Of a stretch of 64,000 nucleotides of DNA, positions 1 to 64,000 are shown one piece after another. This DNA is from Quercus robur (lineage: Eukaryota; Streptophyta; Magnoliopsida; Fagales; Fagaceae), in contig NC_065545.1 in the NCBI RefSeq assembly GCF_932294415.1, positions 42,880,327-42,944,326 of the forward strand. Direction: 5' to 3'. Made by a program: the position numbers and the translations under genes. Numbering within the stretch: the stretch's first letter is position 1; each line of letters starts with the position of its first letter. The notes beneath the pieces are model-generated. The model did no database searches, had not been told where the DNA came from, and saw only the letters and a program-made list of their open reading frames with translations.

Positions 1-1449
1 GGTGATTTAGAGGAGGAAGTGTACATGTCCTTACCACAGGGCTATCACAGCAAGGGGGGCTGTGCAACAGATGCTAGACCTCTTGTATGCAGGTTGAGAA
101 AGTCACTATATGGTTTGAAGCAGGCCAGCAGGCAATGGCATGCTAAACTATCCACAACAATCACTGAAATGGGTTTTGTTCAATCAAAATCTGATTATGC
201 ACTATTTGTGCATTCAAAAGGCTCTAATTTTACTGCCCTCTTGGTCTATGTAGATGATATATTGATCACAGGCAATGATGCTCAATGTGTAGCAGATTTG
301 AAAGCACTCTTGGATGTTAAGTTTGGGATAAAAGACTTAGGAACCTTGAAATATTTTCTGGGGTTAGAAGTGGCAAGGAGTGATAAGGGTATTACTCTTA
401 ATCAGAGAAAATATGCATTAGAAGTTTTGACAGACTCGGGTATGATAGGCTGCAAGCCTATGAAAACTCCTATGGAGCAGCATCTTAGATTGTCAAAGGA
501 TGAAGGAGAGTTAATTGATGATCCTTCACAGTACAGAAGGCTTATAGGCAGATTGATGTATTTAACCTTGACAAGACCAGACATCTGTTATGCAGTGAAT
601 AGGTTAAGTCAATTTTTGAGCAAGCCTAGGCACCCTCACATGGTGGCAGCTCTAAGAGTCTTACAATACATCAAGGGTACTCCAGGGCAGGGGTTATTTT
701 TCTCAGCTAACTCAGATTTTCAATTAAAGGCTTTTTGTGATGCAGACTGGGCAGGATGCCCTGACACTAGGAGATCTTTGACAGGATATTGCATTTTCCC
801 TGGTGAGACTTTGATATCCTGGAGGTCCAAGAAACAAAATACAGTATCGAGATCCTCAGCAGAGGCTGAGTATAGATCAATGGCTTCAACATGTTGTGAA
901 ATCACTTGGTTGCTATATCTGCTTGAAGACTTCAAAATTGAGCACTCCAAGGCTGCACTACTCTACTGTGACAACAAGGCAGCCTTGCACATAGCTGCAA
1001 ACCCAGTATTCCATGAGAGAACCAAACATATAGAGGTGGATTGCCATTTAGTCAGGGAAAAGATACAGGCAGGAATGATTAAGACTTTTCATGTCAGGAC
1101 CAATTTACAACTAGCTGATGTGTTTACTAAAGCACTTGGTGCGCCTGCATTCCTGGATTTGATTAGTAGATTGGGATTACTCAATCTTTTCAGTCCTCAT
1201 ATTACTTATCCACAATCATTGCAAGACTCAGAAGCTATTTCCACAGCAGAAGCAGCTCTGGTCTTGAGGGGGGCTGTTAAGAAGATCAAACAAAGAAGTA
1301 AACCTGAAGCAGTGTTGAATAAAGGAAGACAAACTCGTGTAAAGAGAATTACAGAACAAAAGAAGAAAAAGAGATTAAACGACAGTAGCAACAGTAGCTT
1401 TAGTATATTGCTGAGAAAGCTACTTGTAGCATTGAAAGGAATAAGTTAA
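1..1449 (+). CDS. Copia polyprotein, C-terminal part (RT-RNase H), partial at 5' end
   Basis: This fragment is the end of a Copia Pol polyprotein, which copies element RNA into DNA inside virus-like particles. The frame enters from outside the window. RT motifs are visible in order: LPQGY near 33-47, [12 protein letters not shown] near 103-138, and the catalytic [11 protein letters not shown] near 247-279. RNase H follows, with [18 protein letters not shown] near 739-792, SSAEAEYRS near 853-879, [10 protein letters not shown] near 964-993 and KHIEVDCH near 1024-1047. There is no internal stop. The last 58 or so residues, after about 1275, run into the LTR and are lysine-rich; they are probably not ancestral Pol sequence. 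The gag, protease and integrase parts lie to the left of the window. The lineage within Copia was not assigned. Confidence 0.85.
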
Positions 1450-1787
1450 GCACGAGAGATGCACATGGGTATCTGAGGAGCTGTTACTGGACAGATGGCT
1501 TAAGGTTATTGGAGGAGTGGAATTTGGGAAGTCGTTGGGAAGTTGTTACAGGTGGTTAGGAAGGTTGTTAATTTCCCGCTCTTTTATTTTTCTGGTACAG
1601 TAGAGATTAGTTGTATAAATGTAAAGATATCTTTTGTAATTCATTCATTCTATTGTAATCACAAAACCAGAGCAATAAAATCTCTCTTTCATACAGAAAA
1701 TTTCTCTCTTCATTGTTGAAGATTCTCACAAGTTTCTTTGATATTTTGCTTGATTGTGATGCTCTGTTTTTCGTTTCTGATCTTTAA
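1275..1787 (+). repeat. Probable 3' LTR of the left Copia element
   Basis: It begins TGTTAAGAAG directly after a G-rich polypurine tract (GAGGGGGGC). It holds an AATAAA-type polyadenylation signal near 1674 and a T-rich 3' part. The right end at 1787 is set by the start of CDC48C homology, not by a recognisable CA end. The second LTR is outside the window, so length and identity cannot be checked. Confidence 0.6.
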
Positions 1788-4394
<2,607 letters not shown>

Positions 4395-6468
4395 GGAAAT
4401 TGAGACAAACGGGATGTTCCTTCCTTCCTCATCAAACCATCTTCTCAGGCTGTGAGCTTCTGGATAATTTGGCTCAATAAATAGTTGAGTGGTAGAGATG
4501 GTACCCAATGACTTCCCATTGAAGTCATTTACTCTACCTGTTTTCACAGCTAGAACAGGGAAAAGCCCTGAATCACACATATTTTGCAGACTCTGTCCTT
4601 CTGCATTGCAAAAGTTTCCCCACAGAGTTAATTCAACACTTCGGCCAGACATGTCCTTCAAGTGTAGGATTCTCCGCTGAGTTTCAGTACCATTTTTTCT
4701 CATTATTGAAGCAGAGGGACTGACAAAAGTTACAATACCAATAATGTCCATAATGCTGTTGTTGTCCATGCCTTCAATATCACTTATATGACGGAAGTGA
4801 AACTGCTGCTGTGGAATTGAGCTGTCGTCGTCAAAGCAAGGCTGTACTATTGACGTGCTCTCTAAGAAAATTTCCTGGTCATTTGGGAGGTGGTTATAAG
4901 CTTTTTGAGCAGGTCTTAAGCTTCCCTTGGAAATCAGATAAACCTTACCAACTTCAATCTGGTTGAAGAATTGATCAGCCACAGCATTAAAGCAAGTTAC
5001 CTGAATTTCTCCACCGTCAGAATCAAGAAGATAAAAACTGAATAGTTTACCATCACCGCGGGGATTATTGTAGTGCTTAAGTTCTCCTTTTGCTGTAACT
5101 CTAGCCTTAATTGTCCAATTCAGAGCAGCAATGGGAATTATCCTAGGGGGAGCTTCATTTCTAGCTATTGGTTCTCTGTTAGTGTACATTGAAGATGGTT
5201 GTTGATACACAGGCTGAGGTTGGTGGGAAGAGGTATTTAGAGGTGGTTGCGAAGCTTCTGATCTAGGGTTGCGGAAACTCTGCTCACCATATGAACCACC
5301 TAACGACACTGATCCAGGATATCCAGCACTAGACTCTGTCTTAGGGTAAGCAGCAGGCACATTTGGTGCAGCATATCTCCCTGAGTCAGGATTATTAGAA
5401 TAAGCATTGCCATATGATTGATTTATTTTAGGAGGCTCCATAGATGCTCCAGCTGCATTCGGTTTATTAACCAGACCACCAACAGGTGAACTTCCAGGAA
5501 ATGATTGGGGATTCCCAGTTCCTGTCCCTGGTTGGCCAGCTGGGGATTGTACAACCACAGGTTTTGCCACTGGTACAGGTTCTCCAATGAGATCACTTTT
5601 CTCAATTATCAAATCCAAATCAACAATGATAATAATCCTGCTTGCAGTCAAAAGAATCAACATGTCATCACCAAAATAATAATAGTCATGGAGCTGGGAA
5701 ATTGAATGTAAATAATAGATAATGTATAATGACACAGAAGAAAAACTCATTAAATTATTACGTTTTCATAGGTAAATACAACTCACACACCCTCAAGGCA
5801 TTAGACTAATTGCATTTCCCCTCCATGTTGTAGAGGTAGGAAATGTTATTTATTTATTTTTTTTATAACGTAGGAGAACTTCACTCAGATTAGTTGCACG
5901 TCATATAAAATATTGCACAACAATCCTCACTGTTAATCAAACTCTTTCGAACAATTGACCTTACCCGCTAGAATCAGTTATGAGGTAATTCAAGGACTTT
6001 TCAACCCTAACAAGTTGAGTAGTTTATCCTCGTGCCCAGGAGGCAGAGGTAGTAAATGTTATTTGGTCGAAAGACCATTTATTGCACAAAATAAGAACTT
6101 CCAAAATAGGAAACTTCTACTCATATAAGGAAAAGCATGTCTTACAACGAAAAAGACAAACGCAATCCACTTAAGATTGGACTGCTTACCATATACAGAG
6201 ATAAAGGCAATTACTAAATAACCCTGAACATGACCTTTCTAAATTTAGGCATAACTGAACAAGATACAGGATAACAAATTTGACCATGTCCCACCATAAC
6301 AACACTCTAATGAGGCAACTGTGGTGGGACATGGGACTTCAAAAACATACATTAATAATCTGGTGTCCCATCAACCAAATAGTGGAGGATTCTTTCATAA
6401 AATATAATAATTGTATGTAAAATAGAAGTAGAAGATTCACTGGGTGGGTGTAAAGAAATGTCAGAGAG

Positions 6469-6508
<40 letters not shown>
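6469..6508 (+). repeat. Poly(A) run of 40
   Basis: An uninterrupted A tract inside RPA1 intron 1. No retroelement body could be recognised directly to its left. Confidence 0.9.
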
Positions 6509-6510
<2 letters not shown>

Positions 6511-7255
6511 GACAAAAGATACCTTACTAATTTATGTAACTGAAGACGATTTTATTGAACTCTCTTTTTACCTATAATAAAAAAAAAAGGACGATTTTAG
6601 AAGACTAGGACTAGTGAAACAAACTAATATCCCAAGTTCCAACGGTAAAGTTCACCTTCCCGACTTCCTTTATGACAAACTGGAATAAAAACTATATGAC
6701 TACGAGCAATGCTTTTAATTGGTATGTTACACATCTAATGGGTCTTGAACCCAAGACTTCACTCTCCACCGCTCTTACATTCTCCACCTTGCTCTTACAT
6801 GAGGAGGCGTTGGTTGACCTAGTGCTCAATGGAAAAGGCTAATTAGAAATGAATTCATCAATCAACTAAAAGGATCTTATGCTTCCAACAGTGTTACAGA
6901 CAACATTTTACTAAGACACATGGTAGGATATCAGCAATAGCAAGTGTCACTTCCTCGGTTCAATATTAAATTATTAATGATGGTTGGTGCGCTTAAGATT
7001 TAAGGCATGATAAAAGGTTTTAAATTTAAAGATATTTATGTCAAAATAATATTAGAGTATCTTCATTTTTCTGATAGTATAAAGCTTATCACATGACTCT
7101 CCCTGTCCAAGAGTGCATGGCCATGTGAAAACATTGGTAAACAGAAATTTACAAAGGAGAAAGAATACCATCAAGTTTATGAATCTGGGTGTAAAGTATA
7201 CCGTCAAAGTTGAAAAACCTTGTTCATTCTCTTAAGATTGGTCAGACATGAGAAT

Positions 7256-7490
7256 AATTTTGATTGAAGAGAAGGGTTCAAGTGAGAGCCCAGCATTAGT
7301 GGCATCCTTTGTGGTGCCCCATGTTTGTGGTTTGAACCACACCCCCCTCCCCCCATCTACCTATCAAAAAATCTTTATTTTATTATTTATTTATTTTTAT
7401 AAAACTCAATTTGAGGGTGGGAGATTTGATCCTTGGATGTCTCCCTTGAAGACACCAATTAGAAGAGCCAACTAATTGAGTTATAAGACT
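7256..7490. repeat. SINE-like sequences, possibly head to head
   Basis: The left half has a box-B-like GGTTTGAACC on the plus strand (about 7330). The right half, read on the minus strand, has CTCAATTAGTTGGC and GGATCAAATCTCCC, which resemble box A and box B of a tRNA-derived SINE. Family assignment is not possible by eye. Confidence 0.35.
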
Positions 7491-7628
7491 CTTAGATGCT
7501 CATCAAAAAAAATTTTTTTGCATGGCTGGAAAAAACTTCCTTGACACTAATGAGTTTACCTTGCAAAGATATGGGAAATGAAACCCGTCCTCCTCTTTTT
7601 CACTTCACCTTATGATAATGAAACCTCA

Positions 7629-7889
7629 GGGTCCGTTTGGATTGAACTTATTTTTACTGAAACTGAAAATACTGTAGCGAAATAATTTTTATAGGTGTAA
7701 ATAGTATTATGGGGCCAATTTTTAATGAAATAGTGGCTGAAAAGGGAAATTTGTGAGACTCATAAACAGTGTACTGTTTACAGTTGATTTGGTCAAATAG
7801 TGCAGCTGGAACCAAAAAAAAAAAAAAAAAAAACGAAACGTGATTTTCACAAAACGTAGACGCGCAACGCCGAATCCAAAAGGGCACCC
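7629..7889. mobile_element. MITE, GGGTCCGTTTGGATT family, copy 1
   Basis: It starts GGGTCCGTTTGGATTG and ends with the imperfect inverse CGAATCCAAAAGGGCACCC. The inside contains AATACTGTAGC, TAAATAGTATT and an ACGCGCAACGC tail, all shared with the copies at 9158-9675 and 28179-28428. A clear target duplication was not seen for this copy. Confidence 0.6.
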
Positions 7890-8545
7890 AGTATGATGAA
7901 AGTCTTTGGAAGTCTAAGACAGTAAAAGTACCCCTGCCCCCCACCCTCTTCTCCTTTCTTATCTCTACATACACATTACTGCATTGTTACTTCCCTGAAC
8001 GGAACTATTATAAAACTATAGAGCTTGGTCACTGTTTAGATTGATATCTAAACAAATATTTTTATTAAATCAGCAAAATATCTACTTCCCTACAAGTAAA
8101 TATTACTAATTGAATCCGGTCTTTGCTTGCGAAAGTTGAGGTTATTGAGTAAATTTCAATTGTTAAATGAAACTATAATAGCACACATGTTTCTATTGAC
8201 AATACCCATTAAAGTTGCTTCTACAGAAAAAAAGTTGTTCAAAATTAAAACCCACAAAAAAAAAAAAAAAAAAAATCCATTATGTAACAAGAAACGTTAA
8301 GAGAATTAATCATAAAATCAATTAAATATAAGACAAGTTGAACACAAACTTTACACTAATTTTGGTACAGTACATTAGATTCTCCAATCCAAATAAATGT
8401 GGTTGCACATTAATCAGTTAAACACAAACAGATTTGCTTAAATTCAATTACCCAAATTTTGATTCGCAATTTTGCATCTAAAAAGGCCCTCGATAGATAG
8501 ATAAACATTTGAAGTTGTCGCTTAGGCCTAAAATCATATCTTGAC

Positions 8546-8568
8546 TATATATATATATATATATATAT
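8546..8568. repeat. TA microsatellite
   Basis: A TA dinucleotide run just inside RPA1 intron 1, downstream of exon 1 on the minus strand. Confidence 0.8.
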
Positions 8569-8984
8569 TTTTTGATGAATAATCATATCTAGACTGTTGA
8601 AAACAAAAAAACAAAACAAAACCCACATAAGGAACAAGGATAAGGAAAGGGATTGAGTGACTGACATGCGTCTTTGGACTTCGTTACAGACGAATTGGGT
8701 CAAACGAACAATGGAGCCTTTCTGCAACTTGCCATCATTGACGAAATAGTTTTTCTGAGTAGCTAAAATGCCCTGTTGCTGGTGGGTCCCATCGGAGAGA
8801 ACAACCCAATACCGCTCGGTACTGCTACTGCTACTGGGCTGTTGTTGGGCTTTGGTCACCACCTGCATCACTTTTATCACTTGTAGTATTGGCTTCACCC
8901 CTTCATCCTCCGCCTTCAGTTCCCCTCTGCACATCTTCATTATCGCTCCTTCCGTCAGATTCATCGCCATTTGCACTGTCGAGA

Positions 8985-9085
8985 GAGATTGAGATTGAGA
9001 GAGAGAGAGAAAGAGAGACAGAGAGAGAGAAGAGAACCATAGAATGAAAGGAATTGGAATATGAGAGAGAGAGAAAGCATTAAAA
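8985..9085 (-). promoter_or_regulatory. Purine-rich (GA) stretch in the probable RPA1 5' UTR
   Basis: Directly upstream of the RPA1 start codon (ATG at 8970 on the minus strand) the plus strand is a broken GAGA run. Such CT/GA microsatellites are common in plant 5' leaders. No clear TATA box was identified upstream. Confidence 0.45.
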
Positions 9086-9157
9086 TTTCTTGAGTCTTAA
9101 GCAAACCAATTTGAAAGGTTCATTCTCTCTCCAATTTTTTGACTAATGGTTGTATTA

Positions 9158-9675
9158 GGGTCCGTTTGGATACAGCTGAAAACTGAAAACTAAAACTGAA
9201 AATTGAAAAATACTGTAGCAAAATAATTTTTAAATGTGTAAATAGTATTGTGAGACCATTTTTAATGAAAAAGTTGATAAAAATTGATATTTGTGGGTCC
9301 ATGAATAGTGCACAAATGCACTGTTCACGGTTGAAAAAGTCAGCCTTTACGGCTGAAAGCAAAAAAAAAAAGGCTGAAACGCGTTTTGCGCCAAGACGTG
9401 GACGCAAAACGCGCAAACCAAACATAGCTTTAGTGAGCGTTTGGATTGCGCGTTTTGCGCACCTACATTCAGCATTTTTCTTTTTTAGCACATAAACAGT
9501 AAAATCACATGAAGCAGAGACAAAAATTATTGTTCGTGCACTATAGCAGTACTGTTCACGCATTTAAAAATATTAAAAATGGTCTCACAATACTATTTAC
9601 ACATTTAAAAATGATTTTGCTACAGTATTTTCAGTTTTCAGTTTCAGCAAAAATAAGTTATATCCAAATGGACCC
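9158..9675. mobile_element. Head-to-head MITE pair with TTA target duplication
   Basis: The left end GGGTCCGTTTGGATAC and right end ATCCAAATGGACCC are inverse. Subterminal blocks (TACTGTAGCAAAATAATTTT, GTAAATAGTATTGTGAGACC) are also inverted over more than 100 bp on each side. TTA is present at 9155-9157 and 9676-9678. Removing the insert and one TTA rebuilds the uninterrupted 240-bp repeat seen at 10740 and 10980, which proves the boundaries. The centre (about 9400-9460) carries a second inverted pair around GCGCAAACCAAAC and GTTTGGATTGCGCG, so this looks like two related units joined head to head. Confidence 0.8.
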
Positions 9676-11657
9676 TTAATATTTTGAGGATATCAAGGTA
9701 GAAACATAATGAAGTTCTCTTTCTCTTTTTGGTATGCCAAAACAACATTTTGGGTTTTTTTAGACACCCAATGCTAATGCCTTTAGTGCTATTATGACAA
9801 CTAAACTTATTGTCAAAGATATTGACTACCTGTGCATTACTATTTCTTAATTCTTAAGCAAACCAATTTGAAAGGTTCAAACTCTCTGCAATTCTTTGAC
9901 TAATGGTTTGAATTAATGTTTTGAGGATATCAAGGTAGAAAAGTAATGAAGTTAGTTTCTTTTGCATGGTCTTTTATTTATGTTTTGATAGATAAGATAA
10001 TATTTCAACTTATTCACTAGGGCTGTATATGAGTTAAGTTTTGTCAAATATTGAATGTTCAAACTCAGGTAAATGATAAATGTAAAATGGTAATAACTTG
10101 TGCATTGCATAGAATGGATGCATTTAGCAAAATATTGTTGGTATTTTGTGTCCAACATGGTAATAACTTTCAAATCAACACTTTTCTAGTTTTCCTCCCA
10201 TTAAGACAATTCTTGTTATAACTGTAGGTGAAATTTTATTGCTAAAATTTTTGAAACTGCTACTTAAATTCAAATTCTCCTATAAGTTTTTAGGAAACTT
10301 TAAAAAGTGTGATATCTATTTTTATTATTTGGAAAATCTACCATAATTTTTTTTAAAAATTATGTAATATAGAAGTGGGTCACTTTTAAAGCCAAATGCC
10401 AATTTGTGTGAGAGTGAGACTCTATTCTACAAAAAGTAAAGTAATGAAACTATGGGGGCACTTTTTTCATTTAGTATCCAAAAATTTGCTATTTTTTGCT
10501 CAAGTGGCACATTGGATGGAGGGTTTTGTTCTGTTCTCTCTCTCTCTCTCTGTGTCTCTCTTTGGTGTGCTAAAACAACATTTTGGTTTTTTTTTAGCAC
10601 ACCCAATGCTAATGCTCTTAGCGCTATTATGACACCTAAACTTATTTTTAGGGATACTAACTTACTAAGCATTACAATTTCTTAATTGTAAAGCAAACCA
10701 ATTTGAAAGGTTCATACTCTCTCCATTTTGTTGACTAATGGTTGAATTAATGTTTTGAGGATATCAAGGTAGAAATATAATGAAGTTCTCTTTCTCTTTT
10801 TGGTGTGCTAAAACAACATTTTGGGATTTTAGCACACTTAATGCTAATGCTCTTAGCGCTATTTTGACACCTAAACTTATTGTCAAGGATACTGACTCAC
10901 TGAGTGTTACAATTTCTTAATTCTTAAGCAAACCAATTTGAAAGGTTTATACTCTCTCCAAATTCTTTACTAATGGTTGAATTAATGGTTTGAGGATATC
11001 AAGGTAGAAACATAATGAAATTCTCTTTCTCTTTTTAGTGTGCTAAAACAACATTTTGGGTTTTTTTAGCACACCCATTACTAATGCTCTTAGCGTTATT
11101 ATGACACCTAAACTTATTGTCAAGGATACTGAGTCACTGAGTGTTACAGTTTCTTAATTCTTAAGCAAACCAATTTGAAAGGGTCATACTCTCTCCAATT
11201 TTTTGCTTAATGGTTGGACTAATGTTTTGAGGATGTCAAGGTAGAAAGGTAATGAAGTTAGCTTCTTTTGCATGGTCTTTTATTTATGTTTTGATAGATA
11301 AGATAATATTTCAACTTATTACCTATGGCATCCCTAGGGCTGTATATGAGTTGAGTTTTGTCAAATATTGAATGTTCAAGCTCGAGTCGATGATAAATGT
11401 AAAATGGTAATAACTTGTGCATTGCATAGAATGGATGCATTTAGCAAAATATTGTTGGTATTTTGTGTTTAGTATGGTAATAACTTTCAAATCAACACTT
11501 CTAGTTTTCCTCCCATTCAGAATAATTCCTATTATAATTATAAGTGAAATTTTATTGCTAAAATTTTTGAAACTTCTACTCAAATTCAAATTCTCCTATC
11601 AGTTTTTAGAAAATTTTAAAAAGTGTGATATCTATTTTTTGTTATTTGGATAATCTA

Positions 11658-11661
<4 letters not shown>

Positions 11662-11687
<26 letters not shown>
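11662..11687. repeat. TA microsatellite
   Basis: A TA run at the end of the higher-order repeat copy, about 95 bp before a solo LTR. Confidence 0.8.
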
Positions 11688-11693
<6 letters not shown>

Positions 11694-11782
11694 TGAAAGT
11701 TGGGTAACACATGTCATGCTTGGTAGTTTGACTGGTAGGTTTCCCAAAATTTTGAGTACAATGTCATTTGGGAGATGGTGGA

Positions 11783-12574
11783 TGTAGGGATGTTAAGCCC
11801 AGCGATATATATGTCTATGTGTATTGGGCCGAAGGCCCAATCCGAGGACATGAAGTAGTCCAATGAGGGGCGAACATAATTACAAGAGTTCGTGTTAGTA
11901 AGTGAAGAGGTTAGTTTTGATCATATGGGTTCATGAGGATGGTTTGAGGATGAATCTCTCCTCGGCTGGGCAAAGCCGAGATCCTAAATGGTAGTCTATT
12001 ATCCAAGGTGGCATTTTAGGAGATTCTTTTGATATGGATAAGCATCATAGAAGCACAGAATAGAGGGAAGTTCTAAAATATCTAAAGAGAAGCTGCTATC
12101 ACCGCATTGAATGCTTTGCACCTAACCAGCTGGTCGCATTAATGTGGAGGTGATACCTAAACAGTAATTTTTAGCTTTATAGCTACTACCAGAGACTTCA
12201 AGAAGGTGTTAATGGGACAAGGATCAAATACCAACAATCTACCTTACACGTGGATGGTAAAAAGGAAAGAAGGGAGATAGTATAAAATGGAAGAGAGACC
12301 CTGAGAGGAGGGGATCAGGAAATTAAGAGAAAAATACTGTAGCAATTAAGAATTGAACTTGTAATCAAGCTTGAGAGAAATATATAAGAACTGATCTTCT
12401 CAGACTGTGCCGATGACGATTTTCTTTAGATTAGGTTAGACTATCTTCATTTTCTTGTCATCTGATTTATTAAAGCCCAGTTTCCAACCCACTCTCTACA
12501 AATTCATTGTATTGGACTTTTTGGACCTATGTTCATTCATCCTTTAGGCTAAGAACTCAAATTTGGTCCTTACA
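11783..12574 (+). mobile_element. Solo LTR, family L1, copy 1
   Basis: The 792-bp block starts TGTAGGG and ends CCTTACA, with identical GTGGA on both sides (11778-11782 and 12575-12579). It shares its whole plan with 38777-39594: GAAGGCCCAAT/GTGGCCTAAGC near the start, GAGGTTAGTTTTG, CCTCGGCT, GCATTAATRTGGAGGTGATRC, TGCCGATGAC, and a TTTGGTCCTTACA end. There is no internal region or second LTR nearby. LTR-LTR recombination leaves exactly such a solo LTR. Whether the family is Gypsy or Copia cannot be told. Orientation is arbitrary. Confidence 0.88.
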
Positions 12575-13237
12575 GTGGAGTATGGGTGTTTCTTTCATTT
12601 CAAAGATTTTTTGAACAGAGAAGAAGGATGGGTGTTTGTATGGGGGCAAATAAGGGGAGACGATTGGGTTGCTCTCTATTGGCTCTTTCTTGGTCGGCCA
12701 ATTTGTGTAAGAGTGAGACTCTACGTTATAGAGAGTAAAGTAATGAAACTCTAGGGGCACTTTTGTCATTTAATATTCAAAAAATTTGCAAACTCTCTCT
12801 CTCTCTCTCTAGTGTGCTAAAACAACATTTCGGGTTTTTCAACACACCCAATGCTAATGCTCTTGGCACTATTATGACACCTATACTTATTGTTAGGGAT
12901 TCCAAGCATTGCAATTTCTTAATTCTCATGCAAACCAATTTGAATGGTTCATACTCTCTCTCCATTTTTTTTTTTTTTTTTTTTTTTTTGTAACGGTTAA
13001 ATTAATATGTTGAGGATGCTGAGGAGGTATTCTTAATTCTTAAGCAAATTAATTTGGAAGGTTAATACTCTCTTTCCAATTTTTTGAGTAACGACTGAAT
13101 TAATGCTTTGAGGATGTCAAGGAGGTAGAAACGAAATGAAGTTAGTCACTTATGCCTATTGTTTTTTTTTTTTTTTTTTCTTTTTTTCTTTTTATTTATT
13201 GGTAGGATAGTGTTTCAACTTATTACCTATGGCATCT
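12575..13237 (+). repeat. Continuation of the ~240-bp repeat region
   Basis: GTGAGACTCTA and GTAATGAAACT near 12713-12752 match 10415-10452, so the solo LTR and its flank separated parts of a higher-order unit. Two diverged copies of the AAGCAAACCAATTTGAAAGG unit follow (about 12929 and 13038), with T runs at 12967-12989 and 13161-13179. No gene was seen. Confidence 0.5.
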
Positions 13238-13709
13238 GCCAAGGTTATAAACGAGTCAAGTTTTGTCAAGTATTGAACATTCATGCTTGGTTTGAGTTTT
13301 AACCTAGTCTACAAAAAATGTTTGAGCTTAAGCTCATCAATTTGTCCAAAAACTTGAGCTCAGCTTGGCTTGACTTGATTCATTAGTCAACCCGAGCATG
13401 AGCTCCATATCAAGCTCTTAAGATTGATATCCAATACAAGTATATTATCAAGCACATATTAAGATAAGAGTTTATTGTTCAAGCCCATATCAAACTTATT
13501 ACCAAGCCCATAAAACCAATCTATGCTCAATTTGCTATATATCGAGCCTAATTGTTCATGAACGATTTTTTTGGCTTGGGCTTAACTTGTTTATTAAACA
13601 AGCCAAAAATTAAGGCTTAAGTTGGCTTGATTATAAACAAACAATGATGAACGAGTTTTTTATTGAGCCAAGTCCGAGATGAACAACTTGGTTCGTTCAC
13701 AGCCCCAAT
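13238..13709. mobile_element. Possible hAT- or Tourist-like MITE with GGGGCTGT-type ends
   Basis: The right end, read inverted, gives GGGGCTGTGAACGAACC. Short deleted relatives starting AGGGCTGTATATGAGT lie at about 10018 and 11335 in the corresponding places of the other higher-order copies. The inside is rich in AGCTTGAGCTC-like words. The left end is decayed and no target duplication was identified. Confidence 0.35.
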
Positions 13710-13711
13710 GT

Positions 13712-13810
13712 CCACTCCATAATGATTGCACTTTATCATTAGGGCAAAACACCAATTGATTTTTGGTATAGGTGGTTAAATCTCATATCTCTTATTCAAG
13801 TGATAAAGTT
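13712..13810 (-). repeat. tRNA-derived SINE relic
   Basis: Read on the minus strand it contains AAACTTTATCACTTGAATAAGAGATATGAGATTTAACC and CAATTGGTGTTTTG in pieces shared with the SINE copies near 60800 and 61210. The box-B region is weak. Confidence 0.4.
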
Positions 13811-14819
13811 TGCATCCAACTACTAATGGGAAGATGACATGTGTCCCATCATGTGCAATGTATATAATTTACTTGATTGAGTCAAGCAAGTCATGTGCGT
13901 TACACATGACAAGAACAAAAGTCATTTTTTTATCGGTGGTTAGAGACCAAGGACACAAACAATTTGAGAGTCAAACTTTATCCTCATTCAAGGGATTTTA
14001 TGTTGTACTTTACAAAAATGGTTGTTGAACTAAATATAACGTTGGATTACTCAAGCTATATTTGAGTAAACATATTACTAAAATTAGGCAAATTAATAAC
14101 TTGTGCATTGCATAGAATGTAATGCGTTTTGCAAAATATTGTTAGTATTTTGTTTTCAATATTGTAATAACTTTCATATCAACATTTTTCTTCCTATTAA
14201 GAATAATTCTTGTTATCATTTTAAATGAAACTATTGCCAGAATTTTAAAACTACTAATCAAATTAAAAATCTCCTATCAAAAGTTCTTTTAGAAAATTTT
14301 AAAAAGTGTGATTATTTGGATAATCGACCATTTCTTTTTTTCAATAATGAAAGTTAGGTAACGCATGTCATGTTTGCATTATACATGGGACCACATAAAT
14401 ATTGCCCTATCACCAATGTTTTTTTTTAAAAGAATTAAAATAGTACTTTGATTTAAACTTAATTATTAAAAGTTTTAGATGTTTCATTATTTATTTTTAA
14501 TTTTTAATAATCTATTGTAGTTGTTTGGTTATAGATTGACCCTAGTTAATTAATTCAATTATTTAAATTGATTAATTAGGTCAAATTACATGCAAATCGT
14601 GGAGGCACCAACAAATTACCAAATAAACTAAGGGTGCGTTTGATACGGCTTCAAACGAATTCAGGAAATCGTTTTCTGGAAAATAGGGCGTTTGGCTCTG
14701 GAGGAAAATATTATTTTCCGGAAATCGTTTTCCTGTTGACCAGAATTTGAAGCCTTGACCATGGAAATGAAATTCTGCCCTCATTTTCACTTCATTTCAT
14801 TTCCGTGGCTTGCAAAACG

Positions 14820-15080
14820 CAGAGAGAGAGAGAGAAAAAACAGAGAACAGCAAACATAAGCGAGAGAGAAAGAACAAAAAAAAAAAAAACAATCGAACGA
14901 GAGAGAGAGATCGTGCGGAATAGATTGACGCCAACGAACGAGATCGACGCCGTCTAACGAGATCGAAGCGCGGAATAGCTCGACGCCAACGATCGAGATC
15001 GACGCCAACGAAGTCGATCGAAGCCAACGAGAAGTGTGAGAGCGAGATCGAAGCCAACGAAGTCCGATCCGGCCAACGAG
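14820..15080 (+). repeat. GA run and short GATCGAagcCAACGA repeats in the Harbinger left arm
   Basis: Near 14820-14910 the sequence is a broken GAGA run. From about 14925 to 15075 short motifs (GAGATCGACGCC, CCAACGA, GATCGAAGCC) recur every 12-30 bp. This is GC-richer than the rest of the element and sits between the terminal repeat and the transposase leader, so it may be promoter or leader sequence. Confidence 0.5.
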
Positions 15081-15480
15081 CGAAGCTTATAGCTTCAACG
15101 ACAGCCAACGATCCGACCACGCCGATCGATCCAGCCACCCAGAGCTCCGATCCGGCCAACCAAACACAGAAAGCACGAGAGTCACCCTTCACGCCGAGCT
15201 CCAATCTACCTCACACCGGTCACGCCGAGCTCTGCCAGACGACCACCGCGCCAAACGCCGCAGACCCACGGTGAGAAAATGCACTGCTCAAACTCACCTC
15301 ACCGATCCACTCACATCCGATCCACACTATAAAATACTAACAGTTTATTTATATAAATATTTATATAATTTTTTACATGTTTTTATTTAATAATTTTTGT
15401 ATTTTTTTTTTTTTGATGAATATTAATTTTTGTATTATACATTGTTTATAACTGTGTATTTGTTGGTAATGTATATCAAA

Positions 15481-15790
15481 ATTTTGGGACTTTTCTGATT
15501 GCAGGTTTATTAATTTTTTCAATTATCCATTGTTGATTAAACTGTGTATTTGTGGATTATGCATATGAAATGTAATGATTGGTTTATGAAATTGTGTATT
15601 TATGGGTGATGCATATATCAATTTTGGGACTTTTCTAATTGCAGGTTTATTAATTTTTTCAATTATCCATTGTTGATTAAACTGTGTATTTGTGGATTAT
15701 GCATATGAAATGTAATGATTGGTTTATGAAACTGTGTATTTATGGGTGATGCATATATCAATTTTGGGGCTTTTCTGATTGCAGGTTATT
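15481..15790 (+). repeat. 140-bp tandem repeat upstream of the transposase gene
   Basis: A block ending TTTTCTRATTGCAGGTTTATT recurs with a 140-bp period (15501, 15641, and a divergent third start at 15781). Each copy carries the sequence TTCTRATTGCAG, which looks like a plant splice acceptor, so several alternative 5' UTR exons of the transposase transcript are possible. Confidence 0.6.
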
Positions 15791-16055
15791 CCCAATTGCT
15801 TTGTGGTTTGAATTTTTTTGTAAGCTCTTTTGGGGCTTGACTGGTTATGCATGATTGGTTTTTGCTGTGATTTTTATTAGAATTTGGTTAGTTGGGTTCT
15901 GTGTAGAATGCAATGTGATGGTATTGTTATAGTGTAAATAGAATGCAATGTGATGGTTTGGATGTTATATGTTTGTGGCTGATTTTATTTATGGTGTAAT
16001 GAATAGCATACTTGTTTACATATCTCTTAGACTACAATGTTTGTGATTTTGTTAG

Positions 16056-17411
16056 ATGAAGAAAAAAATCAAAGCCGCAATTCTTGCATCAGTTGCATCT
16101 GTCCTCCTTGTGGGGGTTGCATTGTTAAAGAAATTACGACGTAGACGTAGAGATCTGCCTAGGGCGCCTTATGTTAACCATGCCGCCGAGAGAGAGGAAT
16201 ACATAAATAGTGTTTTGCATGGAAGTGAGAGACATTGTGTGAATCAACTTAGGATGAAGCCTATAGCTTTCCACCACTTATGTCACGCCCTCACTGAGGG
16301 GGAGCACGTACGTCCGACTGTTCACATGTCTGTTACGGAGCAAGTGTTCATTTTCTTGCACATTATTGGTCATAATGTGAGGTTTCGTGTAATGGGTGGT
16401 CGGATCTATAGATCAACTGAGACTGTTCATAGATACTTCAAAGTTGTCCTTAGGGGGGTCCTGAAATTATATAGAGCTCTAATAAGACTGCGTAGCGAAG
16501 ATACACCTCCAGAGATAAGGAATAGCAGAAGGTTTTACCCATATTTTAAGGTAAATATTGTGACTTGTGTGTTTTTGTAAATTGTGAAAATTTATGTAAT
16601 TTTAAACCATTATGTTTGTCAAAAATTAGGATTGTGTTGGAGCAATAGATGGTACACATGTTCGTGCATCTGTGCCACCTGAAATACAAGGAAGATTTCG
16701 TGGTCGCAAAGATGGAACCACGCAAAATGTGTTAGCTGCCATTAGTTTCGACTTAAAGTTCACTTATGTGTTGGCTGGATGGGAAGGCAGTGCACATGAT
16801 TCACGTGTATTAAATGATGCATTTGCTAGGCCAGGGGGATTTTCAATTCCCAATGGTATTACACGATTACTTCACCCTTTTGGTTTGTTAGTTTAATAAA
16901 TATTATGTGTTTTCCTAAACATAGTAGTGATTTGGTTTTTTTTTTAATATATGTAGGTAAATTTTATCTTGGTGATGCTGGGTATGGTAATAAAAATGGA
17001 ATATTGTCACCGTATCGGAGTGTACGATATCACTTGAAAGAGTTTAGTGATCGTCCTCCTGAGAATGCGCAAGAATTGTTCAATCTCCGACACTCTTCAT
17101 TGAGAACTACCATTGAGCGAGGGTTTGGAGTGGTGAAAAAACGTTTTCGAGTGTTGGATGCAGAACCATATTGGTCTTTCTCAACCCAAGTGAAAGTAGT
17201 GTTAGCGTGTTGTGTGGTTCATAATCACATTATGGGGGTTGAACCAAATGACCATATTATGGAAGATGCAATGAACCAAGTAGAGCTTAGTGACCACCAA
17301 GAAGAAACACAGTCTCGTCGGGAGTCCGTCGAAGATAGTAGATCATGGAATGCTAAGAGAGATGAGATATATCAAGCCATGTGGTCTGATTATATCAGGA
17401 GTGGAGAGTAG
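16056..17411 (+). CDS. PIF/Harbinger transposase (HARBI1-like DDE nuclease)
   Basis: Three exons are supported: 16056-16550, 16630-16855 and 16957-17411. GT/AG introns of 79 and 101 bp keep the frame (495, 226 and 455 bp; 391 aa). The enzyme cuts and re-inserts the element with a 3-bp TWA target. The DDE triad is visible: Asp in VGAIDGTHV (start of exon 2), Asp in YLGDAGYGN (exon 3), and Glu in RTTIERGFGVVKKRF. The N-terminal half has the helix-rich region typical of the family (PIAFHHLCHAL, VFIFLHIIGHN). An oddity is a hydrophobic stretch at residues 8-24 before an Arg/Lys-rich segment, which looks membrane-like but is probably not used so. The gene is followed 275 bp later by the Myb-like gene on the same strand, as in other Harbinger elements. 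No stop or frameshift was seen. Confidence 0.92.
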
Positions 17412-17686
17412 TACTTTATTTAGATTTTTATGATTGTAATGTGTTTTTTCTTTTTGTTTTTTTTTAAAGACAATGTATGTAATATAGACTTTTGGTGATG
17501 TAATGAAAAAGTATTTTTAGCATTACATTGTTATTTGATGGTATTACATTGTCATTTCCATAGTTAGCATGTTCCGTTCTATTGTGCACATTCATAAGCG
17601 TGGTTGTATGTGTGTTTGATTTGTTATTCATGTTCCGAGTGTAATTACTGAATGCTACTCTCACTATACTATTTTCGTATGTAGTA

Positions 17687-18718
17687 ATGTCAAAGGGTAA
17701 GGAAAAAGTTAGCGGCAGCAAGCAATTTAGGTGGCTGCCACCTATGCATGAGATGATGCTAAAGATATTAACAGAGGAGGCTGGAAAGGGCAATAAGCCC
17801 TCTAATACTTTTAGGGCCGGCTCCTTTGCTCTTGTAGCGAAGGAGATAACGGCCCATTTCGGGGTTGAGTGCCACCCTGTATTTGTGGAGAACCGGATGC
17901 GGACTCTAAGGTCCATGTGGGCAACTATTCAAGAGCTTAGAAAGAAGAGTGGATTCGGTTGGGACGAAAATCTGAAAATGATAATGTGTGACGCTAAAAC
18001 CTACCAAGAAGAAGTTATGGTATGGCTTCTAACTATATTTTCTTAATATAGATAATAATATATGTTTTTGCATGTTATATGAAATTTATAGTGTCATTGT
18101 TATTGCAAAGTCTTTTATATTGAATTTATGAGTGAAGTTATTATTGCATTATTATATACGTTCTTTTCTCCCTTATAGGCACATCGGAAGCATGCCGAGT
18201 ATCTGAACAAAAAAATTGAGTTTTACGATGAATTAGCGATTGTGGTGGGGAAGGATACAGCCACAGGTGCCTTTGCTAAGTCTGGAGTGGATATCGAAAA
18301 TGAGGCAGATAATGGGGATAATGGGGATAGTGCAGAGTTTGTGGCAGATAATGTGGATGAATGTGTGGTTGAAAAGGGGAAGAACGTAAATGAATCATCC
18401 ACCACTGGGTCGGGAATTTCCAAGTCCCGCAAAAGAGGGCGTGCAGCTTCTACTGCTGATGATAGTGTGCTGACTGATCTGTCTGGTCAGCTGAAGGAAA
18501 TAGCTGTCGCTCTAAAAGAAATTAATCGGGGCCCGGTAGATTACACAACTTTGTATAATGAGGTAATGGCTATGATGGCGGATGGATATAGCGAAGATAT
18601 GCTCGCTACTGCCTTCGACCATCTTTGTGAGAATGAGAAGACGGCACGTGGATTTTTAGCAAAGAATGCTAGGTTGAGGAAGTTGTGGTTAGATGGTTAT
18701 TTTTTCTCACAAATTTGA
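17687..18718 (+). CDS. Harbinger Myb/SANT-like DNA-binding protein (ORF2)
   Basis: Two exons, 17687-18019 and 18179-18718, join in phase to give about 290 aa. The N-terminal part (RWLPPMHEMMLKILTEEAG, then FVENRMRTLRSMWATIQELR and a following GFGWDE) is the Myb/SANT-like trihelix domain found in plant transposon-associated proteins. An acidic low-complexity linker (NDNGD/EFVADN) and a basic SRKRGR stretch, a possible nuclear signal, follow. A C-terminal helical domain (LSGQLKEIAVALKEI to LRKLWLDG) ends the protein. In PIF/Harbinger elements the second protein helps the transposase enter the nucleus and bind the subterminal repeats; that role is from the family, not seen directly. The reading frame is intact. 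Confidence 0.9.
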
Positions 18719-19029
18719 TTTGCTTATTTCATGTTGACTGTGATGGTAGATTTAGGAATTAACTAGACATTGTAGTATTAATATTGACGTATCAATGTAT
18801 TATATATGTACTCTTTTGTATTATTGGGACGATACAATTGCCCAAATTATGTATTTCGAATGATTATGTTTGATGTTGAACCAAATGTGCTGCAATTTTT
18901 GTATTGTTACAGATATGTATAGGGAATGCAGGTTCTTCAATTTTATCTATAAGAGCAAAATATAGCATTGATCTTCTCCAATTCCATGCATATATCATTC
19001 AAGGATGGACAATTTTTTAGGGCCAGATT

Positions 19030-19340
19030 GTAGATCATTTTCCGTTAAATGATCCAAATTATTTTCCGTAAAGTATTTTCCGAACCAAACATGGGAAAAC
19101 GTTTTCCGTAAAGTATTTTCCGTAAACTATTTTCCGTAAAATATTTGGACGAACCAAACACCGGAATTAATTTTCCGTAAAACGATTTCCGTAAAATATT
19201 TGGACGAATCAAACACCGGAATTGATTTTCCGTAAAACGATTTCCGAGACAGCCAAACACCCGAATACATTTTCCTTTTCCGGAAATTAGCATTTCCGGA
19301 AAATATGTATTTTTCGGAAAACGTTTTCCAGCAACCAAAC
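19030..19340. promoter_or_regulatory. Right subterminal repeat array of the Harbinger element
   Basis: TTTTCCGTAAA and close variants occur about ten times, mixed with GGACGAACCAAACACCGG and TTTCCGGAAA. The left end carries the inverse words (GGAAATCGTTTTCTGGAAAA). Dense subterminal copies of one short word are the usual sign of transposase or Myb-protein binding sites. Confidence 0.6.
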
Positions 19341-19346
19341 ACACCC

Positions 19347-20040
19347 TAAGTGCAACGGGAATTAAATTGATACAGTGAATTGTTGACGAATGGAGAAAAC
19401 CTCTCACAAGGCAAAAACCCCACTGAGTGAATTTCAAGTCACCACTACCAATAATCCACTAATCAATAACAAGAGGTTACAAGTATAAGAAATATTACCA
19501 CTACCTTGTACTATCCCAAAATAGAGTTGAACCTTTACTTTAATCCCCAATTGGACTTAATCTTGTAGAAGACTTTTTCCTTTGCATAGATCCCAATACA
19601 TGACTAAATCCAAGCAATTGAATGATTGTTGTTAGTTGCAAAGTTCTTTACTTCAATTACCCAAGTTGATCAATTAGGTCAAATTACATGCAAATCGTGA
19701 AGGCACCAACAAAACACCAAATAAACTAAGTGCAGCGGGAATTAAATTAACATGGTGATTTGTTGACGAATAGAGAAAACCTCTCGTAAGGCAAAAACCC
19801 CCCACCGAATGAATTTCAGGTCACCACTCCCAAGAATCCACTAATCAATAACAAGCAGTTACAAGTATAAGAAATCTTACCACTATCATGAACTACCCCA
19901 AAATACCAAGCTACAGTTGAAACTTTACTCCAATCCCTAATTGGACTTGATCTTGTAGAAGACTTCTTCCTTTGCATAAATCCCAATACATGACTAACTC
20001 CAACCAATTGAATGATTGTTGTTAGCTGCAAAGTTCTTCA
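19347..20040. repeat. Two tandem copies of a ~370-bp repeat (Harbinger target)
   Basis: The block AGTGCAACGGGAATTAAATT to TTGTTGTTAGTTGCAAAGTTC (19347-19655) is repeated at 19730-20035 with about 10 percent divergence. The sequence before each copy (AGGTCAAATTACATGCAAAT) also matches, at 14579 and 19678. The Harbinger element therefore landed in the first of two tandem units. No coding potential was seen. Confidence 0.75.
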
Positions 20041-22184
20041 TTTCAAAGTATGTTGAAGATTTGGAAGCACTTGGTTACAAAATCCTAAGGTGCACAAAAT
20101 GCAGTAGCTTCTCACAAAGTGTATGAGTTCTCTAATTGAGTTTCTATGTTTTTGATGACTTTAAAATAAGTATTTTATATGGTCTAGGGTTTTTGAGAAC
20201 GAAACCCTAGCAATCCAAGTCATCATGGGCTGAGATTCGGATCTAAGAATTCTAAAATCATAGTTCTTGATAAATCGAGCTTGTGTTGAGAATTCCTCAT
20301 TAAGCTTAATAGATGCTAGTGTCGAGCTTATGTCGAGACTATTGTCGAGCTTCACTAAATTAGCTTTTCTTCACTTGTTTTTTGATTCAATCTTCATGTC
20401 TTTAATGATACCACTTGTGATGTTTGTGCAACATGCTTGATACATTAAACACATCTTAGATCTACCTAATTGCAAATAAAGTGCATTTTGTCAAAAGATA
20501 TGTTAATACATAAAACAAATATGGCTCTAACAATAGTATTTGGTTTTTGACAAAAACTTAATCTTACATAATATGCATTTATCGATCGTATAACTTTATT
20601 TTTCAAATCTATTTAATTATTTGTGTTTAATTATCAAAAAAATTATTTAATTTACAAATAACTCGTAATTAAGTCTATCAAAGGTTCTTAACATTGGCAC
20701 ATGTCAAGTTGCAGAATATTGAGTAATTTTTTTGTTATTTATTTATTTTTTAAGAATCAATTAAGTTGTTAGAATGTTAAAATTTGATGTGCTAAAAAAA
20801 ATGCTACTTTGGGACACCAAAATGCTAAAATAACTCTTACAATTTTTTTTTTCAAAAAAAAAAAAAAAAAAAAACCTTACCACATCAGTAGCCACCACCT
20901 CTACAACCACCATTATTGCAAACCCACTATGCACCACTACTAAATCGGAACCCACCACAACTAGTGACTCATAACCACCTCACATTCCTCCATCTAAGAG
21001 AAAGCAAAAGGGGACAAGAGAGAGAAGAGAGTAGTGTGAGAGGAGAGAGAAAAATGAATAAAAATTAAGTAGCATTGCTATAGTGATTTGCTACTTTTGC
21101 TACTAGTAGATCACTGTAGCAATGCTAAGAAAGCCTAAACTTATTGAGAGGGATACTAAGCATTACAATTTCTTAGTTCTCCAATTTGGAAGCGTCAATA
21201 CTCTATCTCCAAATTTTTGAGTAACAGTTGAATTAATGTTTTGAGGATGTCGAGGTATTCTTAATGCTCATGCAAACCAATTTGGAAGGTCAGTACTTTC
21301 TTTCCAATTTTTTGAGTAATTAATATTTTGAGGATGCCGAGGTATTCTTAATGCTCATGCGAACCAATTTGGAAGGTTAGTACTTTCTTTCCAATTTTTT
21401 GAGTAACGGTTGAATTTATGTTTCTAGATGCTAAGCAGGTAGAAACCTTTTTTTTTTTTTTTTTGATAAATGGGATAATATTTCAACCTAGTACCTATTG
21501 GTTATGACATTTGTTCTATGATGATTGCTTTTTATTATTAGACTAAGACACTAATTGGTATATAATATAGGCGCGGTTTATTTTTAATATATTTGATGAT
21601 AAAAAACTTTACTAATTAAGCTAAATTGAACCCTTTTTTTATTTTATATATATTCATTTTTAGGCCCAGTCTTAGTCCACTCTATTATTTTAGTATTGAA
21701 AAATGCATAAATCTCATTAAGTACCTATTAGATGCTCCTACCTCGGATGAGCTTTGTATCAAATTAGAATCTGATGCTTATGGTTTGTACTCTTTAAGGC
21801 TTGTAGCCAATACTTTGCCTTTTATGGCTAGCTAATCTATGCATATCATCCTTTTCAACCAAAAAAAAAAAAAAAAAGACATTAACCACAGATTGGGATG
21901 TAAGAAAAAAAAAATTGACATTTAAAAAATAGTTATATATATTTTTATTTATCATTTCTTTTATTAAGTACTTCTTGAGTAAGTAATCATATTGGAGGGT
22001 TGGTGGAGAGTTAGCAGATATATATACCCACTCAGGTCTAAACGCCAACGTTGATGAAATCGTGTTCCAACGAATAAGGAAGCGGCCCTTCACTATTTTT
22101 GTTTGAAATTCCTTGGTATCTCTATCTAAACACTAAACAAACAAAACAACACCCACAAGAAGAAGTAGAAGTGGTTTTCAGAAG
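20041..22184. other. Intergenic, upstream of the CDC48C exon
   Basis: No gene was recognised. It contains diverged 240-bp repeat heads (AACCAATTTGGAAGG near 21185, 21275 and 21358), A and T runs near 20850 and 21452, and a SINE relic at 21481-21625. A TTTTCAG at 22175-22181 just before the CDC48C ATG looks like a splice acceptor, which would mean an upstream N-terminal exon, but none was found here. Confidence 0.5.
21481..21625 (-). repeat. tRNA-derived SINE relic
   Basis: On the minus strand it reads as the family near 60800: AATAATAAAAAGCAATCATCATAG-like centre and CCAATAGGTACTAGGTTGAAA end. The copy is strongly diverged. Confidence 0.4.
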
Positions 22185-22349
22185 ATGAAGAAGCGAACGA
22201 AAGCTGATGAAGATGAAGAGAAGCTGGAGCTAATAGAAGATTCACATATTAAAAGTAGAACAAGTGCGGACACTACTCCTCAAACGACATCATCATCGTC
22301 TGAGGATTCAAGTTCCGATGGAACAACCTCCACGTCAGATGATGATGAT

Positions 22350-22523
22350 TGTTAATGTATATTATATTATATTATGGGCTTTAGGCCCAATTACCTTTCT
22401 TGTATAGCACACTTGTACTTGTACTACACTTTACTTGTACCGCACATTAACGCCTCCTATATAAGGCTCTGATGTATATTCTCTCATTATGAAATACAAT
22501 ACAATCTTCCAGTATTTCTAACA
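22350..22523 (+). repeat. 5' LTR of the Ale Copia element
   Basis: 174 bp, TG...CA ends. It contains a TATA-like CTATATAAGG near 22459 and AATACAATAC near the end, giving the element promoter. It supplies the stop codon that ends the interrupted CDC48C exon. Confidence 0.95.
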
Positions 22524-22535
22524 TGGTATCAGAGC
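22524..22535 (+). other. Primer binding site (initiator tRNA-Met)
   Basis: TGGTATCAGAGC directly follows the 5' LTR. This is the standard Copia primer site complementary to the 3' end of initiator methionine tRNA. Confidence 0.9.
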
Positions 22536-23174
22536 CAGGTTCTCTGACCTTTTCTTAGCAGTCTTTTCTGTATTGGTGTTACTCCACTCTCAACATCGCT
22601 TCCGCTATCACAACAGTCGCCGCAGCCTCTCGCCATTGAAACTCCGACGTCTTCCAGCCGTCGTCCTTGGGTTCCGGACCTGCAGCCGCTGTCGTTGAGT
22701 AGTCCAACACTGCACAGAACACTGCACGTGTCATCGCCGCCACGAATATTGCTCCGATCAAATTTCTGGAGATATCATTGTGTTCGTCTTGAACCGATCT
22801 ACCCTGCGGTGAAAGCCTCGCAGTAATTAGATACTGCACGCGCTGTCATGTGTGGCTTGATTTTTCTGCGTCAGAGACCCACGCGCCACACGCGTCGTCA
22901 TCAGTTCTAGCTGACGTCACTTGTGACGTCATCAGTGCCACGTCAGCATCCACTCATCTGCTGACGTCAGCGCCACGTCATCCTGTGACGTCATCTGCTG
23001 ACCGTTGACCGTTGACTGAACGTTGACCGACCGTTGACCGTTGACTTTGATCGGACGTTGACTTTGACCGTTGACTTTCTCTTTAGGGTTGACTTTTGCA
23101 GTCCAGGTTCTCCTTACCCAGTTTTTCGCGTAGATTTCATTTTTGCATTCTGTTTTTGCATATTGTGTCTCTAA

Positions 23175-26100
23175 ATGGATAAAAAGGATGTTTTTCTTCC
23201 TCGCCCCATCAATACTGTATTGGAGGGGAACAAGAATTACTTATCTTGGTCTCAAGCTATGCGCAGTTTTCTTAAGGGTCGTATGCTCTGGCATTACTGT
23301 ACTGGTGCAGTCGCCATTCCTGTCAAAGGAGCAAGTGAAGAAGATACTGCCTTTCTTGGTCGTATGATTGAATGGGATAGTCATAACCACATGATCCTCA
23401 CATGAATTCAGAACACTTCCATTCCCTTCATTTCCAACCTGTTGGGCAGCTATGATGATGCCAAGTCAGCGTGGGATACGTTGGCCAAAAGGTACTCCAC
23501 TACTCATGGCTCCATGAAATATCAGTTAGTGGTTGAATTGCATCAACTCAGACAAGAACCAGGGCAATCCATCAATGACTACTATGATCAGCTTCGCTTC
23601 ATTTGGGACCAAATTGACCTTTCTGATCCAACTTGGGCATGCTCAAAGGATGCTCAACAATATGCTTCCATCAGAGATGAATTTTGCCTCTATGAATTCC
23701 TGATGTCCCTTCACAAGGACTTTGAGCCCATTCGAGGCCAGCTGCTAAATCGCAGTCCTGCTCCCTCTCTTGATACTGCTGTGAATGAGTTGGTTAGAGA
23801 AGAAGCTCGTCTTGCAACCCTTCAAGCTCAGAATAAGCTCAATGTTTTGGCTATTACACCTTCTGCTCCACCCATAGAGCAACCTCAACAATCAGGTGAT
23901 TCCTCTGGCTCTAGCAATCGTCGCAAGCAGACCAACAAAAAGTTCTGCAACTATTGCAAACGTCCTAACCACACCATTGAGACTTGTTATCGTCGCAACA
24001 AATCTACTGCTGCCGTTGCTAATACTTAGCCTACTCCGCCGATGGCTTCCATTTCAGCTGAGTCCCAGTCTTCTGGATCCACTATCAACCTCTCTCCCAC
24101 TGAACTACAGGAGATCATAGCTCAAGCTGTTCGTATGGTTGGTAATGCATCTCTTTTCACTGCTCTCTCAGTTCTGCCCGGTAAGTCTCAAACTTGGCTC
24201 TTTGACTCTGCCTGTTGCAATCACATGACACCTTACTCCTCCTTATTCTCCAAACTTGACCCTACACCACACCCTCTAAATATTCATATAGCTGATGGTT
24301 CCACCATGCATGGGAATAGTCTAGGTTTTGTTTCAACCTCCAACCTCTCTGTTCCTGGAGTCTTCCATGTACCTGACCTATCCTATAATTTGTGCTCTGT
24401 GGGACAATTAGCTGAACTAGGTTATCGCCTTATTTTTGACTATTCTGGGTGTATTGTGCAGGATTCGAGGACAGGACAAGAGCTTGGGACCGGCCCTAGA
24501 GTTGGGCGTATGTTTCCCGTGGACAATCTTCATCTTCCACCTATTGCTCCTGTTTCTGTTGCTACTGCAGCTGCTACAGTTTCTTGCTTACCATCTCTTG
24601 CACTTTGGCATTCTCGTCTTGGTCATGCATCATCTTCTCGGGTACAACAGTTAGCTTCTAGGGGTCTATTGGGTTCTGTGTCCAAAGACAATTTTGATTG
24701 TACTTCATGTTAGTTAGGAAAACAACCAGTTTTGTCTTTTAATAACAGTGAATCCATTTCCAATAGTATTTTTGAGTTAATTCATTCTGATGTTTGGGGA
24801 CCTTTTACTATTGCTAGTATTGGTGGATCTCGATATTTTGTTGTCTTTAATGATGATTATTCTCGTTATAGTTGTATATTTCCTATGAAATCTCGTTCTG
24901 AAATTTTACCAATATACAGCAACTTTGCAAAAATGGTTGAAACCCAATTCTCCAAACGTATCAAAACTTTTCGTTTTGATAATGCTCTTGAATATACTCA
25001 ATATGCATTTCAAGCTTTGTTACATTCCTATGGCACTGTGCATCATCTAACTTGTCCAGGTACCTCTCAGCAAAATGGTCGAGCCAAAAGAAAACTTCGA
25101 CATATTCTTGACACTGTTCGTACTCTTCTTCTTTCTGCCAAAGTTCCTGCCCCATTTTGGGGTGAAGCTGCTCTTAATGCTGTTCATGCGATTAATCGCA
25201 TTCTAAGTGCTGTCATCCATAATCAGACTCCATATGAGCGTCTCTTTGGGTCACCTCCTGATTATCATCACCTTCGATCCTTTGGATCTGCTTGTTTCAT
25301 TCTTCTTCAGCCTCATGAACACAACAAACTTGAGCCTCGATCTAGACTTTGTTGTTTCCTTGGTTATGGCGAAACTCAAAAAGGGTACAGGTGTTATGAT
25401 CCTGTCTCTCATCGTCTTCGTGTTTCTCGTAATGTTGTCTTTTGGGAACATCGATTGTTTGTTGAACTCTCTCACTTTCGTTCTTCCCTAACTACCTCCT
25501 CTGTTTTAGAAATTTTTCCAGATGAGTCTCTTGTTCCTTCTACAAATACTTTTGATCCTCCTTTAGACCCTTCTCCAGATATTTTTGATACTACTCCTAG
25601 ATAGGTTGAAGATGAACAGGTTGATGACGAGCTACCCCACCTAGAGCCTAGGTCCCCTGCTCCTGCTCCGCCTGAAGATCCTCCACAAGACATTCCACAT
25701 CACCACTCAACCCGGGTAAGATCCATTCCTACACATTTACTTGACTATCATTGTTACACTGCCCTTGCTACACTTCATGAGCCTCAAACCTATCGTGAGG
25801 CCTCCACTGACCCTTTATGGCAGATTGTAATGAAAGAGGAACTTGATGCATTAACCAAAAACCATACCTGGGATCTGGTCACTCTCCCTCCTGGACAGTC
25901 TGTGGTTGGTTGTAAGTGGATCTATAAGATCAAGACTCGCTCTGATGGGTCCATTGAGCGCTACAAGGCTCGTCTTGTTGCAAAAGATTTTACACAGGAG
26001 TATGGGATTGATTATGAAGAGACCTTTACTCCAGTTGCTCGTATCTCATCTGTTCGTGCCCTCTTAGCTATTGCTGCTGCTAGTAAATGGGATCTTTTTC

Positions 26101-27302
26101 AGATGGATGTGAAAAATGCTTTCCTTAATGGGGATTTGAGTGAAGCAGTCTATATGCAACCTCCTCCTGGTCTCTCTGTTGACTCAAACAAGGTTTGTCA
26201 TCTTCGACGTGCACTTTATGGTCTTAAACAAGCTCCACGAGCTTGGTTTGCCAAGTTTAGCTCCACTATCTTTCGCTTGGGTTACACTGCCAGTCCGTAT
26301 GATTCTGGCTTATTTCTTCGTCGTACTGATAAAGGCACCATTTTGCTTCTATATGTGGATGATATGATCATAACTGGTGATGACCTCAGTGGCATTCAAG
26401 AACTCAAGGATTTTCTTAGTCAGCAATTTGAGATGAAAGATCTTGGACATCTCAATTATTTCTTAGGTCTTGAAATTACTCATTCCACAGATGGTCTTTA
26501 TATTACTCAAGCCAAGTATGCTTCTGACCTTTTATCTCGAGCTGGACTCATTGACAGCAAGACTGTTGACACTCCGGTTGAACTTAATGCGCATTTGACA
26601 CCCTCGGGGGGGAAACCATTGTCTAATCCTTTTCTTTACAGACGATTAGTTGGCAGCCTAGTTTATCTCACAGTTACTCGTCCAGACATCTCCTATGCTG
26701 TTCATCAGGTGAGCCAGTATCTGTCTGCTCCACAATCTACTCACTATGCTGCTGTTCTGCGCATTCTTCGATACCTGAAGGGCACTCTCTTCCATGGCCT
26801 TTTCTACTCAGCTCAGTCTCCTCTTGTACTTCGTGCATTTTCTAATGCTGATTGGGCAGGGGATCCCACTGATCGTAGGTCCACTACAGGTTATTGCTTT
26901 CTCCTTGGTTCTTCTATAATTTCTTGGCGAAGTAAGAAACAAACCTTTGTGGCCCACTCCAGTACTGAAGTAGAATATCGTGCCCCTGCTGATACCACAT
27001 CTAAGCTCCTTTGGCTACGATGGCTTCTTAAGGATTTAGGTGTGTCCACATCCTCTGCTACTCCCCTTTATTGTGACAACCAGAGTGCCATTCATATTGC
27101 TCACAATGATGTCTTTCATGAACGGACTAAACACATCGAGATTGATTGTCATTTTATCCGTTATCATCTTGTCCATGGTGCTCTCAAGCTCTTTTCCGTC
27201 TCCTCCAAAGATCAACTTGCAGATATCTTCACCAAGTCACTTCCTAAGGGACGCACTCGTGATTTGGTTGACAACCTCAAGCTGGTCTCACATCCACCTT
27301 GA
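23175..27302 (+). pseudogene. Ale Copia Gag-Pol polyprotein with four in-frame stops
   Basis: One frame runs from ATG 23175 to the end at 27302 without any frameshift but with stops at 23403 (TGA), 24027 (TAG), 24711 (TAG) and 25602 (TAG). Gag (UBN2-type, SWSQAMRSFLKGRMLW; AKRYSTTHGSMKYQ) ends in a CCHC knuckle, CNYCKRPNHTIETC. Protease has WLFDSACCNHMTP. Integrase has HSDVWGPF, FNDDYSRYSCIF and GTSQQNGRAKRK. RT shows ARLVAKDFTQEYGIDYEETF, YGLKQAPRAW and LYVDDMIITGDD. RNase H shows NADWAGDPTDRRSTTGYC and CDNQSAIHIAHN. All four stops can be explained by C-to-T or G-to-A changes. The element cannot make a full polyprotein itself and was probably moved by a relative. Confidence 0.93.
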
Positions 27303-27306
27303 GTTT

Positions 27307-27314
27307 GAGGGGGG
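27307..27314 (+). other. Polypurine tract
   Basis: GAGGGGGG one base before the 3' LTR, the plus-strand primer of the Ale element. Confidence 0.8.
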
Positions 27315-27315
27315 C

Positions 27316-27489
27316 TGTTAATGTATATTATATTATATTATGGGCTTTAGGCCCAATTACCTTTCTTGTATAGCACACTTGTACTTGTACTACACTTTAC
27401 TTGTACCGCACACTAACGCCTCCTATATAAGGCTCTGATGTATATTCTCTCATTATGAAATACAATACAATCTTCCAGTATTTCTAACA
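27316..27489 (+). repeat. 3' LTR of the Ale Copia element
   Basis: 174 bp, identical to the 5' LTR except for one base. It could provide a promoter reading into the remaining CDC48C exon 1, where an in-frame ATG lies at 27507. Confidence 0.95.
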
Positions 27490-28178
27490 ATGATAATGAG
27501 TTTCACATGTCAGAAGATGATGATGTTGATACTAGCAAGGCTGAGAATAAGATTGAACAAATGGGTAGTGATAATGCTAATGGGGAGAGAGTGAAAGTGG
27601 AAGTGGATGCTCAAGCTCAAGTTCAAGCTCAAGCTCATTCTCAAGCTCAAGCTCAACCTCAGAAGAATGGTAATGGTCATGGTAATGGGGAGAGGGGAAT
27701 AATGGGGCCGAGGTTTAAGGATTTTGGAGGGATAGATAGTGTAATTGAAGAGTTAAAAATGGAGGTGATTGTGCCATTGTACCATAGAGAGTTACCGAGG
27801 TGCCTTGGAGTCCAACCCATATCCGGGATTTTGTTGCACGGGCCACCCGGTTGTGGCAAGACCAAATTGGCTCATGCCATTGCCAACGAGACCGGGTTTC
27901 CATTTCATATGATTAGCTCTACTGGGATCATCTCTGCTGTCTCTGGTATGCATTTCCTTTTTATCATTATTATTATTTCTTTTTTAAAAAAAAAAAAAAA
28001 AAACACTCTAGCCTGGTAATTAAATCTTATGGGCAATCACTCCACCACTAGTTGTCGAGTAATTGAGGGGCATTCACCCCTAATGGGATAAATAGTTTAT
28101 GCTCATTCCCAAGATCAATTATTATCATTTTATAAGATAAGAGTTCAATAATTGTTAAATTTCCTAAAGGGATATATA

Positions 28179-28428
28179 GGGTCCATTTGGATTGAACTTA
28201 TTGTTACTGAAATTGAAAACTGAAAACTGAAAATACTGTAGCAAAATAATTTTTAAATGTGTGAATAGTATTGTGAGACCCATGAACAGTGCATAAACAG
28301 AACATGAACAATGCGTGAACAGTGCATAAACAATATTTTTTGTCCCCGACATGATTTTACTATTCACGCACGGGGAAAAAAAAAACTTGAAAATGCAACG
28401 CACTTTCAGCTCAATCCAAACGCTCTCA
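28179..28428. mobile_element. MITE, GGGTCCGTTTGGATT family, copy in CDC48C intron 1
   Basis: It starts GGGTCCATTTGGATTG and ends CAATCCAAACGCTCTC, with internal TACTGTAGCAAAATAATTTT and GTGAATAGTATTGTGAGACC shared with 7629-7889 and 9158-9675. ATA stands on both sides and may be the target duplication. It is intronic and would be spliced out. Confidence 0.6.
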
Positions 28429-29392
28429 TAAGGTCATGGATTTGAAAGCTATGATCTCGGGGCCACCTTGAAGGGATTCCTTCTTGTACTTACTCGGTAT
28501 GTGTATGAAGTAACATCTACTAAATATTCAAGTGCTTGAAAAACTTTGGAACACCCTAAGAGTGTACACCTTTGATTAATAGGGTGGTAAGGAATTTGTG
28601 AGTAAGGGGACTTAAAGCCTGCTTTGGATTCTACCAGTATCGTTCATCAATTTAATTTTTAGGGAAGTGATTCTTGTTAGATGCAGATTTTTCAATTTAA
28701 AGACATGAATAGGTTCATTATCTCGGGCCTCGGCATTCAAAAATGATTAATTTTTCCTAGTTTTTGGCATAATTTCTCATTTTTATCCCCCTCTTCTTGC
28801 ATTGGGCTTAATTGTTTGAGAAGCAGCTACTTTTTTTTTTCCTAAAAATTAGAAGTCCTATAGTTGTTTCTCATTTGATGGATATTTCAGGTGCAGCAGA
28901 GGAAAATATTCATCAGCTTTTCTCTAGAGCATACAACATTGCACCGTCAATTTTATTTATTGATGAAATTGATGCAATTGGTTCTAAAAGAGAAAATCTA
29001 AGAGATATGGAGCGACGAATTGTGACACAGTCGATAACTTGCATGGATGTACTTCAGAGACTATACCAGGCACATGCTAAGTCAAACTCAGAAAGTTCTA
29101 ATACGAAACCTGGCTATGTGCTTGTAATTGGAGCTACCAATAGGCCTGATGCCCTTGACCCTGCACTAAGGATGCTTGGACGATTTGACCGTGAGATTGC
29201 TATAGGTGTTCCAGATGAAACTGGAAGGCTTGAGATTCTTTCTGTACTTACACGCAATCTTAAATTGGAGGGTTCTTTCAATATTCTCAATCTAGCAAGG
29301 TCTACGCCTGGTTTTGTTGGGGCTGATTTGGCTGCCCTGGCTAACAAGGCTGGTAACCTTGCCATGAAGAGAATTATTGATGAAAGAAAGTC

Positions 29393-29790
29393 TGAGCTAT
29401 CTAAATATTCTTCTATAAATGAGGAGCATTCTGAAGAGTGATGGAGGCAACCATGGTTGCCTAAAGAGATGGAAAAGCTTGCCATCACAATGGCTGATTT
29501 CGAGGTGCTTTTGTCTTTCTATTTCCTTATCGTTTTGTATCTAATATGCTCTCATTTATTCACTTGCTTACATTTCTAGGTAAGTGAATTTTGAGCTATC
29601 TAAATATTCTTCTATAAATGAGGAGCATTCTGAAGAGTGATGGAGGCAACCATGGTTGCCTAAAGAGATGGAAAAGCTTGCCATCACAATGGCTGATTTC
29701 GAGGTGCTTTTGTCTTTCTATTTCCTTATCGTTTTGTATCTAATATGCTCTCATTTATTCACTTGCTTACATTTCTAGGTAAGTGAATTT
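29393..29790 (+). repeat. Perfect 199-bp tandem duplication over the exon 2/intron 2 boundary
   Basis: 29393-29591 and 29592-29790 appear identical. The unit includes the last 112 bp of CDC48C exon 2 (with its TGA stop), the GTGCTT donor and 87 bp of intron. Exon 2 thus has a second 3' end and donor. Because both copies carry the TGA, the stop predates the duplication. Identity over 199 bp points to a very recent event. Confidence 0.92.
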
Positions 29791-29841
29791 TGGTCAGGTG
29801 AATACAAATTTTATATTTTTTTATATATTCTATTTTCAGTA

Positions 29842-30309
29842 TGTTGATGTAGGCCATGTGGCTTGAATTGCCAAAGCCCAATTTGGTCTTCTAAATCAAA
29901 TACAAGTAGTATTAGGAAACCGAATACAACTAGGAATATAATTCCTAGTAATAGCTGACCTATAATATATATATATATATATATATTAGGTTTGGGTTGA
30001 AAAAAAAATACATAGAGAGAATTAGAGTAATTCCTAACCCTAGCAGCAACCACATAAGAAGAAGAATAGTGTTTTCTTGTCTTGTGGGTGAGAGAGAGCT
30101 AGGGTGTATTGGGAATTGGGTTTCTTGAGAGTATTCTTTTGCACTATTGTATCTCCCTAATTTTTATAGTGAAATTTCTCCGTCGTCTCCATGGAGGTAG
30201 GCAGTTTGCCGAACCACGTAAATTCTTGTATTCTTTGTGTGTACTTGTTATTTGATTTCTGCTTATTTACTGTTATTGATTTGAGTCCTGGGGTGCTATC
30301 TGCACAACA
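29842..30309 (+). repeat. 5' LTR of the Tork Copia element
   Basis: 468 bp with a TA run near 29967. A TGGTAGCAGAG (30312-30322) two bases later is a one-mismatch version of the initiator tRNA-Met primer site. Confidence 0.92.
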
Positions 30310-30342
30310 AGTGGTAGCAGAGTAAGGTTAGGATTCAATCCT

Positions 30343-32881
30343 TTGAATACAGTAAAGATGTCAAGCACAAAGTATGATGTAGAGAAGTTTTGTGGTAAGG
30401 GAAATTTTTCACTTTGGCAAAGGCGGATGAAGGATCTCCTAATTCAACAAGGAGTTCATAAGGCCTTGCTTGGGAAGGAGAAGAAACTGGAAACGATGAA
30501 GGATGTAGAATGGGTAGAGATAGATGAGAAAGCAGCTAGCGCTATTCGTCTTAATGTAGGTGATGAGGTCATTCACAACATCCTAGAAGCAAAGACCGCA
30601 AAGGAGGTTTGGGAAAAACTAGAAGGTCTTTATATGAGAAAGAATTTGACGAACAAGTTGTACGTGAAGAAGCAACTGTATAGTTTGCATATGAAGGAGG
30701 GTTCTGATCTGTTGGAGCATCTCAACATGTTTAACATTTTGAACATCCAACTGTCAAGTTTTGGGGTGAATTATGAGGACGAAGATAAAGCGTTACTCTT
30801 ATTAACGTCGCTTCCTATTTCTTTTGATCATCTAGTGACTACGTTGATGTACGGGAAATAGACTATAATACTCGAGGAGGTGACTAGTGCTCTCTTGTCA
30901 CATATAAAGATGAAGCAAGATGGTAATGGTTCTCAGGCTGATGGACTTATTGTAAAGTTTGAGTCAAGCAATAGAGGTAGAAGCGAGTCAAGAGGACGGA
31001 ACTCCAACAGGAACATATCACAGTCTAAATCACGTGCAAAGAAAGACGTAGAGTGCTTTTATTGTCACAAGAAATGGCACTATAAGAATCAGTGTAAAGA
31101 GTTGAAAGAGCATTTAAAGGAGAAGAAGAATGGAAAGAAGCCCCTAGAATCAGCTAGTGTTGCTGAAGAAATATCAGATGACAGTGAAGTTGGTGCAGAT
31201 TTACTTTCAGTCTCATCAAGTAACAATGTTTTATTGGAATCTTGGGTTTTAGATTCAGCATACTCATATCATATGACTCCAAAGAAAGATTGGTTTGACA
31301 CGTATAAGCCTTACCACAGTTATGGTCCAAATGGGTAATGATGCTACATGCCCAGTTATTGGGATTGGTACCATGAAGATCAAGATGTTTGATGGAGTTG
31401 TGAGAGTTCTTAGTAATGTCAGACATGTTCCAGATCTTAGAAAGAATTTAATTTCTTTAGGAGTGTTGGATGATTTGGGTTATTCATACTCATCAAAGGG
31501 TGGAATCATGAAGATTACCAAAGGTGCTTTGATGGTGATGAAGGGACAGAAAATAAGCACGCTTTACAGATTGATTGGGAACACAGTTGTAGGCAGAGTT
31601 GCAGTCACCACTCCGGTGGAGTCCAGCACTAACGACACAAAATTATGACATATGCGACTTGGCCATATTGGTGAACGTGGTATGTTAGAGTTGCACAAGA
31701 GAAATTTATTGAAAAGGGTGAAGACATGCAAGCTAGACTTCTACAAGTATTGTGTGTATGGGAAGCAACATAGAGTCAATTTTAAGATAGGCTCTCATAC
31801 AAGTAAGGGTGTTCTTGACTACATTCATTCAGATGTTTGGGGTTCAGTATCAGTTTCTTCTCATAGCGGTGCTCAGTATTTCGTCAGTTTCATTGATGAC
31901 TACTCTAGAAAGGTATGGATTTATTTTATGAAGCATAAGTCTGATGTGTTTGGCATATTTAAAAGGTGGAAAGCACAGGTTGAGAATCAGAGTGGCAGGA
32001 AAATAAAATATCTTAGAACAGATAATGGACTAGAGTATAGAGATAAAGAATTCATAAGATTTTGTGAATTAGAAGGCATTACTCGTCACTTCACAGTTAA
32101 AGGAACTCCACAACAGAATGGGGTTGCAGAGAGAATGAACAGAACCTTAGCAGAAAGAGCCAGATGCATGAGATTGAATGTAGGGTTGCCTAAGGTGTTC
32201 TGGGCAGAGACAGTTAACACAGCAAACTTCATTATTAATAGATCTCCATCTTTAGCCATTGATTTCAAGATTCCAAAAGAGGTTTGGTCAGGTAAACCAG
32301 TTGATTATTCGAGTCTAAAAATCTTTGGTTGTCCAGCTTATGTGCATGTGCAGAGTGGAGAGCGTTCTAAATTGGATTCGAAGTCAAGAAAATGTGTATT
32401 TCTTGGTTTTGAAAAAGGTGTTAAAGGCTACAGGCTTTGGGATCCAATCTCAAAGAAAACAGTGACCAGCAGAGATGTCATATTTGATGAAGCCTTTATG
32501 TTGAAACAGAATGAAGCAAAGACATGTGATGATAGTCCACAGGAGAAATTAACTGTTGAGGTGGAGCTTGACGAGAATAGTTCACCTAATGATAAGGGTG
32601 ATGTTGAGATTGATCCACAGCAGCAACAAGAAGAGTCTTATTCAATTGCTAAAGGTAGAGAGAAGTGGGTTCACAAAGCACCACAGAGATATGGCTTTGA
32701 AGACATGGTTAGCTTTGCTCTCATAACTAGTAGTGGAGATCCATTGTCTTACAGGGATGTAGAAGAGATGGGGTCACTACAGAAGAATAAGACTTGGGAA
32801 TCTTCTAGTATGTTGACAAAGTCAGTTCCAACAAATAAGTTCAAGAGCTACTTGGACTTGGTTGATGTTTGCAGCTTGTAA
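30343..32881 (+). pseudogene. Tork Copia Gag-protease-integrase remnant
   Basis: Gag begins near ATG 30358 (KYDVEKFCGKGNFSLWQRRM), as in Tnt1-like elements, and is interrupted by TAG at 30859. A CCHC knuckle (CFYCHKKWHYKNQC) lies near 31051-31092, with Trp where Gly is usual. Protease reads WVLDSAYSYHMTP near 31240. A frameshift between about 31310 and 31336 changes frame, and TGA at 31646 interrupts just before the integrase zinc region. Integrase follows (HSDVWGSVSV, FIDDYSRKVWIYFMKHK, RTDNGLEYRDKEF, GTPQQNGVAERMNRT). At about 32800 the sequence jumps from EMGSLQKNKTWE, which precedes RT in relatives, to MLTKSVPTNKFKSYLDLVDV, the usual C terminus. RT and RNase H are thus cleanly deleted. 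Confidence 0.9.
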
Positions 32882-32957
32882 GCCCTTATGGGCTAAGGTA
32901 GAGGCGATGGAGGAGTTTGCTCGTGTAGCTTGATCAATTCAAGCCAAGGTGGAGATT

Positions 32958-33429
32958 TGTTGATGTGGGCCGTGTGGTTTGAATTGCCAAAGCCGAATTT
33001 GGTCTTCTAAATCAAATACAAGTAGTATTAGGAAACCGAATACAACTAGGAATATAATTCCGAGTAATAGCCAACCTATAATATATATATATATATATAT
33101 ATTAGGTTTGGGTTGAAAAAAAAAAATACATAGAGAGAATTAGAGTAATTCCTAAAACCCTAACAGCAGCTGTATAAGAAGAAGAATAGTGTTTTCTTGT
33201 CTTGTGAGTGAGAGAGAGCTAGGGTGTATTGGGAATTGGGTTTCTTGAGAGTGTTTTTTTGCACTATTGTATCTCCCTAATTTTTATAGTGAAATTTCTC
33301 CATCGTCTCCGTGGAGGTAGGCAGTTTGCCGAACCACGTAAATTCTTGTGTTTTTTGTGTGTGCTTGTTATTTGATTTCCGCTTATTTACTGCTATTGAT
33401 TTGAGTCCTGGGGTGCTATCTGCACAACA
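32958..33429 (+). repeat. 3' LTR of the Tork Copia element
   Basis: 472 bp, matching 29842-30309 with about twenty differences. Purine-rich AAGGTGGAGA immediately before it is the likely polypurine tract. Confidence 0.92.
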
Positions 33430-35012
33430 CAGTACTTACCCATTATGAATCAATCCTGTCTCATCACTCTAATTTAAGTGTGAAAGTTGAAAATGTGGAG
33501 ATAACACTGTAGATATTTAGTTTTTTTTTTTATTTTTTTTATTTTTAGTGTTTTTAGCCACTGTCATACTGTATGTCTACCTTTTGGTGATCAAGACTGA
33601 CAATTTTGATTGTATTGAAGGCTTTTGCATTTTAGAAAATGTCAATACAATTCTGCTAGTTTGTTCTTGTTTAGTGATTTTCTTAAATGATGATGCAAAT
33701 TGCTATTATGTGGTGTTCTGCAGGAAGCAGTTAAAATGGTTCAACCATCATCAAGAAGAGAAGGATTCTCTACCATTCCTAATGTAAAATGGGAAGATAT
33801 CGGTGGGCTTGATTTCTTAAGAAAGGAGTTTGAGCGTTACATAGTTAGACGTATTAAACATCCAGAGGATTATGAGGTATTAACAATAATTGTTTTCTCA
33901 TTTATTATGCTGCGTGTGTGTATGTGTGTCTCACTTTGCAAGACTTCATTGGAAGTTTAAACAGAAAGCGTACGAGGGCTCTTCAAAGGAAGAACCTATA
34001 TCTGTAAATGATATATATGTACATACATATATGCATAGAGGGATGGATGGATGGAACGGTTGAGAAGTTTGAAAATATATGTTTCACTGACATGAAGGTA
34101 AATTTATCTTCTAGTTTGCTTCAACCAGTATTTCCCACTAAATTATGTTAGCTGAATTTCCTTGGGAAATTGTTGAGGTCTAGAGAATCAACTAGTCAAG
34201 AGATTAAAGCTAGGCAAGCAGCCCTGCTCCATTGCAGGAATCATGCCACTGGATATGCCTGGAGATTATCAAAATAGTATCTCCATAGTGATATTGAAGT
34301 TTTACTTTTGATATTTGGGTTAGGAATCGTAGAAGTATGTTAGAACAGGTGTTTCTTATTAGAAGAATTACCGGCAGGTCAATTCAGGCTGTTCATGATA
34401 AGGACTGTGTAGGATTCATTAAAATTTCCCATTTCCAGGTTAGCTTCACATTCGAGGGATGTCGTTCTATGAACGTCAATAGAGCTACAAATTTTATTTA
34501 GATAACGATGCCAACTAAGCTATCTTGTCTCTCATGTCAAGGTTCAAGGTTCCTTGGGCAAGGACATTCTATGTCTGAAGATGGCATAGTCAATGATGCG
34601 ACTGAAATCATGTTATAGGTAAGAAGAATGCTGTACACAGAGAGACTGCTAATTTAGTCTTTCACCCCCACTACACACGCACAGATCAAAATGCATATTG
34701 TAGTGGATTACTTTAGAAAGGCGAGGAATAATGGTGATATTTGCTGTCTATTCATCCTGTGCAATTAGTTTGCCAATCTGGAATTCCATTTTGACATAGT
34801 TTCTCCGGCAGGTTTACACTTCTTGATATGCTTGAGTTTCACTTGTAGCAAAGGAATCTTTATTTTTTCTGATTCTTGTGTTCTATTTCTTCTGATGGTA
34901 CCTTAATTAAATTTGGAGCCCTGCACTTCATTTATTAGAAACTTCTTTGAGTTCTTCTTGAAGGCGTAGAAGCCTAGAAGCTACATTCTAAATTGCTGAT
35001 CCCGCATCATGA

Positions 35013-35156
<144 letters not shown>

Positions 35157-35347
35157 TGATTTTCCCTTTCCATTCTGTCCGTGTATCTGCAATGTTTGAT
35201 ATATTTTCATAATGGTGTTTAGTACATTGGTATCGTGAGAATCAAGTTGCACTCTGTTAGAAAAATAAATGTACTCGTAATTGTATTTTTGTTTGATTTT
35301 GATTTCAAATACTTACTTGGATGGTCATGGTTTTTGCTGATGGTTAG

Positions 35348-35578
<231 letters not shown>

Positions 35579-37391
35579 TGACGGAGTTTTTTTTTCTTCT
35601 AGAATATGACTTCTTTTGATCTTTAACAATTCTTATGACTTACTGAGTAAATTCAATTATAAATTGGTAAATAAGGTTTTCTGGGCGGAGGAATGCGTTT
35701 TTCCCATTTTCAAGAACACATTAAATGCAAACTATCTTACCTTTTCCCTTTGCCAATATACTTTTTCTTTAGACTATCTTGTGCTTGTAATATGAGGTAG
35801 ATTTTTCGTAATGAAGTCATTTACTTATCCACCCCCTCCCCCCCACCCCAAAAAAAAAAAAAAGGTTTTAGACTAGTCCAGTGTCTAATTGACTCTCTTG
35901 TCTAATGGAATTCAAGAGTTAATGTGGATTGACTCTCGAACTAGTTTTTTGAACTGGTACTGTCTTCTTCAGCAATCAAGGCATTAAGATTCTCTCCTAG
36001 GAAAGCTTGAAATTTCAGTTTTACAACTGTTTTTTTGAAGCAGATAGTTAACAGTTATAAGAACCAACTTATGTTGTCACCACGAGATATCATCATACAA
36101 AAGTTTCAGAATAGTAAAAGACAACAAAGCAGAAACCAACAGAATTCTAAATTCCTCAGTTTAATAGAATGGCAAGTATGATGCATCTTCTTAATAAATT
36201 AAGTTGACCTTATAGGGTCTCTTTAGGCACTTGTTTAATATTAATACATGATATATGTTTGAAGCAAAAGCAAGTCAATTAGTGTATCATATTAGAGATG
36301 TATGCGGAATTGCCATTTAGTAATTGTTCATTTCTCCTTGTCATTTCACTAGGTTTTCTTTCATGATCATATAGATGAAATCTAATGGATTTGATGGGTA
36401 GGAGTTATGTTGTGGTCATTAATTTTTCTCTGCTTTTTTGAGATGGTTTTATCCCCCATGATTTGTAGGTGGACGCTTTGACAACAAATCGTGGTACAGA
36501 AGGGGGATGGATTGTTGAACGGCTACTGAACCAGGTCAAATAATCTCCAGAGGGAGCCTGAATAAAACCATGCTTCCCTACTTATTATGTTTTTTTGTTT
36601 ACCAATTTATATTCCATTATTGATGAAATATTCCCATTGCCTGCAATTGCAGTTACTTATAGAATTAGACGGTGCAGAGCAGCGGCGGGGAGTTTTTGTC
36701 ATTGGTGCAACAAACAGGTAAAACTCAACATTTTTTATTTTTACTTCAATTTGTTCTAATGACTATAACCTTATTGATACCTTCCTGTTGGCATCTCATT
36801 TGGCAGACCTGAGATGATGGACCGAGCCATCTTACGGCCTGGTAGGTTTGGTAAACTTCTTTACGTTCCTTTGCCCAGTCCGGATGAGCGTGGAAAGATC
36901 TTAAAAGCTCTTGCAAGGAAGAAGCCTATAGATGCCAGTGTGGATTTGAGTTCTATTGGGCGAATGGAGGCCTGTGAAAATTTTAGTGGAGCTGATCTTG
37001 GAGCACTGGTTTGTCTATACTGGAATACATGTGTGTGTGTGTGTAGGGGTTTCAGATGAATGAATTGTCTAAATTTCTACTATTGACAGATGAATGAAGC
37101 TGCAATGGTTGCTCTTGAAGACAGACTGAAATTAACTGAGAGCACTTTAGATGCAGCTTCTTTGACAATCAAATCAACACATTTTGAGAGAGCAGTAGGT
37201 CAAATCTCGCGTTCTGTGTTAGACAAGGTATGATTCATTCTGTTTTTTTTTTCTTATTTTGTCTAGTGCAAGGATACCTGAGACTTGATTATAAACCAAT
37301 TGATTTTTTTAAAAGCCTAACATCTCTTCTATTTGGCGAACAGCAAAAACAATACTACCAAATGTTGTCTGAGAACTTAAAGGCAGCATGA

Positions 37392-38776
37392 GAAGAAGAA
37401 TCATTAACTAACTTTCTAATGTACCATGGCTGTGGATTCGATACTCAATCCAATATTGACGATCGATGGCATTGTTGAAATGTTATGAAAAAAATAAAAG
37501 ACACTTTTGATGTCAAAAGTGAAAAACTATTTTGGTCATTTGCTTTGTAGCAAGTAAACCTGCATTCCCCTTACTGGGCGAAGAAACTTTGAGATTACAA
37601 TGTTTTTGGGATATTTCATTTTTAACTTTATTTAATTTCTTATGCAATAGTCAATTCCCCTTATTGGGGAAGAAACTTTGAGATTACAATGTTTTTGGGT
37701 TATTTTATTTTTTACTTTATTTAATTTCTTATGCATTAGTCAAAAGATAAAACAAAGACACACAGTTAATTACATCTCTTAAATTAAAAAAGAATGGAGA
37801 TCAAAATTAAACTGGAGAGTTTTAGATGATGTACATTAATTATAAAAAGAGCTAAGGCAAAACTTAGGAAGCTGGGGGGGGGGGGATAAATAAAAATCCA
37901 AATCATTGTTTCCTAGGATTTCTTTCAATCGTTTGTATAATCTAAAAGCTGAAAAAAAAAAAAGCTTGTAAAAAAATCATATTTTTCAAACAAGGCGGTG
38001 CTATTTGTAAGGTCTAATCTTGTAACCATTTTTTATTAATTGAAAATCGTTTATGTATTTTTGAATGTTTTTGGTCTAGTTGAAAAATAATTTTATAGTG
38101 TATATAAAAAAAAATTTCCCCAAAGCAACATCACAACTAACCTCTCCCTCCAACATTACTGTACTCTTCCATCCAAATTGGACATTAGTATAACTTTTAG
38201 GTATGTATACATTTAAAATAAAATCTTAAATATATATGCTTAAAATAAAATCTTAAGGATGTATACTTACAAAAATAAGGGGAAATCGGAAATTACATTT
38301 TGTCCACCTGTAGTTTGCTCAAAAAACAATTTGCCTACATATGATTTAAAAATTAGCACTTTATTAGCTCTTTTTGTCTCCAGTTATCCACTTTTAAAAA
38401 TAGGGGTAAATCTGTATTTTTACTACCATTTTACGTTTCTCTCCTCTCAAAACATAAAAAACTAAAAAAATCAAGAGAAAAGAAAATCTAAAAGCTAGGT
38501 TTTGTAAAAATTATGTTTGAATTTTTTTTTCTTTCTTTCTTTTTACTCACTAAATTAGTTGATTAATACTTTTGGGGAGGGGGTGGTAGAGGAACTCTTA
38601 TTTTTTAGGTACAATCTTAAGATAAAGTATAAAATATTCAAATGTATAAAAAAAAAATTAAAACAAATTAGTAGGCTACTGATAGACAAATCAAAATGGT
38701 GACAATGATTTTGGCCTATGAGAGTTTTTCTTGATTTTTTGATTTTTTTTATTTTGCTCAAAGGAAAGATATTATT
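37392..38776. other. Intergenic, 3' of CDC48C
   Basis: The first 100 bp are probably CDC48C 3' UTR. A 90-bp unit (ATTCCCCTTAYTGGG to TTTCTTATGCAWTAGTC) is present twice in tandem at 37564-37743. A run of 10 G lies near 37875. Otherwise AT-rich with no gene. Confidence 0.55.
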
Positions 38777-39594
38777 TGTAGGGCTTTTGGGCCCAAAAGT
38801 TCATTATCTACCTGTATATTGGGCCTGTGGCCTAAGCCAATGACAAGGATCTATTTGAGGAGAAGGAGTCTTCATCAGAAGGGATTGTGTTGATGGATAA
38901 AGAGGTTAGTTTTGGTCATAATGGCTCATAAGAGTGGGTCGAGGATGAATGCGTCCTCGGCTAGACAGAGCTGAGGTCCTAAGAGATGGTCTGTCAATAA
39001 GGGTAACGATCCTGAAAATTCAATTGGAGCGGATAAGCATTGTAGAGACATTAGATTGGGAGGAGTCCTAAAATATCTAAGGAGAAAGCTACTGTCACTG
39101 CATTAAATGCACTGCAATTAACTCTCTGGCTGCATTAATATGGAGGTGATGCTTAAACAGTGGATTTCAGCCTTACAGCTACTATATAAGGACTTATGGG
39201 GAGTGCTGATGGGACAAGTATCCACATCGTCTGTCTGGTATGCACGTGGAAGGTGGAGATGAAAAGAAAAGACAATATAAAAGAAGGAATGGGCAGTGAG
39301 ACAGGGGGGTTGGAAAAATTAAGAAAGAAACACTGTAGCAATCTAGAACCAGACTTGTAACATTACTTAAGAACATTATATAAGAACTAGTGTCCTCGAA
39401 CTTTGCCGATGACCTTTTTTCTTTAGTTTACATTTGTGTATTTTTTATTTTTTTGTCATCAAACCTACCTAACTTGTTGTTTGGTTAACTAAAACCCAAT
39501 TTTCTAACCCATTCTCTACAAATTCATTGTTTTGAACTTTTTGGGCCTAAGTCCATTCATACCTTGAGCTGGGATATCAAATCTGGTCCTTACA
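38777..39594 (+). mobile_element. Solo LTR, family L1, copy 2
   Basis: 818 bp, TGTAGGG...CCTTACA, with TTATT on both sides (38772-38776 and 39595-39599). It aligns end to end with the solo LTR at 11783-12574, both in the same written orientation. TGGGCCTGTGGCCTAAGCC near the start is an imperfect palindrome. Orientation is arbitrary. Confidence 0.88.
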
Positions 39595-39601
39595 TTATTC
39601 A

Positions 39602-39602
<1 letters not shown>

Positions 39603-39639
<37 letters not shown>
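39603..39639 (+). repeat. Poly(A) run of 37
   Basis: Starts a few bases after the solo-LTR target duplication. No retroposon body is visible in front of it because the LTR takes that place. Confidence 0.85.
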
Positions 39640-39641
<2 letters not shown>

Positions 39642-41087
39642 GTACACATGCAACAGAGATAGCAAACAGACCAGTAGGGAGAGCAAACTGAAAACCAACT
39701 GCAGGAAAAGTGGAAACAAGACAACAGGACAGTACACAAGAAGCAAAAGTCCATTTCGCCAAGACAACAAGTGGGCTGAGTATTAAAACATAATGCAAAT
39801 CCAATCACCACTCCTAGCTAGCTAGAAGCAGCCAGCTCTCTTGAATTAATCTTGCCTATACATAGCTATCTCGAAATTTGCTAGCTAGACACTCGTCGTA
39901 ACAAACATGAAAGTAATGTATTAGTCCAACTTACATCACGTACTCTTCTCCTATTGAAAATAGAAAAACCATATCAGATATAATTAGCATACATATAAAC
40001 ATCAAACAATAAATAAGAAAAATTTGAAAAAAAAAAAAATCAAACTATACATACTGTGATACTGATACCATTGTTATGCGAATGTGTGAAACCATTTCGA
40101 TTAGCTGATCAAACCTTGCCAACATCCGAAGGGTACTTATGCATGTGCAATTATATATTGGAAAAATAAAATAAAATATTAAAAAATATATATACTTGTG
40201 TTATATATAAACCAATGACAATGTCAGAATTTAAATTTAGGAGAGCAAAAATTATTAGTATATGTATATGTTTATACACCCATAAACATATGTAGATACA
40301 CATATTGTGAACACACAACACATACGTAGTATACATATCAGTGCTTAAAACCAATATGGACAATAAATGCCACTTTGAGAATACAAAAAGGTATTTTTAA
40401 TATTTAAAAAAAAAAACCCATAAAAATAAAGGATCATTGTACACTCATGTTTATTTGTTCAGGTTAATTACATAGATATATATATATATATATAAGCAGT
40501 ATTGTAATGTTTTCATAGTCAAAATTAATTTCACTTATAATTTTTATAAAATTATTTTTTAATGATTAAATAAATCTCAAATATAATTTATATAATTTGT
40601 TGTTAAATTCTTGAAATGATAAAATTATAACAATTTTAAAGCATTTAGTAAACTTTTGTGTATTTAAAAACTTTAGAGTTTAACTAGAAAAAAAATATTG
40701 GAATATAGAAGCTCTTCATTCTTTTGAAAGGTAAAGTATTTTTTTATCTAATGTTTTCAATTTAATTTTAAACTTTTGATTCTCTATTTTTATTTTTCTT
40801 TATTTATTTTTACTTTTTACCTTAAAAATGATAAAATAAGAAATATTTTCTTTCTATTTTTTTTCCAATAAAACTTGACATATAAAAAGAGATACAAGAA
40901 ATATATATATATATGTATGTATGTATGTATAGACACCCAAAAATTGTCGTCAATCATGACAGGAAAATAAAAGGTTGACTTAGGGTCTAAGTGGGTCATG
41001 GCACTCCCTTAAGATTTGATTTTTTTTTCTTTCAAAAATATGGTTATCGCTATTGAAATAAAATATATTTGACGATAAAAAACTTTA

Positions 41088-41182
41088 TTAGTTAAGTTAC
41101 ACCAAAAGCTAACTGATGTATTAGTTTAATAATAAAAAACAATCATTAAAAGCGGATGATATAAATTGAAATTCTCTAAAAA
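41088..41182 (+). repeat. tRNA-derived SINE relic
   Basis: TTAGTTTAATAATAAAAAAC, CAATCATTAAAAGCGGATGA and TTGAAATTCTCT match the 3' part of the SINE copies near 60800 and 61210. Confidence 0.4.
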
Positions 41183-42325
41183 TATATATAAACTGGGACC
41201 AAATGGGATATTAATTCATTGTTTGTCTTAATTCGAATCAAACCAGTACCATTTACCTTTCAAGGAAGCTAGAAACTCTTCCCTGGATATGGAAGACTTC
41301 TTCAACTCTTTGCCAATTAGCTTCTCCCAAATCTCAACAACTTCTCTGAGATAAGATGTTTTTAGGTGGCCTCAGATATACCGTCTTGTTGAGAGCTCGA
41401 GGGTCGTCTATAGTTTTGATAGTGTACATTGCTATATCTTCTTCATCGACATAAATTCCTTATTCCTACCACATTAAAATATAAAACAAGAAATGTTTCA
41501 ATTCTTATAAAGGTAAATATAGAAAAGTGACTACATATAGAAAATCATCAAGTACTTTAAAAAACTGGTTAGCGTCATTATTTTAACTGGTAAACCTCTC
41601 TCTGTGGCCCACAAAATGGCTTACAGATTTTTTCTTAATTATAAAATTAATTATTACTTTTGTGCTTTCAAAGTGCAATAAAATGAATCTACTTTTGCAG
41701 TCTGTAAAAGGAAAGATTAAGGTTATCATGGAAACACCTTTTTTATTGCCATCTCCCAACAAGGTCACTGAATCCCTTGAAGGAAGGATCTTACAAGGCT
41801 CGCACAGACCACCAAGAAAATAACCAGCAAAACAGTTTGCGGAAATATATGTGAAAGGTATCCGAGCTTCTTCTATAGCTTTCCTCACCACCATTTTGTC
41901 ATCAAATGTTATTCTTCCAGGTTCTAATGCATTCTCCATTCTAGCAGGATCGGTGCCAAACTCAGATGGCAAAAATCTCTACCAATATATATATAATAAC
42001 TTGTCATGTATGAGTAACAAAACTATAACCCTAGTAAAGAATGCATTAATTATATTGTTGTATTTAAGGATACAGTCCCATATAAAGACAATTGTTAATA
42101 AATCTAGGTGACTGTCTAGATTTTTTCATTGAAACATGATATTTCGATATCAACATAATTTGCAGTGTATCAGTTTCATAAATTTTATGGAACATTTCAT
42201 CCGTTTTGACCATAACAGAACCAACTTATCTATATATATATATATATATAAAACCGAAACTTTTGAAGTTCCCACAATTTTCCACGTCAGCACAATATTA
42301 AAACTTTTTAAGACTAAAAAAAAAA

Positions 42326-42509
42326 CCGGCATTATCAAAAAGGAAAAAAAAAAACACCCAAAAATTTCAAACCGGCATTATCAAAAAGGAAAAAAAAAAA
42401 CACCCAAAAATTTCAAACTAACATTATCAAAAAGGAAAAAAAAAAAACACCCAAAAATTTCAAACCGGCATTATCAAAAAGGAAAAAAAAAAACACCCAA
42501 AAATAATAT
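42326..42509 (+). repeat. 46-bp minisatellite, four units, in the Helitron 5' region
   Basis: The unit CCGGCATTATCAAAAAGG-A(n)-CACCCAAAAATTTCAAA recurs at 42326, 42372, 42418 and 42464 with a 46-bp period. The last unit is incomplete. Confidence 0.85.
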
Positions 42510-42809
42510 ATTTGCCTTGAATCCTAACTAAAGCTATAAGACAGTTTAAATATTTTTTGACACAGCTTACGTAAATAAATATAGTATTTAATTTTTGTAC
42601 AGAGAAATTGGGCATGATTTTTTTTTTTTTTTTTTGAGAAGGAAATTGGGCATGATTTGATTGTAGTAGTATTGTGTTTATTGTTCACTACGTCCTGCTA
42701 CTGCTTGTTTAATATATTCATTTTATTCTTGATTTTGGTATAAACATATTAATTGAAGAAGATGGTGATTGTACAAAATTTCAAAAACTTATCAATTGAA
42801 GAAGATGGT

Positions 42810-43567
42810 TGTAAGGACACAAAATCTGTAACAGCCCAGCAACGATGTTGGGCTCGTACACGGAAAGTCCCTCACAATAATATTTGTAGAGAGTGGGGTT
42901 AAAAAGCCAGCATTGGATCACAGGATGGCATTTTTGGGCCGGACTTTAGATGAACCAACATGAGATAAAGCCTTGGGCTGGATATTCAGGCCCTTCGATC
43001 TTGCATTGAGGAGGATCTGGCTCCTCGGATACTGTCCGAGGAGCGGTGGTGTTGTCCCCGATTGCCCGTCGGCGGGTTTTTTAGGTGATGTCCGGCGTAT
43101 ATTCTCCAGACATTCTCTTTCATCAAGTTCTTTTTCGGGAGCTCCCTGGGAGTCCCTTTCTTGGTCACATAACATTTTCTTTTATACTAGCCTACGTTCG
43201 TCGTCCTTCGTCCACGTGTAGGGTCGATCTTTCCAGGGCAGATATCTGTCCCATCAGTCTAATCCCTGAATTATGGGAGATGGTCCATAAAGCCTAAAAA
43301 TCCGGCTCTGTCCGGGGCGATGTCATGTCAATGAAGGATATTTAAAGACTATTTCCGTGAGATATTTTCTGATCTTTCAAGTCTGCCTGTATCCCATTCT
43401 TGTCAATGGGGTTCTGGGCTTTCCGAGGACTGAGCGGTCCTTGGACGTACCTTTGAACCACACCGGGCTCACTATTTTTGGGCTTGGGCCCTGGCCTCCT
43501 TTAGTTTGGTGACCTGTGGACTCCCCATAAGCGAGCGAGCCGGGCCCATAGACCATTGGGCCCCACA
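42810..43567 (-). repeat. 3' LTR of the LARD-like element
   Basis: 758 bp, about 99 percent identical to the right LTR. Differences include CAGCAACG/CAGCGACG near the left end and TCCTTGGAC/TCCTCGGAC near the right end. Confidence 0.92.
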
Positions 43568-45060
43568 ATAGCCCCTCAAAACCCTGCTGTCCAACGTCTT
43601 GGTTGGAAAGGTGGGTTTTGGTAATACCGAGTCTTAACTGCGGCTCATTTAATTCGGCCCTTGATCAACGTTGGTGACTCTTCACCTCCACGAGGAATGC
43701 GCCGGTCTACGAGCCGTTTTTCCTGGATTTACGTTCGTTGCCGTTATGCCGCGTGGTTATCTGCAACGTGCCTTTAATCTCTTACCATTTACGAGATCTT
43801 CCAGATGCAACGGTTACTGATGGTGTGGGAGAACGAAACGGCGCGTCATACTCTGGATTTCCCTGGGGATTTGAATGTGTCACATACCCTCTTCTTCGTC
43901 CCCTATATAAAGAGAGAAGACAGAGGGTGACCCTTTCATATCCGAATCCCTCACGTTCTTCCCAGAATCCACCTCCTCCATCCGGTTACTCCTTACTCCA
44001 TAACACTTATCTCATAGCAAGCCACCATGAACAAACCCTTCCTTTCCCAGAAACGCCATGTCCCAACAAAACTCGAGATGGCTCGGTCGGGGCAAGGGTG
44101 GTGGAGGCTTAAGATTTGCCTCCCCATTCTTTTAGCCAAAATCCGAAGTAAGGACTCGTTGCACCCCATTCCTGGGGTGCCTGAGTCGAAAACCTCCCTT
44201 GTCATCTCCATCTGCTCTCTCATGAGCATACCTAATAAGGCTCCCCTTCTCCCTCTTTTGCTCCTTTTACTTTCTTTTCATTGCTTCCCTCTTCTTCTCC
44301 TCCTTCCCGCTCATGTCCTCCATCTTCTTTTTCCCTTGCATTCTTCAGTGACAAGAGCTTGCTGAAGTGCTTCCATGTCTTCCAATTCGTCTTCCTTCTC
44401 CTTCATTATTTTTGTATAAGGATCTTCTCCTGATATGAGCAGTACTGAGGCATAGAGTTCAGAAAGACTTTGAAGGCGAACTCAGAAGACACCTGATGGT
44501 TTATTTATTTATGTTACGGATGTTGTTACTGTTCTAGCAGTTCATTTTTTGTATAGGCTTGTTTTAGCCCCTCCTTGTACGTTGTAACAATTTTTCATAT
44601 TAATAAAAGTTACTGTTACTCTATTTCGTATGTATTGTTTATATATTTTTAACAAATGTGAAAGCGCTGCTCGGCATAATAGTATAGCATTTCAATCAAT
44701 AATAAATAAGACCAAAGTACTCGTTGATAAAAAGATGCCACGATGACTTTAGCAAAATTATTATTCAACATAACAATCCGACCAGTGAGGAATGAGACTT
44801 ATCTTAAAATTAGCCGTGATGGGTATGAAATGCTTCGATAAGATGTAAGAAGTAGCTATCCGAGGACGTGTTACCCACCGGATGAATGGCCTCTTTAGGT
44901 TGACGATCATTAGGTTGTCCTGCCACTTTCATGATACGTGAGACTTAACCCTTTCCAGAATTTAAGCCGAAAAATTCCTTCATTAGGGCAGTTGATTTCC
45001 CAAGAAGCCTGAGTCCGAGGACTTTGCAAAACCTGGGCTTTGTTCAGGACTTATACGTTT
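43568..45060 (-). other. LARD internal region, 3' unique part
   Basis: No domain of a retrotransposon protein was recognised on either strand. CGCCATGTC...AAAATCCGAAG (44054-44150) has a diverged second copy at 46108-46235, so the inside was partly duplicated. A TATATAAAGAGAG near 43911 and AATAAAAG near 44600 look like transcription signals on the plus strand, opposite to the element. Confidence 0.5.
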
Positions 45061-45063
45061 TAT

Positions 45064-45672
45064 CTTATGTACTTGATTCTTCCCTCAGGCTTGAGTCCGA
45101 GACTTGTGTCTTTGTCGGTACTTGGTTTTCCCTTTTAGCTTGAGTCCGAGGACCACGCAAGCCTCAGGTTCTGTCCAAGACTAATGTCTGTATCAGTACT
45201 TGGTTTTCCCTTTTAACTTGAGTCCGAGGACCATGCAAGCCTTAGGTTATGTCCAAGACTAATGTCTGTATCAGTACTTGGTTTTCCCTTTTAACTTGAG
45301 TCCGAGGACCATGCAAGCCTTAGGTTCTGTCCAAGACCAATGTCTGCATCAGTACTTGGTTTTCCCTTTTAGCTTGAGTCCGAGGACCATGCAAGCCTTA
45401 GGTTCTGTCCAAGACCAATGTCTGCATCAGTACTTGGTTTTCCCTTTTAACTTGAGTCCGAGGACCATGCAAGCCTTAGGTTCTGTCCAAGACCAATGTC
45501 TACATCAGTACTTGGTTTTCCCTTTTAGCTTGAGTCCGAGGACCATGCAAGCCTTAGGTTCTGTCCAAGACCAATGTCTGCATCAGTACTTGGTTTTCCC
45601 TTTTAACTTGAGTCCGAGGACCATGCAAGCCTTAGGTTCTGTCCAAGACCAATGTCTGCATCAGTACTTAGT
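45064..45672. repeat. 78-bp tandem array in the LARD element
   Basis: Seven regular 78-bp units (starts of TGAGTCCGAGG near 45141, 45219, 45297, 45375, 45453, 45531 and 45609) plus two decayed ones to the left. The core is TTGAGTCCGAGGACCATGCA. The unit is related to that of the larger array at 46898-48315. Confidence 0.9.
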
Positions 45673-46897
45673 TTTCCCTTCTATTGAGCATTTCCCAGGG
45701 TGCCAAACAGGGTGTCCCTGGGCCTTTACGCAAAGCGGGCCTGGGCCGTGAATTTAAATGAATCCGCGGATAAGAGATATTTCTGCAACCTCCGGCCATG
45801 CAGTATTTCTCTGACGCCCCACGGATCGAGGCGCGCCTTTACGAGGCTCTCTGAGTCTCTTGGCTACAGTTGACGTTGGAAGTTGAGCCAAGACCACTTT
45901 GTCTGTAGTGCTCCTTGGGACGCCGCATGAGTTGACTGCCATCATCTTGTCTTTTCAAATAAATATGAGGGAGAGAGGGTTGCTTTATATATACACCTCT
46001 TCTTTCAGTTTTTTTTTTCTCATCACGCTTCCCATATCCGAAGCTCTCCTTTCTTGGCCTAACATGTTGAAAGCGAGGGTTGGGAATAAAGAACTTCCTC
46101 CGCCGCAGAAGCGCCGTGTCTTCATGTGGCTCATAACAGTAAGGTATGGGCGCAGGAAGCACAAATTCAGGAGAGTACTCCATCTCCACCGAGAGGGAAA
46201 GAAATCTTCCCCTCTTTTAGTCAAAATCCGAAGCAGGTTCTGTTCATGCCAGCACTTTGGTATGGCAGAAGAAAGGTTTTCCTCCATCAGCGCCTTTGCT
46301 TTGTGGTAGGTGTATATTTAGAGAAAGCCCCATCACCTCCAACTCCCTGCACCTTTTCTTCAACGGTGTCAGGTTCAAGTTGGGTCTTTTTGGCTGCCTG
46401 AGTTATGGGCATGTAAGGGTGCGGGGGAAGAATAAGGTCTCGGAGCTGTAGCCAACCTTTCCTCCGACATACCTCTTCGGCTTTCTCCAGCTTTCTTGTA
46501 TTTTTCTTTTTCTTGCTTATGTAGTAGGCTTCGACGTAGGCTGATTCCAGCTCTTCATTGTACGCTGTACTATCTCTTCTTCATGATAATAATGAAAATT
46601 TCTTTACTTGTTTTGAGTACCGTTTCTTTGACAACACTGTTTCTTGAATGGGTGTGCCCTATGTGTGCGTTTCTTCGAGAGTATTTAGAGCCGAATGGCT
46701 TGAAACATAATTCAACTAACTCCAATTTATCAACACTACCAGGCATTACGTCGATAATTCATAATAAATCAAACTTAAGAAAACTAACCAAGATATCAGT
46801 TGGATATTCTGTGATAAGCGCGTGAATAACGTCCAAGGCTGATGATTTCTAAGCGATCCATCTGAGCAATCGACTGGTATATAGGGGATTCCAGTGA
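45673..46897 (-). other. LARD internal region between the two arrays
   Basis: Unique sequence with a diverged copy of 44030-44150. No protein domain was recognised. AATAAATATGAGGGAGAG near 45957 and TTTATATATACACC near 45983 resemble promoter or leader elements on the plus strand. Confidence 0.45.
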
Positions 46898-48315
46898 GGC
46901 TTCTTTGTACTTGGTTTCCCCATAGGCTTGGGTCCGAGGACCATGCAAGGCCTTGGTTCTGTCCATTACTTTTAAGATGTCATCATCTTTGTACTTGGTT
47001 TCCCCATAGGCTTGGGTCCGAGGACCATGCAAGGCCTTAGTTCTGTCCATTACTTTTAAGATGTCTTCTTCTTTGTACTTGGTTTCCCCATAGGCTTGGG
47101 TCCGAGGACCATGCAAGGCCTTGGTTCTGTCCATTACTTTTAAGATGTCTTCTTCTTTGTACTTGGTTTCCCCATAGGCTTGGGTCCGAGGACCATGCAA
47201 GACCTTGGTTCTGTCCATTACTTTTAAGATGTCTTCTTCTTTGTACTTGGTTTCCCCACAGGCTTGGGTCCGAGGACCATGCAAGGCCTTGGTTCTGTCC
47301 ATTACTTTTAAGATGTCTTCTTTGTACTTGGTTTCCCCATAGGCTTGGGTCCGAGGACCATGCAAGGCCTTGGTTCTGTCTATTACTTTTAAGATGTCTT
47401 CTTTGTACTTGGTTTCCCCATAGGCTTGGGTCCGAGGACCATGCAAGGCCTTGGTTCTGTCCATTACTTTTAAGATGTCTTCATCTTTGTACTTGGTTTC
47501 CCCACAGGCTTGGGTCCGAGGACCATGCAAGGCCTTGGTTCTGTCCATTACTTTTAAGATGTCTTCATCTTTGTACTTGGTTTCCCCATAGGCTTGGGTC
47601 CAAGGACCATGCAAGGCCTTGGTTCTGTCCATTACTTTTAAGATGTCTTCATCTTTGTACTTGGTTTCCCCATAGGCTTGGGTCCGAGGACCATGCAAGG
47701 CCTTGGTTCTGTCCATTACTTTTAAGATGTCTTCTTTGTACTTGGTTTCCCCATAGGCTTGGGTCCGAGGACCATGCAAGGCCTTGGTTCTGTCCATTAC
47801 TTTTAAGATGTCTTCATCTTTGTACTTGGTTTCCCCATAGGCTTGGGTCCGAGGACCATGCAAGGCCTTGGTTCTGTCCATTACTTTTAAGATGTCTTCT
47901 TTGTACTTGGTTTCCCCATAGGCTTGGGTCCGAGGACCATGCAAGGCCTTGGTTCTGTCCATTACTTTTAAGATGTCTTCATCTTTGTACTTGGTTTCCC
48001 CACAGGCTTGGGTCCGAGGACCATGCAAGGCCTTGGTTCTGTCCATTACTTTTAAGATGTCTTCATCTTTGTACTTGGTTTCCCACAGGCTTGGGTCCGA
48101 GGACCATGCAAGGCCTTGGTTCTGTCCATTACTTTTAAGATGTCTTCATCTTTGTACTTGGTTTCCCCACAGGCTTGGGTCCGAGGACCATGCAAGGCCT
48201 TGGTTCTGTCCATTACTTTTAAGATGTCTTCTTTGTACTTGGTTTCCCCATAGGCTTGGGTCCGAGGACCATGCAAGGCCTTGGTTCTGTCCATTACTTT
48301 TAAGATGTCTTCTTT
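46898..48315 (-). repeat. 81/84-bp tandem array, 17 units, in the LARD element
   Basis: GGTCCGAGG recurs at 46931, 47015, 47099, 47183, 47267, 47348, 47429, 47513, 47597 (GGTCCAAGG), 47681, 47762, 47846, 47927, 48011, 48094, 48178 and 48259. Spacings are 84 or 81 bp, with one of 83. Longer units carry an extra trinucleotide (ATC or TTC) after GATGTCTTC. Units are nearly identical. On the minus strand most of the array is open because the spacings are multiples of three; the 83-bp unit breaks the frame. A transcript is possible but a real protein is not supported. Confidence 0.92.
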
Positions 48316-48557
48316 GGCGTCTTTTCTCTATATTGATTTATCTTTCGAAGGTCAGCCCCTAGGCCAGGGAGGGAGGAGCAGGTTCGAGGCCGCAAGCCCC
48401 TAGAGCTGTCCGCTCCGTTGGCAGTGTAAGGCGTAGCCCCCAGCAGAGGCTTATGGCGGAGCAGTAACTGTACGTCACCGAAGATGGGAAAAACTCGTGA
48501 ATCTCCGGTTACTGGAGAGCTGACTCATGCACCACCCGTGCCAACGCGCAAGCCTCT
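48316..48557 (-). other. LARD leader next to the 5' LTR
   Basis: GC-rich unique sequence between the tandem array and the primer site. It corresponds to the untranslated leader of the element; packaging signals would be expected here but cannot be seen directly. Confidence 0.45.
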
Positions 48558-48573
48558 CCCACAGACGGCGCCA
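48558..48573 (-). other. Primer binding site of the LARD element
   Basis: TGGCGCCGTCTGTGG on the minus strand, two bases after the 5' LTR. The first nine bases fit the 3' end of plant tRNA-Asp; the rest fits less well, so the tRNA is an inference. Confidence 0.7.
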
Positions 48574-48575
48574 AT

Positions 48576-49333
48576 TGTAAGGACACAAAATCTGTAACAG
48601 CCCAGCGACGATGTTGGGCTCGTACACGGAAAGTCCCTCACAATAATATTTGTAGAGAGTGGGGTTAAAAAGCCAGCGTTGGATCACAGGATGGCATTTT
48701 TGGGCCGGACTTTAGATGAACCAACATGAGATAAAGCCTTGGGCTGGATATTCAGGCCCTTCGATCTTGCATTGAGGAGGATCTGGCTCCTCGGATACTG
48801 TCCGAGGAGCGGTGGTGTTGTCCCCGATTGCCCGTCGGCGGGTTTTTTAGGTGATGTCCGGCGTATATTCTTCAGACATTCTCTTTCATCAAGTTCTTTT
48901 TCAGGAGCTCCCTGGGAGTCCCTTTCTTGGTCACATAACATTTTCTTTTATACTAGCCTACGTTCGTCGTCCTTCGTCCACGTGTAGGGTCGATCTTTCC
49001 AGGGCAGATATCTGTCCCATCAGTCTAATCCCTGAATTGTGGGAGATGGTCCATAAAGCCTAAAAATCCGGCTCTGTCTGGGGCGATGTCATGTCAATGA
49101 AGGATATTTAAAGACTATTTCCGTGAGATATTTTCTGATCTTTCAAGTCTGCCTGTATCCCATTCTTGTCAATGGGGTTCTGGGCTTTCCGAGGACTGAG
49201 CGGTCCTCGGACGTACCTTTGAACCACACCGGGCTCACTATTTTTGGGCTTGGGCCCTGGCCTCCTTTAGTTTGGTGACCTGTGGACTCCCCATAAGCGA
49301 GCGAGCCGGGCCCATAGACCATTGGGCCCCACA
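48576..49333 (-). repeat. 5' LTR of the LARD-like element
   Basis: 758 bp, TG...CA ends on the minus strand, followed by the primer site. It carries TCCGAGGA words that also occur in the internal arrays. Confidence 0.92.
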
Positions 49334-50540
49334 ATGGTGATTGTACAAAATTTCAAAAACTTGATGTTCAAACCAATGTGTAACTTATACCAACATCTGT
49401 ACTTAAGGAAAACAAAATGGCATATTCAGGGACTACTACAAACCAACAAAGGAAGAAGATACAAAAAACACTTTAAAGTTGTCTTTCAATCTCTAAGATT
49501 TTCTATGCACAATTTGGTTTTAATGAATTTGTGATTTTAATACTAAAGACGTATTGGAACAAAGGAAATTTTTTTGCTTTTATGCACAATTTGGTTTTAA
49601 ATTGAAACAAAGAGGAATTAAACTCTTATATTTAGTTATTTGAGGATTTTTTTTTTTTTTACTATAGCGTTAATTGTTTGTCTATATACATTTAATTTCT
49701 AAATATTGTAGTGTTCAATATTGTTTGAATTGTAACTTATCATGTATAAATAATTTATTTTGAATTTTAAGTAATTAATATTTGCATTGGTATGTTGTTG
49801 AGATTCAATAGTTGTGTCTTTAAAATCAAGAGGAACTGAAAAACAATATCTAAACTTCAACGTTTTTTAAATATAATGAATGCATTGAATATTTAATAGA
49901 AGGCAGGAAATAAATGAAATTAAAAAATAAGAACGTGCTACTAGAGAATTGATGTTCAATTCCAACAGCTAATGTCAAATCATTTGGAAAAAATTGGTAG
50001 CTTTCCCGTGCATCGCACGGGTTAGCGACTAGTATATATATATATTGGAACAAGATCGTAAATACGTATTGTTTTATTGGGGTTGAAATTAATATGGAAG
50101 AACAAAATAGCAGTGAAGACGCACGTACGCTAACAAGTAAATGGTATTACCTTTACATTACCAGCATCTTTGATTGCATCAACAAGCTTAAGTTGAAGGA
50201 GGATTTGGTGGCTCCGGACGTGAACACCAGCTATTGCACAGATAACAACATCAACTAATTTGACAGCATTCACAAGGCTCTGATGGTCACTAAAGGAACC
50301 CGGCACTAGGTGAGTTCCGTGCTCCTTGAATGACAAAAGCATTTGAACTTTATCAATATCATACTTGTTCTCAGGTCTATGGATATGGAGGATGTATGTC
50401 TCCTGACCTTCATCAAAACTTACCTTCACCAATCTCTTCCCTATGTATCCAGTTCCCCCTACAACCAGCACTTTGCTTTTTTCCATCTTTCTTTCTTTTT
50501 CACTTCCTGCTGCTGGTGCTTGAGTTATTTCCTTCCACGG

Positions 50541-50550
50541 CTTTTTATAG
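50541..50550 (-). promoter_or_regulatory. TATA box of the PLR1 pseudogene
   Basis: CTATAAAAAG on the minus strand, 55 bp upstream of the ATG at 50486. The same sequence and spacing occur in front of the intact PLR2 gene, so the promoter was duplicated with the gene. Confidence 0.7.
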
Positions 50551-52503
50551 AGAATGTCTTTGGTTTTTGAAGCTTTCAGCTTCCAAGTTAAATGTACTTT
50601 TTAAATACTATAATATATATTTTTATTAAAAAATATATAATATATTATAATATAATTCCAAATAAATAATGAAACTCCTATTACAATTTTGAAACATTTT
50701 ATAATTGAGTTTTGATGGGAGTAATATTTTTAAACTTTTCTTTAATATTTCATAATAGCGTTCCACTTAGAGTAAACTATATATGTTAATAATTTTAGTA
50801 TACTTATAATTAATGAGTCACATGTTTGTACTCTAATTTCTGTTAAAAAAATTGCTATTTTGTTGTTTAGACAATTGTAGTCTTGCTCCGATGAAGAAAT
50901 TCGTAGAATCTCAATTAGAGAAGGTGCATCTCTTATTCATGCATTCAATCCATTAAATCCACCAACCACCAATCTCTCAGAAAATGTCAAATTTCTTGAA
51001 TTATTTAAGACAATTATTTTATCTTGCTAGACAATGTATTTAAGAGTTAATCAAGAAATAGTCCATACCTGTCTGAAAACCCCAATTTATGTCTTAAAAA
51101 TAACATAAATTCGCATAAAAAATTGAAAAATGAAAACGCAAAATGGGACCGACAGTGTCAATAAGCATCTCTGTAATGCTGATATGGCTTCTTTGATCAA
51201 AGGGGACCAAACAAAGAGGGAAGATGGTAATCAATTTTGTGTTCATTTGATCCGATGTGTGTGACGTTTCAATGATTTGCCACTCACTTATGCAATGGAG
51301 AGTGAGTGCAAGCAAAACCGCTACTCTTAGTAATTAAAATTAGGATTTTCTTGTCTTTGAATTTATTTGATTTATGTAGATCAAGCATGCTTGGTTTCTT
51401 AAAATTTGAAAAATATATGTTTAGGTTAGGATTTATTTTATATTAATTATAACATGCTGGTTTTGGTTGATTGTATCTCTCTTTTTACTTTTTAGAATGT
51501 TTATCGATTTATTTTTCATGTTATTCACTTATTTGTCTCATACTCTCATCATTATGCCTTCGCATATTCATACATTGCAACAAAACATGATTATGAGCAT
51601 TTGATTAATAGATCTTATCATATGTATTATATTATGATGTGTAAATTATTCAGATTAATTATAGATCCTTGTGCTTAGGTTAGTGATACGATGGAGACCT
51701 ATCATAATCCTGAGTTTCACACATGTATTTTCATGCAGCATTCATAAAAATTTCAGAATATGTCTTTGATTTTGCATCAATTCTTAGGTGCCTGTTTTAA
51801 TTTTTGGGAAAAAAATGATTTTAATGGTGGGCTCAAATTATTATCAATTATAGTTTGTCACTTCATTTTTTATGAAATTGTTGTGAAAATACATATATAT
51901 ATATATATATATATTGTGGATGTTTTTCTTGATTTAATGGACTCCTAGCACAAAAAAAATCCAAACAATTTACTCAAACTCATGAAAATACGAAAAAAAG
52001 AAGCTTTGACCAAATTAATAAAGATTGTAACATTTTTGTGTTTGTAACTTTTCAAGGGTGTCTATTAAAACCACCGCGCACCCTTGGTACTATAGTTTCC
52101 ACAAATATAAGTACATGTGGAGTATAAGGGGTAATAGTTGGGGTTCAAGTCTCTATATATAATAAAGGTTCACACACATATACACTTAGATTAGGTTAGA
52201 GTAGAATTTCTATCCCGTAAAAAATAATAGAAAAAATTGTCTATTAAGGGCATAATAATGGAAAGATTTACTGGACTTTTAAAAAAAATGAAGGGAAAGA
52301 CTTATTTGGACTTGGCACCAAATCATGAGTTAATTTGTAAAACAATGTACTTTCTTAAACTATATCAAATATTTATGGTAATCTTAATATTAGATAAAGA
52401 CTCCTAGGCTGGCTAACAAATTAACGCAATAAGGAGACCTGGTTGAATTATTAGTTTCAGATAGGACATCACTTAACTTATGGCTGCGATTATGTAATGA
52501 AAA

Positions 52504-52534
<31 letters not shown>

Positions 52535-55001
52535 TTATTTTAAACTGTAAACACGAGTGACAGGAAAAATCTGTAATCATGGAACGCGCAATAAAGATTA
52601 GGGACACTGTAGAGCTTTATACAAAACACATTCAAGCAGTCTTTATACTACATTATTCAGGGGTATCAAATATATGATTATGAAATATTAATTCTAGCTT
52701 ACTATCAAAAAATAAAAGATTTATAAATATGATTATTATATGTTTGGCAAGGTGGTTTGGTTATAGTGGAGTAGTCACACTCACAGCCTCACAGGTACAG
52801 ATATAAAGTGCATCAAGTGATGCATTCACTAGCCGCATTTATAAATTAATAAAGGGTTCTAAAACATATTTGATGCACTTATATATTGTAGATCATGGCT
52901 CAGTGCTTGGCATGTTAGAACAACCCAATTTCATCACCTTTTTTCTCTTTTTTATATTTTCTTAATTCATTACTTTTTCTTTTCTTTTTTCACTTTTCCG
53001 TTTCATATGTGCCCTAATTCTAAGAACTAATCATTTCCCGCAACAGATTCAGCCACCTTCACTTTTGCAATAATGATCTCTACCACTTGGTTAAGACAGT
53101 TGTTTATGTGAATGAAAGCCAGATTCTCAATTATTTTGCGTGGAATATTGGAAAAAGAAAATTGCTAGAAATATAAGTTATTTTAATTTTTTTTTTTTTA
53201 CAAACGGCTGATTAGGTGAGTAATTATTAATAAATGAAAAGTGATATTAATAGTGGAACTAAATGAAAACCAATAAGAAGTTGACCACATCAACATTTTG
53301 TAAAAATGTTATAAAATAGTTTGTGCTTGTAGTATTACTCTTGGAAAAATATATTTATTTTAAGGAGATTGAAATAAGGAAAAAGCTAAAAATTAGGATT
53401 TAATTAATAGAAGTGTGTATGTGTTCAATTTTTATTGGTAGAGTATAAAGTGAAGCAGGAATAATGAGACAAAAGATCCCTAATTCGATGGTTTAAGATA
53501 CTAAGTAAAACACGTGTTACAACTAATTGGTGTTATGAGTTGATATTGATCCACAATGGAAAATTTGGTAAAACACACGTAAACTACTAGAGTTTTTTTA
53601 TTAATTCAAGTGTGATATGTTACATGAATCTCCCTTGAGTGTTTTCCTTACTATTTTCTCTCTTCCTATATTCTGTGTCTCCTCCCTCTTCTCTTTCTTC
53701 TCTTTCTTTTATATGAGTCATCCCCTTTTCATATTTTGTCCTAATCCACCTGGATAACTTCTGTCCTTATGGGGCTCTTCTTTTGTAGGTTTTTCCATCA
53801 TAAATAGAGACTTCTGGGGCTTTTCTACTGTTCAGGCTTGTCATTCTGCATTAAATGTGATGGTGTCAAGCAGACGACCTATATTGATGCGGGGGCTGTT
53901 GTGGAATTATCAAGAATTTTTAGAAAGCTATCTCAGAGAAGTTTAGCCTCTCTAGGATTTATCTTGGTAGTTTGGATACACCTTGGACATGACCTCGGCA
54001 TGCGGCCTGGAAGGGTATTGGGTCTAACCAAGGATTCGAAGTTTTGCATTCGTTAAAAAATGGGCTAGCCAATACTAGATTTATCTCTATCGTTTGGGCT
54101 GATACTTAAGTTAGGCCTAGTACTTATCTTATTATAATAAGGCCCAATATTCACCCCACTACATTTAGGTTATACTACTTTATTCTTAAAACCTTTCCAG
54201 TTTTCCAAATTGTAATGGTACTTGCAAAAGTTTAAAATATATATATATATATATATCACAAATATCCCTATAACAAAATATTATAATTAAGTTTGTTTGT
54301 TCATTTAGACCCCTACATACTTAGATTGATTAATTGAATTAATTAACCAAGTTGTTAGTTAGGTTTATTATTCAGATCTAGATTAAACAATAACAATCAT
54401 ATCACAATAAGCAGAATAATAAAAAAGACAAGCGATATGATGACCTAAGAAAACCAATGAAACTGTTTAGTTTCAAGGTAAAAAGACTTAAATAAGATTT
54501 AATCTAAACTATCCTCAAGGCAACAAATTCACTAAGGAAGTTTTACAGAAGATTTTTTCCTAAATCTAAAGATTTTTTCCTCAAGCTACCTCTTATACAA
54601 AAATTAAACCATTAATGTTTTGGTTTGATTGTAAAGATCAATTATCATAAAATGAAAAAAAAATCAAATATTATCACATCTATAAAAAAAAGGTTATTAT
54701 ATTTTTCAAGTCAAGTACATAATGAGATATATATATATATATATATTGGAAAACAAAATGATCTTATTTAGAACTAGGGACAATATATTATTTTCTTTTC
54801 CCCTAGTTTTAGCATTTGTCCACCTCATTATGTTACATTTTAAAAAGAAAAATTATTATAGGGAGAAAGAGGAGTAGAAGAAAGTCCATCACTCTTCTAC
54901 CCAAAAAAAAAAAAAAAAGTCCATCACTCCTTTTTGAGAGAACACACATAAAATAGTATAGGCACAGGCACTTATAAGAATTATGCTACCATAATGTGTA
55001 C
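50551..55001. other. Intergenic between the two PLR genes
   Basis: No gene was recognised. TA runs lie at about 51893, 52512, 54237 and 54728. A possible SINE relic with GGTTCAAGTCTC is near 52143. 53530-54165 resembles a decayed LTR (TTTATATGAGTCATCC TATA-like part, GGCCCAATATTC end) but lacks a verified partner or target duplication. Confidence 0.45.
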
Positions 55002-57671
55002 TTATAAATAGCGTTTCATGTATTCTTCCACTGTAGTATACTTGATCTCTGGATAAAGCTCAGAAGCTTCTACTGCATCATTTCCTATCTCGAAATTTGC
55101 AAGACACCCCTCGTAGCAAACATGATAGTAATGTATAAGTCCAACTTGCTGTGCGTACTCTTGTCCTTTTTGAGAAAGAAAAACCGTATCAGAATTTAAG
55201 AAAACATGTGACATAAACACAGTGAAAACTTTGAAATAAAAATATAATCAGTTATGAATTTTTACAACCTTTATTAAAACTCATAACAGTGAATGAGATC
55301 GGTAATAACATAATTAAACTTTCATTGAATATTTTATTTTTTTTCTTTTTCTTTGAACGAGGCTTTTCTATGACAATTTCGTGATTGACCCTAAAGGCAG
55401 TCAATTCTTTGTCTTAGTGATTTTTTTTTTTTTGGGATTAAAAACAGGATTCTCTCTCCATTAAAATAACATAAAGTTAGGAGCCAAGTAAGACATTAAT
55501 ACAGTACTTGTCTTAGAAATTAGACCAGTATCAATCGTACCTTTCAAGGAAGCTAGAAACTCTTCCTTGGGTATGGAAGACTTTTGCAACTCTTTGCCAA
55601 TTAGTTTCTCCCAAATCTCAACAACTTCTCTTTGAGATAGGATGTTTTTAGGTGGCCTTAGATATACTGTTTTGTTGACAGTTCGAGGGTCATCTATAGT
55701 TTTGATGGTGTACTTGGCTATATCATCTTCCTCCACATAAATTGCTGCCACGTTAAGACGAAAAATGTTGCAATTCTTGTAAAGGTAAATATAAAAATCG
55801 AGTACATATAGAAAATCCTCAAATCAAATACATTATGGTGTGAAAAAAATGACTCTACTTTCATGGTTTCTCTTCGATCTGTACAATGCAAAACCAATAA
55901 GGTTGTTAAAGAAATACCTTTTTTATTTCCGTCACCCAACAATACCACTGAATCTCTTGAAGGAAGGATCTTACCGGGCTGGCACAAACCACCAAGAAAG
56001 TAACCAGCAAAACAGTTTGCGGAAATATATGTGAAAGGTATTTGAGCATCTTCAATGGCTTTCCTTACAATCATTTTGTCGTCAAATGTCACTCTCCCAG
56101 GTTCTAATGCATCCTCCATTCTAGCAGGGTCAGTGCCAAACTCAGAGGGCAAAAATCTCTACCAACGTATAAAAAAAAAAAAAATTTTAAAAACTTGTCA
56201 TGTAAACTAATTAATGAAAAACCAACAAAACCAATACGTATGGATGTATCAAATATATATTTATCACGTTTATACTATATTAATTTAAAATAGAACATAC
56301 AAATTTTTATTAATAGATATTTTGTGGGCATATAATTAATGAGAAAAAAAAAGGAGGAATAAGATTCACGACATTGAGAGATATAGGAAAAAAAAAAAAG
56401 ATTGTAAAGTACAAGTGGCGGAGCTTTAGGAGGGCCAAGATATATATATATATATATATATTTATTTATTTAACATATGATATTTGCTTAACAAAAAAAA
56501 AAAAAAAAAAAATTTACATGAACCTTCATACATACATCTTCCATAATTTTTTTTATATTAAAAAAAAGGTCATGAGACTCATCCTCCATAGACCAAAAAT
56601 ATATGAGAGAGTGGGAGTTAAAAAAAAATTAAGGGACCCATTCCTAACCCGCCCCCCTCCCCAATGGCATCTGGAGAGTACTCACATAAGTTAATGTATA
56701 ATAGTAGGGTAAATTTTGCATATACAACTATAAATATTACTCACATCAGCCCATGTAAACTTATATAAATTAGAATTGTTGTTACAATAATTGTGTAAAT
56801 ATATACTATTACTATTTAGCTGTAAATATATTTTTTAATATATTTTTACTCATATACATAAAGAGAGTTGATTTTAGAGAGCAATAAAATTTTTATAAAG
56901 AAATAATAATTTAATGAAATGTAATGAAAAATAAATAATATGATCCAGTGACAGACCCAGGTGGGGGCCCAAGCCCCCCCGGCCCATTTTTTTTTTTTTC
57001 TACCTATGCTATTTTTCATTTTTGTAGTTGGCCCCCTCTTCTAAAACCTTAGGTCCCCCTCCTTCCCAATCAGCTTAGCTAGCCTAGTACAATTAGCAAC
57101 TATCCAATTCAAAAACTTAACAAAAACAATAAAAGAATTCACAATGGTGATTGTATTTTAGGAAGAAAAAAAAAAAAAACTATTTGACAACCAAAAAACC
57201 ATGTGTTATTGGAGAAGTTAAAACTAAATTTTTTACAACTACAGTAAACTAGTATAAATACAAGTTGACTGTAGCAAGCTGTTAAAAATAAAATAAAATA
57301 TTTATTAAAATTATCTATCTTCCTTTAATTAAAAAACTCAAATTATCTCTTATCCTTATTATTTTAATGAATTGTTTATATTATTTTAAATGAAGTGGTA
57401 AAAAAAAGAACATTTGATATTGAGTGTTTTGTAAAGTGAGATAGTAAAAATAGATAGAGTAGTTTTTTGAGGTGCTAAAAATTAAAATTTTTTAGCACTT
57501 CTACTGTAAATGCTCTAAATTCAACCAAAAAAAAAAAAAAAAATAGTAGCCTAGTATTAAAAAAAAAAAATTGTTTTTGTTTTTATTAATAGATGATTGC
57601 ATCTTAATGCATTAAGAAATTATGATTTTATGTATTTATAATTTGTTAATACTATATGAATACTTATTTGG

Positions 57672-57713
<42 letters not shown>

Positions 57714-58426
57714 ACTTATACTACAGCCATCTCTAATTTAAAATCTTAAGTCCATTCCAGTTACGATCGATCTACAGTGAGAGAGAGATAGAACAAGGAG
57801 TAAAAAAAAAGTAAAACAAAAGTGATGTGACAGCGATTCAATAACATTTGACTATTTGCGGGGAGGAGAGAAAAAAATTATGTTGTAAAAGTTATATTAT
57901 ACATGTTAAACATTTAAAAAAAAAAAAAAAATCTTATTCACTTGACCGAAATGCCCAAACAAACTGAAATGATCGGAACAAACAAAAACATACAAAATTT
58001 TTATTACACCAGTTTTACCACCGATACGAAATGTTGGTTTTGGTTTAGATTGGCAAGTAAAATATAGATTTGCAAAATTTATATATGTATATATACCTTT
58101 ACATTACCAGCATCTTTGATGGCATCAATAAGCTTAAGTTGAAGGAGAATTTGGTGGCTTCGGATGTGAACTCCAGATATTGCACAGATAACAACATCAA
58201 CTAATTTGATAGCCTTCACAAGGCTCTGGTGATCGGTAAAGGAACCAGAAACAAGGTGAGCACCTTGCTCCTTGAATGACAAAAGCATTTGAACTTTATC
58301 AATATCAACACCTATCTCTGCTCTGTTTAGGATGTATGTATCATGACCTTCAGCCAAACTTGCCTTCACCAACCTCTTCCCTAGATACCCAGTTCCCCCT
58401 ATAATCAGAACTTTGCTTTTTTCCAT
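55002..58426 (-). CDS. Pinoresinol-lariciresinol reductase (PLR2), intact, four exons
   Basis: Exons 58426-58097, 56158-55918, 55744-55541 and 55165-55002 have GT/AG borders and join in phase to 312 aa, the usual PLR length. The enzyme is an NADPH-dependent reductase (NmrA/isoflavone-reductase-like, atypical SDR) that converts pinoresinol to lariciresinol and then secoisolariciresinol in lignan synthesis in the cytosol. Visible features: G10-G13-G16 in GGTGYLG for NADPH; DIDKVQMLLSFKEQGAHLV; ICAISGVHIRSHQILLQLKL; FLPSEFGTDP; Lys138 in FDDKMIVRK, the catalytic lysine position; [56 protein letters not shown]. The RSHQ and NCFAGYF segments favour PLR over phenylcoumaran benzylic ether reductase, but exact substrate preference cannot be read. 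The start at 58426 matches the family; an in-frame upstream ATG at 58504 lies before the TATA box. Confidence 0.94.
56159..58096 (-). other. PLR2 intron 1 with repeat debris
   Basis: 1.9-kb intron. It holds a TA run (56440-56462), A runs, two patches of GGGGGCCC/CCCCCC-rich sequence (near 56650 and 56965) that look like decayed transposon ends, and a 38-T run at 57675-57712. No coding sequence was seen. Confidence 0.55.
57675..57712 (+). repeat. Poly(T) run of 38
   Basis: An uninterrupted T tract in PLR2 intron 1, i.e. an A tract in the transcript. Confidence 0.85.
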
Positions 58427-58480
58427 TTTTCTTTTTATTCCTTCTCTTCGTTCTGGTTCTAAAGAGATTTCCGTCCTCGG

Positions 58481-58490
58481 CTTTTTATAG
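58481..58490 (-). promoter_or_regulatory. TATA box of PLR2
   Basis: CTATAAAAAG on the minus strand, 55 bp upstream of the start codon, within sequence (CTATAAAAAGCCG) shared with PLR1. Confidence 0.75.
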
Positions 58491-58504
58491 CAAATGTTTG
58501 TCAT

Positions 58505-60182
58505 GGTTTTTTGCTGGTGTTTGAAGCAATGGTAGGCTGTCTTGTTTTAACAAGGGAATAAATATTTTTTGTCGGGATTGGCGCCGACTGCCGAGGTATC
58601 GATTCCAGATTACTCTTTTCCATAATAATAATGCTGTGTAATTTTCTATGTATTTTAAACTTGTCTTTTATGGTGATCTACTTGCATGTAATTAGGGGCA
58701 TGCATGATGGACAAATGTAAGGGTTGTTCATTTAAAAAAAATGTAAGGGTTGTTATTTGTTAATAAACCATATTAGGAAAGTTTTAACACTATTTTCATG
58801 AAAATTATAAAAAATTGTCAAAAAAAAGTAATTGCTTTATCATTTTCCCATAAAATATTTTTAAAAATAGTTTATAAACCAATGTCCTTAGAGCATCTAT
58901 TAATATTTTCCTTTTGAAAAAGATAGGTAAAAATATCATTTTGGTCCTTATATTTTTGGGTTATTGTCAATTTGATCTCTAAATTTTGATAATTTCATCA
59001 TTGTTATTTTCAACTTGTAGTTAATTTGATCCATATCGTCAACTCACTAAAAGAAATTGACTGTAAGTTGATTGCAAGTTAAAAGCAATAGTAACCAAAT
59101 TAACTGTTACCAAAATATATGGACCAAATTGACAATAATTAGAAATTATAGGGATTAAAATGATATTTTTGCCAAAAAAAAATCAATGTTTAGAACATTG
59201 GTATCAACTTACCAAAATATTTTTCATTGTTTTAGGATAAGAACATACTTTTTCGTATTTTAACTAACAAATACTTTTCATTTTCACCCACATCAAATTT
59301 CTTATTTCTTAACCTTATTTCATTTAAGAGCATTCCCATTAGGACTACCAAATTGGATTTTGGATTCCGCATGGTTGGACTTTGGATTTTGGATTCAGAT
59401 TGGTTGGTTTGGTGGTGGTGTGGTGGTGGTGTGGTGAAGGTGTGGTGGTAGTGATTATAGTAGGTGGTTGAGAGAGAGAGAGAAACAGAGATTAGAGAGA
59501 GAAGTGAGAATATTTTTATATTATTTTTATTTTACTTTATATTATTTTGATGTGTTGTATTGTAAAATAAAAGTTGGGATGTTAGGTATATTGTAAAATG
59601 GTATATATAGTATATTAATAAAGTAATTTTTTAAGATGATAAAATAAAATACGATAGACATATTCAAGTGTGAATGCTCTAAATATTTTTTTTTCACTTG
59701 TTATTTTTAATATCTCTCACTTTTCAGTTTTCAAAACATATGCTTTTCTTTATCACCATTACCAAGACACAAAAATGATAGAATATTGATTTGGCGAATG
59801 AATTGTGCTGCAGCAAAATCCTAAAATAGGGTAAGTACAAGTAATTTGATGGGGTTGTTTTTCATATTTGCTTCCATATTTTCTTCCGTTACCCTATTTA
59901 GGGAATCTGATACCACTAATCTAATTGTGTAGTGGAGAATCAATTGAAAGAGATGAAGAAGAAAATTATAGCCTTATTCTCTTTCCGTTGTTTAGAAAAA
60001 TACTTGTTGTCTTCTTAGAAAAAATTTACTTTCGACAGAAAAGTCTTAGAGAACGACATGGATACTAGTCAATAACTCGTTTATTAGTTCAACAAAATAT
60101 GATTTTTTCTCTTTTATTTTTATAATTGTGCTAGTTATTAATAGTCTTTTTTTTTCCTAAATATGAATGAAATTTAATAAGT
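58505..60182. other. Intergenic, upstream of PLR2
   Basis: No gene was found. GGTGGTGTGGTGGTG-type repeats lie near 59400-59450 and a GAGA run near 59470. The rest is AT-rich. Confidence 0.45.
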
Positions 60183-60187
60183 ATTAT

Positions 60188-60562
60188 TGTGAGGACACTT
60201 CCCCAATTAATCGGATTTGTCCGTTTTGGGGAGCCAGTCCCGCACGGTTTTGTCCTCGTCTCCGAGTGTAAGAAGGGGGCAGCCAAGGACTTTGTCCTCG
60301 CGTACCAACCGCAAGTCCCACATCGGTTAGAGAACCCTCCCACTTATGGTTTATAAGCTTCTGGTGGTGGTACACTCATGGTTGCTCCAGAAGCTTATAA
60401 ACCATGAGTGGGAGGGTTCTCTAACCGATGTGGGACTTGCGGTTGGTACGCGAGGACAAAGTCCTTGGCTGCCCCCTTCTTACACTCAGGGACGAGGACA
60501 AAACCGTGCGGGACTGGCTCTCCAAAGCGGACAAATCGATTAATTGGTGAAGTGTCCTCACA
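60188..60562. mobile_element. 375-bp palindromic (foldback) element with TG...CA ends
   Basis: Left arm 60188-60364 and right arm 60386-60562 are inverse copies of about 177 bp with fewer than fifteen mismatches, separated by about 20 bp. The ends are TGTGAGGACAC and GTGTCCTCACA and ATTAT is duplicated at 60183-60187 and 60563-60567. The arms contain CCGATGTGGGACTTGCGG, a word often met in small plant LTR-type elements. It has no gene. TG...CA with a 5-bp duplication suggests an LTR-type integrase, and the symmetry suggests a head-to-head dimer of a short LTR. Which enzyme moved it is unknown. Confidence 0.85.
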
Positions 60563-60797
60563 ATTATAATTATTAATAATTTTTTAGTTTAATTGTGGTA
60601 AGATTCTGATGGAGGATTAAAATATAAAATGTAATTTAAATTGAATAAAAACATATGCATTAGAATAATGACGTTTAAATTGTGAGGTCTTCAAAATTTA
60701 TGTGGCCACCCTAAAAAAATTTGTGACAAAATATCATAAGGTCAATTAAAAGTCAAATTTTATATTAATAAATTTGAATTTTTATTAAATTTATTAA

Positions 60798-60958
60798 TGA
60801 GTTTTAGTTAACTCAACTGATAAATTTTATTGTTAAATAAGAGATATAGAATTCAAATCTCGACTACACTAAAAACCAATTGGTATCCTATCATAATAAT
60901 AAATAAATAAAAACAATCATCATGAAGGTTGTATGTTGAAATTTTATTTTATCTATCA
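60798..60958 (+). repeat. tRNA-derived SINE
   Basis: Starts near GAGTTTTAGTTAACTCAACT and continues with ATAAGAGATATAGAATTCAA, CCAATTGGTATCC and CAATCATCATGAAGG. The TAGTTAACTCAACTGATAAA and AATTCAAATCTC parts resemble boxes A and B of a tRNA-related promoter. It shares the plan with 61206-61358. Confidence 0.5.
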
Positions 60959-61205
60959 AAAAATGTTATTAAATTTATAAATATTGGTTAAAATTGTAAA
61001 TTAATATCAAGCTAATATGTCAATCCCTACTTAAATGTATTTAGCCAAAACCCCATATGAATATGAGTACCGTAACATTAGATTTTTCACAATGGTAGAC
61101 CTCACTAGTTACAACTAATTCTTACATAGACTCATCACTAATAGTATTTTTTTTACTACCTACAACTAATAACTTGTAAAAAATAATTATGCAAAAAAGT
61201 TGTGT

Positions 61206-61358
61206 TTAACTCATTTTTAAAAAGATGCTCTGATAGTTGAATAAGAGACATAGGGTTCAATCCCCGTTTGTATCAAAAACCGTTGGTGTTTTGGTTTGAT
61301 GATAAAAAACCATCATCCGGAGCGAATGCCACAAGTTGAAACTCTCTTTAAAAAAAAA
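61206..61358 (+). repeat. tRNA-derived SINE
   Basis: AATAAGAGACATAGGGTTCA continues as ATCCCCG, giving a good box B (GGTTCAATCCC). Then CCGTTGGTGTTTTGGTTTGA, CATCATCCGGAGCGAATGCC and TTGAAACTCTCT lead to an A-rich tail. This is the least decayed copy of the family in the window. Confidence 0.5.
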
Positions 61359-62420
61359 TTCTCAAAAATATTATAAAAATGAGTAGTGCAACATTCACAA
61401 CATTTATACAATATTTTCATAACAAATTTTAGTTAGCAAGTTTTTACTAATTATAATCTAGGCCCACCACTTACACTTTGTTACCATCTCTAATAATCTA
61501 TCACCTAAGATTTGCTATAAAAAATGTTGTAGACTTAATATTTATCAGTAAAAATATACAGTTTTTCATAACTAAGGTAAACAAATAAATAAATAAATAA
61601 AATAAAAAAGGCAACAACTTCACGTGGGGGTGGGGAAACCGTACTGCAAAGCATAAATCTATTTCCAGTGGTAGGTGCTTACTAATTTGGATTTAAAAGT
61701 GGGTGGTTAATAGATGCTTTTAGAGAAATAATTTTTTTAAGTACTTTTGGATTAAGGAGAAATTATGTTTCTTCTTCTCACATTCATAATGAATTCTACT
61801 ATAAATTTAATAAGTGGACCTTACTATAAATGTGATATGAGAGAGCATTATTTTCCATGTTCTGGAAGTACCTAAAAATTACTCGAGAGCTGCTAATCAC
61901 CTATTTTAAGAAACATTTTACGGAAAGTTGAAAAAGTTTGAAAGAGAGAGAGAGACTGGAGAGAGAAAGGTAATAATAAGGAAAAAAAACAAATAAAAAA
62001 AAACAAAAACAAAAACAAAACAAAGAAGGCCGGTCAGTTTCATTTTATCGATAGCAATTGTCAATTAAATATTTTGTCCGATATATCATATATTAAGTAT
62101 TAACTACTCGTATATGGAGAAATAAATTTCAAAGGGAATACGGTCCCGTAATTAGTAAGAACTAAGAACAACAGTGGCTCGAACATTTCATTTTCGCTTG
62201 CTTAATAATTTTGATATTTTTTTTATTTTTTTTCTAAAAGTTTGGGTGCGGTAGTTTAACATGGTTGGTACTTTGGTGGGGTAACGTATAATTACAATTT
62301 AATGATTACTTTGTCTTCAAAATTAAGGTACTTTTCTTTTCTTCTTTTTTTCTTTTGTTTTTTTAAGAATAGGTACTTTTCTAATTCTTCTTAAAAAAAA
62401 AAAAAAAGTATTTTTCCAAG

Positions 62421-63215
62421 GCTGGTTTTATGTAAAATATTTTACATGTAAAGGAAAATATTTGCAAGTGAAAATATTTTCAATTGTTTATTTGCATTGT
62501 GGAAAATACATCGAAAAACTATTTCCTATGTTTTGTTTTGCAACCTATTTCCATAAACCCAACCACCATAAACCCAGCCACCATCAACCACCACATAACC
62601 AATTAATCTGAAAAAATTATAATCAAAATCAAAACCCATTAACCAAAACCCACAACCCACCACCATTGAAACTCACAAACCACCCCAACCACAGATTCAC
62701 CACCCTCAATCTACCGGCCACCATCAACGCTAGAACTCAACCCCAACCCACCACCATTGAAACCCACAAATCACCCCAACCACTGATCCTCCAAAACCCA
62801 AGAACAAATATTATTTACAATCAAACAAAAAAAAGAAAAAGAAATCCAAAGGGGGCAGTGATGGCGTGGGTGGAGGGCAGGTTGAGGCAACGAGATCATT
62901 GGGGGAGGAAAATGGAGAAAGATGGAGGCAGAGGGAGGAAGAAGGAAAACGAGGTAGGAAGAGAGAGGAAGATCGGCGATGAGAGACATAGCCACAGATT
63001 GGCATTCAGGTGATATCTCTCTCTCTCTCTAAGAAGTTGAAAATGGTTTGAATGTAAAATAGAAGTGTAATCTATTTTACACTAAAAGGCCATTAATTTA
63101 ATAGTCAAAGAATCTAATTTTTGGTTTGATTGAATTTTCTAATCATCCCAAACATCAAGCATGGTGTAAAATGTTTTTCCAATTTCCTTTATAGCCAAAA
63201 CAAACATAGCCTAAA
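62421..63215. mobile_element. Possible non-autonomous DNA element
   Basis: AGGCTGGTTTTATGTAAAAT at the left and TAGCCAAAACAAACATAGCC at the right are roughly inverse. Between them lies CCACC-rich sequence with an internal 90-bp repeat (CCACCACCATTGAAACYCAC twice) and a purine-rich GAGGAAG block. No target duplication was established and no gene is convincing. Confidence 0.3.
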
Positions 63216-64000
63216 TATTAACTACTATTTTATATATATATATATAGATTGAAAAATGAGGTTTTTATTTATTTAGGTGAACTGTTTATAGTTATAAAGA
63301 AAAATGGGGCAAACTGTTTATATACATACATTAAGGTACTCTCGTGGGATGCCTATATACATTAAGTCCTATATGTAACAGTGTTACACAAAATAGGGAC
63401 AATTATCTCTTATTCTTTTTTTCTTTTCTTTTTTTGTTGCATTGCTCTCTTGTTCACAACCCTTTTTGGTAGTTTATTTGCGCAACTATTGCCTTTACAT
63501 TAGAAATGCTTTAGGAGGATGGTTCAATAATAAGTCATTAAACTCCTGCAATCAGAAACCAAAATAGCAATATCTAGTGCAAATACACTATTAGATGTTA
63601 ACTGATTATTAAGCACTATCTGTGAATCAATTTCCAAATTATAACCTAATTGCCATGCTAGCTAGATTAATTCCATATTAGATAATCCTAAGTTTAGCTA
63701 GGTAATTTGTTGCAATATCAATATTAATGGATAATCTTTTTATCCAGTGGCCATTGCTATTTCTAATGATCCCACTGCCTTTGAATTTACCTAGGTTTCC
63801 TATTACATTATAGACACTTCATTTTGTATCCTTTACGACTCTAACACTCGTTCCCTAATGACTACATCACTAGAGGGCCTATACTGAGGTAGGGCTTTGC
63901 CAAGGAAACTATTTCACTAGAAACAACTTTCAATGCATTAAAACTTGCCTAAAACCCTAATCTTGCATACACAAAAACCCTAATCTTACATACACAAGAC
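63216..64000. other. Right end of the window
   Basis: AT-rich sequence with a TA run near 63229. No gene, repeat family or RNA was recognised. Confidence 0.4.

Follow-up and report, generated by a model that had tools for sequence, protein, structure and literature searches.

A Copia retrotransposon splits exon 1 in a gene of the CDC48C/NVL type, at a site that the evidence supports resolving to the base. We believe this is very probably an exonic insertion in a tandem NVL/CDC48C-like copy that is decaying, and one of several lesions there, because the same copy also has a nonsense codon between its two AAA domains (D1 and D2) and changes in its catalytic motifs. In our opinion the case is that of an ordinary decaying duplicate and not of a single clean knockout.

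The scenario we propose is simple. A Ty1/Copia-type element would have integrated by the usual reverse transcription and a 5-bp staggered cut. Its target would have been a GAT-rich stretch of exon 1, coding for a linker, in a tandem NVL/CDC48C-like gene copy of what the gene and element content suggest is a plant genome. The insert cuts the host reading frame short after 56 residues. The copy itself, which has kept its introns, would be a non-processed pseudogene or nearly one. The insertion would then be one of a number of disabling events, and it would imply no particular function. We infer that this copy has lost its function and is under no present constraint. Its decay would be recent or incomplete, because the 10-exon model otherwise keeps its frame and splice signals and has a single internal stop.

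The locus is a well-resolved case of a young Copia in a coding exon, and it carries a caution. Exon 1 alone suggests that a single empty-site allele would rescue the gene, and a full read adds further lesions. Its use as a presence/absence marker or as a natural CDC48C knockout hinges on whether an intact copy exists elsewhere.

Table 1. Features of the locus. Positions are those of the window, the whole 64-kb stretch of DNA that was analysed.
Feature	Position	Strand	Remarks
Truncated tandem paralogue	1786-4394	+	homologous to 33756-36287
Host exon 1, 5' part	22185-22349	+	55 codons, acidic/Ser-rich
Target-site duplication ATGAT, left copy	22345-22349	+	
5' LTR, element 1	22350-22523	+	174 bp, TG...CA
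Primer-binding site TGGTATCAGAGCC	22524-22536	+	first base after 5' LTR
Leader segment, element 1	22912-23094	+	4 TGACGTCA and 9 TTGAC[CT] motifs
gag-pol frame, element 1	23175-27302	+	domain searches on 5 pieces, each apart
Polypurine tract TTTGAGGGGGGC	27304-27315	+	abuts 3' LTR
3' LTR, element 1	27316-27489	+	174 bp; TATATAA at 27424
Target-site duplication ATGAT, right copy	27490-27494	+	
Host exon 1, 3' part	27495-27945	+	D1 Walker A GPPGCGKT; GT donor follows
Host exon 2	28891-29504	+	remainder of D1, lid; GT donor at 29505
Exact tandem duplication, period 199 bp	29393-29792	+	29393-29593 = 29592-29792
Copia element 2	29842-33429	+	intron after exon 2; duplication CAGTA
Host exons 3-10, D2 half	33724-37391	+	all open, GT/AG introns

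The insertion in exon 1

Element 1 spans 22350-27489 on the plus strand, 5,140 bp in all, and lies entirely inside host exon 1. Its two LTRs are identical at 173 of 174 positions (99.4%, one mismatch), each starting with TGTTAA and finishing with CTAACA. The ATGAT duplication is 5 bp long and directly abuts the element at each end, and no longer match is found there. The primer-binding site is one that we take to be of the initiator tRNA-Met type. Five pieces of the gag-pol frame, searched singly, give the domain order gag, Pol_BBD, gag_pre-integrase, rve, SH3 and RVT_2. The rve domain falls within 24714-25601 and RVT_2 (PF07727) within 25605-27299, so integrase comes before reverse transcriptase. 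Near-identical TG...CA LTRs, a 5-bp duplication, a primer-binding site with a polypurine tract, and the order integrase to reverse transcriptase together identify a Ty1/Copia element. Chance is not a serious option as the origin of this structure, because a direct repeat of 174 bp is 99.4% identical, the duplication, primer-binding site and polypurine tract meet their bounds to the base, and gag, integrase and reverse transcriptase lie between. The reverse transcriptase piece was also compared with viral contigs; five pattern stretches matched, with no relative among them.

The gag-pol region forms a single frame in which four in-frame stops precede the terminal one. Because of these stops the copy does not look autonomous. 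Its membership in Copia is unaffected.

The initial annotation had described ATGAT on both sides of a 5140-bp Copia element, and our coordinates, LTRs, duplication, primer-binding site, polypurine tract and domains all agree with that description. It had also held that the interrupted exon ends one codon inside the LTR. This is exact, as the occupied frame from the ATG at 22185 runs through 55 codons and one Cys to a TAA at 22353-22355. The further claim, that removing the element together with one ATGAT rejoins the frame without loss, holds for exon 1 and fails beyond it. When the flanks are joined with ATGAT counted once, exon 1 is open through 27945, where a GT donor follows. Past that point the gene has a stop at codon 389, motif changes, a duplication and a second Copia. 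An allele with an empty site would make exon 1 whole again, yet it would not give back the protein if it has the other changes as well.

The host gene and its other lesions

The gene is best compared with NVL (PDB 9bji), with which it shares a double-AAA ATPase architecture of D1 followed by D2. Among solved structures NVL is the top match both for the stretch of exon 1 that follows the element, which encodes the N-terminal part of D1 (E 4.7e-33), and for the D2 half (E 1.2e-132). Exon 2, encoding the C-terminal part of D1, places NVL fourth with 211.8 bits against 214.3-216.1 for three VCP-like chains, so that NVL trails there by 2.5-4.3 bits. Judged on these matches, the name CDC48C appears apt in the sense of NVL-type. 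We scanned for the NVL N-terminal domain in 9 of the 12 plus-strand ORFs between 20264 and 22352 (Pfam, E<=1), and the only matches were DUF4170 (0.15) and SR-25 (0.96); the plant domain may escape a Pfam model or may lie in an exon farther upstream. The open-access literature that we searched yielded no paper on CDC48C and a retrotransposon, or on CDC48C and NVL in plants.

Our own gene model was derived from the sequence and has 10 exons ending at 37391 and 708 codons. Its introns have GT/AG borders, its frame is kept throughout, and it contains two stops, the terminal one and a TGA at codon 389. A processed pseudogene is ruled out by the introns. The gene departs from NVL (PDB 9bji) at the stop that separates D1 from D2 and at the D2 Walker A, where Glu takes the place of Lys. 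A functional NVL/CDC48C would have a continuous frame and a Walker A Lys in both domains; in this copy the TGA breaks the frame and the D2 Lys is replaced.

The internal stop is the TGA at 29439-29441 in exon 2, at a codon that was presumably once Trp. The exact tandem duplication repeats the end of exon 2 including this TGA, with the second TGA at 29638. Its presence in both copies makes it probable, we believe, that the stop is older than the 199-bp duplication. Given the position of the stop, a product with the N-terminal region and D1 is possible where the element is absent.

Three conserved motifs are also changed. The D2 Walker A reads GPPGCGET, with a Glu codon at 35088 replacing the Lys that is found in NVL (GPPGCGKT), in a VCP-like chain (GPPGVGKT) and in the upstream paralogue. 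DPELLN, from the codon at 35348-35350, replaces the GPELLN of NVL and of the paralogue. In D1, LRMLGRFD stands against LRR.GRFD in NVL and the VCP-like chains, a Met for an Arg at a position that, by p97, we take to be one arginine of the finger pair.

A second Copia lies in the intron after exon 2. Its LTRs differ by 22 substitutions in 468 aligned sites, which makes it the older of the two elements. Scans of two of its four listed ORFs gave gag and integrase-region domains and no reverse transcriptase. There is no space for a reverse transcriptase after the integrase, because only 76 bp are left between the end of the last listed ORF and the 3' LTR.

The upstream paralogue is cut on both sides and matches the host gene at 94.3, 89.4 and 93.5% in three pieces. 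A Copia frame bearing reverse transcriptase ends at 1449, some 340 bp upstream of it. The paralogue has substitutions of its own beside the D2 Walker B (ILLSDE versus ILFFDE). Over 33761-35452, with 5 bases at the paralogue breakpoint and gap columns left out, the differences between the copies number 6 in 338 exon sites and 57 in 1354 intron sites (Fisher p 0.036). Because the exons have diverged less than the introns, we see a weak sign that some constraint acted after the duplication. By our reading four of the six exon differences alter the protein, in or beside conserved motifs.

Age of the insertion and order of the lesions

The single LTR difference in 174 sites gives a point estimate of 0.2-0.4 My for the insertion of element 1, with dating rates of 1.3e-8 or 7e-9 substitutions per site per year. 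The 95% limits are about 0.006 to 2.3 My, the upper one being about 1.2-2.3 My depending on the rate used. We consider the element fairly young. The stops in its gag-pol frame bear on its own history. At the LTR point estimate 0.35-0.45 nonsense changes would be expected after insertion and four are seen (P 0.0005-0.0012), while at the upper confidence bound of the LTR divergence the same four have P 0.13-0.23. We favour the view that the parent copy would already have been stop-bearing and was mobilised in trans.

The order of events in the host gene can be argued in more than one way. We give roughly even chances to the idea that the gene was already a pseudogene, with the nonsense codon and the Walker A changes coming first, and that element 1 landed in neutral DNA. 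The three changed motifs and the stop argue for this, as do the older intronic Copia and a paralogue that is likewise decayed. However, an intronic Copia is not necessarily disabling, and the lower divergence of exons than of introns between the paralogues hints at earlier constraint. That same weak sign can be turned around to argue that element 1 was by itself what disabled a CDC48C copy that otherwise still worked, with the remaining changes coming later. The rest of the gene has a single internal stop, and the one LTR difference allows about 1.2-2.3 My at its upper 95% limit, both of which fit this idea. We nevertheless find it somewhat doubtful. A nonsense codon and three motif hits (D1 R to M, D2 K to E and D2 G to D) are a lot for one lineage to accumulate in 0.2-0.4 My, and a stop that is in both copies of the exact 199-bp duplication is probably older than that duplication. 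It could also be proposed that either the insertion or the stop arose in the assembly. The ends of element 1 are biologically exact and both repeats of the tandem duplication have the TGA, so we regard an artefact as exceedingly improbable. Whichever of these orders is correct, we prefer to read the insertion as one lesion among several in a decaying copy.

A possible transcript from the 3' LTR

The initial annotation had pointed out that the 3' LTR faces an in-frame ATG at 27507, and had suggested that the LTR could drive a shorter transcript. The ATG is indeed there, in frame with the remainder of exon 1 and with C at -3, and another in-frame ATG follows at 27561. A short LTR-driven protein is formally possible, then, and we disfavour it. 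The ATG at 27490, within the right ATGAT and with A at -3, comes first and in a better context, and it opens a 34-codon out-of-frame ORF that overlaps 27507. It shares its +1 frame with an ATG at 27496 (also A at -3), both lying ahead of 27507 and running to a stop at 27592. Two more ATGs follow the TATATAA of the LTR, at 27438 (6 codons) and 27455 (10 codons), and the latter may contribute an upstream ORF.

By our count on the gene model, the product from 27507 would be a D1-only AAA fragment of 329 residues ending at the TGA at 29439, with fewer residues from 27561. The TATATAA and the two in-frame ATGs could serve such a product, and D1 has its AAA matches with Walker A and B intact. The out-of-frame ATGs argue against it. 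A stop ahead of downstream exon junctions marks a message for nonsense-mediated decay, and with its TGA followed by such junctions this transcript would be a candidate. We rate the LTR-driven fragment as highly unlikely. The more elaborate proposal, in which the 3' LTR of a stress-responsive Copia, its leader dense in WRKY- and bZIP-type motifs, would drive this D1-only fragment and the fragment would poison or tune hexamers of an intact CDC48C made elsewhere, has in our opinion next to no chance of being right. A promoter and terminator scan of the 3' LTR was set aside since its consensus is bacterial and unsuited to a plant LTR; it returned one promoter-like site (27526-27553) and one terminator-like stem (27341-27355), and neither was used.

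Comparison with other Copia elements

Tomato TARE1 is described as an autonomous Copia of the Ale lineage, with 194-bp LTRs starting with TA (PMC3701649). Element 1 resembles it in being a Copia with short LTRs (174 bp against 194 bp) and a recent insertion. It differs in that its LTRs begin with TG and its gag-pol frame has four in-frame stops (PMC3701649).

The leader of element 1, from primer-binding site to gag, covers 22524-23174 (651 bp). It contains two kinds of short motif, TTGAC[CT] and TGACGTCA. All nine TTGAC[CT] motifs of the leader are on the plus strand within 23005-23094, and all four copies of TGACGTCA in the 64-kb window are located in the leader. In 1000 dinucleotide shuffles of this leader neither count was reached, and these counts are non-independent as the motifs belong in part to short tandem repeats. 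The window as a whole shows no enrichment of TTGAC[CT], with 84 sites against 84.2 expected; TGACGTCA is enriched there, with 4 sites against an expectation of 0.39 and 0 of 100 shuffles reaching that number. We take the two to be WRKY- and bZIP-type sites, respectively. A review describes W-boxes in the LTR of ATCOPIA93/EVADE that are said to be bound by WRKY factors (PMC12786077). The two elements are alike in being Copia elements with TTGAC[CT] motifs, and they differ in placement, the W-boxes lying in the LTR of ATCOPIA93/EVADE and the candidate sites of element 1 in the leader, 3' of its 5' LTR (PMC12786077).

Leader and coding frame of the Copia element

The leader of Copia element 1, the LTR retrotransposon inside exon 1 of the CDC48C-like gene, carries four copies of TGACGTCA between 22912 and 23094, and these are the only copies in the 64-kb window. 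The same leader holds nine matches to TTGAC[CT] within 90 bp. Neither count was reached in any of 1000 shuffles of the leader. We predict from these motifs that the transcribed leader, and not the LTR, may be the site of a stress-responsive enhancer.

The gag-pol frame of this element (23175-27302) contains four in-frame stops, and its two LTRs differ at a single base. Taken together these observations suggest that the element was mobilised in trans by proteins from elsewhere, but so short an LTR does not allow certainty.

Other features of the window

Table. Further features in the window
Feature	Position	Strand	Basis or remark
Copia RT-bearing frame	1-1449		upstream of the 5'-truncated CDC48C paralogue
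Replication protein A-type OB domains (REPA_OB_2, tRNA_anti-codon)	4389-5765	-	domain matches
DDE_Tnp_4 transposase piece, then Myb/SANT-like piece	16830-18043		domain matches
NmrA-domain pieces (four)	41586-41978, 50133-50600, 55721-56158, 58082-58546	-	domain matches
Additional LTR element	42810-49333		LTRs ~760 bp
Near-perfect inverted repeat	60214-60537		151 bp, 22-bp loop, 97%

About 340 bp of further sequence lies between the Copia RT-bearing frame and the start of the truncated paralogue at 1786, and inspection of the joint at 1785/1786 revealed no clear CA end or duplication. The OB-domain region immediately adjoins the paralogue's right end.

The LTRs of the additional element differ at 7 of 761 compared positions, by our reading ATGGT flanks it at either end, and 78-bp and 84-bp minisatellites occur in its interior. 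The transposase and Myb/SANT-like pair is reminiscent of a PIF/Harbinger-type DNA transposon. The inverted repeat is MITE-like or microRNA-precursor-like. The NmrA-domain pieces likely represent at least two tandem genes, presumably resembling phenylcoumaran benzylic ether or isoflavone reductases.
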